Of a stretch of DNA of 64,000 nucleotides, positions 1 to 64,000 are shown piece by piece. How positions within the stretch are numbered: the first letter of the stretch is position 1; each line of letters starts with the position of its first letter. A model generated the notes under the pieces. The model had not been told where the DNA came from and ran no database searches. It was given only the letters and a program-made list of their open reading frames with translations. Source of the DNA: Pseudomonadota bacterium (GTDB taxonomy: Bacteria > Pseudomonadota > Gammaproteobacteria > Burkholderiales > Methylophilaceae); contig JAKQIT010000048.1 of the NCBI GenBank assembly GCA_029556915.1, positions 1-64,000 of the forward strand, in the 5' to 3' direction. Made by a program: the position numbers and the translations under genes.

Positions 1-165
1 TTTTGGGAGCCTAGCCGCTATTGCCTTGTCCTTACCCCCGTGGCAAGCAAAACTGCTTTCGCACCCACTTCTCTTGGCTTGCTCTAAATTTCTCCCAAGC
101 CAAGAGAAGCCTTATTAGCAAGTAAAGATGGATGCGTTAAAAAGCACCCAATATTACCTAACAAT

Positions 166-405
166 ATGACAGTTAAGCATCACACCCAACCACCGTCAGC
201 TGAACTTGATCACATTTTGCAAGAGGTAAAACAACATGGCTTTTATGTTACCAAGCTCAATGAGTTTTTACCTGAAATTCAAACTACAGAAGAACGGATG
301 TATCTCATATGCATTATCGCCAAACAAGCACACCTGAATGCAAGCTTTAATTTGGATAAAAATTTGTGTGTGCTAGAGCAAATTAATAAGAACGAGGCTA
401 ATTAG
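166..405 (+). CDS. Small hypothetical protein, 79 aa
   Basis: An ATG-started reading frame of 79 codons with ordinary amino-acid composition. It carries a central stretch rich in charged residues and two cysteines, and has no membrane segment or signal peptide. I do not recognise a family. No strong ribosome-binding site precedes the ATG and no neighbour reads the same way, so it may be a relic like the surrounding sequence. It is included because it overlaps no better gene and its helix-like pattern (LDHILQEVKQ, ERMYLICIIAKQ) looks protein-like. Confidence 0.4.
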   Translation: MTVKHHTQPPSAELDHILQEVKQHGFYVTKLNEFLPEIQTTEERMYLICIIAKQAHLNASFNLDKNLCVLEQINKNEAN

Positions 406-526
406 AAAAGATGTATGGTAAGTAACATAGAGTGTCTGCTAAACAATAGTATGTCGTAATCAATTTAATTTATTGAGAGGCAGCTATGGGGATTTCTGAG
501 ACGTTGCTTGTGCGTTTTTTGGTAGC

Positions 527-550
527 AAAAAAGGACGCTGATGCGTCCTT
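527..550 (-). terminator. Intrinsic terminator of first HU gene
   Basis: Read on the minus strand this is an AAGGACGC / GCGTCCTT hairpin with an ATCA loop, followed by a run of six T. It sits about 20 bases after the HU stop codon. The second HU gene has an almost identical terminator at 3825-3849. Confidence 0.85.
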
Positions 551-569
551 AATTCAAGCTAACTATTAT

Positions 570-842
570 TTAGTTCACTTTATCTTTAAGCGTTTTGCCT
601 GCTTTAAACACAGGGGCGTTTTTAGCAGCGATTTGGATTTCCTTACCCGTAGCTGGATTGCGGCCGGTACGAGCAGGTTTTTTGTTGACTTGGAAGGTGC
701 CAAAGCCAACTAGCGCAACATTGTCACCTGCTTTTAATCGATCACCGACAGTGGTGATAAACGCTTCCAGTACACGACCAGCATCGGCTTGGGTGACGCC
801 TGATAGACTAGCTAAGTTGGCGATAAGTTCTGATTTGTTCAT
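570..842 (-). CDS. hupB: DNA-binding protein HU (copy 1)
   Basis: A 90-residue histone-like HU/IHF family protein. It starts [11 protein letters not shown] and carries the family signature around residues 46-65 ([18 protein letters not shown]), which forms the DNA-embracing beta arm with the invariant RNP. HU dimers bend and compact DNA without strict sequence specificity. Length and start match the family. It differs from the second copy (3869-4141) at only three positions, R, A and A here against T, T and S there. The promoter-proximal DNA and the terminator are also nearly the same, so the two are a recent segmental duplication. The gene stands alone with its own terminator. Confidence 0.96.
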
Positions 843-924
843 AAGTGTCCTTTAAAAATACTTCAGTTAATAAAACGTTCAAACACAATAGTCGACGCGT
901 GGTCACGCGTCAATATCATTTAGC

Positions 925-1096
925 TATCGCACGTTGAGAGCAATACCTGTTTGCTATGATTTCATCAAGCGCATTTGTTTTCAACATAAAACTTTTGTCC
1001 ATTCTCGCTAATGCAGCCAATTGAATTAGCACATTTGGCTCAGGATCAAAAGCCTCTTGAAATTTAGTAAAATTCACAGTAAAAGAATAAGTTCTA
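925..1096 (-). pseudogene. Remnant of Rv2179c-like exonuclease gene
   Basis: This short stretch is a wreck of the gene found intact at 36346-36879. The minus strand keeps the start region, including FQEAFDPEPN, and a scrap of the C-terminus around the DDAIA motif, with most of the middle deleted. Three lesions are visible. The first catalytic Asp of FFDCEF reads Tyr. An extra T in the following codons shifts the frame. Stop codons follow. It lies directly downstream of an intact partner exonuclease (1103-1579), the same order as in the 36 kb cluster. Confidence 0.75.
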
Positions 1097-1102
1097 AACT
1101 AA

Positions 1103-1579
1103 TTATACTTTAACAGCTTTAGCCAAAGCTCTTGCATCCCATAAAGCATGGTGCCTAATTGCCAATGGCTGATATTCAAAATACTTTTCAATCCGGTCTG
1201 CGATGATATAGCCGCCGACGTTCAACGGTTTCTTGTTTAGGCATTCTGGCCAGCAATGATGCTTAAGTAGCAGGTGTTCAATTAGCGCGAAGTCATAACC
1301 CGGTGCATCACATGCCAGTTTCACAGGCTCACCTAAATTTTGTAGCCATTGATTTAAATTTTTTGCTGCTTGCGCGGTTTTTAGGCCATATTTGGCATTA
1401 TTTAAATGCGGCAACACTGTCTCATGGACAAAGCTTGAGCATTCCTTAATTTCATAATGGTCAGTTAACTCAAAATATAACTCTTTGCCGAACTCCGTCA
1501 CGAAGCCTACTGATATTAATTTAATATCAGTCACAATGCCCAGCAAACCTGTAAATTCTGTATCAAAATAAACTTTCAT
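1103..1579 (-). CDS. DEDDh 3'-5' exonuclease, Rv2179c-like (copy 1)
   Basis: A 158-residue protein starting MKVYFDTEFTGLL. The visible active-site pattern is that of DEDDh exonucleases: Asp and Glu in YFDTEF (residues 5-8), a DAPGYDF motif near residue 90, and the terminal HHALWDA motif with His and Asp near residues 142-147. Family knowledge: Rv2179c-type proteins are 3'-5' exoribonucleases. It is closely similar along its length to the protein at 36872-37360, so it is a paralogue from cassette duplication. Its upstream partner, a HAD gene, is decayed (1576-1800), with the same four-base start/stop overlap arrangement preserved. All catalytic residues are present here, so it may still be functional although its neighbours are not. 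Confidence 0.85.
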   Translation of the reverse strand: MKVYFDTEFTGLLGIVTDIKLISVGFVTEFGKELYFELTDHYEIKECSSFVHETVLPHLNNAKYGLKTAQAAKNLNQWLQNLGEPVKLACDAPGYDFALIEHLLLKHHCWPECLNKKPLNVGGYIIADRIEKYFEYQPLAIRHHALWDARALAKAVKV

Positions 1580-1800
1580 TCGTATTGCATCTCCATCAGT
1601 TCTGCATTTAACTCTGCCTGCACCACTTTACCGCCAAGCACATTTTCTTTTTCAGTCAACACTAAAGGGTAACGATGATTATCTGGCCATTCATTAGCTT
1701 TGTAGCCTGAAAACAAGTCATCGATTGCTAGCTAGTTTTTAATGCCATTTCTGCTAACGTACTAATTAATTTGCTCACAGCGGCTCATACTAGTGCCATA
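1576..1800 (-). pseudogene. Remnant of HAD phosphatase (C-terminal half)
   Basis: Minus-strand translation gives the C-terminal half of the HAD proteins at 37357-37860 and 37903-38418: RCEQIN, then LAIDDLFSGY, EWPDNHRYPLVLTE and AELMEIQYE. The Trp codon before LAIDD has become TAG. Another stop lies after EQIN, and the N-terminal half with the DFDGVLH nucleophile motif is missing. It overlaps the start of the exonuclease gene by four bases, exactly as the intact pair does at 37357-37360. Confidence 0.85.
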
Positions 1801-1813
1801 AAGGTCTTAATTA

Positions 1814-1990
1814 TTAGCTTAGGGTTTCTAATTTAGTTAGCCACTCAAGTATCTCATGTTCCTTCCAAACCACCCTCCTGGGGCCTATTTTTAAACTTTC
1901 TGGAAAGTTCCGATCCTGAATGTATTTATAAATCGTCGATCGTGACAAAGTCGTCAAATTTATTACATCCCGAATAGTTAAAAGCTTCAT
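1814..1990 (-). CDS. AlpA-family regulator / excisionase, 58 aa
   Basis: A 58-codon reading frame on the minus strand, starting ATG AAG CTT. It translates to MKLLTIRDVINL, then a helix-turn-helix with the RSTIYKYIQ motif, FPESLKIGPRRVVWK and a C-terminal EILEWL. This is the MerR-like/AlpA fold: recognition helix after LSRSTIYKYI, beta wing with the R-V-x-W signature, and full family length. AlpA proteins regulate or assist excision in P4-like integrative elements. The stray tRNA 3' end 360 bases away fits a decayed element end. It is distinct in sequence from the second AlpA at 56459-56671. Confidence 0.85.
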   Translation of the reverse strand: MKLLTIRDVINLTTLSRSTIYKYIQDRNFPESLKIGPRRVVWKEHEILEWLTKLETLS

Positions 1991-2349
1991 TATTTACTCC
2001 AATTGGTATTAACTTAAAATAATGATAGATCAAATATTTGAAGATATTAACCGTTACAAGTGACCATTATTTTGAAAAAGAGGGGGGTTAAAAAATATTA
2101 AAGTTAAAAATTAGATTTTAAATTTACAATTAAAAGAAAATTATTGATACTATTGAAGAACAAGTCGTATCTATTTTTATATTTAAATGTGTTTGCAACT
2201 CTAGTAATTTCAGTTAGATTTAAGTAGAATGCGGACTCTTCGAAACTTCGGAGAAGAATGATTGTTAGGTTTACTTTAACAATTGTGAGTAAGATTGTGA
2301 GTAAGTGTTAATTTGGATTGTTATTAAAGCCAATAAATATAATGCTTAC
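1991..2349. other. AT-rich gap, no gene seen
   Basis: About 360 bases, very AT-rich. I see no convincing reading frame. It contains the direct repeat 'attgtgagtaagattgtgagtaagtg' style duplication (attgtgagtaag twice, near 2282-2305). It lies between the AlpA gene and the tRNA 3' fragment, so it is probably the end of an integrated element. Confidence 0.5.
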
Positions 2350-2350
2350 A

Positions 2351-2381
2351 AGGAGGCGGGGGAATCCCTCGCTCTCCGCCA
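2351..2381 (+). repeat. tRNA-Ser-like 3' end fragment, candidate att site
   Basis: The sequence AATCCCTCGCTCTCCGCCA has exact tRNA 3' geometry: the 3' half of a T loop, a five-base T-stem strand (CCCTC), a seven-base acceptor strand (GCTCTCC), discriminator G and CCA. GCTCTCCGCCA is the usual end of bacterial tRNA-Ser. No 5' half is present. Such fragments are the usual scar (attR) left by an integrase that uses the 3' end of a tRNA gene. The full tRNA-Ser gene is not in this window, so the pairing is inferred. Confidence 0.65.
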
Positions 2382-2449
2382 AAGATTTACTTCTAAAAGC
2401 GTAGTTAGTTCTTTTAGAAACAAGCAGTATCACGTATAATGCCGCGCAT

Positions 2450-2526
2450 GCGCCCGTAGCTCAGCTGGATAGAGTACTTGGCTACGAACCAAGGGGTCAG
2501 GAGTTCGAATCTCTTCGGGCGCACCA
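2450..2526 (+). tRNA. tRNA-Arg(ACG)
   Basis: A complete 77-base cloverleaf. The acceptor stem GCGCCCG pairs with CGGGCGC and is followed by A and an encoded CCA. The D arm contains GCTC and AGCTGGAT, and the anticodon stem CTTGG pairs with CCAAG. The loop CTACGAA places anticodon ACG at 2484-2486, and the T loop is TTCGAAT. ACG is the inosine-modified arginine tRNA. An intrinsic terminator follows at once. tRNA-Arg genes are common integration targets, and accessory DNA begins immediately after it. Confidence 0.96.
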
Positions 2527-2534
2527 TATATACA

Positions 2535-2568
2535 AAGGCTTACAGAATAAAACCTGTAGGCCTTTTTT
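2535..2568 (+). terminator. Intrinsic terminator after tRNA-Arg
   Basis: AAGGCTTACAG pairs with CTGTAGGCCTT, with one G-U pair and an eight-base loop. A run of six T follows. It starts nine bases after the tRNA CCA. Confidence 0.85.
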
Positions 2569-2645
2569 ATTTTATGGTTCAGAGGGGTAAACTCAGGGGT
2601 AAACTGTAAAATTGCTGGGGGGAATATTTAAAGAGATATATGCGG

Positions 2646-2837
2646 CTATAAAGTAGCTGTTAACGCAAAACAATTACATACTTCAGACTCCCGCAGTACC
2701 CATTTCCCTTTACTATTCTTTCTCCACCCATGGACAGTCACCTGCCACCCTGCCGCCAAAACTGCTGGCAAATTCTCATGCTCCTCTATCTGTTGATATG
2801 CATGCTTATTTGAGCCAAAAAGTATAATTTCGTGCAT
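2646..2837 (-). CDS. Small hypothetical protein, 63 aa
   Basis: The frame is open further upstream, but the ATG before HEIILFG is the likelier start, giving 63 residues. The middle, LPAVLAAGWQVTVHGWRKNSK, resembles a small beta-rich domain with conserved-looking tryptophans, followed by KGKWVLRESE. I do not recognise a named family. It has no signal peptide or membrane segment. It stands alone between the tRNA-Arg terminator and the gene at 3105-3713. Confidence 0.45.
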   Translation of the reverse strand: MHEIILFGSNKHAYQQIEEHENLPAVLAAGWQVTVHGWRKNSKGKWVLRESEVCNCFALTATL

Positions 2838-3104
2838 TAAATTTTGACCCAATAACAATAAAATTTAAATTATTTATTCAATACTTTATTGAATTTAAGA
2901 TGGGTCAATGTATATTGCATTTGATGGGTCAAATTTGGATGCAATTTAACAGCGATATGCTTGAAATCTTTTTTGTTAGAATTTATAAATTTAAAATTTA
3001 TCCACTGAACTAATGGATTAAAAATAGTAAGCGACAACCGATATTTACCACCAGAACTTTTGCGTATGAAATTGCTTATTACCAATGGGATTTATTTATT
3101 GATT

Positions 3105-3713
3105 TTATGTCGAAACGTTCCCTGCGACCACACTTTTTAGCCAAGAAGGACTTACCACCACCTCATCCTCAGAATCCAGAATCACTAGTACATCGTCCCA
3201 CTTTATTTTTGCGCTCAAAACAACACCATCTTGATGTCTTTTCGCATAGTATTCCGCAGTATGCTTGTCGAATGACCAAGAAAACCCTTGAATACCTTGT
3301 GCTACAAGTGAGGGAGACTCTCCACGAAAGATTTGCCACTCCCAACTTGCATCATTTGATTTAGTATTCTCTAGTAACTCTGAAAGACCCATTTGATCCA
3401 TATAATCAAAAGAGGATTCAGGCCATGTCATAAACCAATAAGGTCTAAATAGGGTAAGAAATTCTAGGGCATTTTCTCTACCAATATGAAGAATTAACTC
3501 TGTACTAGATTCTACCCAAGCCTCAAAAAAATCAATTGATATAGCCTGAAGTTTTTCTGGTTTATAACCATTTCCATCACCCATTTTTTCTACAATTTCT
3601 CTGGCATCTTGAAGGTGATTTGTAAAACGGTCTAAATTATTAAGTACGTCACTAACGAAGTCAGGATTTAGCACTTCACCATTTAAGTCTAAAATTTGTA
3701 AGCGATTTCTCAT
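3105..3713 (-). CDS. Candidate ADP-ribosyltransferase-fold protein, 202 aa
   Basis: An N-terminal helical half (residues 1-120) is followed by a segment resembling the R-S-E class of ADP-ribosyltransferase folds. IFRGE gives the Arg that would hold NAD. Then comes GFSWSFDKHTAEYYAKR, the S-x-S strand and following helix with the typical A-x-x-Y/F-A-x-R, and finally SEDEVVVSP, a candidate catalytic acidic motif. Related phage and prophage proteins with FRG...GFSWT...EDEVI patterns are known as small ART-like proteins. The assignment is from motif order only. It would act in the cytoplasm, as no signal peptide or membrane segment is visible. No antitoxin-like partner is seen next to it. Confidence 0.6.
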   Translation of the reverse strand: MRNRLQILDLNGEVLNPDFVSDVLNNLDRFTNHLQDAREIVEKMGDGNGYKPEKLQAISIDFFEAWVESSTELILHIGRENALEFLTLFRPYWFMTWPESSFDYMDQMGLSELLENTKSNDASWEWQIFRGESPSLVAQGIQGFSWSFDKHTAEYYAKRHQDGVVLSAKIKWDDVLVILDSEDEVVVSPSWLKSVVAGNVST

Positions 3714-3824
3714 AAGCTGATTTTATAATATTGATTGAAGATCCGCTATAGACACACCAATTTTATTTCCAATAACAATCCATTTGAGACGGTCGTAGTC
3801 ATCTCTTTTAGCGGATATTAAAAC

Positions 3825-3849
3825 AAAAAAAGGACGCATCAGCGTCCTT
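3825..3849 (-). terminator. Intrinsic terminator of second HU gene
   Basis: Minus-strand hairpin AAGGACGC / GCGTCCTT with a short loop and a run of seven T. It is nearly the same as the terminator of HU copy 1. Confidence 0.85.
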
Positions 3850-3868
3850 AATTCACGCCAACTTAAAC

Positions 3869-4141
3869 TTAGTTCACTTTGTCTTTAAGCGTTTTGCCTG
3901 CTTTAAACACAGGTGCGTTTTTAGCGGCGATTTGGATTTCTTTACCTGTAGAAGGATTGCGGCCAGTACGAGCAGGTTTTTTGTTGACTTGGAAAGTACC
4001 AAAGCCAACTAACGTAACATTGTCACCAGCTTTAAGTGTGTCACCAACAGTTGTAATAAATGCTTCTAGTACACGGCCAGCATCTGCTTGGGTGACGCCT
4101 GATAGGCTAGCTAAGTTAGCGATAAGTTCTGATTTGTTCAT
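3869..4141 (-). CDS. hupB: DNA-binding protein HU (copy 2)
   Basis: A 90-residue HU protein, identical to the first copy except for three conservative-looking changes (T, T and S). The signature beta-arm region with [17 protein letters not shown] is complete. The DNA just upstream of the start also matches copy 1 for roughly 70 bases (tgtcctttaaaaatacttcag). The duplicated unit therefore includes the promoter, the gene and the terminator. Which of the two is the ancestral housekeeping gene cannot be told from here. Confidence 0.96.
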   Translation of the reverse strand: MNKSELIANLASLSGVTQADAGRVLEAFITTVGDTLKAGDNVTLVGFGTFQVNKKPARTGRNPSTGKEIQIAAKNAPVFKAGKTLKDKVN

Positions 4142-4217
4142 AAATGTCCTTTAAAAATACTTCAGTAAATAAAACGTATAAGTACAATAGTCCACACGAG
4201 GTCACCCGTCAATATTT

Positions 4218-4262
4218 TCTAATATTAGCCCGCTGGAACCCGTATCTATTAGCTATCGCATT
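4218..4262 (-). pseudogene. C-terminal scrap of Rv2179c-like exonuclease
   Basis: The minus strand reads AIANRYGFQRAN, matching the end of the exonuclease at 36346-36879 (DDAIANRYGFQRAT). The plus-strand string acccgtatctattagc is shared with 36371-36390. Nothing else of the gene remains. As with copy 1, the scrap lies just upstream of an HU gene, so HU and this exonuclease were neighbours in the ancestral arrangement. Confidence 0.65.
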
Positions 4263-4355
4263 AGGTACATCTGCCAAAAAATCGTCTGTTATGTCGTTGT
4301 CGAACTACATCTAACTATGGGTTAATCTTAGTATGTGCCTAAGTCATAAAAAATT

Positions 4356-4730
4356 TTACTTGTAGCGGTCTGTACAACCTGTAAAAACGTTTATCTCAGG
4401 TTTTGTGTCAACTAAGCCCATAGCTTTACTCTCGTATAAAGCCACACTTCCGTCATTATTTACATCGGCACTCATACCTATAAATGAGCTGGCAAGTTGC
4501 TCTACTCTGATACCCTCAGTGCGCCTCTCTTGTTTAAATGTGTATGTTGTCGTTACGAGAGCTTCTCTAAGCCCGTCCATTAAACAGTCGGCGAATGGTT
4601 GAACCTTAGAAGTTTGAATTTGACCTTTGGCTACCAGCTTAAAGTCATTCGGATTTGACCTTATAGGCGCTGCACAAGCTACAAGTAAGGTAGACATGGC
4701 TATCAGTCGCAGTGTGGAGTATAAGGGCAT
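4356..4730 (-). CDS. Small lipoprotein, 124 aa
   Basis: It starts MPLYSTLRLIAMSTLLVACAAP. This is a short basic n-region, a hydrophobic stretch and a lipobox LVAC with Cys at residue 19, so the mature protein should be lipid-anchored. The rest is soluble. It contains DVNNDGSVALYE, resembling a calcium-loop-like D-x-N-x-D-G stretch, and two further cysteines (FADC, TGCTD) that could form a disulfide in the periplasm. I do not recognise the family. It is monocistronic. Confidence 0.6.
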   Translation of the reverse strand: MPLYSTLRLIAMSTLLVACAAPIRSNPNDFKLVAKGQIQTSKVQPFADCLMDGLREALVTTTYTFKQERRTEGIRVEQLASSFIGMSADVNNDGSVALYESKAMGLVDTKPEINVFTGCTDRYK

Positions 4731-4960
4731 GTAGTTTCCTAATTAATTTAAAGTTATATTTTTACAATGCAACTTTATACTATCATTGTTACAGAAGTTA
4801 ACTTTAACTTCTGTATCTACTTTGATAAGCTAGACCTATTTAAGGTCACTTCTTTGACTTTTGAAACCCATGCATGTATTCCCTACAATACGTCCTCAAA
4901 TTAGAGATTGCTAGGCAACTGATAATGGAATCAGCTTTCAAGTGACCTTATCACATTACA

Positions 4961-5164
4961 TCATAGACTAATGTACCTGACACTGTGTCTATAAAGTCTA
5001 AACCTCCTTTTATGGTCTTCTAAAGTTATACCATCTTTATTGAAGGCTAAAATTAGAGCCTTTGCACTCTCAACAACATTTTGTGTTACTGACTCAGCAT
5101 CCTCAACATTTACAATGTGGTAAAAAAAATCATAGTGCTCCTTAGTTGCCAAATTCTGTAGCAA
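4961..5164 (-). CDS. Doubtful small ORF, 67 aa
   Basis: A 67-codon frame beginning at a TTG, with plausible protein texture (VESAKALILAFNKDG, LEDHKRRFRLYR). It has no clear ribosome-binding site and overlaps the start of the plus-strand gene at 5146 by 19 bases. It may be a fragment of a larger gene lost in rearrangement. I do not recognise it. Confidence 0.25.
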   Translation of the reverse strand: MLQNLATKEHYDFFYHIVNVEDAESVTQNVVESAKALILAFNKDGITLEDHKRRFRLYRHSVRYISL

Positions 5165-5607
5165 AGAATCTTCACAGGGAAGCGCTTACCGTACGTGAAA
5201 CTGCCGAATTTAACTCAATCTCATGTCAGTCCGCTGAAAAGTTTGTTACCTCAAGTTTTCCTAACATGAGCAAGGCTGATATAGCTAAGGCCCATCTAGA
5301 GCGCGCACTATTACAGTTTAATAAAAACTGCAGTGTAAATAATAGATATCCAGCTAAATGGGCTGAGTTTCATTTAAGTGACTTAAAATCAGGCCAGCTT
5401 GATTCAGATGGTCTGGATTTGTTGGATAAAATACATAGATCACCGGCCTTCATGTTCAATCAATATAATAAACGTGTTAGCGTACTGCTTGTGATGTTGT
5501 TAGTCACTTTATTCGTCTGGGTATCTTTTCGTCGTGATTACGGTAAAGAGAAAAAACCTGAAGCAGAGGTAGCCAATTCAACGACTCCTGAAACCCAGCA
5601 GTCTTAA
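5146..5607 (+). CDS. Hypothetical single-pass membrane protein, 153 aa
   Basis: The frame opens at TTG (PNSVAKN). An internal ATG before SKADIAKAH at about residue 41 is a reasonable alternative start. The body has a helical segment (ADIAKAHLERALLQFNKN). One transmembrane helix lies near residues 109-128 (VLLVMLLVTLFVWVSF), followed by a charged RRDYGKEKK stop-transfer and a hydrophilic tail. I infer an inner-membrane protein with a cytoplasmic C-terminus. No family is recognised and no operon partners are present. Confidence 0.45.
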   Translation: MPNSVAKNLHREALTVRETAEFNSISCQSAEKFVTSSFPNMSKADIAKAHLERALLQFNKNCSVNNRYPAKWAEFHLSDLKSGQLDSDGLDLLDKIHRSPAFMFNQYNKRVSVLLVMLLVTLFVWVSFRRDYGKEKKPEAEVANSTTPETQQS

Positions 5608-6388
5608 GTATCAAACCTTAAGTAGGAGGCAGAAGCTACGCCATACTAATTTGTAGCATAATGAACAATAGCAAATATTTAAACTTAGAGCTAATGAGAT
5701 AAGAAGCCATAAACTCAATCGATTAACTAGATCTCAAATTTGATCAATAATGGTCCTTCTGAAGTAACAGTCTTTGTAATCATTTCTTACATAAGATGTT
5801 AATTATTGCTCCCTCTAATTTCAGCATATACAACCATTTAATTAAGGCTAAATGGTTGCATATGGAAAGTGCCACATAACAGCGCTAGATTGTATTTAAT
5901 TATTTCCACCCTTACGAGCCTGATGGTAAGTGCGGAGCGCGTTAGCACAAATTTCATAAGTACGAAAATGATGAAGAACCTTTCTATTGGACTGCTAAAG
6001 CCTGTCAATCCTTGAGTGCCAACAAATCTACAATACCGAACAAATACTAGCGTAGCCTAGCGTGTGGATTTCACTATCTGTGATAACTAAGTAGTAAACT
6101 TGATCTCCTCGGTATTTCAAAATGTGTTGTTTTCAAGTGGTTGTAATAGATGATTTTTGATATTATTTATCTGGCGCACAATATTTATTAAATCATATAG
6201 ATATAAATGAATCTGGGTCCGATTCTCTAGGGGGTTAACATGGTGATGATAGCTCACGTTCTGAGAACGTCAAATTTCAGGTTCATAGCCTGATAATTAA
6301 AATCCACCAAACTTAAAATAGTTAGTGGAATTTTTTTTAAATTATGTATTAGTTTTATTAGCATTTCATCTACGCTGGATGGCAGCTC
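5608..6388. other. 780-base gap, no gene seen
   Basis: AT-rich DNA without a convincing reading frame. Near 6232-6315 there is a tRNA-like vestige: a five-base stem around loop TTCATAG that looks like a T arm, a palindrome ACGTTC-TGA-GAACGT, and TCCACCA. The spacing is wrong for a functional tRNA. The right end abuts the WYL regulator. Confidence 0.5.
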
Positions 6389-7204
6389 TTAAAAGAGCAT
6401 CTCTTTCAGTTGATTTATATTGAGGACTTCGATCTGGAATTCTGGCGGTAGATCTTTATCATGATCAAGTGCCGCCCTGATATCCTGAATTACATATTGT
6501 GCCAGACAAGCTCGAACAGGCAGTCTTCGCACTATCATTCCGTTGAAATATTCGTTTTGCACGACTAGTTTTTGATGGTCTGAAAGCTTTCGATGTGCGG
6601 CCAATTCTAGCATCACGATCTGATGCCATGCATGGTCATTGTCTATAGTTTGAGGGGTTTGGCTATTAATTGGGCTGGCGGCCCCGATTCGTCCTAGCGT
6701 AAAGTCGCGAAACTCCTGCCGTCGAGTGCACCAAGCTCGAGTGTGCCAACGGCGACCCACATGGATGATTGAATGTGGAAATATAATTCGTGTCTCGTAA
6801 GCTGGATTTGTCATTGAGGCGTAGCTTAGCTCTACCCCTGTCTTGTTTATAGCTGCTTTTCGCAATAGAGCAAAGACTGCAGGTTTAACCTGAGTAAGGT
6901 CGACTCGTCCTTCTACAATAAAAGAGTCGGAATCTCCTCCAGCCTGAATCTGCCTAACATAGTTTTCCAATGAAATATCAGTTTCAATTCCTTCAGCACT
7001 AGCTGATCTAAGCACCTTAGCTTTACTATCTTCGATGATGCGCTCACCCATCAGTGCGCGAAACTCAGCAAGCAATCTGCTAGCCTGAACAGGCTGCAAA
7101 TCAAATAACTTGCGGATTCTTGCATTACCAATCTCACCCTCCCATGCGAGCACACCAATCATGATTTGGAGCCGGTGACCTCTGAGTGCTAGCTTATTTG
7201 ACAT
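6389..7204 (-). CDS. WYL-domain transcriptional regulator (BrxR/CapW-like)
   Basis: 271 residues. An N-terminal winged helix covers residues 1-70 (GEIGNARIRKLFDLQPVQASRLLAEF). A central WYL domain around residues 120-185 contains HVGRRWHTRAWC and FRDFTLGRI, where W-H-T replaces the classical W-Y-L. A short C-terminal extension follows. This is the layout of the BrxR/CapW repressors that control phage-defence loci, whose WYL domain is thought to sense nucleic acid or a nucleotide. The gene is divergent from the Wadjet-like operon, and the 75-base intergenic region holds a perfect palindrome. I infer that it represses the defence operon and itself. Confidence 0.85.
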   Translation of the reverse strand: MSNKLALRGHRLQIMIGVLAWEGEIGNARIRKLFDLQPVQASRLLAEFRALMGERIIEDSKAKVLRSASAEGIETDISLENYVRQIQAGGDSDSFIVEGRVDLTQVKPAVFALLRKAAINKTGVELSYASMTNPAYETRIIFPHSIIHVGRRWHTRAWCTRRQEFRDFTLGRIGAASPINSQTPQTIDNDHAWHQIVMLELAAHRKLSDHQKLVVQNEYFNGMIVRRLPVRACLAQYVIQDIRAALDHDKDLPPEFQIEVLNINQLKEMLF

Positions 7205-7223
7205 GAATTGCCTCTTGTTACAT

Positions 7224-7249
7224 ATATGTTATCATGTATGATAACATAT
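7224..7249. promoter_or_regulatory. Perfect 12+2+12 palindrome, probable WYL operator
   Basis: ATATGTTATCAT, then GT, then ATGATAACATAT. A further half-site (cgataacacat) follows at about 7255-7265. It lies in the only intergenic space between the divergent WYL regulator and the SMC gene, where a repressor would cover both promoters. Confidence 0.75.
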
Positions 7250-7279
7250 CATTAACGATAACACATTAAAGAGATTAAA

Positions 7280-10200
7280 TTGGACTTCAGGCTCATTCGT
7301 ATCATTCTTATTGACTCCTACTGCTCCAGCCGCATTGCAGAATTGGATATCAGCGGGCATATCACAATTAATGGCGAGAATGGGGCGGGCAAGACAACTT
7401 TACTGAGACTGCTGCCTATATTTTTTGGTGAAAGTCCATCCCGAATCATCCGAGGCGATGCGGTGACTGAGCGATTCGGTCGCTACTACTTCCCTACAAT
7501 GGCTTCATACATCATCTTTGAATACCAGCGTCGGAACCAAAAAGCGCTTGCAGTCATTCATCCTGACGGACAAAACAGTGACGGAGTCGTTTATCGATTT
7601 ATCGACAGCGAATACAAGCCTGAGCTATTTAAGGACGGTGTTCAGATTGTCCAGAGCCGTGATCTTTATCGGCATCTCGACAAGCAAGGGATTTATGACT
7701 CCAAGCCGCTGACTCTGCACAGCTATCGACAGGTCATCCAGAACACCGCTGGACGTGAACACCGAAATCTTGCCAGCCGATTTTCCTTCACTGGCGGCAC
7801 GGGGAAGCTGACTCACCTTGAACGGGTGGTCACCGGCATCCTTCAGCGCGCAACAACCTTCTACGACCTGAAGCGTATGGTCGTTTCCTCCATTCTTAGT
7901 GGTGATGAAGCCTTTTCCCTGCGTACTGGCAAGAAAGATTTGCTGCAATGGATTAACGAGTACGAGGCTCACCGTGGCCTGATGGAAAAAGCGCCTCTTA
8001 TGAGCGAACTTGAGCAGTCCGACCAGTATCGTCGTATGGCAGAAGCTGAGTTTTCAAGACTCCATGCACGCGTAAAGCTGCTGCATGATCATCTACAGGA
8101 ACAAGCTACGCTAGCAGAAAAAGCCGAGGCAGATGCAAAAGCTGACCTTTCAGCAATCGAGGAAACCTACCGCAAGAAGCTTCAAGATGTATCTGATAAG
8201 AAAATCAATGCCGAGGCCAGATTCAAGCAGGCAAAGCAGTTTGTGGAACAATTGAAACGCATAAAGTGCCAGTACGAAGAAGACGAAATCGACAATAAAG
8301 TTACCAAGGTCGACTCCCTGACTAGCATGCTGGCGGAACTAGGTCCGATACAACAACAGCTCCGTGATCTTGAGAGCGAGGTTAAGTCCGTCACTGAAAT
8401 TTTCTCTGCCATGGAGGCAGAAGCAAAAAACCTTGCCAGGGAGCAAAAATCTGAATTGGATACCGCTCGCGGAGATATATATCAAGCCTCATCTAAGAAC
8501 AGGGATGATCTGGCAGAGTCAAACAAGACGAATCTCGACAATATACGCCAACGGCAAGAACCAGAACTTGAAGCGGTTAATAGTAAAGTAACCGAGCTTC
8601 GCGGTAATGAGGCTGGGCTTGTGGTTGAGGTTCGCAATGCACTGGCCGACCCAGAGGTCTTGGCAGCACTTGAGCGCGAGCGTCAAAAACAAACAGATGC
8701 CAATGCTGCCCTAGCCAGTCTTCACGACAAAACAGATCCTTTGCAGAAGGCGTATAGCAAGATTAAGCGCGAATTTGAAGATATTGAACTACAACTCAAT
8801 GCTGGTGAAGTGGCCATTGAGGAAGCAGAATCTGCTCTAGAGGAACTGCTGGCAGCTGACAGTGCCAGCGAAGATACGCTCCTAGGCTTTTTGAGGCGCA
8901 ATAAACCTAACTGGGCAGCCAATATTGGGCGACTAGTTGCTCCGGAAACCCTGCTCAGAAATGATTTGGCACCACAACTTGGTGAGGGTAATGACCTGTA
9001 CGGGGTCAGTATTGATGTTGAAAAGATTAAAGCTGGTCGATATACCTCGGAAGAATCCATCCAGCAAGAAATCAAGCTGGTGCGAAATCGGTTAGAAAAG
9101 CGGACTGCTGAAGTGGAAGAAGATAAAAAGGCGCTGGCAAAGAAAAAGGCAGAGTTAGATAAGTCGAGGTTGGCTCTAATAACCCACGAAGCTGAAATCG
9201 TCAAAGCCAAAAACAGGAAGAAAACAGCTGATGACATGGTGACTGCCGCTGACCGTAGGGCGACCGAAAGCAAGCGTAACACCGCAGTCAAAGCCGGGGA
9301 AAGCTTGGAGGATTGTCGCAAAAAGCTATTACTAGCTGAACAGGCCGTTGATTCCACCAAAAAGGCGCATCGCGAAGAACTGGCAAAAGCGGAACAGCAA
9401 TACATAGATAATCTGGCGCAGATTAAAAGTGAGGAAACCTCCAAGCTGAATCAAATCGAGACCAGAAAGAAGGACATTGAATCCGATTTGGGCAAAAAAC
9501 TTGCGCAGATTAGCAATAATCGAGATGCAAGCTTGCTCAGCAAGGGAGTGTCGCCAGATGTCGTGAACGGAATTCGCGGGCGAATTACGTATCTGGAAGG
9601 CCGCATCGAGGAAGCTAATGGACTCAAATCCTACGTCGGCCAATACAGAGACTGGCTTGAAAATAGCTGGGCTCAACGGATAGCTAAGCAGCAAGAATGG
9701 CAATCTGCTGAAAGCGATTATGTTGGATACAAACGTGAGAACGAGGATCTACTGAAAGACCGCGCTGAGGTTATAAAGCAAATGCAAAACGTCATTAAAA
9801 ACGCTGGCGAGCTGATTGATACCAAATTAAAACTCAAATCTAAAGCCTCGCACCAGCTGAACGAGCTGGCAGTTTGGCCGCAGGACAGCGACAGTTTGGC
9901 TGCCGGGCTGGGCCACGACCTTGATATTGATATCCTTATCGCGGAACGCAAAAGCCTGAATGAATCTATCGATGAACATCGGGAGAAAATCAGGCTTGGC
10001 GTTGAAGAAATTCGTCGCCAAATGAGTTCTGTGGTTGGCACCGGTCCGGAGAAATTCCACACCACTGCTTTGCGCGAGATGGGCTATCTACGCCCCGGCA
10101 AGGAACACGAATGGCTTGAGGTTTTCCGCAACTGGTTCAACACCGAACACGTGACCAATCGTACATCCCTGCTGCAACTAGGCAAAACGATGGCTCTGAA

Positions 10201-10897
10201 CATTTCCTCCTTTTGGAAGAGCCTAGATGATTTCAAACGGAGTGTGACTACCTTTGCGACCGACCTGAAATCGAACCTCGAACAAGGCCGTATTTTTGAA
10301 ACCATCGCTGATGTGACAATCGACATCAAGGCTCACGTCGACACCCAGAACTACTGGGAAGCAGTTGGGAATCTCCATAAGGAGTATGAAGCGTGGCACA
10401 CACATGGCGACCCTAGCCTCCCACCGGCCAGTTTCGTTGCTGCAGCTAAGGAGGTCGCCAACGTGGTTGGTGATGATAAAGGGCTGATTGCGGATCCGGT
10501 AGACCTGATTAGCCTGAAGATCAGCGCCAACGTAAATAACCAGGGAATGAAAACAGCCAATAATGAGCATGAGCTGGCCAACATGAGCAGCAATGGTCTT
10601 TCTTACATCATCCTTTGTGTCATCCTGATTGGGTTCGTAAATCGGATTCGGCGCTCAGAGCCGGTCGTTGTTCCATTCGTGGTCGATGAACTGAAGGATT
10701 TAAGTTTCGCTAATGCCAAGACGCTGCTGGACCTGTTAACTCGGAACAATATCACCATGATTTCCGCCTTCCCAGATGTTGATCTTGATCTTGCGCAGCT
10801 GTTCGAGCGAAATTACAAGATTTTGCCAGGCCGCAAGATTGGCCTGATCAACCTCGAAAACGAAGATGAAACTGAAATGGAGGCTTCTCATGTTTGA
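7280..10897 (+). CDS. jetC: SMC/MukB-like condensin ATPase of Wadjet system (JetC/MksB)
   Basis: 1205 residues. The N-terminal ATPase half carries Walker A GENGAGKT at residues 32-39. Long, charged, Glu/Lys/Ala-rich coiled-coil arms run from about 250-450 and 570-830. The C-terminal ATPase half has MSSNGLSYII (signature region) near 1102 and Walker B VPFVVDE near 1131-1137. This is the SMC motor of MukBEF/MksBEF-type condensins. In Wadjet systems it extrudes DNA loops, recognises small circular plasmids and hands them to the JetD nuclease. The start is TTG with a weak GAG upstream. The frame begins with DFRLIRIILID, the expected first beta strand, which supports that start. It overlaps the next gene by eight bases. 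Confidence 0.92.
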   Translation: MDFRLIRIILIDSYCSSRIAELDISGHITINGENGAGKTTLLRLLPIFFGESPSRIIRGDAVTERFGRYYFPTMASYIIFEYQRRNQKALAVIHPDGQNSDGVVYRFIDSEYKPELFKDGVQIVQSRDLYRHLDKQGIYDSKPLTLHSYRQVIQNTAGREHRNLASRFSFTGGTGKLTHLERVVTGILQRATTFYDLKRMVVSSILSGDEAFSLRTGKKDLLQWINEYEAHRGLMEKAPLMSELEQSDQYRRMAEAEFSRLHARVKLLHDHLQEQATLAEKAEADAKADLSAIEETYRKKLQDVSDKKINAEARFKQAKQFVEQLKRIKCQYEEDEIDNKVTKVDSLTSMLAELGPIQQQLRDLESEVKSVTEIFSAMEAEAKNLAREQKSELDTARGDIYQASSKNRDDLAESNKTNLDNIRQRQEPELEAVNSKVTELRGNEAGLVVEVRNALADPEVLAALERERQKQTDANAALASLHDKTDPLQKAYSKIKREFEDIELQLNAGEVAIEEAESALEELLAADSASEDTLLGFLRRNKPNWAANIGRLVAPETLLRNDLAPQLGEGNDLYGVSIDVEKIKAGRYTSEESIQQEIKLVRNRLEKRTAEVEEDKKALAKKKAELDKSRLALITHEAEIVKAKNRKKTADDMVTAADRRATESKRNTAVKAGESLEDCRKKLLLAEQAVDSTKKAHREELAKAEQQYIDNLAQIKSEETSKLNQIETRKKDIESDLGKKLAQISNNRDASLLSKGVSPDVVNGIRGRITYLEGRIEEANGLKSYVGQYRDWLENSWAQRIAKQQEWQSAESDYVGYKRENEDLLKDRAEVIKQMQNVIKNAGELIDTKLKLKSKASHQLNELAVWPQDSDSLAAGLGHDLDIDILIAERKSLNESIDEHREKIRLGVEEIRRQMSSVVGTGPEKFHTTALREMGYLRPGKEHEWLEVFRNWFNTEHVTNRTSLLQLGKTMALNISSFWKSLDDFKRSVTTFATDLKSNLEQGRIFETIADVTIDIKAHVDTQNYWEAVGNLHKEYEAWHTHGDPSLPPASFVAAAKEVANVVGDDKGLIADPVDLISLKISANVNNQGMKTANNEHELANMSSNGLSYIILCVILIGFVNRIRRSEPVVVPFVVDELKDLSFANAKTLLDLLTRNNITMISAFPDVDLDLAQLFERNYKILPGRKIGLINLENEDETEMEASHV

Positions 10898-11525
10898 TCA
10901 AGTTGCTACACACCTCCTTGAAGGCAAGTTTATTTGCGAATCAACGACGCCAGAGGCTTTCCGCTGGCTTAAATCCGATGAGGCTAAGCAGGAGATTTCA
11001 ACCTACCTTGGCAAGATAGGCAGGTGCTTGAGCAAATCACCGAATGACCAAGCGTATTACGCAACTTGGGCACATGTAGGATCAAACGAGCGAGCTGAGG
11101 TAAAACGAGTCTTCGCAGGAATCAAACAGACCATCCGACCGCTCATCCATTTCATCACGCTGAGCATGGAAGTAGAGAAGAAAGATAGTAGTCCTGTTTC
11201 AGGTGATCGCCTCGAATACGCAATGCTACTCAAGGCCGTAACCGAGAACGCCCACCTGTTCGAGGTGCTGCGTGAGTTTGGAACCATGGGCAAGGAATTC
11301 ACTGTTACGGATGCTTCGGCAAAGGGTATGCTGGATAAAGTGATTAAGCAGATGGAACAGTGGGGATACCTGATCCTTATCAATCGCGAGCAGGAATCTT
11401 ATCGCTTCACAGGGAAGCTGGATTATTACTATCAGGTGATGGAATTTCTGATGGAAAATGAAGGCATCACTGATCCATCCTCACAAGAGCAGGAGGATGG
11501 GGCGGAGCAAAGGAGACTAATTTGA
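10890..11525 (+). CDS. jetB: MukE-like subunit of Wadjet system (JetB/MksE)
   Basis: The ATG inside the 3' end of the SMC gene is the likely start. GGAGG lies six bases before it and the genes overlap by eight bases (ATGTTTGA). The protein is then 211 residues. It is helical with a winged-helix region (GKEFTVTDASAKGMLDKVIKQ, then WGYLILI), consistent with MukE/DUF4194-type subunits. Those bind the kleisin and DNA near the SMC heads. Position between the SMC and the MukF-like gene, translational coupling and size all support the role. Sequence similarity to MukE is not obvious by eye. Confidence 0.8.
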   Translation: MFDQVATHLLEGKFICESTTPEAFRWLKSDEAKQEISTYLGKIGRCLSKSPNDQAYYATWAHVGSNERAEVKRVFAGIKQTIRPLIHFITLSMEVEKKDSSPVSGDRLEYAMLLKAVTENAHLFEVLREFGTMGKEFTVTDASAKGMLDKVIKQMEQWGYLILINREQESYRFTGKLDYYYQVMEFLMENEGITDPSSQEQEDGAEQRRLI

Positions 11526-12739
11526 GCATCATTGACCCAGTTGCCACGCTTCTTGCCAAGCTAAACACCAGTAGCAGCACGATTGCTGCTGCCTACTATC
11601 AAGGGCGCATCCATAAGACGGACGAGAATGCCCGCGACATTGAGCGGCTGCGTCAGCTGAGGCTACTATCACCGGATATTCGTGATGCCTACCAGCTTCG
11701 GGCAAGCTTCCGTCATTTTCTGAATGCAGCGCTGAATACCGAGCGTTTGTTTTCCATGGGCGCGAACATCGGCGGATACTTTAAACGCCTTGCCAACTTG
11801 GTTGACGAACACTCAATTGCCTTCCAAGAAGGACGTGACGTTGATTGTGAACTTTACGAGGTGGAAACCAGAGAGGCGATCAGCGACATCGCTGACGCCA
11901 TTGATGATGAGCTGATTATCCTCCAGGCACAGGTAGCTACTAGGTTTGCCGCAGTTTCAACAATTGCCGAGAAAAAGCGACAGAATCTTCATTATCAATA
12001 TAGAACGCAGCAGCTAGTGAATCTGCTGGAAAGTTTCCATTTCTCAGACATCGGGGATCAGCTTGCCGGCCATGAGGAATTGGCCTTGTCGTTCAAATCA
12101 CTTTTGGCCGAAAGAATACCTGCTTTCCGCGAATCGCTTTGGTCGATTCTTGACCTGCTGAATCAATACCTGTTTGAGTTTCGGAAGATTGAGGAGCGAG
12201 CCAAAATGGTTCGGGCCTTTGAGTTGCACCTTAACCGCAATCCTGACTGGGAACCCAAAGCGTGGGATGAAGTCACCAGCCCCGAAGACTGGTTACAATG
12301 TGCTACGCCAATCCAGATTCAATCGCACCCGGATGTGGCTGCTCCGGAATTGGAAGAGTTGCTAGCCGAAATCGCTCGCACCATTCCCTCAAGCGCAGGT
12401 GAAAGGAACAAAACAGCGCGGCCTACAGGGCATATCGAGGATGAGTCTGGGAATGAAGAAATTAGCCCCCCTGAGTTGCCTATCCGCAAAGCTGTCCGGC
12501 TCTATTTCAAGGAGGCAAGGAAATCAGGCAATGGGATATCTGCCCGCGATTGGTGGGCTGCTAATCCAGTAATCTTGGGTAAAGTGCAGGAGGATATCTG
12601 GTTGCTTCGTGTACTTGCCGAACATGATAATAAAGGCCAGGCCGGCAAGTGGGCTCTTCGACTGGACTCAAAGCCGCGTCCGGACTTCGATGGGAATATT
12701 TTGATCAATGATGTGATTGTCTCAAGGAAGGCTACGTAA
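11522..12739 (+). CDS. jetA: MukF-like kleisin subunit of Wadjet system (JetA/MksF)
   Basis: 405 residues, mostly helical. The N-terminal region (DPVATLLAKLN...RDIERLRQLRLLSP, then YQLRASFRHFLNAAL) would be the winged-helix/helical dimer part of the kleisin. A long helical middle follows (IAEKKRQNLHYQYRTQQLVNLLE). The C-terminal winged-helix-like region starts after a flexible linker near residue 310. It starts at TTG, overlapping the previous stop by four bases, with AGGAGAC upstream. By order, size and coupling it is the kleisin that bridges the SMC heads. JetA/MksF proteins are divergent, so the call leans on context. Confidence 0.8.
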   Translation: MSIIDPVATLLAKLNTSSSTIAAAYYQGRIHKTDENARDIERLRQLRLLSPDIRDAYQLRASFRHFLNAALNTERLFSMGANIGGYFKRLANLVDEHSIAFQEGRDVDCELYEVETREAISDIADAIDDELIILQAQVATRFAAVSTIAEKKRQNLHYQYRTQQLVNLLESFHFSDIGDQLAGHEELALSFKSLLAERIPAFRESLWSILDLLNQYLFEFRKIEERAKMVRAFELHLNRNPDWEPKAWDEVTSPEDWLQCATPIQIQSHPDVAAPELEELLAEIARTIPSSAGERNKTARPTGHIEDESGNEEISPPELPIRKAVRLYFKEARKSGNGISARDWWAANPVILGKVQEDIWLLRVLAEHDNKGQAGKWALRLDSKPRPDFDGNILINDVIVSRKAT

Positions 12740-13596
12740 TGCTCAACCAGAAGCTAGCAGAGGCCATGCAGCGGATTATTTCAAAGCATGATGAGCGCTT
12801 CCCACTTACTGCGGTAATGCAGGGTTTAATCGACGAGGGGCTAGGGACTAAGCGAGGAAAGTCAGCTTACTTCTCCGCCAAAGACAAGGCTGAGATGCGT
12901 GCCTGGCTACAGGCCAAAGGGTTTGCCGTTGAGCGAGTCGATTTGTTCGGCATGAGCAGAGGTGATCGTCTTGCGGTAACGCCAAATGAGAAAGCTGGCG
13001 GAGAAGCCGTCAAGCGGAATCGGGTGTCGATCAAAGCTTTGGCAGGTGAGTTATTGCTAATAGGCGGAGATTGCTTGCAGTTACCAGCTGAAAGCCACTT
13101 GGATGTTGATTGGACAAAGGTTGCCAACAATATTAGCCACACTTGTGTCATGGTGGTGGAGAATTATGAGAACTTTAATCGGATACACGAAACGACCTTT
13201 GTGCTCCCTGATTGCTACCGAACCCCTCTGGTATTGTATCGCGGAGATCCCAATGAAAGTCGATTCGACAACGTACTGAAGTTTCTTTCACACCTTGATT
13301 TACCAGTTCTTGCATTCATGGATGCAGACCCAGCCGGAATTGCGATCGCCTGTCAGCTTCCAGGCTTGGTCGGAATGGTACTACCCTCCCTCAATGTACT
13401 TGAGTCTCAACTATGCCATCCACACACCGCTAGACTAGACCTTTTTCATGAACAGTATCCGATTTATAGTGGTACATTAGACCAGCTCGATGTAGACCAT
13501 CCTTGCAGCCTAGTATGGAAGTTGATATCAAAACATGCCGCTGGTATTGTGCAAGAAAGATGGATTACAGAACACACATGCACGCTGATTATCTAG
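12739..13596 (+). CDS. jetD: Toprim nuclease of Wadjet system (JetD/MksG)
   Basis: 285 residues. The N-terminal 100 residues look like a winged-helix region (FPLTAVMQGLIDEGLGTKRGKSAYF). The C-terminal half is a TopoVI-A-like Toprim fold: VVENYE with Glu141 and FMDADPAG with Asp195 and Asp197 supply the metal-binding triad. In Wadjet this subunit cleaves the plasmid trapped by the condensin. The start codon overlaps the previous stop by one base (TAATG). It is shorter than JetD proteins near 390 residues, so it belongs to a compact variant or lacks part of the N-terminal domain. The C-terminus (AAGIVQERWI) looks natural rather than truncated. Confidence 0.82.
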   Translation: MLNQKLAEAMQRIISKHDERFPLTAVMQGLIDEGLGTKRGKSAYFSAKDKAEMRAWLQAKGFAVERVDLFGMSRGDRLAVTPNEKAGGEAVKRNRVSIKALAGELLLIGGDCLQLPAESHLDVDWTKVANNISHTCVMVVENYENFNRIHETTFVLPDCYRTPLVLYRGDPNESRFDNVLKFLSHLDLPVLAFMDADPAGIAIACQLPGLVGMVLPSLNVLESQLCHPHTARLDLFHEQYPIYSGTLDQLDVDHPCSLVWKLISKHAAGIVQERWITEHTCTLII

Positions 13597-13911
13597 CATA
13601 CCTGCCAAATAAATTTGTTTACTTTGTTTCAGAGTCTAGATCTCATTTAGTTATGACGCCTAAAACGAAAGCAGTACCATTGTAGGGGAGAATCAATGAT
13701 ACCTTCCAAAGATGATGGGCAATAACAAAAGACTGTGTCTTGAATTTCATCGCTTAAATCTAATTTAAATGTGCATCAGAGCCGGAATAACGTAATTTAT
13801 TGTATTAAGGAATGTGATGATTTATTCTGATTTATTAAAACGTATTATTAAATATTATTTCATTACACAAAATAATATCCTACAAGTTAGTCACTTAAAA
13901 ATCAGTCAATC
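13597..13911. other. Gap without gene, convergent ends
   Basis: 315 bases between the convergent JetD and integrase genes. The open frame that spans the left part is not protein-like. No clear intrinsic terminator is seen. It ends in AT-rich DNA (tattattaaatattatttcatt). Confidence 0.5.
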
Positions 13912-14916
13912 CTAAACTCCAGCCCTCACTGTATGTGAGCACTGCTTTTCAGATTTTACCCTCACACGAGCGATCTCATGTTGAGAGGCCTTGATTGCAA
14001 AGCTACCACTACCATGCTTTTTCTTACCATAATGCATTGTGGCAGTTTCATCTGTTGCATGTCCCATCAAAGCGCCAATATCAACTTTCTGCAGTCCTGC
14101 CGCCTTGGCATTTGCAGCGAATTGGTGGCGGCTACTATATAAACTGGGGTACTTGGAACCTTTTGGTAGGTTAGCTCGAGTCAGATGCCTAATTGCTCGG
14201 CGAACACCCCCATAATAGGCCTCCCAATTAGCATAGCTTTCGACATAGTAGCAAACTGCTTGCAGTTGGCCTTTAATTAGATCAAGGTCACTTTTTGATA
14301 GATCACTTAGATCCAGATGTCTTAATTTGCCATGGCTACGACCGTTAGTGTTCTTAGCGTTAGTTACTTCTAAGTTAAGTTTATTATCTATGGTCACTAA
14401 TTTAGCAGTTCGCCACTCAATAGGACGTAAGCCAACAATAATATTGGCCGCCAACCAAATCATCGCAGGTAATCTCCACTTCCCATTATAACCATGCTCG
14501 TTTTTGGCTAGTTTTCGTAGTTCGACAGAGGTAATTCTCTTGGCTTTATTAGATGAAGTGTTACCACGCTTAGATTTCGTTTTTAAAACTGAAGTGTAAT
14601 CAACAGATTTGATAGTAAGACAATGCATAATGGCTTCATCTAGGTCACCTATAGTGCCGCTATATACTATTCCAGATATTTGAATATAGGATAACCATTC
14701 TCTGGAAGCTGCCAAGTATTGGCGCCTAGAAGCTGGTTTAAGTGTAGGCAACAAATCTTCTAGCCAACTAATAAAATCTTTTGGCTTTAGTTCGATTACA
14801 GAGCTGCCTAATTCATTTGCTGCCTTTTTCCAGAGGTTTTGACCTCTAAGAAGATAGGCAGCTTTTGTCTCAGCCGTCCTATTTGAGTTGACTACTATCC
14901 CTACGTTACTGGTCAC
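13912..14916 (-). CDS. Tyrosine recombinase / integrase, 334 aa
   Basis: The N-terminal half (residues 15-110) resembles a core-binding SAM-like domain with TKAAYLLRGQNLWKKA and LPTLKPASRRQYLAA. The catalytic half has the active-site Arg in VGLRPIEWR, the box II region YSSRHQFAANA, the GHATDET histidine motif, and the nucleophile Tyr in MHYGKK, all in the normal order. It is therefore probably active. A 156-codon-range gene sits just upstream in the same direction, 16 bases away, and may be its regulator or partner. Which flanking element it mobilises, the Wadjet or the Ter block, is not clear. Confidence 0.88.
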   Translation of the reverse strand: MTSNVGIVVNSNRTAETKAAYLLRGQNLWKKAANELGSSVIELKPKDFISWLEDLLPTLKPASRRQYLAASREWLSYIQISGIVYSGTIGDLDEAIMHCLTIKSVDYTSVLKTKSKRGNTSSNKAKRITSVELRKLAKNEHGYNGKWRLPAMIWLAANIIVGLRPIEWRTAKLVTIDNKLNLEVTNAKNTNGRSHGKLRHLDLSDLSKSDLDLIKGQLQAVCYYVESYANWEAYYGGVRRAIRHLTRANLPKGSKYPSLYSSRHQFAANAKAAGLQKVDIGALMGHATDETATMHYGKKKHGSGSFAIKASQHEIARVRVKSEKQCSHTVRAGV

Positions 14917-14932
14917 TTAAAGCTTCAAGCAC

Positions 14933-15379
14933 TTAAAATGCATAGCTGTTAACTACGTCATCAAAATTCACTCTACTCAAAAGATTTACAGGATAAATTT
15001 CATCCCACTTAAGACTGTTTTTTGGATATGGGTTGGTGAATGTTTTTGTATGAAAATGAAACTTGACTGCATCATGAATAGCTTGTCTCTGCAGGTCTGT
15101 CATGGCTCCGAATAAACCATCGACTGACTTTAACATTGCTTGCTCGGTTAACTGCAATTTCTCATCACTGCACTTATTTAAAGCTATAACCATTTCCCCG
15201 ATAAAATTAAACGTAACAGCAAGATGACCGAATGCATGATCTGCAAAAGTCTCTTTTAGTTCTAATTCATCCTCTAGATATTTGATATAGTCTTGTTCAG
15301 AAAAAGACTTTTCGAATGTCTCTAAACCCTCATTAGATTCTTCACTATCCCCAAACAAACTATTTTGTAAACTAGTCAT
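14933..15379 (-). CDS. Integrase-linked hypothetical protein, 148 aa
   Basis: The ATG at 15379 is preferred over the more upstream one at 15403, because AAGGGG lies seven bases before it. The protein is acidic at the N-terminus (SEESNEGLETFEKSFSEQ) and helical afterwards (DYIKYLEDELELKETFADHAFGHL). It ends with an aromatic-rich tail, and no membrane segment is visible. It probably forms a two-gene unit with the downstream integrase. I do not recognise a family. Confidence 0.6.
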   Translation of the reverse strand: MTSLQNSLFGDSEESNEGLETFEKSFSEQDYIKYLEDELELKETFADHAFGHLAVTFNFIGEMVIALNKCSDEKLQLTEQAMLKSVDGLFGAMTDLQRQAIHDAVKFHFHTKTFTNPYPKNSLKWDEIYPVNLLSRVNFDDVVNSYAF

Positions 15380-15403
15380 TTTCAACCCCTTAAAATTGAA
15401 CAT

Positions 15404-15862
15404 TTAAAAAGAAAATTGTACACCTTATAATTAAATAAGTCAATTAAATCATATACTTAATGTATTTTTTTCAACTTAAAATGATGTAAAAATGAGAGTG
15501 CACAATGTTTAACTGAGAAATAATAAAATGGGGATAACTTAATGTTTAATAGCTAGGATTAATTTCAGTTAATAAGAATTTATTAACAAATTGAGTGCCG
15601 TTGTGTGGCAGAATAACTTTTGCAGGTGCCTCTGAAATGATATATATATTGGAAATTATTTTATTTTTTTACCGTAAAGCTTTGGAAGAGGCTATATTTT
15701 TGTCAAGATAATCCAAAATATCTGAACACATTATTCTGGAATGTATTATATTATTTGCCAATTGAAGTATTACATCTCTAAATTCAAAGTAATTACTGGA
15801 TGTATAAATGCTTATTCGTTTGTTTTTCGTCAGTTTTGACGCACTCTGTTAGGAAAAAATGT
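15404..15862. other. Upstream region of the Ter operon, no gene seen
   Basis: About 450 AT-rich bases between the divergent integrase unit and the Ter operon. The promoter or promoters of the Ter operon should be here. I cannot pick out a convincing -35/-10 pair or operator by eye. Confidence 0.45.
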
Positions 15863-16900
15863 ATGAAGCATTTTAGATATTCTTTTTTGTTTTCGATTAT
15901 CTGTCTTGGGGTCGCGGCATATTGGGGTTATACCCATGGTGGAATGTCCGCTGCGGTGACTGCATTCGGGATTGCCTTTATTTTGGCAATCATGGAGATT
16001 TCCCTGTCTTTTGATAACGCTGTGGTTAATGCGTCGGTGCTTAAAAACTGGAATGCTTTTTGGCAAACTTTGTTTTTGACTGTGGGTATCGTGATTGCTG
16101 TATTTGGAATGCGATTGCTATTCCCATTAGTAATCGTGACGCAAGCGGCTGATTTGGGCATGATGGAAGTTTGGAACCTGGCTATCAACAATCCTAAGGC
16201 GTTTTCTACTCATTTAATTAATCATCATGCTGAAGTAGCGGCATTTGGTGGTGTTTTTTTACTTCTTGTGTTTTTGAATTTCCTTTTAGATGAGGAAAAG
16301 GAACTGCACTGGCTAGGCCACGTTGAAGAGAAATTGTCTTCATTTGGTCGAATTGGCTCGGTTCCGGTGCTAATCGCGCTTGGCGTTGTAGTTACTAGTG
16401 TTGGACTGGTTGAACCCGCAAAGCAGTTCGTTGTGCTTATGGCTGGGGTTTGGGGCATCATTACATATGTAGGAGTCGATTTTATTAGTGGAATGTTGGA
16501 AAAAGAAGAAACCACGAATGTCAATATAGGCAATGTTGTGAAAAGCGGCGGTATCGGTGGTTTTCTTTATTTAGAAGTATTAGATGCTTCATTTTCATTT
16601 GATGGTGTGATTGGTGCTTTTGCCATTACGAACGATGTCGTTATTATTATGCTTGGATTGGCTATCGGCGCCATGTTTGTACGTTCAATGACGGTTTATT
16701 TAGTTCGCCAAGGCACACTTGAGGAATTTGTATACCTTGAGCATGGTGCTCATTATGCAATTGGTGTTTTGGCACTCATAATGTTTGCGAGTATGACATA
16801 CCATATTCCGGAAATTTTTACCGGTCTTGTAGGAGTTGCTTTTATTTTGGCCTCTTTATGGTCTTCAATCAAGCATAAGCGTCAATTCCTTACTGCGTAA
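15863..16900 (+). CDS. DUF475 / TerC-like integral membrane protein
   Basis: The ATG before KHFRYSFLF is chosen because AGGA stands eight bases upstream, giving 345 residues. About eight to nine hydrophobic helices are visible. Conserved TerC-superfamily acidic motifs lie in the membrane: MEISLSFDNAVVNA (residues about 46-59), a FLLDEEKELHW loop, and LDASFSFDGVIGAFA in the second half. The repeated S-F-D-N/G pattern marks the two-fold repeat. TerC-like proteins accompany TerD-type proteins in metal and stress responses and may handle metal ions or anchor a membrane complex. It is the first gene of the Ter operon. Confidence 0.9.
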   Translation: MKHFRYSFLFSIICLGVAAYWGYTHGGMSAAVTAFGIAFILAIMEISLSFDNAVVNASVLKNWNAFWQTLFLTVGIVIAVFGMRLLFPLVIVTQAADLGMMEVWNLAINNPKAFSTHLINHHAEVAAFGGVFLLLVFLNFLLDEEKELHWLGHVEEKLSSFGRIGSVPVLIALGVVVTSVGLVEPAKQFVVLMAGVWGIITYVGVDFISGMLEKEETTNVNIGNVVKSGGIGGFLYLEVLDASFSFDGVIGAFAITNDVVIIMLGLAIGAMFVRSMTVYLVRQGTLEEFVYLEHGAHYAIGVLALIMFASMTYHIPEIFTGLVGVAFILASLWSSIKHKRQFLTA

Positions 16901-17024
16901 TTTCAAAAAATATTGTGAGGAAAGCATGGCAATAAGTCGTGTTTTTGAGCTTTTTATTTGATGAGGGCAAAGAGTTGCATTACAAACGAAAGCGTCAAGA
17001 TATTGTAAATTAGGGGTCTGAACT

Positions 17025-17603
17025 ATGGCTGTATCTTTAGTAAAAGGTGGAAATGTATCTCTTTCCAGAACGTCACCAGAACTTAAAAATATTCTACTTG
17101 GGTTGGGGTGGGATGCTCGCTCAAGTGATGGTGAAGATTTTGACTTAGACGCGAGCGTGTTCATTCTGAATGAACATGGAAAGGTTCGTAGCGATGAAGA
17201 TTTTATCTTCTACAACAACTTGGTGTCAAAATGTAAATCTATTCAGCACATGGGGGACAACAGAACTGGTGCTGGAGATGGGGATGATGAAGCCGTAATG
17301 GTGAATCTTGATAAGGTGCCTGCTGACATTCAGCGACTAGCAATTACTGTGACTATTCACGACGCTGTATTGAGAAAGCAAAACTTCGGCCAAGTGGCGG
17401 ATGCATATATGCGAATTGTCAATGTAGACAATGATCTTGAGATAGCTCGTTTCGACTTATCTGAAGATTATAGCACTGAGACGGCTATGATTTTTGGTGA
17501 AGTATATCGCCATAATGGCGAGTGGAAGTTTAAGGCCGTCGGTCAGGGTTTTGCTGGTGGGTTAGACGTAATGTGTAGCAATTTTGGTGTGCAAGTAGCT
17601 TAA
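17025..17603 (+). CDS. terD: TerD-family protein (paralogue 1)
   Basis: 192 residues with the whole TerD fold: opening [61 protein letters not shown] and the C-terminal [14 protein letters not shown]. The paired acidic motifs (D-x-D-L-D and GDGDDE) are the known calcium-binding sites of TerD. These cytoplasmic proteins are thought to form a membrane-surface complex with TerC-like partners. It is the closest relative of the paralogue at 18941. It lies 21 bases before a VWA gene in the operon. Confidence 0.95.
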
Positions 17604-17624
17604 ATAAATTATAAGGGGTAATAA

Positions 17625-18263
17625 ATGCGTCGCTTACCAGTATATCTATTGTTAGATACATCAGGTTCTATGTCTGGAGAACCGATAGAGGCCGTAAAAA
17701 ACGGCATGCAAGTGCTTGTGTCAACTCTTCGTCAAGATCCTTATGCGTTAGAGACAGCATTTTTAAGTATCATTACTTTTGATAGCGTAGCTACACAAGT
17801 GTGTCCTTTAACTGAATTAGCGACATTTCAGCTGCCAAACCTAGTTGCAACTGGAACAACTGCACTGGGTGCAGGCTTAGAGCTTCTTGCGCAAAGGATC
17901 AGCAGTGAAGTTACAACAAGTACCGCTGAAGTAAAGGGCGACTGGAAGCCACTTATTTTCATAATGACTGATGGAGAGCCAACGGATGATTGGCAAAAAG
18001 GACTTAACGCGCTTAAGAAGATTAAGACTGGCGTAATCATCGCTTGTGCCGCAGGCCCTAACGCTAACACGAATATACTTAAGAGTATCACGGAGGTCGT
18101 TGTGCAGCTTGATACAGCCGATTCTGCAACAATAAAAGCCTTCTTTAAATGGGTTTCTGCCTCAGTTTCTACTGGTAGTCAGAAAGTTGACTCTGGACAA
18201 AAAGAAGTAGTTGGTCTCGATGATCTTCCGCCACCTCCACCAGAAGTAAATGTAGTCGTTTAG
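17625..18263 (+). CDS. VWA-domain TerY protein
   Basis: 212 residues, a single von Willebrand A domain starting RRLPVYLLLDTSGSMSGEPIEAV. The MIDAS metal site is complete: DTSGS (residues about 9-13), the TG-T region ATGTTALGAGL and TDGEPTDDW. The tail is Pro-rich (DDLPPPPPEV). TerY proteins are cytoplasmic adaptors that pair with TerD, kinase and phosphatase in Ter systems. It closely resembles the second VWA protein at 20081 (same LPPPP tail), indicating duplication in the operon. Confidence 0.92.
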   Translation: MRRLPVYLLLDTSGSMSGEPIEAVKNGMQVLVSTLRQDPYALETAFLSIITFDSVATQVCPLTELATFQLPNLVATGTTALGAGLELLAQRISSEVTTSTAEVKGDWKPLIFIMTDGEPTDDWQKGLNALKKIKTGVIIACAAGPNANTNILKSITEVVVQLDTADSATIKAFFKWVSASVSTGSQKVDSGQKEVVGLDDLPPPPPEVNVVV

Positions 18264-18276
18264 CGAGGGCAAAACA

Positions 18277-18924
18277 ATGGCTGTTAGTTTGAAAAAAGGT
18301 CAGGGAGTTAGTCTTAAAAAGAACGAGTATGACTTATCTAAAGTTACGATTGGTCTTGGATGGGATGTTAATGAAGAAAAAACTGGTGGTGGGCTTCTTG
18401 GTTTTTTATCAAAAAAACCAAAAGAATATGATTTGGACGTCGTTGCATTCCTGCTAAATGAGAACGGTAAAGTTAATGATCTTGGCCCTATAGAGAATGG
18501 ACATCCATCATTGAAAAATGGTGATGTTGTATATTTCAACAATCTAAAGCATTTCTCTGGGCAGATTTGGCTGACAGGAGATAACCGCGATGGTGCTGGC
18601 AGTGGTGATGATGAGCAAATAATTGTAAACTTAAATTCTCTGTCTGACAAATACACAAAAGTTGTCTTTGTTGTCCAGATTTACAAGGGCAAAAGTAACA
18701 ATCAGGACTTCAGCAAGGTCCAGAATGCTTTTATCAGAGCTGTAGATGCAAGAGGATCGGAGATGACGCGCTTTGATTTGTCTGGAGATTCAAGTTATGC
18801 TAATCATTGCTCAATAACATTTGCCGAGCTTGCACGGGAAGATGGTGGAAGCTGGAAATTTACTGCTATTGGTACGCCGCATGAAGAAGACAGTTTTGTC
18901 TACTCTTTGAAAAAATACATCTAA
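18277..18924 (+). CDS. TerD-family protein (paralogue 2, with insert)
   Basis: 215 residues. TerD motifs run in order: [50 protein letters not shown] and WKFTAIG. Compared with paralogues 1 and 3 it has an insertion after the GLGWD strand ([14 protein letters not shown]) and a longer loop before the GDNR motif, like the TerX-type members. The second Asp of the DLDAS motif is DLDVV here, so one calcium site may differ. It starts 13 bases after the TerY gene. Confidence 0.93.
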
Positions 18925-18940
18925 CTATATAAGGGAAATT

Positions 18941-19516
18941 ATGGCTGTTAATCTTCAAAAAGGTGGGAATACATCTCTTACATCTAGTAATCCTGGTTTA
19001 AAAAAAATCATTGTTGGGTTAGGGTGGGATGATCGAGCGACGGCTGGGGATGATTTTGATTTAGATGCATCTGCATTTGTATTAAGTGAAAATGGAAAAG
19101 TTCGTCGTGATGATGATTTCATTTTTTATAACAACGCAACTTCTCAATGTGGTGCTGTGAAGCACATGGGCGATAACCGTACTGGTGATGGAGATGGAGA
19201 TGATGAACAGGTTGAAGTAGATTTATCAAAAATCCAATCAGATGTTAAGAAAGTAGCAGTTTGTGTATCTATTCATGAGGCTGTGTCGAGGCGACAGAAC
19301 TTTGGAATGGTTCAAAATGCATTTATTAGAGTTATTGACGCTAGTAGCAATGAAGAGTTAGCACGTTTCGATTTGTCTGAAGATTTTAGCATTGAAACAT
19401 CTGTAGTCTTTGGCGAGATATATAAGCACAACGAGGAATGGAAGTTTAAGGCTGTTGGGCAAGGATTCTCTGGTGGCCTTGAGAACTTGTTGAGTCATTT
19501 TGGGATAAATATTTAA
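18941..19516 (+). CDS. terE: TerD-family protein (paralogue 3)
   Basis: 191 residues, clearly a sister of paralogue 1: [61 protein letters not shown] and [12 protein letters not shown]. Both calcium-binding acidic motifs are intact. The terD/terE symbols are used loosely, because assignment between the two near-identical types cannot be made by eye. It is followed 10 bases later by the TerB-like gene. Confidence 0.93.
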
Positions 19517-19525
19517 GGAATAAAT

Positions 19526-20029
19526 ATGGGTTTGTTTGATATGTTTAAGGGTGACTCCGGTCAAGAAATGACACCGCCTTTAGCTCTCACTATATCTATG
19601 CTTTATATGATTGGTGCAGATGGCGAAATTGCAAATGAGGAAATTGGCCAGCTACTAGCTGTAATTGGAGGAGCCGACAGTAATGGAGCTATTGGTGTTG
19701 GAGGAAACAATCAAGCGATGCTTGATAAAGCCATAAAGTATTGGAAATCAAAAAATACAGAACAATTCTTTACAGAAGCTACACCGATTCTATCTGATGC
19801 ACAGAGGATGTGTATTCTGGCAAATATTTGCGATTCACTGTTATCTGATGGAACAGCAGCAAGGCAGGAGCAAGAATTATTTAATAAATTTTTAAAGGCA
19901 TTTGATGTTAGTGAAGAAAGGTTCCGTCCATTCTTTGAGGTTATATCATTGAAGAATGATAGGTCAGTTTTTAGAAATGCGAATCATCCTAAGAATCAAG
20001 CTGGCTATAAGGTTAATTTGTCTAAGTAG
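19526..20029 (+). CDS. terB: TerB-like protein
   Basis: 167 residues, mostly alpha-helical. The TerB-fold features are an early helix with ALTISMLYMIGADGEIANEEIGQLLAVIGG, where the D-G-E-I acidic turn is the usual divalent-metal site, and a second half with CILANICDSLLSDGTAARQEQELFNKFLKAF, a matching D-G motif. Two D-G turns are the family hallmark. It has a short N-terminal FDMFKGDSG segment. TerB proteins associate with the inner membrane via TerC. The residues after the fold are unassigned. Confidence 0.85.
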   Translation: MGLFDMFKGDSGQEMTPPLALTISMLYMIGADGEIANEEIGQLLAVIGGADSNGAIGVGGNNQAMLDKAIKYWKSKNTEQFFTEATPILSDAQRMCILANICDSLLSDGTAARQEQELFNKFLKAFDVSEERFRPFFEVISLKNDRSVFRNANHPKNQAGYKVNLSK

Positions 20030-20080
20030 TATTTTTGAGGACGGAGTACATTTAATTACATAATAAGTGAATTTAAAAAT

Positions 20081-20722
20081 ATGAGCGAAAGAAGACTCCC
20101 CGTTTACTTATTACTAGACACATCTGGGTCTATGAAAGGTGAGCCTATTCAGTCAGTTAATGTTGGGCTTCATAGTATGGTGAATGCGCTTCGGCAAGAT
20201 CCTTATGCTCTTGAGTCGGTGTACTTAGGATTGATTACATTTGATATAGATGCTAAAGAGATTTTTCCACTAACGCCACTTGATGAAGTTCAGATTCCTG
20301 AAATTCAAGTGCCAAATTCAGGACCTACTTTTTTGGGGGCGGCACTTGAGCTCTTGATTCAACGATCTGATCAGGAAATTATTAAAAGTACCCCTAATCA
20401 GAAGGGAGATTGGCGGCCGCTGTTATTTATTATGACTGATGGTAGCCCATCAGATCTCCAGACTTTCCGTGACATGATTCCAGAATTAAAAAAACGTAAT
20501 TTTGGCAATATTGTGGCTTGTGCGGCAGGCCCTAAAGCAAAAATAGAAGTTCTAAAAGAGCTGACTGACACTGTGGTGCATTTGGATACAACGGACTCTG
20601 CAACATTCTCACAATTTTTCAAGTGGGTCTCTGCTAGTGTTGCAGCCGGAAGTAGTAGCGCAGGTGTTACTGAGCCAACGAACTTACCTCCCCCTCCAGT
20701 CGAAGTACAAGTTGTAATCTAA
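20081..20722 (+). CDS. VWA-domain TerY protein (second copy)
   Basis: 213 residues with a single VWA domain: RRLPVYLLLDTSGSMKGEP, then GPTFLGAALELL and TDGSPSD complete the MIDAS site. The tail is TNLPPPPVEV, mirroring the protein at 17625. The two probably arose by duplication and may form alternative adaptors for the same kinase/phosphatase pair. A 51-base gap after TerB contains no obvious promoter. Confidence 0.92.
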   Translation: MSERRLPVYLLLDTSGSMKGEPIQSVNVGLHSMVNALRQDPYALESVYLGLITFDIDAKEIFPLTPLDEVQIPEIQVPNSGPTFLGAALELLIQRSDQEIIKSTPNQKGDWRPLLFIMTDGSPSDLQTFRDMIPELKKRNFGNIVACAAGPKAKIEVLKELTDTVVHLDTTDSATFSQFFKWVSASVAAGSSSAGVTEPTNLPPPPVEVQVVI

Positions 20723-20746
20723 GTTCTTAAATGATGGCATAACTCA

Positions 20747-21271
20747 ATGAGCGCATTTAGAAATTTAATCTTATTGGGTGTATTTGTCTTTATGGGTTAT
20801 TCATTTGTTAACACTAAACCCAGTTCTAACTCCTCTATTGAGCCATCTGTAGAAACTAATACTTCAAAATTTGATGAGCCTCAGCAACCAATCCCAAATT
20901 CCGGCGTTATTGCATATGATTATTTAGATGGGGTCGCACCATTCACTATACGCACTAGGAATGATGGGACACATTTTTATATCAAAATAGTAGAAATAAG
21001 TAGTAGCAGAGTTGTTGGTGTCTACTTTGTTAGAGCTGGTGAGTCAGTAGAGTTACAGGTTCCGTTAGGAAATTATGAGTTGAAGTATGCATCTGGACAA
21101 AACCGGTATGGCGAGAGTTTTCTTTTTGGCCCCAGTAAAAGTTATAGCAAGGCAGATACAAGTTTTAATTTTTATGATGATGGATATCAAGTCAGTGGCT
21201 ATACCATCGAACTATTCCAGCAGGTGAATGGCAATCTTCACACTTCTGGAATATCACATAGTCAATTTTAA
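20747..21271 (+). CDS. Membrane-anchored hypothetical protein in Ter operon
   Basis: 174 residues. One hydrophobic helix at residues 5-20 (NLILLGVFVFMGYSFV) acts as a signal anchor. A Ser/Pro-rich linker follows, then a beta-rich domain with APFTIRTRNDGTHFYIKIVE, RAGESVELQVPLGNYELKYASG and YGESFLFGP. This resembles an exported beta-sandwich that places its domain in the periplasm. I know no name for it. Its place between two VWA genes suggests a cell-envelope contact for the Ter complex. Confidence 0.75.
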   Translation: MSAFRNLILLGVFVFMGYSFVNTKPSSNSSIEPSVETNTSKFDEPQQPIPNSGVIAYDYLDGVAPFTIRTRNDGTHFYIKIVEISSSRVVGVYFVRAGESVELQVPLGNYELKYASGQNRYGESFLFGPSKSYSKADTSFNFYDDGYQVSGYTIELFQQVNGNLHTSGISHSQF

Positions 21272-21283
21272 GGAGTCAAAAGT

Positions 21284-22339
21284 ATGCGCCGTTTACCAGT
21301 CTTTTTTGTGCTTGACGTTTCTGAGTCAATGGTCGGCGAAAATGTGAAAAAGCTGGATGAAGGACTGAATAGCATTATTCGAACCTTACGCCAAGACCCA
21401 CATGCTTTAGAAACTGTATATGTCAGCGTGATCGCTTTTGCTGGCAAAGCGCGAACGATTGTTCAGCTTATTGAGGTGGCTTCATTCTATCCTCCGAAAA
21501 TGCCTATAGGCGGTGGAACCTCGCTTGGAGGTGCGCTCTTTCATCTAATGGCTGAAATTGATAAAACTGTTGTTAAGACAACATTAGACACCAAAGGTGA
21601 TTGGAAGCCTATTATTTACCTTATAACGGACGGAAAACCAACAGACTCAGTCAGTAGTGCGATTTCAAAGTGGAAGTTAGAGTATGCAAATAGGGCAACT
21701 TTAGTTGCGATTGCGCTTGGAAAATTTGCGGACATTGGCGTTCTTAAGCAACTTACCGAATATGCAATGATTCTAGAAAACACTCGCGATGAAGATTTTA
21801 AAAAGTTCATTGCATGGGTAACAGATTCAGTTAAGAGTCAAAGCAAAAGTGTAAGTGACACTTCTACCGATAATGCAAATCTTGCAAAAATTGATGAAGC
21901 AGTACTTTCCTTAATTAAAGATTCGAAGGATTTACGACCAGCCGATCCAGACTATGTCATTCTTACAGGGCGTTGCCAGCGGACACGTTTACCATATTTG
22001 ATGAAGTATGAGCGGAATACTCAGAAAGTTAAACATCAAGACTTTGCTATGGATGCGACGCATTACATGGTTTCAGGTTGCTATCCTGTTGGAGAAGAAT
22101 ACTTTGAGTGGTCTGATGGTGCGAGTGGTCAACTGAAGGTGAATACCAGTGAGTTATTAGGAACACCCGGTTGCCCTCATTGTGGAAATGCTTCAGCTTT
22201 TGCAATGTGCGATTGTGGCGGAATTCTGTGCGTTAATGGGCCAGGTATCGCTGTGTGCCCATGGTGTGAAAAGGAAGTGGAGTTCAGCTTTGGAGCTGCT
22301 GGTAGTGAAGGTTTTGATGTTAACCGAGCTCGGGGATAG
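21284..22339 (+). CDS. VWA protein with TerY-C zinc domain
   Basis: 351 residues. Residues 1-185 are a VWA domain (RRLPVFFVLDVSESM, where Glu replaces the Gly of DxSGS, so D-x-S-x-S is kept; GGTSLGGAL; TDGKPTD). The C-terminus (residues about 215-345) is the cysteine-rich TerY-C region, with GCPHCG, CDCGGILC and CPWCEKEVEF, probably two zinc-binding clusters. This is the VWA member of the TerY-P triad. It is immediately followed by the PP2C and the kinase genes with gaps of five bases, so the three are co-translated. Confidence 0.92.
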   Translation: MRRLPVFFVLDVSESMVGENVKKLDEGLNSIIRTLRQDPHALETVYVSVIAFAGKARTIVQLIEVASFYPPKMPIGGGTSLGGALFHLMAEIDKTVVKTTLDTKGDWKPIIYLITDGKPTDSVSSAISKWKLEYANRATLVAIALGKFADIGVLKQLTEYAMILENTRDEDFKKFIAWVTDSVKSQSKSVSDTSTDNANLAKIDEAVLSLIKDSKDLRPADPDYVILTGRCQRTRLPYLMKYERNTQKVKHQDFAMDATHYMVSGCYPVGEEYFEWSDGASGQLKVNTSELLGTPGCPHCGNASAFAMCDCGGILCVNGPGIAVCPWCEKEVEFSFGAAGSEGFDVNRARG

Positions 22340-22344
22340 TTGCT

Positions 22345-23901
22345 ATGAAGCGTCCTGTTGAACAAGAGGTTCTACTAAGAGGGTTAGTTGAAGATATCTT
22401 TGATCCTAGAGAAGGAGCCATGCGTAAATTTCGAGATCAAACAACGGACAGGGATGTTAAAGATTTTTCTAAGAAAGAGGAAGTGTTAAGTGCAACCTAT
22501 GAGTATTTGTCTAAAGTTTTAAAAATATGGAATGAGCATTGTGGCAAGCCTGCTAACAAGCGAACTATCAACACGTCTCTTGGCAGCTCTCTAAAAATAT
22601 CTGACTACGAAAATGGTAAAAATAAAATGGATTCAATATCATCTGAAAGTGAAAATACCCCCATAGCATCAGGGGCGATACCTACAAATGCACCCACACC
22701 GGTTGTACCGAATCCAAAAATATCTTTTAGCTTAAAGAATGCCAAAGTTAGTGAGCCTTATTTTGCTGAGCTACAAATTCAAGGTGAGACTGAAAACAAA
22801 AAGGTTGTAATTAATGAGGTTGTATTTCCTGAAGGACTTGGGCTTTCTGCACTCGAACATGATTTTAGAAAGGTTTCAGGGTCACCTCTAATTGATGGCG
22901 AGAAAAAAGTCTTTGTTCGTTATCAATTTCAAGATGCAAAACCTGAGAATCCTTTACTCCAAGGCGAATTTAATCTTTTCATTAACCCTGACCCTAAATC
23001 TCTATGGCTTAAAAAAGAACCAGACCCCTCACTTCCATACTTTAAGAAACATCTAGATAATCATTCAATAAAAACAAAAGATAATTACATTATGGCCGCT
23101 GCAAGTCGTCGTGGCCGATCCCACGAACATGGCGGTACATTTCGCGATGATGACTTCCTTTTGGCGACAGAGCATGGGTGGGATATTCTCGTTGTAGCCG
23201 ATGGCGCAGGCAGTGCAAAAAGCTCACGTAAAGGTTCTGCGATTGCCGTAAATAAATCTGTTCAGTTTCTTTTAACGGCACTCTCTACACAGAGCTCTAA
23301 GATAGAGCAAGAGGCAACGACTTGGTTCGCCAATCAGTCAGGTAGTCAGCATGGTGTGAAATCAGCACTATATGAAACGTTTGGTAGAGCAGCTTTTGCT
23401 GCAGTTAAGGCTATTGAAGAGGAAGCGTTTTCGATGAATGCGCCTCCTAAAGACTACTCGACGACCCTGTTGCTTGCTGGACACATAAGGCTACCAATTG
23501 GACATTTTTTTGCAGCTTATTGGGTCGGTGATGGAGGTGTTGGGGTCTACGAGAAAGGTAAGCATCTTCAGCTACTTGGTGACGTTGATAGCGGCGAGTT
23601 TGCTGGACAGACAAGATTTCTGGACAAGCAGGTTGTAACCCCTGAAGAACTAATGAAAAGATTACGATTTGCCGTAACAGATGAGTTTACTGGACTTGTA
23701 CTAATGACAGATGGTGTCACAGATCCAAAGTTTGAGACCGACAATAATCTTGCAAACCTTCAAAAGTGGGATGATTTATGGAATGAGCTTGAACCGTTGT
23801 TAGCCAATAAAGATCATGCATCAGACAAATTGCTTGAGTGGCTAGAATTTTGGTCACCAGGCAATCATGACGATCGCACCATTGCAATACTTTCTAAGTA
23901 G
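22345..23901 (+). CDS. PP2C-family Ser/Thr phosphatase of TerY-P triad
   Basis: 518 residues. The first 240 are not catalytic: a Lys/Asp-rich helical stretch, then a beta-rich segment (FSLKNAKVSEPYFAELQIQ) resembling an Ig-like fold. The PP2C domain follows from about residue 250, with DDDFLLATEHGWDILVVADG, GSAKSSRKGS, YWVGDGGVGVY, LMTDGVTDP and the terminal NHDDRTIAIL. These hold the acidic metal ligands. It would reverse phosphorylation by the kinase encoded just downstream. Confidence 0.92.
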   Translation: MKRPVEQEVLLRGLVEDIFDPREGAMRKFRDQTTDRDVKDFSKKEEVLSATYEYLSKVLKIWNEHCGKPANKRTINTSLGSSLKISDYENGKNKMDSISSESENTPIASGAIPTNAPTPVVPNPKISFSLKNAKVSEPYFAELQIQGETENKKVVINEVVFPEGLGLSALEHDFRKVSGSPLIDGEKKVFVRYQFQDAKPENPLLQGEFNLFINPDPKSLWLKKEPDPSLPYFKKHLDNHSIKTKDNYIMAAASRRGRSHEHGGTFRDDDFLLATEHGWDILVVADGAGSAKSSRKGSAIAVNKSVQFLLTALSTQSSKIEQEATTWFANQSGSQHGVKSALYETFGRAAFAAVKAIEEEAFSMNAPPKDYSTTLLLAGHIRLPIGHFFAAYWVGDGGVGVYEKGKHLQLLGDVDSGEFAGQTRFLDKQVVTPEELMKRLRFAVTDEFTGLVLMTDGVTDPKFETDNNLANLQKWDDLWNELEPLLANKDHASDKLLEWLEFWSPGNHDDRTIAILSK

Positions 23902-23906
23902 ATATT

Positions 23907-25421
23907 ATGGCAAAAGCAAAAGTTATCAAGACCCAAACTTCTGAAGGCCGTCCGATTGAATTCGTTGATGAAATAATTGGTGCTGGAGGGATGAAAGATG
24001 TTTATTTCAGTCCAGACAAAAGTTATGTAGTCGCATTTTTTAGGGATAAGCAAGACAATCAAGCTAAAGATCGTTTGGAAATGATTACTGGAAAGAGCAA
24101 ACAGAGTATTTTTAATAATGTAGGTGGCGATTATTGGAAAAATTTGCTTTGCTGGCCTACCGACATGCTGGAACACGACGGACGACTTGGTGTGGTTGCT
24201 CCTACGTATAACAAACAGTTCTTTTTTGAGTATGGGTCTAAGAATAATGACTTTCTAGGTATTAAGGGGAAAGACAAAGAGGGTAAGTGGTTTGCGAGTG
24301 CTAGTAACCAAAACCGTTTTCTTGATCCAAGAGAACGTGGTGACTGGCAAAACTACCTTAGAATAGGTATCCTATTAAGTAGAGCTGTAAGGCGACTTCA
24401 TGCCGCAGGATTAGCTCACTCAGACTTGTCTTATAAAAACGTGTTAGTTAATCCTGTTACAGGAGCTTCTTGCATTATCGATATTGATGGCTTAGTTGTG
24501 CCAGGAAAATATCCTCCTGACGTTGTAGGGACGCCTGACTTCATCGCACCTGAAGTTATTATGACTAATCATCTCAAAAAAGATGACCCGAATAGAAAAC
24601 TGCCAAGTATTTATACAGATCGTCATGCATTGGCTGTTTTAATCTACATGTATTTGCTTTATCGGCATCCATTACGTGGCGATAAAGTACACGATATGGA
24701 TCCTCAGAAGGATGAAGAATTATCGATGGGGGCAAAGTCCCTTTTTGTTGAACATCCAACAGATAACAGCAATAGAATTAAAGTTGCAAATGTTAAGCCA
24801 ACGGAGCTTCCTTGGAAGGATACAGCAAAAATACCTTACTCAGTTACAGGCCCATATCTAGTGCCTCTGTTCCAGCGGGCTTTTATTGATGGTCTCCAAG
24901 ACCCCAGTAAACGTCCAACAGCCGATGAGTGGGAGTTTGCACTAGTTAAAACAATTGATCTAGTCCAACCTTGTCAGAATGCTAGTTGTGATCAGAAGTG
25001 GTATGTATTTGATAACTCAAAAAAACCAAAATGCCCATTTTGCGAAACTGTATATAAAGGCAAGTTGCCAGTACTGAATCTTTATTCATCTCGGAAGGAA
25101 GGGCAGTTTCGACCAGAGAATCATAGGCTCATGGTGTATACAAACCAGTCATTATGGCAGTGGCATACTAATCGTAACGTCGTTCCGAATGAGCGCGTTA
25201 CTGATGAGCAAAAAAAACGAGAAGGCTATTTTGTATTACATAAAGATGTCTGGTATCTCGTTAATGAGCGAATGAGCGAATTGATAGACATAACCGATCC
25301 TAACGATAAAAAAGTAATTCCAATAGGCGGTAAGGTCGAACTTTCAGAAGGAAAACAACTGTTGTTTTCAAAACAGGATGGTGGCCGTTTAGCTGTGGTT
25401 CAACTTGTGGACAGCAAATAG
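23907..25421 (+). CDS. Protein kinase of TerY-P triad
   Basis: 504 residues. Kinase domain with glycine loop IIGAGGMKDVYF (residues about 22-33), a catalytic loop HSDLSYKNVLVN near residue 171, and IDIDGL as the DFG equivalent, followed by GTPDFIAPEV in the activation segment. After residue 350 there is a zinc ribbon (CQNASCDQKWY and KPKCPFC) and a beta-rich tail that could be an FHA-like or SH3-like module. All catalytic residues appear present. Cytoplasmic. Its last base pairs overlap the GTG of the PgpA gene. Confidence 0.9.
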   Translation: MAKAKVIKTQTSEGRPIEFVDEIIGAGGMKDVYFSPDKSYVVAFFRDKQDNQAKDRLEMITGKSKQSIFNNVGGDYWKNLLCWPTDMLEHDGRLGVVAPTYNKQFFFEYGSKNNDFLGIKGKDKEGKWFASASNQNRFLDPRERGDWQNYLRIGILLSRAVRRLHAAGLAHSDLSYKNVLVNPVTGASCIIDIDGLVVPGKYPPDVVGTPDFIAPEVIMTNHLKKDDPNRKLPSIYTDRHALAVLIYMYLLYRHPLRGDKVHDMDPQKDEELSMGAKSLFVEHPTDNSNRIKVANVKPTELPWKDTAKIPYSVTGPYLVPLFQRAFIDGLQDPSKRPTADEWEFALVKTIDLVQPCQNASCDQKWYVFDNSKKPKCPFCETVYKGKLPVLNLYSSRKEGQFRPENHRLMVYTNQSLWQWHTNRNVVPNERVTDEQKKREGYFVLHKDVWYLVNERMSELIDITDPNDKKVIPIGGKVELSEGKQLLFSKQDGGRLAVVQLVDSK

Positions 25422-25918
25422 TGATTACTCCTACTTGGCGATTTATTTTATCCAATCCTGTAAATTTTTTGGCATTTGGTTTTGGTGCAGGATTAAGTCC
25501 AAAGGCGCCCGGAACAGTTGGCACGCTTGTCGGATACCCACTTTATTTTCTGTTAATTGGTTATCTACCGTTTAATATAGTATTGATCGCTTTGACAGCA
25601 CTATATCTGCTTGGAATATGGCTATGTGATGTTGCTGGCAAGGCCATTGGAGTGTCCGATCACTCAGGTATCGTCTGGGATGAAATTGTAGCAATGGCAT
25701 TGGTGCTGTGTTTCTCACCACAGAATATTTATGGATATGTTGGTGCTTTCCTGGCATTTAGATTATTCGACATTGTGAAGCCATGGCCCATCAATTTGAT
25801 TGATGAAAAAATGGATAATGGCAATGGCGTGATGTTTGATGATTTAATTGCGGCAGGATATTCCATTGCTCTTATTCAAACAATCATTCACTTTTTCCCG
25901 CAATACCAAGCGATATAG
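25421..25918 (+). CDS. pgpA: Phosphatidylglycerophosphatase A-like protein
   Basis: 165 residues, PgpA family: FGAGLSPKAPGTVGTLVGYP near the N-terminus, SDHSGIVWDEIVAM in the middle (the D-x-x-G and D-E residues are catalytic), FRLFDIVKPWPI and a C-terminal DDLIAAGYS with hydrophobic helices. It is an integral inner-membrane enzyme that removes the phosphate from phosphatidylglycerophosphate. The start is GTG overlapping the kinase stop by one base (TAGTG). Its place inside a Ter operon is odd. It may be a second copy specialised for the stress response, or its substrate may be different. Confidence 0.88.
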   Translation: MITPTWRFILSNPVNFLAFGFGAGLSPKAPGTVGTLVGYPLYFLLIGYLPFNIVLIALTALYLLGIWLCDVAGKAIGVSDHSGIVWDEIVAMALVLCFSPQNIYGYVGAFLAFRLFDIVKPWPINLIDEKMDNGNGVMFDDLIAAGYSIALIQTIIHFFPQYQAI

Positions 25919-25929
25919 GCTCTTAACTT

Positions 25930-26724
25930 ATGGGAATATTTGACGCAATCACGAATAAGATAAAGTCTATTCAACAAAATTCGGCTAATAAGAAAGAGTT
26001 TCACGACCTTGTGCTTCAGGCTGTTGCGGATGGTCAACTAACTGACGCTGAAATTAAAACTATTGGTTCAAAGTATCAAGCGTTTGGACTTAACAAAGAC
26101 GACATCAAAGGTCTCGGCGTTAAAGCTTATGAGAAAGCTGCAAATATTATTATGGCTGATGGAGTAGTTTCAGATATCGAGATGGATCAATTAATACGTA
26201 TTCAGAAACTTCTGATGATCCAAGATAATGAAATTAGCGTAATAAAATCTTCAATATCACGTATTCAGAGAATTAACCGGATTCAAACTGGCACGTTGCC
26301 TAGCATTAATCCAACAGGGTTGATTCTACAGAAGGGAGAGATTGCACACTGGGAGGAAGCTGCAAACTATCTTGAGGAAAAAGTCGTTAAGCGAGGATAC
26401 GTTGGCGGGTCGCAAGGAGTTAGTTTTAGGTTGATGAAAGGTGTTACCTATCGTGTTGGCGCATCAAAAGGCAATCTTGTTTCAGAGACAGCTGTAGTGC
26501 CAACATCCACTGGAAAGCTTGTGATAACAGATCGGAGAGTGGTTTTTAGCGGAGACAAAAAATCATTCAATATCAAATTAGATTCAGTCTTGAATTTAGA
26601 TATGTATTCAGATGGATTGAATATTACCGATGGGAAAGGTGTTCCTAGAATTTTTCAGTTTGTTAATAAACTTAATACGGATATCGTTGGTACTGTTCTT
26701 AGTCGAGCAATTAACAATTTATAA
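25930..26724 (+). CDS. TerB-like domain plus C-terminal PH-like domain
   Basis: 264 residues. An N-terminal helical region (residues 1-110) has two acidic turns, AVADGQLTDAEIKTI and IIMADGVVSDIEMDQL, like a TerB repeat pair. A middle helix follows (VIKSSISRIQRI). The C-terminal domain (residues about 135-260) contains LIQKGE-like LILQKGEIAHWEEAA, then GKLVITDRRVVFSGDKKSFNIKLDSVLNLDMYSDGL. That pattern is typical of bacterial PH-like (bPH/GRAM-like) domains, which bind membranes. The gene starts 11 bases after PgpA. Confidence 0.82.
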   Translation: MGIFDAITNKIKSIQQNSANKKEFHDLVLQAVADGQLTDAEIKTIGSKYQAFGLNKDDIKGLGVKAYEKAANIIMADGVVSDIEMDQLIRIQKLLMIQDNEISVIKSSISRIQRINRIQTGTLPSINPTGLILQKGEIAHWEEAANYLEEKVVKRGYVGGSQGVSFRLMKGVTYRVGASKGNLVSETAVVPTSTGKLVITDRRVVFSGDKKSFNIKLDSVLNLDMYSDGLNITDGKGVPRIFQFVNKLNTDIVGTVLSRAINNL

Positions 26725-26865
26725 TAATATGACAATAAACTTAAAATAAGTCTACATCATCAACAAAAACAATTAACAAGGCAAACGTCATGTCATCCAA
26801 TGACCCTATAATAAAAAATCTATTGTCACTTTGCCTAGAATCTTCACGACAAAGAGGAACGAACT

Positions 26866-27129
26866 TTGATCAGTAATCTCAAGAATATTTGCCAGCCTTA
26901 TGTGAATAAGGTCATCAGTTTTTACAACAGTCATCTCAAGAGTACTTGTGAGCCTTATTTAAAAAAGATTATCAGTTTCTATAACAATCATATCAAAAGT
27001 ATTCAGTGGAACAAGATAACTCTGACCTCATCACTGCAAAAGGGGCGGAATTTTGTTTCATCAAGGAAGGCTCTAGCTTTTTCGATTATAGGCGGTGGTG
27101 GAGCATTTATAGGCTCATTGATCGGATAA
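26866..27129 (+). CDS. Small protein with tandem repeat and glycine-rich membrane tail
   Basis: 87 codons from a TTG start preceded by GAGG nine bases upstream. Residues 6-24 and 26-44 are tandem near-copies of a CQPYVNKVISFYNSHLKS-type unit. The C-terminus is a hydrophobic, glycine-rich stretch (AFSIIGGGGAFIGSLIG) suitable as a membrane helix. The start choice matters, since no ATG precedes the first repeat. I know of no family. It may be a membrane-bound peptide of the Ter complex. Confidence 0.5.
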   Translation: MISNLKNICQPYVNKVISFYNSHLKSTCEPYLKKIISFYNNHIKSIQWNKITLTSSLQKGRNFVSSRKALAFSIIGGGGAFIGSLIG

Positions 27130-27287
27130 GTGGTAGCTTAGTCAGCATGGATATGCAATAAGGATAAGTCGCTCCAATTGGTTTGGTATGGCAAGTGGGG
27201 AGCAGGTCAGTTTTATGTTGATTTTACCTTTGCAAAACCGAACGTTGGTCGATTGCAGTTTTTTATATATTACTTTAGGAGTGCAAA

Positions 27288-27869
27288 ATGGCAGTTAATT
27301 TACAAAAAGGTCAAAAAATTTCTCTTGAAAAGGAGGCTGGTGGTACATTGACTAAAGTTATTATGGGGCTTGGCTGGGATGCAGTTAAGTCTAAAGGCTT
27401 TTTTGGTTTTGGCGGTGGTTCTCAAGAAATTGATCTTGATGCATCTTGTATTATGTTTGATGAACAAGGTAATCCTGTCGACGCAGTATGGTTCAGGCAG
27501 TTAAAGTCTAAGGATGGATCAGTTGTTCACACAGGTGATAATCGTACAGGTGAGGGCGACGGTGATGATGAGCAAATTATTGTAGATTTAACGAAAGTGC
27601 CATCCAGCGTAAAAAGCTTGGTATTCACAGTTAATAGTTTTACTGGGCAAAATTTCTCACAAGTAGAAAATGCTACATGTCGCATCGTTAATGCCAGCAA
27701 CAACAGTGAAGTTGCACGATTTAATCTAACAACATTAGGCTCTCATAACGCTCAGATTATGGCAAAGATTTATCGCCATGGAGGTGAATGGAAGATGCAT
27801 GCTATTGGTGAAATTGGTAATGGAAGAACGTTTGATGATCTTATGCCGCAAATCACTCCACACCTGTAA
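27288..27869 (+). CDS. TerD-family protein (paralogue 4)
   Basis: 193 residues: VNLQKGQKISLEKEAGG, MGLGWDAVK with an insert of KGFFGFGGGSQ, EIDLDASCIMFD, HTGDNRTGEGDGDDEQI, ARFNLTTLGSHNAQI and EWKMHAIGE. The calcium motifs are intact. The insert and the FNLTT end make it a TerX/TerZ-like member. It begins the second half of the locus, with an AGGAG nine bases before the start, and is followed after eight bases by the ATP-grasp gene. Confidence 0.93.
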   Translation: MAVNLQKGQKISLEKEAGGTLTKVIMGLGWDAVKSKGFFGFGGGSQEIDLDASCIMFDEQGNPVDAVWFRQLKSKDGSVVHTGDNRTGEGDGDDEQIIVDLTKVPSSVKSLVFTVNSFTGQNFSQVENATCRIVNASNNSEVARFNLTTLGSHNAQIMAKIYRHGGEWKMHAIGEIGNGRTFDDLMPQITPHL

Positions 27870-27877
27870 TTTACTTT

Positions 27878-28900
27878 ATGCAAAGAGTTTGGTTTAACAA
27901 AACATTTTCATCAGTGACTTCAGCAATCCGCCTTATTCGCGAGGCGGATGTTGTTTGTGACTATCAAATAGTATGTACTAGCACTAATCCCTATGCGGCA
28001 GCATTTCTTGAGGCCCATGAATCTGCAATTGAGCCAAGTGGATTGCTTGGGCATGAGTATCTTGATTGGTGTATTACTTTTTGTATTGAAAATAGAATTG
28101 ATATCTTTGTTCCAGGAAAAGAGGCAAGTTTAGTTAGCGCTGCTCGAGATGTATTTGCTGAACATGGCGTGCGAGTTTTGAGTGTTGCCAGTCAGGAAGT
28201 TTTGAATTTGTTGCACGATAAAGCCAGTTTTTATCAATCTGTCGACTTAAAGTTAGCACCACCTGCCGCATTCCGAGTTGTGGAGACCACAGAGCAGTTT
28301 GATACTGCTTATAAGGAGCTACGCAAGGAGCATGATAGGTTGTGTTTAAAGCCATCTATTTCGGTTTATGGGTTAGGTTTTAGTGTTATAGATGAGCTGC
28401 GTAGCAGTGCGCAACTATTAATGGAAGGTGTCCTGTATGCTATAGGCTTGGAAGATTTACAGCGCGGCTTAGCAAGTATGGGTAACTTTCGGACAATGTT
28501 GCTAATGGAGTATCTTGATGGGCACGAATATAGTGTTGACTGTGTTGGTGATAATGGTCGACTTATTTGTGCAATTCCACGTAGAAAGTCTAATTTAGCT
28601 GGACAGGGGCAAGTAATAGAATTGCGTGATGATATTATAGAAAGCACAAAGCAACTGACTGCAACTTATAGGTTGAACGGCATATTTAATATTCAATTTA
28701 GAGAAGGCCGAAATGGCCTGTCACTATTAGAAATCAATCCTAGAATGTCGGGCGGGATTGGAATGGCATGTTTATCAGGACCAAATCTACCATATTTGGC
28801 ATTGGTTGGTTTCGATCGAGGTTTTGATGGTATCCAAATCCCAGAAATTAGTTCAGGGTGCCGAGTAGCTGAATTTCCTCAGGCAGTGGAGTTAAATTGA
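27878..28900 (+). CDS. ATP-grasp enzyme of Ter biosynthetic module
   Basis: 340 residues. The domain order is an N-terminal preATP-grasp fold (FVPGKEASLVSAARDVF), a linker with HDKASFYQ, and an ATP-grasp core with LLMEYLDGHEYSVDCVGD (EYLxGxEYSVD) and the metal/phosphate strand NIQFREGRNGLSLLEINPRMSGG. Family knowledge: ATP-grasp enzymes join a carboxylate to an amine or other nucleophile through an acyl phosphate. In Ter loci the enzyme is predicted to work with a PRTase, HAD and lyase to build a nucleoside-like metabolite. The next gene's TTG overlaps its stop by four bases. Confidence 0.88.
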   Translation: MQRVWFNKTFSSVTSAIRLIREADVVCDYQIVCTSTNPYAAAFLEAHESAIEPSGLLGHEYLDWCITFCIENRIDIFVPGKEASLVSAARDVFAEHGVRVLSVASQEVLNLLHDKASFYQSVDLKLAPPAAFRVVETTEQFDTAYKELRKEHDRLCLKPSISVYGLGFSVIDELRSSAQLLMEGVLYAIGLEDLQRGLASMGNFRTMLLMEYLDGHEYSVDCVGDNGRLICAIPRRKSNLAGQGQVIELRDDIIESTKQLTATYRLNGIFNIQFREGRNGLSLLEINPRMSGGIGMACLSGPNLPYLALVGFDRGFDGIQIPEISSGCRVAEFPQAVELN

Positions 28901-30093
28901 GTGTGGTTGACAAGCAATCCATGACTAATATCAATCCTATCCGAACAGTAGAGTTACCAACTGGCTTTATCGAGGTCAAAGTTGAGTCGACATCTTTCCC
29001 ACTAGATGATTTGATTGGTTTTGCTGCGAGAGCTAACTCCAAGCGTGGGTTTCTATTTTTGAGTAAGGTTTTGGGAAAGCATTGGCCAGTAACTCCAAAA
29101 TTCATGCAAAATATTCATGCAAATTTGGTTTTCCAGATTCCAGAAGACTTGCCTGCCCCAATTGTTTTTATCGCTATGGCTGAGACTGGTATTGGTTTGG
29201 GGCAAGGTGTTTTTGAGTTTTTTAAGGCCGCTAATCCAGATATTGAGGTGATGTTTCTACATACAACACGATATCACGTAAGCGATTTACCGATTATTGA
29301 ATTTGAAGAGGCTCATAGTCACGCTCCAAGACAATTTTTACATTTACCAAAAGATAGCGAGTTGCAAGAAACTTTACTTTTGGCACGATCACTTGTGCTT
29401 ATTGATGATGAAGCGAGTACAGGTAACACTTTTTTGAATCTAACCACTGCATGTCGTGCACTAAATTCAAGCATTGAACATGTTCATTTGGCTACGATTA
29501 CAAATTTTATGGGTAGTGCAAATAATGATAATTTATCCGAAAGATTTGGTCTTAATGTAACAACTGGAAGTTCACTTAGTGGTGAGTATAAATTTACCGC
29601 GAGTAACTTCCATGTTGATTCAGATGCTGCGCAGGTGTTTGAAGAAAATGTAGATCGAGGTGCAAGTTTAATGTTTGGAAGAGTTGGTGTAGGTGATGCT
29701 TTGAATAACCAAACTGACTTGGCTCAACGTTTAGTAAATTCAATTGGTGTGGGTGAGCGAACGCTCGTTCTGGGCACAGGTGAGTTTATGCATATACCAT
29801 TTTTGCTGGGTCTGGCACTTGAAAATCATGGAGTTGATGTGGTTGTGCAATCAACGACACGCTCCCCTATATTGCATTGGGGTGCAGTGACCAGCGCGTT
29901 AAGTTTTGATGATAACTATGGAGAAGGTGTTGCAAATTTTCTTTATAACGTAGAGTTAGGTGAATATAAACATATTTTTATTTGCCATGAAACTCCTCCA
30001 AATCAAACTTTGTACCATCTTGCTAACTTATTAGGTGGCCGTTTATTACATTTTATTTCTGAGAATCAAGTTGAAGAAATTTCTATTTATTGA
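28897..30093 (+). CDS. Phosphoribosyltransferase with TRSP-type C-domain
   Basis: 398 residues starting at TTG, preceded by GGAG. The PRTase core has LVLIDDEASTGNTFLNL (the D-D-E-x-S-T-G-N-T PRPP loop) around residue 165, and FIAMAETGIGLGQGV earlier. The C-terminal part (VLGTGEFMHIPFLLGLALE, TTRSPI) fits the TRSP domain found after PRTases in Ter biosynthetic operons. Predicted to attach or cleave a base on a phosphoribosyl donor. The end overlaps the start of the HAD gene by about 20 bases. Confidence 0.85.
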   Translation: MSVVDKQSMTNINPIRTVELPTGFIEVKVESTSFPLDDLIGFAARANSKRGFLFLSKVLGKHWPVTPKFMQNIHANLVFQIPEDLPAPIVFIAMAETGIGLGQGVFEFFKAANPDIEVMFLHTTRYHVSDLPIIEFEEAHSHAPRQFLHLPKDSELQETLLLARSLVLIDDEASTGNTFLNLTTACRALNSSIEHVHLATITNFMGSANNDNLSERFGLNVTTGSSLSGEYKFTASNFHVDSDAAQVFEENVDRGASLMFGRVGVGDALNNQTDLAQRLVNSIGVGERTLVLGTGEFMHIPFLLGLALENHGVDVVVQSTTRSPILHWGAVTSALSFDDNYGEGVANFLYNVELGEYKHIFICHETPPNQTLYHLANLLGGRLLHFISENQVEEISIY

Positions 30094-30823
30094 TCTTGAT
30101 GACACCCTGTTTCAAACGATGGGGAAATGTTTGTCGAATGAGGATTTACAGCCTGCTGCCTATTTAAAAGATGGATCAGCTTGTTCTTTTATGACTAAAC
30201 AACAGCGTTCTTTCTTTGAATTAATGGACGGTGAAATGACTCTGATTCCCACAACTGCTCGAAATCGAGATGCGCTAAGCCGTGTTAACTTACCATTTAA
30301 AAGTTATGCAATTATTAATTATGGCGGGGTCATTTTAGAGCCGAATGGAGTTGTAGATAATATTTGGCTTGAAATCATGCGGGAGGATATGAATCGGGCT
30401 CAATATGGATTAATAGGTCTAATAAAGCTGATTGATGAGTATTCGGAACTGAGAGGGTTTAAAGGTCGAGCACGTTTGATCGAGGATTTTTCTATATCTT
30501 TTTATATTGTAGTCAAAGACCCCAATAAAGTTTGTGAGAATCTAGAGCAGTTGGAGCGAGATATTGTTCAACCTTGGATTCTTACTGATGGAAAAGAGTA
30601 TTTTATTCACCGCAATGGGAATAATCTTGCAGTGTTACCTAAGACTCTAAACAAGGCTCGTGCTGTTACTTACTTACAAAAGAGGCTGGAATGCGAATTC
30701 GGTGACATTATGACGTTTGGTATGGGTGACAGTAAGTCAGATGCTCGATTTATGGCCGAATGCGACTATGCAATTATCCCAAAAGGGACACAACTTTTAT
30801 CGCATATTGTGACTACTGTATGA
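30071..30823 (+). CDS. HAD-superfamily hydrolase of Ter module
   Basis: The open frame extends upstream, but a TTG at 30071 gives KKFLFIDLDDTLFQT, an exact N-terminal motif I of HAD enzymes (D-x-D-x-T), without a 12-residue overlap extension. 250 residues. Later: TTARN (motif II) and FGMGDSKSDARFM (motif IV, G-D-x-x-x-D). Family: phosphatases acting on a sugar or nucleotide phosphate. Its stop overlaps the next ATG by four bases. A start at the upstream ATG (30035) is possible but would cost a longer overlap. Confidence 0.85.
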   Translation: MKKFLFIDLDDTLFQTMGKCLSNEDLQPAAYLKDGSACSFMTKQQRSFFELMDGEMTLIPTTARNRDALSRVNLPFKSYAIINYGGVILEPNGVVDNIWLEIMREDMNRAQYGLIGLIKLIDEYSELRGFKGRARLIEDFSISFYIVVKDPNKVCENLEQLERDIVQPWILTDGKEYFIHRNGNNLAVLPKTLNKARAVTYLQKRLECEFGDIMTFGMGDSKSDARFMAECDYAIIPKGTQLLSHIVTTV

Positions 30824-31911
30824 GTTTTAGTGGAAGTTACCGCCATGACGATGTTCAGTTCTTGCTAAAACCTTTGCCGCAGCAGCCTTTTATCGATATT
30901 GCCGCTAAAGAAGAACTTATTCAGACGGGCATTCGCCACTACAGTGAAATGTTGTCGCCAGAATCATTACCATCACCGATATATCAGAAAGTCTTTAATA
31001 ATGCATTTTCGGCGAATCGTAAGCAAATGGCGCAGGATTGTTTGTCGTTGGCAACGTTGATAGCATCTAAGCGCAATAACTCCATAACACTTGTATCTTT
31101 GGTTCGTGCAGGCACTCCTGTTGGTGTAATTCTTAAACACTTATTGCAAAAAGCAATGGGGCGGGAAGTGAGCCATTATTCAATTTCTATTATTCGAGAT
31201 CGAGGAGTAGATGAAGCCGCCCTAAACTATATTCTAGATAAAGGACACTCGCCTGAGTCTATTGTGTTTATTGATGGCTGGACTGGAAAAGGCGTGATTT
31301 CCCAAGTGCTTAAAAAAGCCATAAGTAATTTCAATCTTCAAAGAAATATAGAGATTGATGCTGGTTTATATGTATTGTCTGATCTTGCTGGATCAGCTGC
31401 TTATGCAGCATCCTCAATAGATTATTTAATTCCATCGAGTATCTTGAATGCCACTGTCTCCGGCTTGGTAAGTCGTTCGCTACTTAACAGTTCAATTGGC
31501 CCTGGCGACTTTCATGGCTGTGTATATTACGAAGAATTTAAATCGCATGACATTTCCATTGAGTTTGTTGATAACTTAATTGAAGATGCTATGAATATAT
31601 TCAAAACGTGTGGTCTTCAAAAAAGAGAACCAATTGATAGGGAGAAAATGGAGAGAATTTCTATTGAATTTCTCAATAAGACGATGATGGACTATGGTGT
31701 TTCTGACGTTAACTATATAAAGCCAGGTATTGGTGAAGCGACACGTGTTCTGTTGCGTAGAGTACCGAAGATGCTGATTTTAAGAGATACCAATGCTTTA
31801 GATGTGCAACATTTAAAAGTGTTGGCTAAAGAGAAACTTGTTCCATTTATTGTTGATTCCAGCTTACCTTACCAAGCAGTATCTCTTATTAGGAGTAATT
31901 TAGATGGTTAG
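30820..31911 (+). CDS. StiP-type PRTase/PELOTA-like protein of Ter module
   Basis: 363 residues from the ATG that overlaps the HAD stop (ATGA). The N-terminal half has SFSGSYRHDDVQFLLKP, LVSLVRAGTPVGVILKHLL, HYSISIIRDRGVD and VFIDGWTGKGVISQVL. That last motif is a PRPP-loop-like strand, so the domain is PRTase-like. The C-terminal region (VNYIKPGIGEATRVLLRRVPKML and LVPFIVDSSLPYQAVSLI) matches the PELOTA-type RNA-binding tail seen in these proteins. Literature names such proteins StiP, 'cysteine protease StiP family', but I see no protease evidence. It overlaps the next ATG by eight bases. Confidence 0.8.
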   Translation: MSFSGSYRHDDVQFLLKPLPQQPFIDIAAKEELIQTGIRHYSEMLSPESLPSPIYQKVFNNAFSANRKQMAQDCLSLATLIASKRNNSITLVSLVRAGTPVGVILKHLLQKAMGREVSHYSISIIRDRGVDEAALNYILDKGHSPESIVFIDGWTGKGVISQVLKKAISNFNLQRNIEIDAGLYVLSDLAGSAAYAASSIDYLIPSSILNATVSGLVSRSLLNSSIGPGDFHGCVYYEEFKSHDISIEFVDNLIEDAMNIFKTCGLQKREPIDREKMERISIEFLNKTMMDYGVSDVNYIKPGIGEATRVLLRRVPKMLILRDTNALDVQHLKVLAKEKLVPFIVDSSLPYQAVSLIRSNLDG

Positions 31912-32806
31912 TGTAAGTTCACTAGGCGCATCGCTTTATGTGCCTGCAACACATAAAGATTTACAACAAATAGCTAATGGTGAATTACTATGCCATTTGC
32001 GCTCAGTTATATTTTGTACAGAAGACTCTGTTGCCGAGAGTGAGCTTAGCTATGCATTATTTAATTTAGGCTTGGCGCTTCAGAAAATGCCAGACTGTAG
32101 TTCATTGGCACGTTTTGTACGGGTGCGTAATCCCTATGTAATGCAACGTGTTCTAGAAATGCCAGGCTCAGAAAAACTAGATGGATTTGTTTTACCAAAA
32201 GCAACAAGATTCAATTTTGACGATTATTTTCAACAGATTTGCAATACAAAACATATGTTGATGCCAACTCTGGAGACTATTGAGGTCTTTAGTGCCACTG
32301 AAATGCAATTGTTTCGCGAGTGTTTAGAGCGACCAAGCGTGAAAGATCGTATTTTGGCTATACGGATTGGTGGTAATGATTTGTTGGCTTTGTTGGGAAT
32401 AAGGCGACCACGTAACCTGACTATTTATAAGACCCCACTTGGGCCGGTTATTGGGAACTTAGTTGCGACATTCCGACCATACGGTTTTGTGTTAACTGCA
32501 CCTGTATTTGAGCACCTAGATAGCACCGAGTTGCTTTTAAAGGAAGTTCAGGAGGACCTAGCCCATGGTATGGTCGGTAAGACAGCTATACATCCTAGTC
32601 AGATTGACTTAATTGAGCAGCATTATCGAGTTAAACACAATGATCTTGAAGTGGCACTTCGGATAATTGATAAAGATAGTCCACCTGTGTTTAAAATGTA
32701 TGGTTCAATGTGTGAAGTATCTACTCATTCATCATGGGCTCATGGTGTGGTTAAGCAAGCTCAGGTTTTCGGTATTCATGTTGGTGAAGAAGCCGCAGCT
32801 AAATAA
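31904..32806 (+). CDS. HpcH/HpaI aldolase / citrate-lyase-like protein of Ter module
   Basis: 300 residues. TIM-barrel-like pattern with FVRVRNPYVMQRVLEM (R-x-x at the CoA/carboxylate site), LDGFVLPKATRFNFDDY, METIEVF-like LETIEVF, LAIRIGGNDLLALLGI and VGKTAIHPSQIDLI. HpcH/HpaI and citrate lyase beta subunits share this GxxGKxxIHPxQ motif. It acts on a carboxylated substrate in the Ter biosynthetic pathway, most likely forming or breaking a C-C bond. The start ATG overlaps the previous stop by eight bases. The operon ends here. Confidence 0.85.
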   Translation: MVSVSSLGASLYVPATHKDLQQIANGELLCHLRSVIFCTEDSVAESELSYALFNLGLALQKMPDCSSLARFVRVRNPYVMQRVLEMPGSEKLDGFVLPKATRFNFDDYFQQICNTKHMLMPTLETIEVFSATEMQLFRECLERPSVKDRILAIRIGGNDLLALLGIRRPRNLTIYKTPLGPVIGNLVATFRPYGFVLTAPVFEHLDSTELLLKEVQEDLAHGMVGKTAIHPSQIDLIEQHYRVKHNDLEVALRIIDKDSPPVFKMYGSMCEVSTHSSWAHGVVKQAQVFGIHVGEEAAAK

Positions 32807-33353
32807 TTTAATAGCCACATTAGAATAAAATCAGAATGTTGCAGTAATTGCAATCATTGTGTAGTTATAACATTAAGATGTATTTCGAGAGTGTTTCGGA
32901 TTACAAATTTGTACAAGTTGCTGTTTAAAGTCAATTCACAGCAAAAATCGTTCCACCTTTCATATGATTTAGGGCAAGCTTCTAAGTATTTTTTGATGGG
33001 TTAAATTGATTATTCAGTTGTTTTAATAAATTTCCCAAAGATAAAAGGCGTCGCCAAAATTCCTTTGATAGGTTGTCAAACTGACTGCAATAAGAAGTGA
33101 AAACTTACATGTAAGAGCAGTGACAGCAAGGATGTGATTTACCCCTGCTTTACTGGATGATCAGTTACTTACAAATCCTCACTCGACAAATTTAATAACT
33201 TTCTACCCTCTTAATAAATCTAATCTTGTCTATTTTGCAGACACCTTTAAAGGCAACGAAAATTAGGCCAATGCCCGCTTTAATACGAAATCTAAAAGAT
33301 TTACAACATATCGATTAGATAAGTATCTTAATGTTGAATTTGTGACTTAGAAT
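32807..33353. other. Gap after Ter operon, no gene seen
   Basis: About 550 AT-rich bases between the Ter operon and the convergent membrane-protein gene. Reading frames are short and unconvincing. No clear intrinsic terminator was identified by eye. Confidence 0.5.
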
Positions 33354-34802
33354 TTAATTTTGAGAGGCTCTGTTGACACTTCTCCTAATTTGTTTATTTA
33401 CACTATCCAAGATTTTTTGAGACTCAAAATTACTTTTGTTTTCTTGATCTAATCTCCTCTTTTCCGCAGCAGCATCAACTTTAGGTTTAAAAACACTCAA
33501 AATCTGATTAGCATTTTGATAGAACTTGTCTGTATAGGCTTTTACAAATATGGGTTCAACTTCTGTAAGACACAAAATGGGTTCAGCTTTCAAAGTAAAA
33601 TTCCACAAGTAAGAAAGCATAGGATGCTGGCTTCTTTGCAATTGCTCAGCATCAGTCCAATAGGCACTTTGGTTTAAGGGGGACTGCTTATTATTAATAA
33701 AGTTACCAAATAAAACAGCTGCAATAGAAAAATACACTGCAGAAATTACATAATAAGACTTACCTAATTTTTCTTTAAAATATGTTACCCATGCATAACC
33801 AAGTAAGATAACATTTAGCAAAATTGACGTTAAACTTAAAAAAATTGATATTGGTGGTACCACTAAAATTGCTACTGCATCACCAGCAGATTTAGTTTGT
33901 CTCACCTGCTTCAAATTTGGGGCAATTTTAGTTTTAATTTCATTTGACTGCTCACTAATATAATCCATAAAAACAGCTTCAGTCATATAATGAGGTACGT
34001 CTCTACCATAAATTGGTTTTGCTTCCAAATCTTCATTACCTTCGAAAATTGTAGAATTCAAATACTCTGCATACGGCTTAAACTTAATTGCAATAATTCG
34101 TTCTTTGTCAAAACCTGGCGCAATTCCGAATGTTTTAGTAAATTTATTTCTAGCTCTTTTTTCATATTTTGAATGCATATATCGTTCATACTGGCTTTGA
34201 CCATCTTGGTATTTTGAGTAAAACTCCTCAAACTTTACGTTAGCACTTTCGGCACGCTGATAGTTTTTCCAATATTTTTGTTTATTTTTTTCAAGTTTAC
34301 TCATTCTTTCTTGAGCAGGCTTCTCAATCAAGTTCTCAAATTTCTTCCATTGGTCATCATGCAAAGTAAAGAAGAAATAGGATAAAGCAAGGGGCTTAAC
34401 ATACCAATTTGTGTTATTTGTAAACGCTAATATCTTTGCTTCATCCTTCTGATTAATAACGTCCTTTCTATACTGCATACTGTAATAGCTTGCTTGCCGA
34501 AACTCATCTGAGAACGATTCAATCGCGTATTTAAATAATCCAGTTAAAAGTAGATAGCCAATTAACAGACCAACAAAAAATCGAGGCCAGCCTTCATATT
34601 TAAATAGTTTTTTGATAATTAAATTAATGCCAATTGATGCCACTAATTTTCCAAATATCTCAGTAAGCTCAAAGCTACTTGGTTTTATGGTGTCGTATGA
34701 AAGCACAACCAATAAGTGCTGGTTATATATCCATTCTACAAATAAATATAAAACTATTAGTAAACTCCACCAAATAAGATGGGATAAATTTTCTTGCTTC
34801 AT
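33354..34802 (-). CDS. Orphan multi-pass membrane protein, 482 aa
   Basis: About six hydrophobic segments: residues 9-30 (LIWWSLLIVLYLFVEWIY), then around 45 and 72 (FFVGLLIGYLLLTGLF), and 305-345 (AILVVPPISIFLSLTSILLNVILLGYAWVTYF), followed by YYVISAVYFSIAAVLFGNFI. Between them is a long hydrophilic region of about 200 residues, with Lys/Glu-rich helices (EKPAQERMSKLEKNKQKYWK) and AEYLNSTIFE. The C-terminal tail is Lys/Gln-rich. I do not recognise a family. It is monocistronic, beside a truncated IS element, and its function is unknown. Confidence 0.75.
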   Translation of the reverse strand: MKQENLSHLIWWSLLIVLYLFVEWIYNQHLLVVLSYDTIKPSSFELTEIFGKLVASIGINLIIKKLFKYEGWPRFFVGLLIGYLLLTGLFKYAIESFSDEFRQASYYSMQYRKDVINQKDEAKILAFTNNTNWYVKPLALSYFFFTLHDDQWKKFENLIEKPAQERMSKLEKNKQKYWKNYQRAESANVKFEEFYSKYQDGQSQYERYMHSKYEKRARNKFTKTFGIAPGFDKERIIAIKFKPYAEYLNSTIFEGNEDLEAKPIYGRDVPHYMTEAVFMDYISEQSNEIKTKIAPNLKQVRQTKSAGDAVAILVVPPISIFLSLTSILLNVILLGYAWVTYFKEKLGKSYYVISAVYFSIAAVLFGNFINNKQSPLNQSAYWTDAEQLQRSQHPMLSYLWNFTLKAEPILCLTEVEPIFVKAYTDKFYQNANQILSVFKPKVDAAAEKRRLDQENKSNFESQKILDSVNKQIRRSVNRASQN

Positions 34803-34854
34803 GTCAGATTGCTATTTCATTAATGCTATTTTTGAATATATACATAAGGATTTT

Positions 34855-35643
34855 TTAAAACTCAACTCGATCAATGTCATTAATCGCCAAGTAAAGCTGG
34901 AAATCATGCTGTTCCACTTTGCCGCAATACTCAGTTCCACGGTCCGTGAGGATGCGTAGCATCGGTAAGTCGTGACTGCTATAAAACGGCAACACTTTAT
35001 CGTTGAGTAAATCAGCCGCAGTAATCGGCGTTTTGGTCGTGTACAGCTTGCAATGCACGACCTTGCTGTAGGTGTCGATAAAGGTTTGTTGGTAAATGCG
35101 GCCAACGCCTTTGAGATTACCAACGTAAAACGTATCTTGCGCACCCAAGTAGCCAGGATGCATCGTTTCTATCTCACCGCAGGCCACATCATCTTCATGC
35201 TTGCGTTCCAGTGCTGCAATTTGTGCGTCAGTCAGTTCAATGCCTTCATTAGCAACTTTAGTTTCCAGTGCGCTTAATCTGCCTTTGAAGTTCTCAAGCT
35301 TATGGCGTAGCCAAATAGAGCGAACACCACTGCCTGAAACGAATACACCGCGCTTACGCAGTTCATTGCTGGTGCGGTGTTGACCGTGCGCTGGAAAGTC
35401 AACAGCATAACTAATGACAGCTTGTTCTATGACTTCATCAACACGGTTCTTGATATTGGGTGTGCGCCGATTCCGATTAATGAGTCCTTCCAAACCATCG
35501 GTTTCAACAAGTTCTTGATAGCGATAAAATGTATCGCGTGACACGCCCATTATCTTGCAGGCTTTTGATACGTTCTGAAGTTCTTCAGCAAGATTGAGCA
35601 ATCCTGCTTTATGTTTAATGATGGGGTTGTTAGTATGTAGCAT
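34855..35643 (-). pseudogene. IS481-family transposase, 3'-truncated
   Basis: The frame starts MLHTNNPIIKHKAGLLNLAEE with the HTH region SKACKIMGVSRDTFYRY, then the DDE catalytic domain begins: FYVGNLKGVGRIYQQTFIDTYSK (first Asp) and LRILTDRGTEYCG (second Asp, TDRGTE). It stops after about 262 residues, where a full IS481 transposase runs to roughly 330-350. The region with the third catalytic Glu is missing. The element has therefore been broken on its right (transposase 3') side, and it is inactive unless complemented. Read on the minus strand, the inverted-repeat end lies at about 35715. Confidence 0.85.
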
Positions 35644-35715
35644 GAGCGTTACCTTTCTTTAAGTTTGATTACGGATTCGACACCCATATCAAACTCGGTA
35701 ACGCTCACTTTTACA
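34855..35715 (-). mobile_element. Remnant of IS481-family insertion sequence
   Basis: The left end, judged on the minus strand, begins TGTAAAAGTGAGCGTTACC, a TGT terminus as expected for IS481 elements, at about 35715. A nested inverted repeat spans 35644-35706: GAGCGTTACC / GGTAACGCTC with AAGTTTGAT / ATCAAACT inside. It covers the transposase start codon and likely controls its expression. The other end is missing beyond the truncation at about 34855. Confidence 0.65.
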
Positions 35716-36048
35716 AGTGAATTGTCAGATCAGATTGAGACTAGTTCATCTCAAATAATATGCCAGTTACAGTGATTTTTTAAATCACTGTATTCAAGCT
35801 AAATTAATAGACTCGCTGGCATCCGCAGCTTTAAATAAATTGAAATAAAATGGTTTGAGTACCGATACTTTAGGTCAAGACAGTCAATTACAATCATCAA
35901 CTTAGTTTGTATGTAAATTTACTTTTAGGCTTTAAATGGCAGTAAAAATTGATCTAATATTTTCTTGAGTAATAAATCTAGCTACACCAGTTTGAGGAAT
36001 GTCTTTAATCGTCATTAATATTTCAGTCGATTGCTATTCAGATTGCTT
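35716..36048. other. Gap, no gene seen
   Basis: About 330 AT-rich bases between the IS remnant and the cassette at 36 kb. An open frame in the right part is a shadow of the gene at 36049. No RNA gene was identified. Confidence 0.5.
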
Positions 36049-36270
36049 TCACAAGAATCTTGGGAGCTCTACACGCTCTTCCTCAAATTTTTTAATACGT
36101 TCTGCGCGTTCCACGTCTGTGAGGGTGTTCCAGATTTCTAACGCTTTGCGATTATGCTCATCGATTGCGGCCCATTGTTTTCGGAAATATTCGTCTGCGT
36201 TACCTTGCCCAAAATACGACATTGAAAATACGGTAATAGTGCCATCAACATTCATTTCCCGTCTACTCAT
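36049..36270 (-). CDS. Small hypothetical protein, 73 aa
   Basis: 73 residues from ATG (SRREMNVDGTITVFSMSYFGQGNADEYF). It is hydrophilic and rich in charged helices (DEHNRKALEIWNTLTDVERAERIKKFEEERVE). It lies at the downstream end of the minus-strand cassette, 75 bases after the exonuclease at 36346. I recognise no family. It may be a regulator or a fragment. Confidence 0.55.
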   Translation of the reverse strand: MSRREMNVDGTITVFSMSYFGQGNADEYFRKQWAAIDEHNRKALEIWNTLTDVERAERIKKFEEERVELPRFL

Positions 36271-36345
36271 AGAAAACCTTTCTAATTTATTTTGAAATGA
36301 GCAATGAATTTTGCTCTATCCATGTTTTTAAAACCGTTAATCATA

Positions 36346-36879
36346 TTAAAACCTTCTGCTTGTCGCCCTTTGAAACCCGTATCTATTAGCAATTGCATCA
36401 TCCAGTGCATGATGACGTCGCAATGGGGGCTGGAGGCTCTTAAATGCATCCTCTACGCCAGCTTTGAATCTAGTAGCCAGAGTTGAGTAGCGGAAACTTA
36501 ATGCAATTGGTTTGCGAACGAGATTGGTTGGCCACCCCCAGTTATCAAACATATGTTGCACATGCGGCCAGTCAAATAAAGGTGCATCAGTCCACATTTT
36601 GACGTTAGGTAGATTTTTCCCATCGTTAAAACTCTCAATATACTGGCACAGTTGCTTAGCGAGCACACGATAAGGCATCGAATGCTCGCCGCCTTCTAAT
36701 AATGGTAAGACAACAGCATGCACAAATTCAGAGCAAGCTTCAATGTGAAAGTTGGTGTTTTCTGCATAAAATTTACGTCCATCGTCACTTATGCAACCAA
36801 TCGAGATGAGTTCATTAGGCTCTGGATCAAAACCCTCTTGAAATTTAGTAAACTCACAGTCAAAGAATATGTTAATCAC
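36346..36879 (-). CDS. DEDDh 3'-5' exoribonuclease, Rv2179c-like (B)
   Basis: 177 residues. The start is GTG, coding INIFFDCEFTKF. The preceding gene's stop lies inside it, so they overlap by eight bases (GTGATTAA). Catalytic residues in order: Asp and Glu of FFDCEF, ISIGCISDDG, TDAPLFDW (third acid) and RRHHALDDAIA (His and final Asp). This is the DEDDh exonuclease fold of Rv2179c-type RNases. Two decayed copies of it occur near the HU genes at 925-1096 and 4218-4262. It is the downstream-most enzyme of the cassette. Confidence 0.88.
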   Translation of the reverse strand: MINIFFDCEFTKFQEGFDPEPNELISIGCISDDGRKFYAENTNFHIEACSEFVHAVVLPLLEGGEHSMPYRVLAKQLCQYIESFNDGKNLPNVKMWTDAPLFDWPHVQHMFDNWGWPTNLVRKPIALSFRYSTLATRFKAGVEDAFKSLQPPLRRHHALDDAIANRYGFQRATSRRF

Positions 36880-37360
36880 CGATCACACCTTTTGCAGCAG
36901 CTGCCAAAGCTCTAGCATCCCATAGCGCATGGTGCCTAATTGCCAACGGTTGATATTCAAAGTAGTTTTCAATACGGCCAGCAGTACTATAGTTATTAAC
37001 GTTTAATGGTTTCTTATTAAGGCTTTCAGGCCAATTGTCATGCTTTACTAACAATTCATATATCAATGGAAAATCATAGCTTGGTGCATCACTTGCTAGT
37101 TGCACTGGTTCACCCAAATTTTGTAGCCAGTTTTTAAGTTGCTTAGCTGCTACGGCAATTTTTACACCATATTTGGCTTCATCTAAATGTGGCAATACTG
37201 CCTCATGAACAAAGTTTGAACACTCTTTGATTTCATAATTGTCAGTTAACTCAAAATAGAGTTCTTGGCCGCGCTCTGTCACAAAGCCTGCTGAGATCAA
37301 TTTAATGTCAGTTTCGATGCCTAATAAATCCGTAAATTCTGTATCAAAGTAAACTTTCAT
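36872..37360 (-). CDS. DEDDh 3'-5' exoribonuclease, Rv2179c-like (A)
   Basis: 162 residues. The start chosen is MKVYFDTEFTDLL, because its ATG overlaps the HAD stop by four bases. The same start is used by its paralogue at 1103-1579. Catalytic residues as in the family: YFDTEF, DAPSYDFPLIYELL, IRHHALWDARALAAA. It resembles its neighbour B and differs from the copy-1 paralogue at scattered positions. Predicted to trim RNA 3' ends. Encoded with the HAD phosphatases. Confidence 0.9.
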   Translation of the reverse strand: MKVYFDTEFTDLLGIETDIKLISAGFVTERGQELYFELTDNYEIKECSNFVHEAVLPHLDEAKYGVKIAVAAKQLKNWLQNLGEPVQLASDAPSYDFPLIYELLVKHDNWPESLNKKPLNVNNYSTAGRIENYFEYQPLAIRHHALWDARALAAAAKGVIGD

Positions 37361-37860
37361 TCGTATTGAATCTCCATTAATTTGGTATTTAAATCTGCAA
37401 TGGTCTCTTCGCAGTTGAGACCATTGGCTTGTTCGGTAAGCACTAATAAATGTCGATGACTTTCGGGCCATAGATGGACCTCATCACCAGAATGTAAATC
37501 ATCAATCGCTAACCAGCGCTTCACTCCGTTACGTCGCACATGCCACGCGATTTGCTCATATCGGCTCATGTGGTTAAATGGATCTTGACCGCCATGACGC
37601 ATTTGTTTATGCCAAGTCGCACCTATCACTTGCTCCTTTAATTTTGCAGGCATTTTTTTTAGTGTGCGGTTATAACCTAATGCGCGTACCCAACTAGTGC
37701 TCAACACAATTTTGACCTCAGGATAAGGAGCTAATGCTTCTTCTAGTATCGGAGCGTGCATAAATAGCTCACCATAGGCTTTCAACTGCAATGGTTGATT
37801 CGGAATTGCATAGACTGCATTTGGATGTAAAACCCCATCAAAATCTAAAAATATAATCAT
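37357..37860 (-). CDS. HAD-family phosphatase of RNA-repair type (1)
   Basis: 167 residues: N-terminal FLDFDGVLHPNAVY (motif I, D-x-D), VLSTSWVRALGYNRTL (motif II, S/T-W), RWLAIDDLHSG (motif III/IV acid pair) and HLLVLTEQANGL. This pattern is the HAD group named for its occurrence in 'Swiss army knife' RNA-repair proteins, where it may remove terminal phosphates. It is related to the neighbour at 37903 (tandem duplication) and to the pseudogene at 1576-1800. Confidence 0.88.
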   Translation of the reverse strand: MIIFLDFDGVLHPNAVYAIPNQPLQLKAYGELFMHAPILEEALAPYPEVKIVLSTSWVRALGYNRTLKKMPAKLKEQVIGATWHKQMRHGGQDPFNHMSRYEQIAWHVRRNGVKRWLAIDDLHSGDEVHLWPESHRHLLVLTEQANGLNCEETIADLNTKLMEIQYE

Positions 37861-37902
37861 CTTAAAAGTTGTCCAAGTATTACTTGCTCAAAATCACCAT
37901 AT

Positions 37903-38418
37903 TTAAAGCTGACTTTGACGATATAACTCCATTAATTTAGTTTGAATCTCTCTTTGCGTTTCTAAGCAGCCTAAGCCTTTTGATTGTTCAGTCAGTACTA
38001 ATAAATGCCTATGACTCTCTGGCCATTTATTGACCTCATACCCGGAAAACAAATCATCAATTGCGAGCCATTGTTTAATATCATTGTTGCTGGCATGCCA
38101 CTCAATTTGCTCAAATCGACTGATGCTACTGCCATATGGATCTTGATACATTTGCTTCGTTTGGGTATGCAATGTTGCACCTATCACCCTTGCTTGCAGT
38201 TTGTTTGGCAACTTGTAAAGAGTATTTTCATAACCAGCTATTCGCACCCAATTGGTAGATAACACGATCTTAAGTTCTGGGTACGGCTCAATTAGTTTTT
38301 CCAATATTGGGGTATGCATCAATAACGAACCTTCCCCAATAAATTTATGCTCAAGATTGGCAGTTGTGTAGACTGCATCCTGGTGTAAAACCCCATCAAA
38401 ATCCAAATAAATGATCAA
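37903..38418 (-). CDS. HAD-family phosphatase of RNA-repair type (2)
   Basis: 171 residues: YLDFDGVLHQDAVYT, VLSTNWVRIAGYENTL, QWLAIDDLFSGYEV and HLLVLTEQSKGL. All catalytic acids are present (DFDG and IDD). It is a tandem paralogue of the gene at 37357, with which it shares HRHLLVLTEQ. The short gap of 42 bases suggests the same transcript. A copy was duplicated with the cassette, and the decayed HAD at 1576-1800 shares LAIDDLFSGY with it. Confidence 0.88.
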   Translation of the reverse strand: MIIYLDFDGVLHQDAVYTTANLEHKFIGEGSLLMHTPILEKLIEPYPELKIVLSTNWVRIAGYENTLYKLPNKLQARVIGATLHTQTKQMYQDPYGSSISRFEQIEWHASNNDIKQWLAIDDLFSGYEVNKWPESHRHLLVLTEQSKGLGCLETQREIQTKLMELYRQSQL

Positions 38419-38494
38419 ACAAAATTTCCTTCATAATTTTTCCAACGTACTTTTGGTAAGTGGACTTAACAACATTGGCTATCTATTTCTGTAT

Positions 38495-40024
38495 TCATTT
38501 ATCTTGAGATCTTATATCTTGAACACGTAGATCTAATCCTTGATCAAATACCCATATAATATTTTGCATATCCTTAACCAGTCTGCCTGCCCATCTTTTT
38601 GGTTGCTCATTAAAGCCATCATCAGGATTTTCCAGACTACTTTTTTCAGGCATGTAAAAATTGGTGTTTACTTTTAAGTTAACCATTACACTCTTAGCTC
38701 TTAAGCATTGATGGCGTAAGTTCTGTTCTATAAGGTTTAAATCTATGGCATTCCGATTGTTGTTATCTTTTTGATAATTTCCACTTTTTAATGCGGCTTT
38801 GAAATAAGCCAAAACATCTCCCACCAATCTATTGAACTCATTACCTTTACTTGCGATATGATTGCCCGCCAACTTAACAATAACCTCATCTTTCCGCATC
38901 AGATAAGCTTTATGAGCTAAGACTTCTTCCAATATAAGCGGCAACGCTTCAAGCATTTTTCTTGATTTTTTGATAACTAACTCTGGCAACATCGTATCCA
39001 TATCAAGCACCAAATTACGTTCGAACTCATGGTTATCTCCACGTTCAGGGTTACGCATATAGGCTTTTTCACTTCGCTCCATATCTTCTTTTGATACTGG
39101 ATAGCCCCAAAATCCAAGCGCATTAGCTTCTTTTTGTGATAAAGGCTTTCGATGGTAACCACGCGGATTACAGCTAACTACCGTTCCATTTATCGCATAC
39201 TGCACGCGAGCGTGAGTATGACCGTGTAGCCAAAGTTCGACACCTGAACCTTTCCATGACTTATGCCCGAATAAACCTTCCAAATCAGAAGCATAGGCAG
39301 CTACCCGTTTATATCCGTAATCTTCATTTCGGCTTGAACTCCAACTTTGCTGATTCAGCGCGTGATTATCAATCATGCCAGCCTCTTTTAATGACTGATA
39401 ACTCGGCGCATGATGCGTCACAATCACTGTTCTATGTGAGCACTCTTCGTTAAGCTTGTCTTCCAGCCAACTACGGCTTTCGATATGCATGTCATAAGCT
39501 ACAAGCGGATTAAACTTAACTTCATTGAGGCAAATCACAGTAAATATTTCTTGGTACCTTATTTCGTTTTCTGGGGTCCACCACGCTTTAGCCTTGATAT
39601 ATCTGTAATCATTCATCCACACAGTCGCATGGTACATAAGCTCCTGTTGTGGATTGTGATTACGAGACAAAACGACTGGGTGATTTTCGCAGTGAGCTTC
39701 GCCATAATCTGTCCACAAAGTGCAACCAAGAAAGCGTACAGTTTCACCATTGATGGTTAAATTCGCCTCGTCATTTTCTAAAAAGTGTACGTTAGAATCT
39801 TTAGCTGCTAAACGCATTGCTTTAATGTTTTCAAATATATCGCCACCCCAATGTTCATGGTTACCGGCTACATAAATGACAGGTTTAAGTATTGTCTTTG
39901 CCCACTCTATGCCAGCGATGCCCACGCCAATATCTCCAGCGAGTACTACGACGTCTTCACCTTGATCTTCCCAAGTAAATGGACCTGTCTCTAAATGTAA
40001 ATCTGAAAGTTGACGAATTTTCAT
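38495..40024 (-). CDS. Calcineurin-like phosphoesterase with long C-terminal extension
   Basis: 509 residues. The first 280 form a metallophosphoesterase: LSDLHLETG, LAGDIGVGI, YVAGNHEHW, VTHHAPSY and LHGHTHARVQ, the complete dimetal set. Residues about 310-509 are an unusual helical extension (KKSRKMLEALPLILEEVLAHK, GDVLAYFKAAL, KRWAGRLVKDMQN). I do not recognise it. The extension may bind RNA or a partner. It is upstream of the HAD pair, with a 76-base gap. Confidence 0.85.
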   Translation of the reverse strand: MKIRQLSDLHLETGPFTWEDQGEDVVVLAGDIGVGIAGIEWAKTILKPVIYVAGNHEHWGGDIFENIKAMRLAAKDSNVHFLENDEANLTINGETVRFLGCTLWTDYGEAHCENHPVVLSRNHNPQQELMYHATVWMNDYRYIKAKAWWTPENEIRYQEIFTVICLNEVKFNPLVAYDMHIESRSWLEDKLNEECSHRTVIVTHHAPSYQSLKEAGMIDNHALNQQSWSSSRNEDYGYKRVAAYASDLEGLFGHKSWKGSGVELWLHGHTHARVQYAINGTVVSCNPRGYHRKPLSQKEANALGFWGYPVSKEDMERSEKAYMRNPERGDNHEFERNLVLDMDTMLPELVIKKSRKMLEALPLILEEVLAHKAYLMRKDEVIVKLAGNHIASKGNEFNRLVGDVLAYFKAALKSGNYQKDNNNRNAIDLNLIEQNLRHQCLRAKSVMVNLKVNTNFYMPEKSSLENPDDGFNEQPKRWAGRLVKDMQNIIWVFDQGLDLRVQDIRSQDK

Positions 40025-40028
40025 TGGC

Positions 40029-40445
40029 TTATTCTTTTCTTAATTGATGGGCTTCTGTTAGCAATGCGTAAACATGCTTGTTATAACGATCGTATTCATG
40101 ATTGAACGGCAGCTGGTAAGTCGTAGCGATCCATTTCACGACTGCGGCACTTCGACTAATCCCAGCGCGACAATGCACCATAATGCCCTCCACTTGTGGT
40201 GCGAGTGTATGCACGAAATTGACTATCTCAAGTGCGTGTTGAGGGGTCATTAATACATATGGCTCTTCCTCAATTTCAACTTCGATGTCATGAAAATCGC
40301 TTCTATGCACCGAGTGCCAGCCTGACAATAGCTTAGCTTCACCAAAAGCTGAGTCAGGTTCTGAAATGCTAATCATTCCCCAGTTACACCAGCCAGGTGT
40401 GGTTTCTGCGGTAGCTCTGCCGACAAACATTACTTTTTTAATCAT
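40029..40445 (-). CDS. CX5R protein-tyrosine / dual-specificity-like phosphatase
   Basis: 138 residues. Active site VHCRAGISRSAAV (H-C-x5-R-S) near residue 97. An upstream Asp in the loop SDFHDIEVE might act as general acid. PTP-fold helices follow. The family includes phosphatases of proteins and of RNA 5' triphosphates, so in this context it could act on RNA 5' ends. Its start overlaps the upstream HAD stop by eight bases (ATGATTAA), and the next gene begins four bases after its stop. Confidence 0.85.
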   Translation of the reverse strand: MIKKVMFVGRATAETTPGWCNWGMISISEPDSAFGEAKLLSGWHSVHRSDFHDIEVEIEEEPYVLMTPQHALEIVNFVHTLAPQVEGIMVHCRAGISRSAAVVKWIATTYQLPFNHEYDRYNKHVYALLTEAHQLRKE

Positions 40446-40911
40446 AATGAATCCTCGTTGTTAATTCGTTAATTACCTTTACATCAATACCAATAGCACG
40501 GTCACAAATGATTAGTTGCTCAAAGTTGGGTGGGAACTCATCAACTGCATCATCGAGCGCTAGCCATTTACCCGTGTATTGCTGTTGATCAATCCAAGCC
40601 ATGATTTCAGCATGTCTCCAAAACTCTGGTGCTGGTTCAAAAGGCAAAATGGGGCATTTATCAATAATGCGACTGCGCAAATCGGCAGAAAAGAAATGCT
40701 GCAACATCGCTAAATTCATGCAATCACGCCAGCTCGAACTAATCACGACGTTGACTTTTGGATTAGCCCGTAACCAAGCTTCTAGCTGCGGTAGTCTGGA
40801 AAAGTCTTTTTTGCTACCTGACCTCATTCCAACAGGATGTACAACACCATCGAAATCCAGAAATAAAATGATATTTTTGTTATCTTGTTCAATATTATTT
40901 TTTAATTGCAT
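40438..40911 (-). CDS. HAD-family phosphatase of RNA-repair type (3)
   Basis: 157 residues: LFLDFDGVVHPVGM (motif I), VISSSWRDCM (motif II), GKWLALDDAVDEF (motif III/IV). More distant from the two tandem HAD proteins at 37-38 kb, so an independent family member. A region PPNFEQLIICDRAIG and a short N-terminal extension (KNNIEQDNKN) differ. Coupled translationally with the PTP gene. Confidence 0.87.
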   Translation of the reverse strand: MQLKNNIEQDNKNIILFLDFDGVVHPVGMRSGSKKDFSRLPQLEAWLRANPKVNVVISSSWRDCMNLAMLQHFFSADLRSRIIDKCPILPFEPAPEFWRHAEIMAWIDQQQYTGKWLALDDAVDEFPPNFEQLIICDRAIGIDVKVINELTTRIHYD

Positions 40912-40969
40912 GATTTTCCGATCTATCTTTCTTCAATTTGCATATTGCCTTTTGCACATACAACACACA

Positions 40970-41722
40970 TTATTTATCTACCCGATATTGCCGATGCATA
41001 CGCTGCTCATCAAAGCAACCGGCTGAAATCATGCCGCCATACATATCACTAACCCCCTGAAAACCGACTCCATGCGCACTAAATCCAAGGGTGGCTTCGT
41101 GCGCAGCATAATTGAGTCGGTCATGATGATGGCCATGAAAGCAATATTTTGCTTTCATGCTTTGCGCTAATACATCAATCGCTTTAAAGCCGTGCGGATG
41201 GCAACTTGGCGCCTCATGGGTCACTAAAATATCCACCTCCTGACCATATAGATTTAACCAATCTTCATAAAAAATAGTTGTCTTATGTTTGAGCATTTGT
41301 AAATCAGCTTTTTGCTGGTTGATCTTGTGATAAGCCACTTCAGTTTTTAAATGTTTAGCTAGGTCATCATAATTCTCGTGATGAGGTTTAGCCTCGACAG
41401 GATCGGGCCACCAGATTTTCTCTCTAAAAATCCCCCCTAAGCCAGCAACTCTTATGCCATTAATTTCTACTACACGCCCGTGTAAGTTACGATCTGATAA
41501 CGCAGAATTAAACAGGTTGTCATAATCTTTTTGAGAGTCGGTATCATGATTGCCTGGGATAAAGTAAACTTCAGTCATTTCCATCACTTCCGCCAACTCA
41601 TGCTCCAATGGCCGTTGCGCTTGCAAGTCTCCTAAAAAAATGACTGCACAAGGCTGCTCAGCCTCAACTACAGGCAGCACATGTTCAAAATAACCGTGCA
41701 CATCGCCAAACATTAAAATCAT
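40970..41722 (-). CDS. Calcineurin-like metallophosphoesterase (2)
   Basis: 250 residues: MFGDVHGYF (first D-x-H), FLGDLQAQ, IPGNHDTDS, VTHEAPSCHPHG and FHGHHHDRLN. All five motif blocks are present. It resembles small Icc/phage-type phosphodiesterases and may act on a cyclic nucleotide or on RNA 2',3'-cyclic phosphates. It lies one base after the AAA+ gene, tightly coupled. Confidence 0.88.
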   Translation of the reverse strand: MILMFGDVHGYFEHVLPVVEAEQPCAVIFLGDLQAQRPLEHELAEVMEMTEVYFIPGNHDTDSQKDYDNLFNSALSDRNLHGRVVEINGIRVAGLGGIFREKIWWPDPVEAKPHHENYDDLAKHLKTEVAYHKINQQKADLQMLKHKTTIFYEDWLNLYGQEVDILVTHEAPSCHPHGFKAIDVLAQSMKAKYCFHGHHHDRLNYAAHEATLGFSAHGVGFQGVSDMYGGMISAGCFDEQRMHRQYRVDK

Positions 41723-41723
41723 C

Positions 41724-43163
41724 TTAATTCCTCATCAAAGATTTGCTGTCTTCAACCATCTTTTTCTCAACAATACTGCGTACAATTCGATTGATCTCAC
41801 GCGGACCATTGCAACGTGCAATCACGTCAAAATCATCGCCATTCAATGCTGGCAATAGCCGGCGATCAATGTCTACTTCTTTAGCAAACAAATCCATCGC
41901 ACCTTTTACTAATGTGTTGACATACTCAGGTCCTGGTTCTTTTACTACCACTACAGTAAATCGTTCTAGTAACGCTTTAGGTAATGTCCCGATTTCATTC
42001 ACTGTAGCAACCCACGACACCCAGCTTAAATCGCATGCTACACAGAGACATTCGTCCAAAAATACTTTTGCGGTGGCTGGCTCAAGCAACTGTAATAAGA
42101 TGTCCCATAACCGCCCATTTTTATTATCACTACTGGCTTTTTCTAACTCATCAACCAGAAACAATGGATTAGCAATACCTTCTATGGCCATGGCTTGAAT
42201 GACACCACTTGGGCGAGCTGACGACCAACCTCTCGGTGTTCCTCGCAAGTACATGCTGTCATTCGATCCTCCCGCCATAACACCGCGAAATGGCACTTGA
42301 ATCAACTCACTCAATCTTTTCACATAACTCGTTTTACCTACTCCTGGCGGACCCGCTAACAACAATGGCCTTAATTTAAATGCTGGCGTCATACTCAGTT
42401 GTCGTACAACTAACTGTCGATAAATATTCTCAGTTACGTCAGCAAACCATGGAAACTCGATATCTAAAGTAGCTCTTGTCACATCTACGTTTAGTAGACC
42501 AACTAATGCTAGAGGCTGTTCGAGTTTTTTGTATACGCCAGCCTTAAAGTCTCCATCTTCGGGAATTTTTTGATGAATAATATTCAGCGTATAACGTGAG
42601 TGATTGCTCCTAAACTTTAACTTACTGAGTAGATCACTAATCGTAAAAATGTTTGGATGCTTTCTAAACTGATTAAGCTCAATCAATTCTGATACCAACT
42701 CTAAACCCTCATTTGATCTGTCATATTCAAGTAATAGCAGAGCAGAAATCGCAGCGGCATGCATATTCTCCAGGTTGGATTGTTTTTCCATTACAACCTT
42801 AGCAACGAGCTCCTTTGCAAACTCAATAGCCTTTAATGATTTCATCCGATCAGAATTAGTCCAAAGATACAATTGCGCTAACCTTAATTTAGAGCGTAAA
42901 GATCCTAAGTGGCTAGCGTATTCATGCCATTTCAAGGCATCGGGGACCGAAGTGCCACTGGGTATAAAGCCACTCTCATATTTCTCAGCAATTTGTGTTG
43001 CACAGCATTCATCGCCCATTTTCGCACGGCGGTAAATTGCCAATATATCCAAGTGATCTGCTGGAACGTTTATGTCGCTTTCAGTTGGTGCTAATACAAG
43101 GATTGAGATTGCCTTCAACCATTCTGGCATTTCAGGACATGTATTGTTTGTAAGGTCATCCAT
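41724..43163 (-). CDS. AAA+ ATPase with N-terminal TPR/Sel1-like region
   Basis: The ATG at 43163 (DDLTNNTCPEMPEW) is chosen because GAGGAA lies five bases upstream. It overlaps the previous stop by eight bases (ATGGATGA). About 479 residues. N-terminal helical repeats (ALKWHEYASHLGSLRSKLRLAQLYL, SLKAIEFAKELVA) look Sel1/TPR-like. The ATPase part has Walker A LLLAGPPGVGKTSYV (residues about 270), Walker B ANPLFLVDELEKA and the arginine-finger-like LPKALLERF. It is closest to Lon/ClpX-type AAA+ modules, but has no protease domain. I infer a chaperone or remodeller for the cassette. Confidence 0.85.
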   Translation of the reverse strand: MDDLTNNTCPEMPEWLKAISILVLAPTESDINVPADHLDILAIYRRAKMGDECCATQIAEKYESGFIPSGTSVPDALKWHEYASHLGSLRSKLRLAQLYLWTNSDRMKSLKAIEFAKELVAKVVMEKQSNLENMHAAAISALLLLEYDRSNEGLELVSELIELNQFRKHPNIFTISDLLSKLKFRSNHSRYTLNIIHQKIPEDGDFKAGVYKKLEQPLALVGLLNVDVTRATLDIEFPWFADVTENIYRQLVVRQLSMTPAFKLRPLLLAGPPGVGKTSYVKRLSELIQVPFRGVMAGGSNDSMYLRGTPRGWSSARPSGVIQAMAIEGIANPLFLVDELEKASSDNKNGRLWDILLQLLEPATAKVFLDECLCVACDLSWVSWVATVNEIGTLPKALLERFTVVVVKEPGPEYVNTLVKGAMDLFAKEVDIDRRLLPALNGDDFDVIARCNGPREINRIVRSIVEKKMVEDSKSLMRN

Positions 43164-43539
43164 TAAATTCCTCATTTTTCTTTTGATGTATCCGTTCACA
43201 TGCTTGGCATTTCACATAATGCCAAGCATGGGTATATAACTTACCAGGTAGCCCGCAGTCCTCACAAGTAACTCGGCTTAGTACCTCTGCCCTTGCAATT
43301 ATCTTTCTAACGTCTTTAATCGTCGGGTTGCTTGCTTCCAGTGGTTTGAGAAAACCACTAAGATCAACATAAAACCTTAGCGCACCAAACTTTGCTTTTA
43401 CTTGTTGCACATTTGGCCAAGCATCTGGCTTAATCTCTACTTGCTCTGCCGCTGACTCAATGTCTGCACAGAGCTGATTGATGAGTTCGAACCATCCGTT
43501 ACCGCATTCAAATCCCCAAAACTGAAATCGCGGTTGCAT
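43156..43539 (-). CDS. Zinc-ribbon phage-like hypothetical protein
   Basis: 127 residues. The N-terminus has GFECGNGWFELINQLC and VQQVKAKFGALRFYVDLSG. The C-terminus carries a zinc ribbon, C-E-D-C and C-Q-A-C (TCEDCGLPGK, YVKCQACERI). Proteins with this layout occur in phages and prophages with no known function. Its gene overlaps the AAA+ start. Confidence 0.7.
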   Translation of the reverse strand: MQPRFQFWGFECGNGWFELINQLCADIESAAEQVEIKPDAWPNVQQVKAKFGALRFYVDLSGFLKPLEASNPTIKDVRKIIARAEVLSRVTCEDCGLPGKLYTHAWHYVKCQACERIHQKKNEEFNG

Positions 43540-43555
43540 TACTTCACTGCTTTTT

Positions 43556-43933
43556 CTAAACAGTTGGGGATAGGTTGTTACGTTCGCATTCTATTTTCAG
43601 CATGTTTTGGTCATAGTTGCCGTAAGCCGCCATTATTTTTCGGCTGACACCATATTCCTTTTTCAATATATTTGTTGCGTCATTAAACGCCATTCCTTGC
43701 TCCACCATGTCTTGCGTGATACTTGTCAGCGATGTACAAAACGGACTGACAATAGCGTTTATTGGTTTAACAATTAAACCTCGAGGTTTGCTAACTTCAC
43801 CGGTTAGAACATTTAACAAGCAAACACCAATCTCAATAATTTCAGAAATGAATACTTCCTTTTCTGCAGTTGTATCCCAGCAAGTAGCCTCTAAATCAAT
43901 CACCACAACTTCATCAAATCTCCAATTCCCCAT
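43556..43933 (-). pseudogene. DnaQ-like 3'-5' exonuclease, C-terminally truncated
   Basis: 125 residues: EVVVIDLEATCWD (Exo I, D-x-E), FISEIIEIGVCLLN, TSLTSITQDMVEQG and AAYGNYDQNMLKIECER (Exo II). It then stops where the Exo III motif (H-x-x-x-D) should follow 40-50 residues later. The missing end and the abrupt LSPTV finish suggest that a nonsense or frameshift event has removed the third catalytic motif. The reading frame is otherwise open. It may be inactive, or part of a split enzyme. Confidence 0.7.
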
Positions 43934-43938
43934 AATGT

Positions 43939-44259
43939 CTAATCCTTAATCTTCATCACTAATGTTGGTTCCCTTGGTTCAAAATCTCGTTCAACAATCT
44001 TTAGTTTGAACTGTGCTTTTTCAGCTACAACCAACTTGATCACAAATCCATTTACGTTGGTTATCAATGGTAATTTGCCTGCTATCTCCAACTCACGATT
44101 AATAGCTTCAACCGCAGAAAATCTAAGAAAATGTTTAATCAGATCTGTATCTATCCATTCAACATTTATCAATATAGAGCGCTTAATTAAGTCGACTTCA
44201 TAGCAAATTGGTAAATCACGTGCGTTATGCATCATGTGCTTTAAGAGAACCCTATTCAT
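43939..44259 (-). CDS. Hypothetical protein, 106 aa
   Basis: 106 residues starting MNRVLLKHMMHNARDLPI. Its second half (LRFSAVEAINRELEIAGKLPLI and KLVVAEKAQFKLKIVERDF) is helical and strand-rich. Its ATG follows the metallophosphoesterase stop directly (TAAATG). I recognise no family. Possible accessory subunit of the cassette. Confidence 0.6.
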   Translation of the reverse strand: MNRVLLKHMMHNARDLPICYEVDLIKRSILINVEWIDTDLIKHFLRFSAVEAINRELEIAGKLPLITNVNGFVIKLVVAEKAQFKLKIVERDFEPREPTLVMKIKD

Positions 44260-45012
44260 TTAAATTTCAACTATAAAATTAGGATCGAATTCAGAATTTT
44301 CTTCTCCACATTCATATCTGCAGTAACCTCGTGGGTTGCAAACAACACGCGTCCCCTTTGATTTATAGTCAATACTGTCATGGGTATGCCCATGCGCCCA
44401 CAATGTAGGTTTACCAAACAAATGGTCTAAATTTGAAGCGAAGCAAGCCGATAGCAAATTTTTCTTATATCTAGTAACTACTGAGTCTGCACTGGGCAAA
44501 TGATGCGTAACTACCACCGTTTTTCCATAAAATGGCTCTTTTAGTGCTTTTGATAACCAAGTAACGGACTCATCATGTAAACGTATCAAATCATTGGTAC
44601 TAAAGTTCCATTCACCTTCAGTTATTAAGCGAAAATCATTGAGGTTTGACTCACCCTCATACATACAATCCAACTTAAGTTGTTCACCAAAGAGTTTAAA
44701 ATCAGTCCATAAAGTTGCGCCCAAGAATCGCACATCATTAATAATCACCTCCTCGTTATCTAAAAAATGTATTTTGGTTTCTCTTGCTGCAATTCTCAGG
44801 TGCGCCAATACCTCAAGTCTATTTTGACCATAGAACTCATGATTTCCAGCAACATAGATAATCTCTTTATCAGGCCAGGTTTGTCTTGCCCAATAAATAC
44901 CACGATTGCCCTTAAAGATGTCGCCTGCGAGCACCACTACATCAGGTTCCACAGTTGGTTTTTGAATCATAGAAAACTCTAAATGTAGATCACTTAACAC
45001 TAATATTTTCAT
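44260..45012 (-). CDS. Calcineurin-like metallophosphoesterase (1), first gene of cassette
   Basis: 250 residues: LSDLHLEFS, LAGDIFKGN, YVAGNHEFYGQN, VVTHHLPSA and LWAHGHTHDSI, followed by CNPRGYCRYE. All metal ligands are present. It is close to the catalytic domain of the gene at 38495 (shared YVAGNHE, CNPRGY). A terminator-like hairpin and a small leader frame precede it. It is likely the first gene of the transcript that runs to about 36 kb. Confidence 0.9.
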   Translation of the reverse strand: MKILVLSDLHLEFSMIQKPTVEPDVVVLAGDIFKGNRGIYWARQTWPDKEIIYVAGNHEFYGQNRLEVLAHLRIAARETKIHFLDNEEVIINDVRFLGATLWTDFKLFGEQLKLDCMYEGESNLNDFRLITEGEWNFSTNDLIRLHDESVTWLSKALKEPFYGKTVVVTHHLPSADSVVTRYKKNLLSACFASNLDHLFGKPTLWAHGHTHDSIDYKSKGTRVVCNPRGYCRYECGEENSEFDPNFIVEI

Positions 45013-45025
45013 ACATAATATCCAA

Positions 45026-45053
45026 TAAAAAAGGCCTCTTTATTGAGGCCTTT
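45026..45053 (-). terminator. Terminator-like hairpin just before cassette
   Basis: On the minus strand: AAAGGCCTC - AATAAA - GAGGCCTTT and then TTT, giving a nine-base-pair stem with a T run. The T run ends 14 bases before the ATG of the first metallophosphoesterase. Position after a possible promoter and before the coding start suggests attenuation, though it could also terminate a lost upstream gene. Confidence 0.7.
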
Positions 45054-45075
45054 GCTTAACTAAATTATCAAAAAT

Positions 45076-45099
45076 TTAGGCGCACCAAGGACCCTCCAT
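45076..45099 (-). CDS. Possible leader peptide, 7 aa
   Basis: On the minus strand ATG GAG GGT CCT TGG TGC GCC TAA would encode MEGPWCA, 23 bases before the hairpin. The placement resembles leader-peptide attenuation. The evidence is only position and a start/stop. There is no strong ribosome-binding site (CTGGA directly before the ATG). Confidence 0.2.
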   Translation of the reverse strand: MEGPWCA

Positions 45100-45370
45100 T
45101 CCAGTTTTAACTGAGTTGGTTGTTACGGTAAAATAAATTGTGCTACTTTGTTTCACATGTAAAAATGTATTCAAATTGTTAATTAAGTCTCTTCAATGCA
45201 CCAATTAACGAACACACAAACTTAATCGCAAAAAAAATCAATTTGGTTCAATATTTATTCAAATGATTTTATTGCTGATGATGTTTGATATACTCGCGAT
45301 TAATATCATTTAATATAGAGAATATTATATCTATTATACTTTTTAAGTCAATAGATATGTATAAGTTATT

Positions 45371-46171
45371 ATGGAAGTCCGCGATTTGTTTAAAGCGTTA
45401 GCTAATTTTTCTACACTCAATAATGCTGCGATTGCAGACTCAGCTGGCGTAAAAAGGCCAAATTTATACAGTTGGCTGGGTGGTAAGAGTCAATCAATGT
45501 CGGAAGATAATATTGAAAAACTATTCAATATATTAGGTGTAAAGAAAGGCAAATTATCGTCAGAGATTGTGTATCGTTGGCAACTCGAAGATTCAGAGGC
45601 AAGCCATATTAAGGATGTTCTAAAGCATTTTTTAAATCAGGAGTATTTAAATAATGCGGAAATACATTTTATTGAAATTGAAGGTTATGAAGCAAAACAA
45701 GTTGCTAAACACAATCTTATCAGAATACCTATTGAGACAAATGAGAGTGTAACTATATTAGTCACTTCAAATAATAAACTGAATGTTGGATATCCTATTA
45801 AAAGCTCAAAATTGGGATTTGGTCAGGATAAGCAAAAAATAACAGTGAATTTAGACCAGTGGTTTAGATGGATGGAATCAGATACTTTATCATCAGCAGA
45901 GTTTTGGATAGAGGCATCTTTCTATATTTCAGCCCAACACGTTATTTCATCATCGGTATTGAATGATGATATTGACATTAAAACCAGTTATGAAAATCAA
46001 CTAATTGAGAAAATCGCTGAAAATGCTGGATTACGAGCAATCATAAGATCTTTATTAAGAGAGCTTCGTTTATCAAAGCCAAAACATGTTCTGTTAAATC
46101 AAGATAATAGGGATTTAATTTATAAAGAATACTTCGAACATGAAATTTCAAAGATTCGTAAAGTCAAATAA
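45371..46171 (+). CDS. HTH-type regulator, divergent from cassette
   Basis: 266 residues. The N-terminal 70 residues form a Cro/XRE-like HTH (LANFSTLNNAAIADSAGVKRPNLYSWLGGKSQSMSEDNIEKLFNILGV, read in shorter parts). The C-terminal 180 residues are a mixed domain (EIEGYEAKQVAKHNLIRIPIETN and RAIIRSLLRELRLSKP), which I do not recognise. It is divergent from the minus-strand cassette with a 358-base gap holding the leader and hairpin. I infer that it controls the cassette. Confidence 0.7.
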   Translation: MEVRDLFKALANFSTLNNAAIADSAGVKRPNLYSWLGGKSQSMSEDNIEKLFNILGVKKGKLSSEIVYRWQLEDSEASHIKDVLKHFLNQEYLNNAEIHFIEIEGYEAKQVAKHNLIRIPIETNESVTILVTSNNKLNVGYPIKSSKLGFGQDKQKITVNLDQWFRWMESDTLSSAEFWIEASFYISAQHVISSSVLNDDIDIKTSYENQLIEKIAENAGLRAIIRSLLRELRLSKPKHVLLNQDNRDLIYKEYFEHEISKIRKVK

Positions 46172-46690
46172 CATCAAAAAGTAAAAGTTTTAACTAATTG
46201 ATTTTAAATATTATATTTTAAAACCGGTTACGAGAAAACTATATCTGCATACGTTCTAACCATGATTATCAAATAAATTGCTTAACAATTAAAAAACTTG
46301 AGCAAAGCACTTTGCATATATTGATAATATTCGGATGAAATGGAGTTAAAGGAATGTTAGTTAATTCTTTTTGAGTAGAAAAATTAACGACATTCTAGCA
46401 ATTTAATAAAATTAACTTATTGTTTTTAAATGATTAAATTAATTGTTGGTTACGAGAAAACTATTTTCAAGCATCGTATCGAATCAAAATTCTTTATGAT
46501 TAAAGCTAATGAAATATTGTTTCTATGGTTATCAGGTGTTCATGTATGTATGATTTTTTAAAAATAATCATATTATTTTTAGGTGAGATACACAAAATGT
46601 CTATATCGCTAATATAACTAATTAAATCATTATGTTAGCCAAGTTTATTACATAATTATTTGCAGTTATTTTCAACTTATAAGTGTAAAA
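46172..46690. other. Gap with 17-bp direct repeat
   Basis: About 520 AT-rich bases, with no reading frame I trust. The main visible structure is a 17-base direct repeat, GGTTACGAGAAAACTAT, at 46226-46242 and 46448-46464. Confidence 0.6.
46226..46464 (+). repeat. Direct repeat pair, 17 bp, 222 bp apart
   Basis: GGTTACGAGAAAACTAT occurs at 46226-46242 and again at 46448-46464. The intervening DNA is non-coding and AT-rich. It may mark a target-site or recombination scar, or an operator pair. Confidence 0.7.
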
Positions 46691-46693
46691 TAA

Positions 46694-47281
46694 TTACAAA
46701 GAATTCAACTAACTACTACGTTTATTTTTTCAACGCGCCCGAGCGAATCAACCCCAAACCGGCTAACCTACCTTGAAGATGGTAAGCCACGCTGTGAGCT
46801 GGCGCAATTTGGTTTAGTGCCCCACTGGGCTACCGATAAAAAGAAGTTTGGTTTGCATACTTACAATGCCAGAAGTGAAACAGTGGCGGAGAAACCGAGC
46901 TATCGCAGTGCTTGGAAAGAACGTCGGTTTGGCTTAGCCATTATGCAAAGCTTTTATGAACCAAGTTGGGAAACAGGTAAAGCCATACGCTGGCGGATTA
47001 AACGTACTGATTCTGAACCTGTTGCTGTGGCTTCTATTTGGGAGCGCTTTATTGACAAAGAAACGGGTGAGATTATCTTTTCATTTTCAATGCTGACCAT
47101 AAATGCGGATGGGCATCCTGTGATGCAACAGTTTCATAAGCCTGAGGATGAGAAGCGGTCGATTGTGGTATTGAATGAAGCCAATTACTTGCCTTGGCTA
47201 AAGGCTAATCATGATGAAGCGAGACACTTACTGCAATTGGCCCCGAATGGCTTTCTGAGTAGCGAAGCCGCACCGCGTTAG
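46694..47281 (+). pseudogene. yedK: SRAP (YedK/HMCES-like) gene, 5'-truncated
   Basis: The frame is open from 46694. It reads in SRAP style from about 46742: SESTPNRLTYLEDGKPRC, FGLVPHWATDKKKF, YNARSETVAEKPSYRSAW, QSFYEPSW and VASIWERF. The usual N-terminal MCGR/MCAN segment with the Cys2 that forms a covalent link to abasic sites in single-stranded DNA is absent. A GTG at 46817 could start a shorter product. Family: repair of abasic ssDNA. The gene convergently abuts umuC (four-base overlap). The loss of Cys2 predicts an inactive remnant. Confidence 0.8.
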
Positions 47282-48552
47282 TTCACGCTTAATATCTCCT
47301 CCCAGTGGCTGGTATAGCTGGGGCTTTTATTCCCTTGTTTCATTTTCCACGGCCGAGCAAAGCCTTCACTGGCAAGCTTAATGGTTTCTTTGCCCATTTT
47401 CCTGTTGATACTGTCCATGGCCGTCATTAAGGCAGTAGATTTAGGCGATGCTGTTGTTTGGCTAAATAAATCAGTTTGTACGCCTGCCATCGGTACTAGC
47501 TCTGTGAGCATCACACCAGCTTTGACATATGGGTAGTTCGGTTTGTAGAGTTGCTTCAGTCCCCATAGCACGGCATTCACTAAGGTTCGGCTATCTTGGG
47601 TAGGACTGGGTAAGGCGATGGTCATGGCGTTGCTGTAAAACGGTTCATCAGGCTTAAAGGGACTGGTGGTGATAAAGACTTGTATGGCCCCAGCAAAGCT
47701 GCATTGTTTGCGTAATCGCCCTGCGGCGGTACTGGTGTATAAGGTGACAGATTGAGCCAAGCTTTCATAGTCAGTGACGGGGTAACCAAAGCTACGTGAG
47801 CTTAGGATTTGTTGTTTAACGGGGGCAATTTCTTCCATCTCAATACAGACCGTACCATTGAGTTCGCGGATAGTCTTTTCCATCACGACACTGAATTGTT
47901 GTCTTAAGCGTTCAGGGCTGGCACGTTTTAAGTCGAGGACTGTATTCAAACCCAAAGCTTGTAGTTTGGGGGCAAGCTTGCGACCAACGCCCCAGATTTC
48001 ACCCACGTCAATTTGGCCTAGCAGGTCATCTAAGTCATTCGCTGGCATGGTGTTGAAGTTGCACACGCTATTGAACGCTTTGCGTTTTTTTGCACAATGA
48101 TTAGCCAGTTTAGAGAGGGTTTTAGTGGATGCGATTCCAACGCATACCGGTAAGCCTGTCCACCTGAGAATACGCTGCCGCATGTGTTGGCTGTAGCGAA
48201 TCAAATCACGGCTTTGAAAGCTGGTGAGGTCTAAAAAGGACTCATCAATCGAATACACTTCTTGCTGCGGACTGTAGTCCCGTAAGATGCTCATGACCCG
48301 ATTACTCATATCGGCATAAAGTGCATAATTAGAGGATAGTGCCACAATACCGTGTTGATGAGCCAAGTCCTTAAACTTAAACCAAGGCGCCCCCATCCCG
48401 ATACCTAGGGCTTTGACTTCGTTACTACGAGCAACCGCACAACCATCATTATTACTGAGGACAACCACGGGTTTGTGGTTAAGTTTGGGGTTAAAGACAC
48501 GTTCACAACTGACGTAGAAATTGTTGACATCAATAAGGGCGATTTGACGCAT
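47278..48552 (-). CDS. umuC: DNA polymerase V subunit UmuC
   Basis: 424 residues, Y-family polymerase. [16 protein letters not shown] (first catalytic Asp and steric gate), [28 protein letters not shown] (second catalytic acids, D-E), [21 protein letters not shown] (little-finger/palm) and [15 protein letters not shown] (helix-hairpin-helix). The C-terminus ([20 protein letters not shown]) ends with the UmuC-type tail. Translesion synthesis under SOS. Starts eight bases after umuD. Confidence 0.95.
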
Positions 48553-48560
48553 AGGACAAC

Positions 48561-49175
48561 TTACTTAAAGCGCCTAAATGACCCAATCACCACACCCCAT
48601 ATTTCAAAGCTCATGCCCTCTTTGATTTCGATGGGGGCATAAGCACCTGTGGAGTTAGCAGGTAAGAGACGAGGTGAACCATCTTTTTTTTGAGCTAACG
48701 TTTTAATGGTAAATTCGCCATCCAATACGGCTAATACAATGTCACCAATAGACGGCTTTTTAGAGCGATCCACGACGGCCTTATCGCCTGGCATTAAACC
48801 CACCTCGATCATGGACTGGCCTTGTATGGTGACAAAGAAGGTGGCATCTGCTTGATCGATTAAGTAGTCATTGGTATCCAGACGCTTTTCTACATGGTCA
48901 TCGGCTGGTGAGGGAAAGCCAGCGGGTACCTTGGAAGAATACAATGGAAGCGATAGGGGTGAGTTCAATAATTTAGGCCATTCAAACTCTTCGACCATAT
49001 CTAGGCTGGCGGCCAACTTTTTACGTTGGTAAGCGACTAAAAAATCTTTAATGATAGGCTCTTGGCTAGCAGGCACTCTTAATGCGGTTGTCGGTTCTAA
49101 GAATTTGCCTGTGCCCGCTTTTCTGCCACCACCAGGTTTATTTTTACGCCGTAATTGACTAGTTATATCTTCCAT
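48561..49175 (-). CDS. umuD: UmuD-like SOS mutagenesis protein (LexA-type peptidase)
   Basis: 204 residues, longer than usual UmuD because of an N-terminal extension ([20 protein letters not shown]). The LexA/UmuD peptidase core has a cleavage site [11 protein letters not shown] (Ala-Gly), catalytic Ser in [10 protein letters not shown] (near 118) and Lys in GEFTIKTLA (near 157). RecA-assisted self-cleavage activates it for polymerase V. The extension is DNA-binding-like in composition. A half-LexA-box-like CTGT lies upstream on the minus strand, but no full consensus CTGT-N8-ACAG is found. Confidence 0.92.
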
Positions 49176-49281
49176 AATAATTATTGTACAGAAATTACCA
49201 AGTTACTCAAAGTTACTTTTTTTCTTTGAAATATTCTTTTTGAATTAGAATGACTTTAATTTAAAAATAACAGATTAAAAA

Positions 49282-50922
49282 ATGCCAACACTCAATTGGA
49301 TAGGTAAAGATGCAGTAGTTAAGCATCATAAAGAGGTGCCATTTCGCATGCTGCAACCTGTGGCTGAATTAAGTTATGGCGAAGCTAGTAATCCAGAAAA
49401 TGAAAATCTAATTGTGCAAGGCGATAACTTGCACGCTCTTAAAGCGTTATTGCCACGCTATGCAGGGCAAGTAAAGTGCATATATATTGACCCACCATAC
49501 AACACAGGCAATGAGGGCTGGGTTTATAACGATAACGTGAATAGCCCAGAAATCAAACGCTGGTTAGGTGAAGTTGTTGGTAAAGAAGGTGAAACCCTAG
49601 ATAGGCACGACCGCTGGCTTTGTATGATGTATCCGCGATTGTTATTGCTTAAGCAGTTTTTGCGTGATGATGGTGCAATATTTGTTTCAATTGACGATAA
49701 CGAAGTAGCTAGCCTTCGATTGTTAATGGATGAAATTTTTGGGTCAGGAAACTTTATTGCTCAATTTGCATGGCAAAAAGCTTATAGCCCGCGAATGGAT
49801 GCAAAATTAGTTAGTTGGGATCATGACCATATCGTTTCTTATAGCAAGTCGAGTAACGTAGCTCTGAATCGATTAAGTTTTCAACAAAATGAAGCACAAT
49901 TTACACAAGTAGACTCTCTTACAGGCAAGAAATATAGGCGCAGGCAGTGGAGAAAAGAAGGTAGTGGAGCACGTCGTGAAGATCGCCCAAATTTGTTTTA
50001 TGAGTTAACAACACCGACTGGAGAGACAGTTTTTCCAATAAGACCAGATGGCACGCAAGGCCGTTGGCGCGGAAATAAGAAGTATTTTGATGAGTTATCA
50101 GCCAATAATGAAATTGAGTGGGTTAATCAAAGAGATGGTTGGCAGGTCTATGTTAAACAGTTTCATGATAATGAAGCAACAATGCCACCTAGCACTTGGT
50201 TAACATCAGAAGAGTACAGCCATAACCATGAAGCAGCAGAAGAGATAAGGGAAATTCTTGCGGTTCAAGCATTTTCTACACCAAAGCCAACTCGATTGCT
50301 TCAACGTATTTTACAAATCGCCACTGATAAAAATTCAATAATTCTTGATTCATTTGCAGGATCAGGAACAACTGCACATGCGGTGTTTAAACAAAATGCA
50401 GAAGATGGTGGAAATCGTCGATTTATCCTTGTTGAGATGGATGAAGATATTGCACAAGACGTGACAGCAGAACGCGTGAAGCGTGTAGCGCAAGGTTACA
50501 CCAAGATAAACGGTGAGACGGTTGCTGGTTTAGATGGTAGTTTTAAGTTCTGTAAACTATCGCCAGAGCCATTGTTTACAGCAGGAGGTCAAATTCGCTC
50601 AGATGTGACTTTTGCGGAACTGGCAGAATTTGTGTGGTTTACCGAGACAGGCGCAGGCTATCCTAAAGGCTTAAAACCCTCACCATTGTTAGGTGTGCAT
50701 AAATGCAAAGCGATTTATCTGCTCTTTAACGGTATTTTAAAAGACCGAGGTGATTTAGGCGGTAATGTGCTGAATAACCGCACCCTTGCTGTTTTACCAG
50801 AGCATGATGGTCAGCGCGTGGTATACGGGGCAAGAACGCGTTTTGATAAAGCGAAACTCTCACGTATGAATATTGAGTTTAAGCAATTGCCGTATGAGCT
50901 AACCGTAAAATCTTGGGTATAG
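49282..50922 (+). CDS. Type III R-M DNA N6-adenine methyltransferase (Mod)
   Basis: 546 residues, beta-class amino-methyltransferase. Motif IV DPPYNTG at residues 70-76 precedes motif I DSFAGSGTTAHAV near 356-368, which is the beta order. A variable target-recognition region lies between (residues about 165-310). Mod recognises the sequence and methylates it. With the adjacent Res it also cuts unmodified DNA. Starts at ATG, with no strong ribosome-binding site. The gap to Res is 13 bases. Confidence 0.93.
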   Translation: MPTLNWIGKDAVVKHHKEVPFRMLQPVAELSYGEASNPENENLIVQGDNLHALKALLPRYAGQVKCIYIDPPYNTGNEGWVYNDNVNSPEIKRWLGEVVGKEGETLDRHDRWLCMMYPRLLLLKQFLRDDGAIFVSIDDNEVASLRLLMDEIFGSGNFIAQFAWQKAYSPRMDAKLVSWDHDHIVSYSKSSNVALNRLSFQQNEAQFTQVDSLTGKKYRRRQWRKEGSGARREDRPNLFYELTTPTGETVFPIRPDGTQGRWRGNKKYFDELSANNEIEWVNQRDGWQVYVKQFHDNEATMPPSTWLTSEEYSHNHEAAEEIREILAVQAFSTPKPTRLLQRILQIATDKNSIILDSFAGSGTTAHAVFKQNAEDGGNRRFILVEMDEDIAQDVTAERVKRVAQGYTKINGETVAGLDGSFKFCKLSPEPLFTAGGQIRSDVTFAELAEFVWFTETGAGYPKGLKPSPLLGVHKCKAIYLLFNGILKDRGDLGGNVLNNRTLAVLPEHDGQRVVYGARTRFDKAKLSRMNIEFKQLPYELTVKSWV

Positions 50923-50935
50923 AAAAGTACATCTT

Positions 50936-53551
50936 ATGTTGCCACTAAAAGAATATCAAACGACTCTACTAGATGCTTTCACTGGTTTTTTAAATAGAGC
51001 CAAAGAGCTAAAAAGTGCTAAAACTGCCTTTGCAGAAAGTACATTAGTAGCTTTCGGCCATGCGTTACCATATAACCCTTTACCAACAACGAACGATATA
51101 CCTTACGTGTGTTTGCGAGTACCTACAGGCGGCGGTAAAACACGTATTGCAGGCCAAGCGATTGCACGTATAAACCAAGCGTTTATGGCGAGTGATTACA
51201 GCTTAGTGATTTGGCTTGTACCTTCAAAACCAATCCGCCTGCAAACGCTTTATGCGCTTAAAACAGCAGGCGAGTTGTTGCATGATGATATGCGTGAGTT
51301 GTTCGGTGCGGTGAATGTGCTGGATATTGACGAGGCCTTGTCATTACAGCCATCAACACTCAATACTGCGAATACGATTATTGTTGCCACTATGCAGTCT
51401 TTCAAACGTGATGAGCCTGAAGGCTTGCGCGTGTGTCGTCAAAATGGTGCGTTAATGCCGCATTTTAATAATGTGCCTGAGAGTTTACGTGGTGAGCATT
51501 CATTGGTAGACGTTATACGCTTGCGACACCCTTTTGTGATTGTGGATGAGGCGCATAACCAAGGAAACCCTTTGGCGGTAGATACCTTGCTGAGCTTAAA
51601 CCCAGCTTGTATTTTAGAACTTACCGCTACCCCAGACCGAGCTAGCCAGCCTAGTAATGTGCTGCGGAGTGTTTCTGCTGCAACACTGCAAGCAGAAGAT
51701 ATGCTGAAGCTGCCATTAGAGCTTGCTACCCATGCAGAATGGCGCGTTTCATTGCGAGATGCTATAGCAAGGTTACGCATGCTAGAGGCTGAAGCCGTTG
51801 AAGAAGCTAAGCTAACAGGCGAAGTAATTAAGCCTGTAATGTTGATACAGGCCGAGCGCAGAGCGCAAGCAGAAACCTTCACCCCAGAGCGCGTTAAACA
51901 GGCGCTAATTGATGACTTCAATATAGATGCAGCACATATTGCGATTGCCACTGGTGCAGTTGATGAACTTGGCGATAGACGCGAAACTGACCCTGATTAC
52001 CCACAATTTATTATTACCGTGGATAAATTGCGTGAAGGCTGGGATTGCCCAAGTGCATACGTGCTTTTCTCATTTAGAAACACTACTTCAGCTACAGCAG
52101 TAGAGCAAGTGCTTGGGCGCGTATTGCGCATGCCTAAAGCGACACGCAAAAAGCGTGAACCTTTGAATCGTGCATATGCTTATGTGGTGAGCGATCAGTT
52201 GGCTGAAACGGTAAAAAACCTGCGTGATGGTTTAGTGCAAAACGGCTTTGAACGCATGGATACTCGCGATTTAATCCGCACTGCTACCGACGCGACGTTG
52301 CCCCCGCAAGACTTATTTGCGCCAGCGGGCGATTTGGTTGTGCCTTTACCTGAAGTGGCTAATGAGGTGGCTTTGCCAAATGAAGATGCCTTTAATTTGC
52401 TACCAAAAGCTTTGCGCGAAAAAGTAGAAATTTCGCCTGAAGGTGGCACGCTAACAATCAAAGGCGGTGCAACGGCTGAACAGGTGCGCAAGGTAGCTGA
52501 AACCTTCAAAAGTGCTGATGCAGCACGGCAAGTTAAAGAGCAGCTAGACACTGCGCAAGCTTTGCAAGCAGCGCCAGCAGAGAGAGTGAAAACACCTGCG
52601 GAGCTTGGTGTTAAGGCAAGTGTGCCATTGCTAAGTTATGAGCAGTCAGGTTTTTTTGATGTTTTTGACGAAACTCCTCTGTTAGATGCTGATTGGGAAA
52701 TTGATAGTTTTGACGCAGTATTAAACGAGAGTGAGTTTGAGCGGGACGTAGAGGCAATGCGCCGCGCAAGACTTTCAATATCGCAATTAGAAAAAATTGA
52801 ATGTGATATTTACGACAGGCTAGATAGCCAGTTAGCTCTCTTTGGCCAAGAGCAGGGATGGACTGCGGTTGATTTAGTGGGCTGGCTAGACCGTAATTTA
52901 TCAACAACCTATGCTGATCGTGCGCAAAAAGTGGCATGGCTAAACGCAGCAGTTACTTATTTACTAGAAAAACGTAGTTTTCAATTAGATGAATTAGCTT
53001 ACCGAAAATTTAGGTTACGTGGTGCGCTAGAACGTAAATTGGTTTCTGGTTTGACTTTAGCTAAACAACAAGTTTTTGATGACTTGTTTTCAGATGAAGA
53101 TAAATTTTCAGTCCGTAATGAACATGCAGTGACTTTTGAGCAAGGGCGTTATGGCTACGATGTGCCCTATACAGGTTTGTTACCACTAAAAAGACACTTC
53201 TTTCCAGTGGTCGGTAATCTAAAGCCGAGTGGTGAAGAGTTTAACTGTGCTGAATATATTGCGAATCAACTTGAAGGGGTTGATTGGTGGGTGCGTAATG
53301 TTGAGAAGAAACCTAACTCTTTATGGTTGCAAACGGCTAGCGATAAATTTTATCCAGATTTCGTTATTAAAATGCAAAGTGGTTTGTTTGTGGCCGTAGA
53401 GTACAAAGGCTCTCATCTTGCATCTGGACGTGATAGTGATGAAAAGAAAAAGATTGGTGAACTGTGGGCAAGACGAAGCAATGGTACTTGCCGTTTTGTT
53501 TGGGTGGAACATGGTCAATTTAGTTTGATTAAAACTGCTATTACTGAGTGA
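50936..53551 (+). CDS. Type III restriction enzyme Res subunit (helicase-nuclease)
   Basis: 871 residues. SF2 helicase motifs: VPTGGGKTR (Walker A, 62-70), IVDEAHNQG (DEAH box, near 202), LTATPDRA and VEQVLGRVLRMP (motif VI). A C-terminal nuclease domain has YPDFVIKMQ and VAVEYKGSH (PD-x-ExK, near 806-826). ATP-driven sliding and cleavage. Operon with Mod. Intact. Confidence 0.92.
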   Translation: MLPLKEYQTTLLDAFTGFLNRAKELKSAKTAFAESTLVAFGHALPYNPLPTTNDIPYVCLRVPTGGGKTRIAGQAIARINQAFMASDYSLVIWLVPSKPIRLQTLYALKTAGELLHDDMRELFGAVNVLDIDEALSLQPSTLNTANTIIVATMQSFKRDEPEGLRVCRQNGALMPHFNNVPESLRGEHSLVDVIRLRHPFVIVDEAHNQGNPLAVDTLLSLNPACILELTATPDRASQPSNVLRSVSAATLQAEDMLKLPLELATHAEWRVSLRDAIARLRMLEAEAVEEAKLTGEVIKPVMLIQAERRAQAETFTPERVKQALIDDFNIDAAHIAIATGAVDELGDRRETDPDYPQFIITVDKLREGWDCPSAYVLFSFRNTTSATAVEQVLGRVLRMPKATRKKREPLNRAYAYVVSDQLAETVKNLRDGLVQNGFERMDTRDLIRTATDATLPPQDLFAPAGDLVVPLPEVANEVALPNEDAFNLLPKALREKVEISPEGGTLTIKGGATAEQVRKVAETFKSADAARQVKEQLDTAQALQAAPAERVKTPAELGVKASVPLLSYEQSGFFDVFDETPLLDADWEIDSFDAVLNESEFERDVEAMRRARLSISQLEKIECDIYDRLDSQLALFGQEQGWTAVDLVGWLDRNLSTTYADRAQKVAWLNAAVTYLLEKRSFQLDELAYRKFRLRGALERKLVSGLTLAKQQVFDDLFSDEDKFSVRNEHAVTFEQGRYGYDVPYTGLLPLKRHFFPVVGNLKPSGEEFNCAEYIANQLEGVDWWVRNVEKKPNSLWLQTASDKFYPDFVIKMQSGLFVAVEYKGSHLASGRDSDEKKKIGELWARRSNGTCRFVWVEHGQFSLIKTAITE

Positions 53552-53590
53552 TACAATTATTACTTAAATTTAATATAACAATCTATGGTG

Positions 53591-53608
53591 GGTTTAAAGG
53601 GTTTAAAG
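53591..53608 (+). repeat. Tandem 9-mer GGTTTAAAG twice
   Basis: GGTTTAAAG at 53591-53599 and again at 53600-53608, followed by GGTTTTT. It lies in the gap after Res and before the primase gene (both 3' ends). It might be iteron-like, but two units are not enough to argue an origin. Confidence 0.3.
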
Positions 53609-53708
53609 GGTTTTTATTCGTTAAGTATTAATTCAATTTATGAAATATATGTAACTGAAAACTGACCCATTAAACCCATAAAAGCATTTTTCGATAGATT
53701 ACTGACAA

Positions 53709-56462
53709 TCATATTTGAGTAATTTGGTAGCCACTTTTAATCTGCCAAAGTAAAGTGCCGTTGATAGAACCACATTGCTTTAAACTTAAACCACTAACAA
53801 TACGGTCTTTTTTATCACTAAAAATACGCCCCAGGCTTTTAGAGCTGACATCTCCACGACCGTTACTTGATTCTTTCAAAATCTTTGAAAGTTCACGGCA
53901 ATCATCACTAGCCTCATTTTGAATTTTCTCTATCACCTCATTAGCCATAAATTTATTCTCATTAAATATTGAATGCATAATACGTAACAATTGTCCTAAA
54001 CCACTTTGTTCAGGATCGTTAATTTGGTTAACCTGTATTTTCTTCATCACATCTTCGAATTCATTGGGTTTTAGTTCCTTGCGAATATAGATAATAGTTT
54101 GACGTACCCAATCGTCCCATTCTTCGAAACTAGCCAACCTGCCTTTACCTAAACGACTGTTTTTGGCATTTTTAAAATCGTCTGAGGTTATGTAGAATCG
54201 AATTAAAGTTAACGCAGCTGCAATCATTTCCTGTCTATTTTGAAGGCAATATGCAAGTGGATTTATTTCAAATTCCCGTGTATGAGGGTTCTCGGTTTGA
54301 GGGTCAATTCTGCACAACATTACACGACGTGGTAGATCACCAGCTAAGGATATATTATTGCCGGTAAGCAATAAACTAAATCGATTTGGAACACTGGTGG
54401 ATTCAGATTTACCTAAGACACGATCGCAATAGATATTGGATGTTAATAATGAAGCCATTGCTGCCGAGTCAAAAGTTTCGGTTATATTGTCCCAAACAAG
54501 AGCCCGTGACCCTGATATTAGCGCAGTAAATAATCTTTTTCTTACCTCTTCATCATCACGACCGGCAGTGTGTGCCCAAATATCAGGATCTTTTCCAGTG
54601 GCTAATACACCAACGCATCGAGCCAACAAAGACTTTCCAGATCCTTGAGTCGGTGCATCATATGCAAAAGCTGGAGCGGTTTCAAGTACTGGGCGAACTG
54701 CTGATGTCAACAATGCTGCAAGGTGCACTGCACGGTCAAGCTCGGTACTAAATGGAAAATCGTTGAAGGGCTTAAGTAACTGATCAAGTGCTATTAATGC
54801 CTGTTCCTTTGTCGGATTAATGTTGATATCTGGTAAAGAATCATTTGTATCGAATAATAATTTTGTTAGCACATCGTAGCCTAAAGTATTCAAGACGCTG
54901 CCATCTTTACGCAAAGTTGGTGCAGTGATGACTGCATCAAGTTTCTTTAAATTACGCATTGATCCTATTGACAAAATTGTTTTGCATAATCTTAAAGGTG
55001 GGTTCTCCAGACTTTGATCAAAGCCACCATTACGCATCGGAATGTTACGATAAAATTGAATCTTTCCACCCAAAATATAGCTGAATGAATGTTCGTTCAA
55101 CTGATTAATCATGCCATTAGCACCTACTACCACTACGCCTGGTCCAAAATCAAAAATATCATTTGATGAACGTAAAATTGAGACGGTTGTATCTGCTAAC
55201 TTTCGATCATTACCCTTTGGAATTTCAATTAATTGTAAGTTTTTAACCAGCTTATAAGTGCTGCCACCATGTGCTTTTGTATGCAAATTTGGCATTGGGC
55301 CTGTTAAGTACAACTTTCCAACTAAACGAGTGCCATCATAATCAGGCTCGAGCGGATCTAATGTGAGAAGACCATTAAATATCTGCATATTGTTAAGAAT
55401 ATGTGCAACTGAATACTCCTCTAAATTACCATTATTCATTTGTACGTTAATTATCCAATCACCAATCAATACCCCATTTTCAACGACAAGTCTGGTATTT
55501 GTTTCTGCTTGTGCTTTAGAGATACTTTTATTTTTTTTTGTGATTTCATTTACTCGAACTTCAACCCAAGCATCTCTCACATTTATGGCCTCGATTGCAA
55601 CCAAATTTTTTGCTATCACTTTAATAGACTGAGCTGCCTCAAGTATTGAGTTCTCTGGGTCAGGAATTAATGCAACTGAATCTATTACCTCAAAATCACC
55701 TTTGATGATTTCTGGTTGGCCTCTTCTTTGTTCTAAGCCATCATGGCATTTCGCCCCTGCAGCAAAATCTATTCGATTTGGTTGCCAAACTGAGCTATCA
55801 AATAATCCTCTTTCCAGAAAACTTCCAGATTTGCTTATTTCAAATCTACCAATACCAGCGGCCCATAGGTAAGTCAGGATTGCAGCACCAGCTCGGGGAA
55901 TGTCGCTTCCATTTTTTAATATGAGATATAACCTTTGCCCCTTGATGCCAGCATGCTCTTTCTCACCTTGATAAATACAACTTGAAGTTGAAGGCCACCA
56001 CAACATTGAGGCATTCTCAAGACCTGGACATGCTTTTCTTAAACTACTAACAAGCTCATCTTTTGTAAGTGGTTGGTTTCCATTTTTGGGGGCATCATAA
56101 TCAAGCATTAATATGCTTGGCCCCTCAGACCAAAAGAATGTTTTATTGCTCCTAGGTAACGAAGATTCTGGTCGCCCTTGAGCTTCCCAATCTTTTTCCG
56201 TAATTAAATCCACTGGAGATATAGTAGGGCATCCGTAGGTTACACATTGATTTTCTTTAAGATCTATAAGCAAATTAGAAAACCCTATCAGTCCATTAAA
56301 ATTTGCTAATTTCATACTGCCATTTGACATATGTGCAGTCGTTTTCTTTTTTAGATTTCCATCCGTATCTAAATTAAACTCTTTTGTTACTAAAGTTGGA
56401 ATTTTTGAATTGATTAATGTGCAAACGGCAAAAGTATTCGTAAAATTCTTCTGAACTATCAT
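53709..56462 (-). CDS. P4-like primase/helicase (phage or island replication protein)
   Basis: 917 residues. The N-terminal half has beta-rich and acidic segments with ILMLDYDAPK and KGQRLYLILKNG, resembling an archaeo-eukaryotic primase-type core. The C-terminal half is a AAA+/helicase-like ATPase with Walker A YDAPTQGSGKSLLAR (about residues 601-615) and LVWDNITETF (Walker B region), FSLLLTGNNISLAGDLPRRV and RIDP. Typical for replication of P4-like integrative elements. It overlaps the AlpA gene by four bases. Confidence 0.82.
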   Translation of the reverse strand: MIVQKNFTNTFAVCTLINSKIPTLVTKEFNLDTDGNLKKKTTAHMSNGSMKLANFNGLIGFSNLLIDLKENQCVTYGCPTISPVDLITEKDWEAQGRPESSLPRSNKTFFWSEGPSILMLDYDAPKNGNQPLTKDELVSSLRKACPGLENASMLWWPSTSSCIYQGEKEHAGIKGQRLYLILKNGSDIPRAGAAILTYLWAAGIGRFEISKSGSFLERGLFDSSVWQPNRIDFAAGAKCHDGLEQRRGQPEIIKGDFEVIDSVALIPDPENSILEAAQSIKVIAKNLVAIEAINVRDAWVEVRVNEITKKNKSISKAQAETNTRLVVENGVLIGDWIINVQMNNGNLEEYSVAHILNNMQIFNGLLTLDPLEPDYDGTRLVGKLYLTGPMPNLHTKAHGGSTYKLVKNLQLIEIPKGNDRKLADTTVSILRSSNDIFDFGPGVVVVGANGMINQLNEHSFSYILGGKIQFYRNIPMRNGGFDQSLENPPLRLCKTILSIGSMRNLKKLDAVITAPTLRKDGSVLNTLGYDVLTKLLFDTNDSLPDININPTKEQALIALDQLLKPFNDFPFSTELDRAVHLAALLTSAVRPVLETAPAFAYDAPTQGSGKSLLARCVGVLATGKDPDIWAHTAGRDDEEVRKRLFTALISGSRALVWDNITETFDSAAMASLLTSNIYCDRVLGKSESTSVPNRFSLLLTGNNISLAGDLPRRVMLCRIDPQTENPHTREFEINPLAYCLQNRQEMIAAALTLIRFYITSDDFKNAKNSRLGKGRLASFEEWDDWVRQTIIYIRKELKPNEFEDVMKKIQVNQINDPEQSGLGQLLRIMHSIFNENKFMANEVIEKIQNEASDDCRELSKILKESSNGRGDVSSKSLGRIFSDKKDRIVSGLSLKQCGSINGTLLWQIKSGYQITQI

Positions 56463-56671
56463 AACAACTCCTCATTATCTATTCGCACAATTAACGCATC
56501 AATATCAGAGTTTTTCCATCCAGTTGACCGTCTATTAACTTTTCGTCCTTTTGGATAAATTCCACTTCTTATACCATCCCACCATGCAGATTTGCTAACA
56601 GGTATTAGTTCAAGCACCTCAGACAAACGCATATAACCAGTGCGACCTTCAAGTTGTATTTCTTTATTCAT
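56459..56671 (-). CDS. AlpA-family regulator, 70 aa
   Basis: 70 residues from ATG with AAAGG upstream: GRTGYMRLSEVLELIPVSKSAWWDGIRSGIYPKGRKVNRRSTGWKNSDIDALI (read in parts). Helix-turn-helix with the recognition segment VSKSAWWDG and wing RRSTGWK. Regulates the primase/integrase module of P4-like elements. The primase gene starts inside its stop. It is divergent from the gene at 56769. Confidence 0.88.
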   Translation of the reverse strand: MNKEIQLEGRTGYMRLSEVLELIPVSKSAWWDGIRSGIYPKGRKVNRRSTGWKNSDIDALIVRIDNEELL

Positions 56672-56768
56672 TGTTGACCTTTCTTGGATGAAAATAAGTA
56701 CTACATGTGCAATACTAAGCAACCTGAAAATTAAAAATAGTTTAAAAAAATGGGAAAGAAATCGGAAA

Positions 56769-57968
56769 ATGGCATTTAATCTTGAGCTGTTAAAGCAGGC
56801 AATTCTGAATAAAGAACCAGAAATTGAAAAAAAGTACTGGATTAATTTTTCAGAAAATCTAAGCAAGCTTAAAAAGAGCTACATAGAAGTAGATGCTGAG
56901 TTTATTACTGGGCTTGATAATTTTTGCGAGGGTATTAGGAAGGGCTATGCAGTGACTTCAAAAACGCCCAAAGGTTATTCATTGGGCAGTAAATGGGTTC
57001 TAATTCTATTCATTGAAACATTTGATTCCCTACTTTCTAAAGCTTATTCAACTCAGTCATTACTTTGGGTTGAACTTGCCATGGCAAGAATCCCACTGCC
57101 ATTAGTACAACATTTCGCAACATTAAGTATTTTAGAAGTTGCTAATAAGTTAGATGAAACCAGTAAAGCTCTAGAATCAGCTGCAATCACTAATAATAGA
57201 TTTGACAAACAACTCATTAAAGACGCAGCTACAATTGGTTTGTTATCTAGAATCCTATTTTATTTAAACAACAAACTTCCAACTTTTAATATTGATTGGT
57301 GTGAATATTGTTTTCGAAGAGCACCTCAAAATAGCAAGCATTGTTCAGTACACCTACCAAAAATGAAAGTCAGTAATAATCTATACAAGCAAGGGGGAAA
57401 AATAATAAAAAATGTAGCGAATAACAAACTAATTGAATATTTCACTTTTATTGATAAATGTAAAAAAAATCGTTCTATTCGAGAGCTATTCGAAAGAGAC
57501 ATATATTTTTCCGAGGCGGGATTTAAAGGCAATCGCTCATTTATTCCGGCGAGTGATGAAGTAAAGCTATTTATAAATGAAACTACTGTTGGTAATTGGC
57601 AATTAGCATCAAAAAACTGGGATGAGCTTATATCTTACCTTTCTTCAGTTGATAAAGCCTTAAGTAAAAAACCTAGCTCTTTTAATTCATGGATAGACTT
57701 TCTAGAATTCGCAAGAAAATCACTTCAAGAAGATATTGAAAAATGCGAACATCCTTACTGGTTTATTTTAGAGCTAACTATGGCAAATGAATGGCTGGAT
57801 ATTGAAAGAAATTATTTAGCAACCAATCAAACTGAGCTGAAAATAATAAATTTAGCTAATGATGGGTTGAAAGCTCAAGAGATAATGGCAAAGTTAAGTT
57901 TGGGTAAAAGTCGCGTATATCAGGTTATCAAGGAAGCAAAAAAATCAGGTAGCATTCCCCGAAAATAG
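56769..57968 (+). CDS. Zinc-finger/HTH hypothetical protein, 399 aa
   Basis: The ATG before AFNLELLKQ is preferred, with CGGAAA upstream and no need for the upstream frame that crosses AlpA. Helical overall. A zinc site is suggested by DWCEYCFRRAPQNSKHCSVH (C-x2-C...C-x3-H). The C-terminus has a HTH (ANDGLKAQEIMAKLSLGKSRVYQVIKEA) like a replication/regulatory protein. Divergent from AlpA. Often such proteins accompany P4-type islands. Function not known. Confidence 0.7.
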   Translation: MAFNLELLKQAILNKEPEIEKKYWINFSENLSKLKKSYIEVDAEFITGLDNFCEGIRKGYAVTSKTPKGYSLGSKWVLILFIETFDSLLSKAYSTQSLLWVELAMARIPLPLVQHFATLSILEVANKLDETSKALESAAITNNRFDKQLIKDAATIGLLSRILFYLNNKLPTFNIDWCEYCFRRAPQNSKHCSVHLPKMKVSNNLYKQGGKIIKNVANNKLIEYFTFIDKCKKNRSIRELFERDIYFSEAGFKGNRSFIPASDEVKLFINETTVGNWQLASKNWDELISYLSSVDKALSKKPSSFNSWIDFLEFARKSLQEDIEKCEHPYWFILELTMANEWLDIERNYLATNQTELKIINLANDGLKAQEIMAKLSLGKSRVYQVIKEAKKSGSIPRK

Positions 57969-58262
57969 TATTTCATCCAACTTATCACCCAATTTATACC
58001 AAGCATCCCTTTTGTCATCGGCATATTCATCTAGCAAATAAACTCTGTTAAGTTTTGTACCAATAACATGATTTTGACAAAGATTAATTACGTGTCGGTC
58101 TCCAATTTGCTTTGTAGCTGATTTTATGCATACATGACCTGGTTTATATTTCGCAGGGAAAACCCATCGAGTATCGCCAGTTAGTTTGTGTAGTTGCTCA
58201 AATTTATCTAATACAAAGTTTGACAAGTAAATTAGTTGATCTTGCCTAAAGGTGCCACTCAA
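57945..58262 (-). pseudogene. P4-type tyrosine integrase with catalytic core deleted
   Basis: 105 residues. The first part reads like the middle of P4-type integrases (YLSNFVLDKFEQLHKLTGDTRWVF and GHVCIKSATKQIGDR). It passes directly into the family's extreme C-terminus (NLCQNHVIG..LNRVYLLDEYADDKRDAWYKLGDKLDEI). The segment that should carry HxxR, the last His/Trp and the catalytic Tyr is missing, so an in-frame internal deletion has occurred. The N-terminal DNA-binding part is also lost. It is the relic of the element that carried the primase and AlpA genes. Confidence 0.75.
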
Positions 58263-58489
58263 AATTACAGTTACACCACCTATTATATTTTAAAAGAGTC
58301 CCTCATCAATGTAAGATGGAGCCAATTGATTATTTTAAACAATAGCGATTGGCTCATAAATCCGCAAAGCGGCCAATCAGTTGGCAAGGCAGAACTAAAG
58401 TTGCAGCTGTTGCTAAGGGTGATATTTCGTAAAATTGACCTCACAACCAGTATGCGCTGCCGTAACACTCACGTGTCACAGTAGTCGCA

Positions 58490-59659
58490 CTAATCACTGC
58501 TTAGCGTCATTAACAACTTCACCAATTTAGCTCGGCTATTAATCTTGGTTTTTATGTGGATGTTTTTTAAATGCGTTTTAATGGTATTTTCTGTTACCTC
58601 AAGTAATTCAGCAGCTTTTTCTAATGCGTACCCATTGACAAGTAAATGGGCAACTTTAAGCTCTTTTTTGCTCAAGCCGAATGTGGTTTCTAGCAATGCA
58701 TTATTTAACTGCACTGGCTTTTCTACGTCATATATAAAAGCAATAGCACTAGCCAAATGTTCATAAACCTCAAACTCATGTTGGTCACTTAAGCTAGAAA
58801 AGCTCAACATATAAGGCGTTTTGCCAGAAGGCCTTTCCACATTTAACGCCTGCGAAAAATGGCGCGTTGTATAAACATTAGGCTCAACTGCTTCAGAAAT
58901 TGCATCATCAAGTAGTGTTTGCATTTTTGCGTTGCTGGCTTGTAATTGCCAAATGTCGGCCTTATCCGTAGGCTTTAAACGCAAACCATCATTACATTCT
59001 AACAAAGCCTTAGCGCTGTCATTGTAGTAGCAAACTTGCCCTAGCGAGTTAAACAACATAACCCCACGGCTTAAGCAGTTTAAAGCCCGTAAACTACTCG
59101 CTACCTTAAACTCAGCATCTCGCAGTTTAAACATCACGCCCAAAGCGCGAGATAAATGTGGTACTAATAATTTGAGTTTATCTGATTCTGCTTGCGTAAA
59201 TGGCGCATCAAAAGTTTGATGACAAGCACACACAACGGCTTTCCCCTCATTGTCTCTGGGGTCGAAGACAATGCCAGCAATCATGCGGCCTAAGTTTAGC
59301 GGTGCAATATATTCTTTATAAAAAATAGACTCTAAAAACTCTTCGTCAGTCACCAACTCTTGGTCGCGCATCACGCTACCAGTGGTGAGTAAACCACGCT
59401 CATAAGCGCGCATTTCCCAAATATTATGAGCGTTAAACTTTGCATCATATAAGCCTAAGCTATTAAATTGATGCGTAATTGCGAACCCACCTTGATCAGC
59501 AGGAAACTGTGGTGTAAAGATTAAACAAGTTTTAGCACCCAACCAATCACAAATTTTTTTTGCAATATTGGGCCAAACTTCTACATCAGTCGCCCCTTGA
59601 TAAATCCAATCCACGATTTTACTAAACTCAACTAGCTCTGCGTTTACATTGGTTTTCAT
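58490..59659 (-). CDS. LuxR-family transcriptional regulator
   Basis: 389 residues. A C-terminal LuxR HTH (KKELKVAHLLVNGYALEKAAELLEVTENTIKTHLKNIHIKT, in parts) spans residues about 325-380. The N-terminal 190 residues resemble a GAF/PAS-like sensory region (WLGAKTCLIFTPQF and LLVPHLSRALGVMF), and a PAS-like stretch follows near 195-240 (VMLFNSLGQVCYYNDSAKALLE). Divergent from the PEP-CTERM gene at 59978, with a palindrome between. Likely local activator. Confidence 0.88.
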   Translation of the reverse strand: MKTNVNAELVEFSKIVDWIYQGATDVEVWPNIAKKICDWLGAKTCLIFTPQFPADQGGFAITHQFNSLGLYDAKFNAHNIWEMRAYERGLLTTGSVMRDQELVTDEEFLESIFYKEYIAPLNLGRMIAGIVFDPRDNEGKAVVCACHQTFDAPFTQAESDKLKLLVPHLSRALGVMFKLRDAEFKVASSLRALNCLSRGVMLFNSLGQVCYYNDSAKALLECNDGLRLKPTDKADIWQLQASNAKMQTLLDDAISEAVEPNVYTTRHFSQALNVERPSGKTPYMLSFSSLSDQHEFEVYEHLASAIAFIYDVEKPVQLNNALLETTFGLSKKELKVAHLLVNGYALEKAAELLEVTENTIKTHLKNIHIKTKINSRAKLVKLLMTLSSD

Positions 59660-59784
59660 TTTTCTTGTCGTCTCATTTCTTTTTCTTAATAGCCCATTCG
59701 GACTAACGCAACTAGAAATTTTAACTAACTTATTGTAAATAATGAAATTTTACTGATGCTATCAGAATTAAAATAATAAACAAA

Positions 59785-59800
59785 TCACCCGAACGGGTGA
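59785..59800. promoter_or_regulatory. Palindrome TCACCCG-AA-CGGGTGA between luxR and PEP-CTERM
   Basis: Seven-base perfect arms with an AA spacer in the 318-base divergent intergenic region. A second short hairpin ACCCT/AGGGT follows near 59840-59858. Probable operator of the LuxR regulator or of another factor. No match to a named consensus is claimed. Confidence 0.55.
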
Positions 59801-59977
59801 AGATTTAATTTGATGTTACATGATATGTTTCTTACCAGACACCCTACAGATGGAGGGTAGATATTATTAATCTAGTTAAGTAGGAATAAAAATAAGAAAT
59901 TTAACAGAATTTCTGCATTTTAAGAAAAACGACAAATTACTTTATTCTCAATTTTTTAACTTTAAAGTAGATCAATT

Positions 59978-60607
59978 ATGAAAAAAATGTTTTTAGCAGC
60001 AACCTTACTGGTTTCAACAACTGTAAATGCAACCATCTTAGATTTTGAAAGCTACACCAATCTTGGTGGATCTTTTATTAACACATTAAGCGAAGACGGT
60101 TATACCATTAATAATAGTACCTCTCGCAGTTTTAGTCGCTGGAGTCCATCTAATCAACCGCAAACTCAAACACAAAATGGAGATGTTGCAGTTGACCCAG
60201 TTGCAGTAGGCACAATTCGATTGGTGAAAGATGATGGCGGTTTATTTACAGTTAATTCTATTGATTTAGGAAATGTTACCTTTCCTTTTAGTCCCTTTAA
60301 TTTAACTTTTACTGGGCTAAAAGCAGACAATCAATCCATCTTACAATCGTTCACCTTGGATAAGATAAGCCATGATGGTAATGGTGGGATGGTACTTCAC
60401 ACATATGACTTTGATAACTTTGTAGGTCTTAAAGAGTTATCTTGGTTTTCTGGTGGTTACCCTATCGAGTATGGCTTTGATAACATCAATGTGACTGAAT
60501 ATATTTCAGCACCAATAAGTGCGGTCCCTGCACCAGCCTCAGTGTGGCTTTTTGCTGCTGGGTTGCCATTAGTTTTCGGGTTTAAAAGACGAAATAATAA
60601 TATCTGA
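59978..60607 (+). CDS. PEP-CTERM sorting-domain exported protein
   Basis: 209 residues. A signal peptide covers KKMFLAATLLVSTTVNAT. The middle is a beta-rich domain (ILDFESYTNLG and SIDLGNVTFPFSP). The C-terminal sorting signal is VPAPASVWLFAAGLPLVFGFKRRNN, as VPxPA, a hydrophobic helix and basic end. Exosortase/PEP-CTERM substrates are cleaved and displayed on the outer surface, associated with exopolysaccharide. Divergent from LuxR. Confidence 0.92.
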   Translation: MKKMFLAATLLVSTTVNATILDFESYTNLGGSFINTLSEDGYTINNSTSRSFSRWSPSNQPQTQTQNGDVAVDPVAVGTIRLVKDDGGLFTVNSIDLGNVTFPFSPFNLTFTGLKADNQSILQSFTLDKISHDGNGGMVLHTYDFDNFVGLKELSWFSGGYPIEYGFDNINVTEYISAPISAVPAPASVWLFAAGLPLVFGFKRRNNNI

Positions 60608-60747
60608 GGGGCTTTTTAAAAGATAACTCTTCACAAGTGGCGGGGTTTTTTGCAATGACTTTATACAGATTAAATTTTCTCTAATAGCAAAGTTACTATT
60701 TGCACACAATAGGTGGCAATTAGAATATAAGTTTAAGGCGGTTAGTG

Positions 60748-61923
60748 ATGAATAAATTAGTTTTAGTAAACTTGATATTGTTTGGCATTGTTAATTTAGC
60801 TGGGTGCAGTGCAAACCACAATAGCATTTATCGTGATTTAAAAACCTCGGCTGGAACTGGTGCGTTGGTAGATATTAAACAACGCGCTATTGTGGCGGGT
60901 GAGCGCAAAGGTAAAACACCCGCCGAAAATATAAATGTTGTTTGCGCTGAACCTAGCCCAGATTCACTCTCTGCCTATGCCGCAGAAATTGCCGCTAAGG
61001 CAGATACTGGAAAAGGAGTTTCTGCCGAAGTGGCGGCCGCTTTTCAAGAAAGTGCAGCTTTTGTTGGCTTAAGAACGCAAAGTATCCAATTGCTTAGGGA
61101 TGCCATGTACCGCTCTTGTGAGGCGTATATGAATGGCGCAATTAGTGAAGCGCAATACAGTGTGCTTGCACGGCGGTACCAAAAACATGCGATTGCATTA
61201 TTAGCAATAGAGTCGCTTACTGGCACAGTAAAAGCACCAGCAGTCACCATTAATACCAGTGGTTCGGCAGGCAATACTAGACCACTTTCTGAAATTACAG
61301 ACGAAGTAGCTAGAATTGATGGCAAGATTAAAGCTGAAGAGAAAAAAATAACTTCAGAAGAAGAAAATATTAAAACCCAAGAAGAAAAGCTAAAAACTGA
61401 AACAGACCAAAAAGCAATTGATAAACTGAACGCAAGTATTAGCACTTCAAAAGCCAATATTGCGAATGCTCAAGCAAATATTGCCAGCCATAAAAGTATC
61501 AAGCCAAGCTTAATGGCAGGATTGGAAACCCCACAAAGTGGTCAAGTAGCTGGCACCGCAATAGCCGCAGTTGCAGCAATTACGGAGGTCAGTAAATTAT
61601 CAGATGCCTCAACAACAAAAATTGCAGACACGGTTGAAAACATCGTGAGAGGTATTACTGAGAATGATGAAACAGCGGCTTTGTGCTTTCAAGAGCTAAG
61701 TAACCAACAATGGGATTCTGAAAAAAAAGAGTTTAAAGCAAGTAGCTTAATTTCTTATTGTACAAATTACTTAGACAACGCTAATACTTGCAAAAAACTC
61801 AAATTAGATATGTTGGACAAGGCTTTCAAAGAAAAAGAGTTATCAGAGAAACAGATTAAAGATATTGATGCAGTTTGCGATTCAGGATTGGTAAAGATTC
61901 ACAGCAAACAGCTAACAGACTGA
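60748..61923 (+). CDS. Lipoprotein with coiled-coil, 391 aa
   Basis: The ATG (NKLVLVNLILFGIV) is preferred to the preceding GTG, with AAGGCGG six bases upstream. Lipobox NLAGC at residues 16-20 makes Cys20 the lipid-anchored residue. Residues about 200-260 are a Glu/Lys/Ala/Thr-rich coiled coil (KIKAEEKKITSEEENIKTQEEKLKTET). The C-terminus has several Cys (LCFQEL, YCTNYL, TCKKLKL, VCDSG). Function unknown. Unlike the neighbours it is anchored in the envelope. Confidence 0.75.
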   Translation: MNKLVLVNLILFGIVNLAGCSANHNSIYRDLKTSAGTGALVDIKQRAIVAGERKGKTPAENINVVCAEPSPDSLSAYAAEIAAKADTGKGVSAEVAAAFQESAAFVGLRTQSIQLLRDAMYRSCEAYMNGAISEAQYSVLARRYQKHAIALLAIESLTGTVKAPAVTINTSGSAGNTRPLSEITDEVARIDGKIKAEEKKITSEEENIKTQEEKLKTETDQKAIDKLNASISTSKANIANAQANIASHKSIKPSLMAGLETPQSGQVAGTAIAAVAAITEVSKLSDASTTKIADTVENIVRGITENDETAALCFQELSNQQWDSEKKEFKASSLISYCTNYLDNANTCKKLKLDMLDKAFKEKELSEKQIKDIDAVCDSGLVKIHSKQLTD

Positions 61924-62002
61924 GTTAAACCAATTTACAGTGCCAGAAGCTGATGCATCGGTAGCGATGCTTTGTAAATTAATTTATAAGAGAATTTTTA
62001 AA

Positions 62003-62440
62003 ATGACTGCTGCTGAATTTATCGCTTATTGCAAAACACACCTTGGCAAGCCTTATATTTGGGGTGCCAATGGTCCTGATACATTTGATTGCTCTGGCTT
62101 TGCGCAATTTGTATTGGGTGAAATTGGGCTTGATGACCCTAAGGAAGACTTGGCTGCAGATGGCTTATATAGGCGTTTTAAACAAAGTCAAAATGGCACT
62201 GTAATACCCAAAGGCCTGTGTGGAGCATTAGTGTTTTATGGTATACCAAACAGGGTGACGCATGTTGCGGTATGCCTAGATGACATTAACATGATAGAGG
62301 CAGGCGGCGGTGGCCCAAAGACTAAAACCGTCGAAATTGCTAGAAAGCAAAAGGCAGAAGTACGGATTAAACTGATTAACAGACGCAAAGATATTGTGGC
62401 GATTGTGTTACCTAAAAATTTACCTTGGATGCAAAACTAA
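62003..62440 (+). CDS. NlpC/P60-family peptidase
   Basis: The ATG before TAAEFIAYCKTHLGKPY is preferred, with AGAGAA nine bases upstream; the longer frame starting at 61940 would add an unrelated 21 residues. 145 residues: YIWGANGPDTFDCSGFAQFV (catalytic Cys in DCSGF), THVAVCL (catalytic His) and then MIEAGG. A small NlpC/P60 cell-wall hydrolase without a signal peptide. Next genes are exported proteins. It may act as an effector or an internal hydrolase. Confidence 0.88.
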   Translation: MTAAEFIAYCKTHLGKPYIWGANGPDTFDCSGFAQFVLGEIGLDDPKEDLAADGLYRRFKQSQNGTVIPKGLCGALVFYGIPNRVTHVAVCLDDINMIEAGGGGPKTKTVEIARKQKAEVRIKLINRRKDIVAIVLPKNLPWMQN

Positions 62441-62453
62441 ATAAGGACGAACG

Positions 62454-63296
62454 ATGAAATTAAATAAAAAATACTTTTTGGCGATATTCACCGTACTTGG
62501 AATGCAGGTATTTTTGGGTATTAATTTGGCAAATGCCGTTTGTGAAAATGAAATCGAGAATTTTTGCAGGACAGTGGAAACTACTCAGAATAAGGACGTA
62601 AATGAATGGTCTTTATTTATTCCATATTCCAAATGCAAAACTCATTTCAAAGAAGAGTGGGATTTTAGTAAATCACCTATGTCAGTGCAAGAGGTAAAAG
62701 ATGCGATTGAATATGAATTACCTTACACTACTGGGCAATGGGCAAATAATAAATCAATACCAACATTGAAGAGCAAAACTCAATTGTGCCTTTACAGGGC
62801 GCAATTAGAGTTTTTAACTAATAAATCTGGCCAGCCTACTACTGGCGGGAAAGGTCAACAAGAACCAGCAGGTAACCAGTCAAATTCTGGCACATCATCA
62901 AGCCAAACAAACTCACCTCAACCTACAGCGCAAAGTGAAAATACTCAAACCAATACCAGCCAGCAAACCACTACAAGCAAAAAAGGCAAGAAAAACCCAA
63001 ATGATGTGCCGGCAAAATGTGTGAAATTTAATCACGATAAAACTAAAATCGTGAATATGTGCAACTTTCCTATCAATTTCAGTTTTTGTATGTTGCACCA
63101 AGACGATCAAACTATTCAGGTCGCCAATAGCTGTAATGATGGATTTGTGGCAGAAACCGTTTACCCAGGTCGCGCGATTTCTGATGAAAGTTTAGATACA
63201 CGTTTTTTTGGTATTGCTTGTAAGTTCCCCAGTAAACCTATCAACGTGAGATATATCTCCTATAGTGAGCCACTTGAAGGGAATTGTCCGCGATGA
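62454..63296 (+). CDS. Exported Cys-rich hypothetical protein, 280 aa
   Basis: Signal peptide KKYFLAIFTVLGMQVFLGINLANA with a cleavage site near residue 29. The middle is Gln/Ser/Thr-rich and low-complexity (residues about 130-180, QTNTSQQTTTSKKGK). The C-terminal domain is small, with Cys pairs (CNFPINFSFC, NSCND, FGIACKF). Co-directional with the NlpC/P60 gene, 13 bases after it. A periplasmic partner of that hydrolase is possible. Confidence 0.7.
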   Translation: MKLNKKYFLAIFTVLGMQVFLGINLANAVCENEIENFCRTVETTQNKDVNEWSLFIPYSKCKTHFKEEWDFSKSPMSVQEVKDAIEYELPYTTGQWANNKSIPTLKSKTQLCLYRAQLEFLTNKSGQPTTGGKGQQEPAGNQSNSGTSSSQTNSPQPTAQSENTQTNTSQQTTTSKKGKKNPNDVPAKCVKFNHDKTKIVNMCNFPINFSFCMLHQDDQTIQVANSCNDGFVAETVYPGRAISDESLDTRFFGIACKFPSKPINVRYISYSEPLEGNCPR

Positions 63297-64000
63297 AGAT
63301 AATCGTCTATCTATTAAATGGCTTAACTAGCCACAATGCCACCAAGCATCACTTAAAAACTTTTTTATTAGCCGTTAGTTTGTTGATCACTACCCCAGCC
63401 TATGCGCTAGATGGTGCAGGCTGGGGAGAGCTTATCAAAGGTGTAACTGAGATACTGCATAATAATCAACAACAAGAAATTAAACAGCGAGAAGAACAGC
63501 AAAGGCTAGAACAACAAAAGCTACAAGAACAACAGGCCGATGAACAGCAAAGGCAACAGCAGTTGCAACTGGCGGATAACAGCAGTGGTTCAAGCCAAAG
63601 TTGTAAATTAATTGATAAATATAGTGGGCTTAAAAATTTAGAATGGAAAGGTGCTTGTAAGAATGGATTTGTCGATGGTGTTGGGCAAGCTATATATGAA
63701 TTTACTAATGCTAATACTGGTAAACCAATTTTAGAAAAACTTATTTGTAAATTTAATGACGGTGATATTCAAGGGCTTTGCTACCGAACCAGCTTAAATG
63801 ATTTTTTTAGTACTGACTGGGTGGCAGGGTACATTGTCTATTTTGTAAAAGATGGGCCTATAGATGTTATTGGCCCAATTAATTACTATAAACCAAAAAA
63901 TAATGTTCGTGATTATTCAGTTTTACCTTGGTATGACAACAACACTGTAGTAAATAATACTGCCTCCGAAATTACATATAAACAAGCCATGTCATTAGTT
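63293..64000 (+). CDS. Exported protein with Gln-rich coiled coil (partial)
   Basis: ATG overlaps the preceding stop by four bases (ATGA). A hydrophobic segment TFLLAVSLLITTPAYA and cleavage near residue 38 indicate export. Then a Gln/Glu-rich coiled coil (QQQEIKQREEQQRLEQQKLQEQQ) and a beta-rich domain (ACKNGFVDGVGQAIYEF). That domain resembles MORN-like repeats (KNGFVDGVGQAIY). It runs off the window at 64000, so the C-terminus is unknown. Confidence 0.7.
   Translation, partial: MKIIVYLLNGLTSHNATKHHLKTFLLAVSLLITTPAYALDGAGWGELIKGVTEILHNNQQQEIKQREEQQRLEQQKLQEQQADEQQRQQQLQLADNSSGSSQSCKLIDKYSGLKNLEWKGACKNGFVDGVGQAIYEFTNANTGKPILEKLICKFNDGDIQGLCYRTSLNDFFSTDWVAGYIVYFVKDGPIDVIGPINYYKPKNNVRDYSVLPWYDNNTVVNNTASEITYKQAMSLV

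Follow-up and report, generated by a model that had tools for sequence, protein, structure and literature searches.

A cassette of phosphatase and exonuclease genes in the DNA analyzed here (a stretch of 64,000 nucleotides, hereafter the window) is real and is found beyond a single genome: it recurs, reshuffled, within one bacterial order and on plasmids. The existence of this module is firm, and its recurrence, its clustering, and the conservation of its active-site residues are directly observed. The cassette looks like an undescribed set of transferable DNA with a putative chemistry; no paper on this gene set was among the results listed from the open-licence literature searched, in line with the preliminary description of the window, which had called the set a candidate for an undescribed system.

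Gene content of the cassette

The cassette consists of 14 ORFs within 36049-45012, all on the minus strand as first described; the coordinates of all of them were checked and are correct. A family match or an outside relative was found for 12 of the 14 genes, one of the 12 being truncated. The many overlaps of 4 or 8 bp reported earlier come down to three of the 13 junctions (one only after a start correction); another is a 44-bp overlap as called, and nine have gaps of 0-76 nt.

The three metallophosphoesterases noticed previously all gave Pfam calcineurin-like matches. MPEA (metallophosphoesterase type A, 44260..45012; Metallophos, 1.3e-12), whose metal-site residues are invariant in nine aligned rows, is the first cassette gene, as it is in the copies L017 and L023. 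Its paralog (38495..40024; Metallophos, 3.8e-5; Metallophos_2, 3.2e-6) shows 36% identity to it over 297 aligned positions and is about 215 aa longer at its C terminus. MPEB (type B, 40970..41722; Metallophos, 2.4e-13) has metal-site residues that are invariant in five aligned rows. The three HAD phosphatases of the preliminary description proved to belong to the HAD_SAK_2 family (PF18143): one at 37357..37860 (9.5e-29), a tandem duplicate at 37903..38418 (4.3e-23; 59% identity to its neighbor), and a divergent copy at 40438..40911 (4.7e-25). An AlphaFold2 model of the first (mean pLDDT 89.9) had no match in PDB at E 0.001 or better, and its best phosphatase matches, YrbI/KdsC-like proteins with TM scores of about 0.45-0.5, are uninformative about the substrate. 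The single CX5R phosphatase is likewise borne out as a dual-specificity-type enzyme (DSP, 40029..40445; DSPc, 2.8e-9), with the motif HC[KR]AG[IV]SRS in five of six aligned rows.

Both DEDDh exonucleases stood as well, one of them with a new start. The gene at 36346..36879 matches PF16473 (1.6e-6), and a profile of seven relatives matches Rv2179c (PDB 4oke, 1.1e-10) and two further PDB sequences (6e-11 to 2e-10). Its neighbor, called as an ORF at 36872-37471, most probably has its start at 37360 (MKVYFD...), which would reduce its overlap with the HAD gene from 115 to 4 bp; the corrected gene, 36872..37360, matches NF033638 (1.7e-7) and phrog_2259 (5.1e-21). These proteins share the DEDDh residues and a sequence relationship (PF16473, 4oke) with the RNase AS/Rv2179c exoribonuclease, and are far under the NCBIfam equivalog cut-off of NF033638 (41.5 and 31.7 vs 200 bits); they are termed RNase AS-like here. 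The gene at 43556..43933 encodes a DnaQ-like DEDDh exonuclease (RNase_T, 2.9e-8) of 125 aa, compared with 182 aa in its relatives from loci L019 and L013, and the C-terminal H/D part of the site is missing; it is probably a pseudogene, as the earlier label "decayed" implied.

The AAA+ ATPase (41724..43199; PF00004, 4.6e-12), also recognized earlier, is of the Lon type with about 220 additional N-terminal residues; TIGR00763 matched the AAA part alone (98.9 vs 608 bits), and the Lon protease domain found no counterpart. Copies in L017 and L023 are 47-52% identical to it. The zinc-ribbon protein (43156..43539) scored below the Pfam cut-off. It is a recurring cassette member: our own HMM retrieved nine genes in seven of 37 examined loci, and one of the nine is a fusion to HAD_SAK_2 (L075) that covers the zinc-ribbon profile almost end to end. 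The two small unknowns fared differently. The 106-aa protein (43939..44259), without a family match, weakly resembles a single ORF, in L019 (25% over 40 aa); the 73-aa ORF at 36049-36270 (minus strand) matched itself alone in the window and 30 loci, has no family match, and is unsupported as a gene. Across the enzyme families of the cassette, alignments show conserved catalytic residues. The gene duplication and decay seen within the cassette fit arms-race turnover.

The host and its further copies

The host is a Methylotenera-like genome, 99.99% complete with a reported contamination of 5.65%; because of the latter, one of its cassette copies could come from another strain. It contains two further copies and a partial one, a second 3' end of the cassette located in the window itself (977..1806, minus strand; tblastn, HMM, and ORF call) and comprising the C-terminal part of a HAD, an open 158-aa DEDDh ORF (1103-1579), and the start of an Rv2179c-like gene. 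Relatives of the host have copies as well, although HAD_SAK_2 is present in just three of 24 congeners. The window also contains defense genes, namely a Wadjet-like set and a DNA methylase.

Upstream region

A terminator-like hairpin followed by a U-run (45030..45053, minus strand) lies some 18 nt ahead of the first start codon and is kept in all three own-genome copies that retain the upstream region. Farther upstream is a sigma70-like promoter on the same strand (45324..45351; TTGACT-16-TATAAT, 11/12), the hexamers of which recur in the three-copy alignment. Next comes a divergent HTH repressor-like regulator (45371..46171, plus strand), found in the equivalent place in all three own-genome copies; it matches phrog_4 (transcriptional repressor, 5.8e-5) over residues 18-67 and has no Pfam match, and its structure prediction was discarded (mean pLDDT 46.5). 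The conserved hairpin ahead of the first gene suggests attenuation. This reading draws on where the hairpin lies and on its conservation across three paralogous copies, because the region has no excess of terminator-like sites (2 vs a shuffle mean of 7.2); promoter-like sites numbered 28 vs a shuffle mean of 34.8. An Rfam search of the leader gave a top score of 24.8 bits vs a gathering score of 57. A 64-aa leader ORF in L023 is broken in the other two copies, so that a leader peptide and an old gene are each no more than possible.

Clustering, plasmids, and relaxases

Six profiles (MPEA, MPEB, HAD_SAK_2, DSP, RNase AS-like DEDDh, and Lon-type AAA) were searched against 299 other genomes of the order. 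At least 17 clusters were found in at least 14 of these genomes, from eight families, with at least 83 cross-family pairs within 8 kb vs about 1.75 expected under random placement in 2-Mb genomes. Because at most five AAA and at most eight MPEA candidates were scored per genome, these counts are lower bounds. AAA matches were taken from the best rows of a longer list and only at E < 1e-43, to exclude Lon. For HAD, the 57 of 62 matches above the family cut-off were used, and one of two fragments of a single MPEA gene in G073 was counted. Solitary copies prevail: among the matches scored, no other family lies within 8 kb of 13 of 16 MPEB, 76 of 87 MPEA, 57 of 66 AAA, 33 of 53 HAD, 20 of 32 DEDDh, and nine of 14 DSP genes. 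On neighborhood conservation, to which the preliminary description had tied its case, the outcome is thus divided, with clusters in eight families but most single members alone.

Plasmids carry several arrangements: AAA-MPEA-MPEB (Sphaerotilus), antitoxin-like gene-HAD-x-MPEB (Comamonas), HAD-MPEB with MPEA close by (Variovorax), and MPEA-MPEB (Acidiphilium). Overlaps of 4 bp join different members in L013, L019, and L070 and on the Comamonas and Variovorax plasmids. One plasmid MPEB sits amid metabolic genes. Two alphaproteobacterial plasmid neighborhoods with look-alike annotations were rejected as sets, given that the AAA next to MPEA in Rhizobium and the HAD next to MPEA in Bosea fail the cassette profiles. 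In 18 genomes, four of nine MobA/VirD2 relaxases (PF03432) lie within 3 kb upstream of a cassette on the same strand, and in some elements the module is directly downstream of the relaxase gene. Relaxase linkage and plasmid residence, the marks of a mobile-element accessory, thus both occur; a PF03432 relaxase adjoins just three of the 17 clusters (two of the 14 cluster genomes), and the other 14 clusters are without one. None is present on the window's contig. In L019, the gene ahead of the cassette encodes a protein with an LPD7 domain.

One alternative holds that these are independent, ordinary nucleotide or metabolite phosphatases hitchhiking on mobile elements, with no joint pathway. The predominance of solitary copies in all six families and the plasmid MPEB amid metabolic genes speak for such loose cargo, and the excess of close pairs, the 4-bp overlaps joining different members in several genera, and the zinc ribbon-HAD fusion speak against it; on balance, we consider it rather unlikely.

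Relatives of individual members are found in phages (150 records for MPEA and 54 for DSP), whereas HAD has no INPHARED record and is found in 29 viral contigs, and the DSP alignment had no match among viral contigs. We rejected a phage origin of the cassette: single relatives are viral, but two or more cassette families occur together in only five of 109 viral loci (the MPEA share being the best 80 of at least 589 loci) and sets in none of the 43 AAA loci.

Relationship to RNA and to known systems

HAD_SAK_2 takes its name from RNA-repair proteins, a name given on domain context. Together with the RNase AS-type exonucleases, this family points toward RNA or oligonucleotides, as proposed earlier. 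The cassette might accordingly be imagined to heal RNA: after cleavage of tRNA or another RNA, it would clean the 2',3'-cyclic, 3'-phosphate, and 5'-phosphate ends for resealing by a ligase. In jumbo phages, according to PMC7824862, stand-alone SAK HADs and, in a few phages, calcineurin-like enzymes are RNA end phosphatases beside RNA ligases. The cassette shares with those sets the stand-alone HAD_SAK (above the PF18143 cut-off in three genes), the calcineurin-like enzymes, and the mobile genomes; it differs from them in having no RNA ligase or kinase, in adding the AAA, CX5R, zinc-ribbon, and RNase AS-like proteins, and in residing mainly on plasmid-type elements and chromosomes. A Pfam search of the cassette gave no RNA ligase, as already noted in the preliminary description. 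In a survey of two families, RtcB and RNA_ligase, neither was present in the host or in six of 10 further cassette genomes surveyed (out of 14); the remaining four have RtcB. These absences lower the case for repair with resealing, which we now hold to be unlikely, and the earlier term "end repair" is not supported.

ORFs of phrog_4776, an uncharacterized family that, from its motif alone, we take to be ADP-ribosyltransferase-like, lie near the L023 cassette and near the partial copy in the window. They would suit a second relationship, in which the phosphatases finish off ADP-ribose phosphates. Systems centered on ADP-ribosylglycohydrolase (ARG), proposed to reverse ADP-ribosylation, combine rhodanese-type CX5R, calcineurin-like, and HAD phosphatases under a repressor (PMC9503650), and the cassette likewise couples CX5R, calcineurin-like, and HAD enzymes, alongside a regulator of repressor type and partners that vary. 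Their ARG and Nudix/WYL regulator were not found here: Pfam searches of the cassette proteins and the divergent regulator gave no match to ARG, Macro, NADAR, Nudix, or WYL at E 0.01, and this kinship is quite improbable.

A host-side anti-phage operon degrading invader RNA or DNA ends is more improbable still: the Wadjet-like set and DNA methylase in the window and a match of roughly the first 105 residues of MPEA to the defense candidate PDC-S10 (PADLOC, 1.7e-13, a model without a stated cut-off) favor it, but relaxase linkage and plasmid residence suggest service to the element, phages themselves have relatives of single members, and, PADLOC matches being weak only, assignment to a known defense system was rejected.

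A putative accessory module of mobile elements

The reading that we tentatively prefer, as possible rather than probable, is that plasmids and other mobile elements carry a mix-and-match accessory module by which RNA fragments or oligonucleotide signals are trimmed and stripped. The cassette would be switched on after entry or induction of the element, through the HTH repressor and the leader attenuator. The exonucleases would then shorten RNA fragments or oligonucleotides from their 3' ends, the metallophosphoesterases would cleave phosphodiester or cyclic-phosphate bonds, the HAD (perhaps aimed by the zinc ribbon) and CX5R enzymes would strip terminal phosphates, and the AAA protein could remodel some target. 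As a net result, cleaved-RNA ends or nucleotide alarm signals of host defense would disappear, allowing the element to establish itself. The clustering, the copies, the plasmid sets, the 4-bp overlaps, the relaxases, the zinc ribbon-HAD fusion, the kinship to RNase AS, the conserved catalytic residues, the leader, and the duplication and decay of genes argue for this accessory module; it is weakened by the solitary state of most matches, the 14 clusters without a PF03432 relaxase, the sparse occurrence of HAD_SAK_2 among congeners, the failure of the Rhizobium and Bosea look-alikes, the rarity of viral sets, and the lack of a strong defense match. A phage metallophosphoesterase, Gp48, is encoded, like the MPEs, on a mobile genome and acts in counter-defense, according to PMC12287305; being a single phage gene likened to MPEA and MPEB by enzyme class alone, it is a precedent for the strategy only.

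A bolder version, which we regard as doubtful, is a hitherto undescribed "signal-eraser" of conjugative or mobilizable elements. Its changing set of phosphodiesterases, phosphatases, and RNA-type exonucleases, joined by a zinc ribbon and an AAA motor, would be made on entry, either from genes located behind a relaxase or via an attenuator leader, and might destroy many kinds of defense nucleotides or RNA ends at once rather than one signal per inhibitor. To our knowledge, anti-defense enzymes that remove immune nucleotides act singly. The true substrate of stand-alone HAD_SAK_2, in genomes often without two main RNA-ligase families, is directly testable, and a recurring, interchangeable battery partly tied to mobilization genes would be a testable candidate for how plasmids may survive signaling- or RNase-based abortive defenses.

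Gene content and upstream region of the cassette

The 14 minus-strand ORFs of the cassette (36049-45012), as listed in the preliminary description, were confirmed by an ORF check. Pfam identifies three HAD_SAK_2 phosphatases (HAD), three calcineurin-like metallophosphoesterases, and one gene each of four further types: CX5R phosphatase (DSPc), AAA ATPase, and exonucleases of the Rv2179c-like and RNase_T kinds. The gene for the zinc ribbon scored under the Pfam cut-off. A DEDDh protein and two small ones gave no Pfam match, the former being kin to RNase AS (NCBIfam) and to phrog_2259. Gene junctions are tight; the RNase_T gene is truncated, and a 73-aa ORF matched only itself when the window and 30 loci were compared. 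Active-site residues are conserved in both types of metallophosphoesterase (MPEA and MPEB) and in the HAD, dual-specificity-type (DSP), and RNase-AS-like (DEDDh) proteins. In a profile search, Rv2179c-type exoribonucleases were the nearest solved relatives of the cassette exonucleases.

Directly upstream (45012-45351) lie a sigma70-like promoter (11 of 12) and a leader of ~290 nt, closed by a terminator-like hairpin ~18 nt from the first start codon. The hairpin, kept in all three own-genome copies with that region, is a possible transcription attenuator. The window leader fold beats 100 of 100 shuffles (z -3.24); promoter- and terminator-like sites showed no enrichment in the region as a whole.

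Copies in the host genome and their neighborhoods

The host genome (3.28 Mb, 165 contigs) appears Methylotenera-like, since the best named match of a cassette HAD protein, 52% identical, comes from a Methylotenera MAG (very near records were possibly omitted). It carries two further copies, L017 on contig C76 (MPEA, zinc ribbon, AAA, small protein, MPEB, DSP, HAD) and L023 on C36 (MPEA, AAA, MPEB, short HAD/DEDDh remnant, Rv2179c-like gene), both sharing the divergent HTH gene ahead of the cassette and carrying an HU gene behind it; hairpin and divergent HTH gene together suggest two-layer control. A partial copy at 977-1806 of the window comprises a HAD end, an open DEDDh ORF, and the beginning of an Rv2179c-like gene. 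In L023 (8400-8624), an internal deletion fuses the first 27 residues of a HAD to the last 54 of a DEDDh protein, a case of gene turnover within the cassette. Of the 24 congeners searched, three (G011, G018, and G021) have HAD_SAK_2; these and the Methylotenera MAG (L013) hold reshuffled versions of the set.

Several other features surround these copies. The cassette adjoins a probably incomplete transposase (34855-35643; HTH and weak integrase-core match). Elsewhere in the window, a WYL regulator, a DUF3584 SMC-like ATPase, and a TOPRIM/DUF7281 protein form one block (6389-13596) that we take to resemble the Wadjet (JetABCD) plasmid-defense system; a tellurium-resistance-type cluster (TerD/VWA/kinase) is followed by ATP-grasp and phosphoribosyltransferase-like genes, read from translations only (17025-32806); and an N6/N4 DNA methylase with a helicase-like protein, the latter read from its translation, makes up a type III restriction-modification-like pair (49282-53551). 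SRAP and/or umuC/umuD SOS-mutagenesis genes recur, at distances of up to ~10 kb from the cassette or HAD gene, both in the host genome and on plasmids (window 46817-49175; L017 10556-12504 and 18542-18970; L023 769-2085 and 3367-4014; L028; L030; L031). Two phrog_4776 ORFs, 26% identical, lie near the partial copy (window 3105-3713) and L023 (2648-3265); by motif, they presumably resemble ADP-ribosyltransferases.

Clustering across the order

Six family profiles were each run on one set of 300 genomes from the order, the host included. MPEB was found in 16 genomes, HAD_SAK_2 in 41 (40 above the cut-off), MPEA in 75, DSP in 12, DEDDh in 24, and AAA, once Lon was removed, in at least 60. With the host omitted, 83 of 219 same-genome cross-family pairs lay within 8 kb, against ~1.75 expected from random placement even if all genomes had just 2 Mb. 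These pairs group into 17 clusters, spread over 14 of the 299 remaining genomes and eight GTDB families, such as AAA-MPEA-HAD-MPEB-DSP (G284), AAA-DEDDh-HAD-DSP-MPEA-DSP (G245), three HADs-DEDDh-MPEA-AAA (G091), and four HADs-MPEA-two DEDDh (G139). In each family, fewer than half of the matches have another core family within 8 kb (HAD 20/53, MPEB 3/16, DSP 5/14, DEDDh 12/32, and, with match counts that are lower bounds because at most five AAA and eight MPEA candidates per genome were scored, AAA 9/66 and MPEA 11/87), which speaks against a fixed operon. One of the four tandem HAD_SAK_2 genes of G139 (L067) is apparently frame-shifted, and two clusters contain a further, weakly matching metallophosphoesterase type (L068 4284-5033; L069 7186-7827).

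Among 37 examined loci, the zinc-ribbon family, defined from the window gene and its relatives, accounts for nine genes in seven loci, none of them more than 1.4 kb from a core gene; the small family c12 occurs in six loci, and HU in five; the loci were picked for core genes, so these counts describe composition, not enrichment. In L075, one ORF has a near-complete zinc-ribbon profile (13-149 of 160) ahead of HAD_SAK_2.

Association with mobile elements

Parts of the set, labeled by our own searches, reside on plasmids: AAA-MPEA-MPEB after an HTH gene (Sphaerotilus), antitoxin-like gene-HAD-x-MPEB with 4-bp overlaps (Comamonas), HAD-MPEB overlapping by 4 bp with MPEA nearby (Variovorax), MPEA-MPEB (Acidiphilium), and MPEA and AAA on opposite strands, 1.4 kb apart, adjoining conjugation genes (Bradyrhizobium). 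The remaining plasmid copies are single genes. Two neighborhoods that looked like sets by annotation were rejected, as the AAA profile was not matched in Rhizobium, nor the HAD profile in Bosea. At three plasmid loci, the HAD_SAK_2 gene and a small gene upstream of it overlap by 4 bp, together a possible two-gene unit; the small gene carries the annotation HTH regulator in L026, hypothetical in L028, and MqsA-type antitoxin in L029. On Rhizobium plasmid pRlBT01c, an MPEA gene that stands alone is ~5 kb away from a CBASS operon (L209 14435-17212).

A relaxase search (PF03432) over 18 genomes, namely the 14 with clusters, the host, and three congeners, gave nine matches. Four of these sit upstream of a cassette, on its strand and at most 3 kb away (G139 C4, G275 C23, G275 C30, and G021 C84); 14 of the 17 clusters have none beside them. 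The PF03389 search gave no match near cassettes. Upstream of the L019 cassette is an LPD7-bearing protein; the L013 cassette has a TrwC relaxase ~4 kb downstream, and a 1493-aa helicase-bearing protein ahead of the L088 cassette was taken for a relaxase. Sets in viral contigs are rare (5 of 109 loci, including the best 80 of at least 589 MPEA loci), with none among 43 AAA loci.

Functional implications

Among the open-licence matches listed, no literature on this gene set was found. The cassette would be closest in action to jumbo-phage SAK HAD/calcineurin end-processing sets (PMC7824862) and in architecture to phosphatase-rich ARG-centered neighborhoods (PMC9503650), but it lacks the defining feature of each, the ligase and the ADP-ribosylglycohydrolase, respectively. 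A phage metallophosphoesterase with a counter-defense role (PMC12287305) offers a precedent for such a strategy, not proven kin.

The end-repair function initially proposed finds no support: Pfam shows no ligase in the cassette, and RtcB and RNA_ligase are lacking from the host and from 6 of 10 other cassette genomes examined. From these absences, the conserved active sites, and the Rv2179c-type kinship of the exonucleases, we favor a reading in which RNA fragments or oligonucleotide signals would be stripped and trimmed without resealing, an activity that would serve a mobile element.
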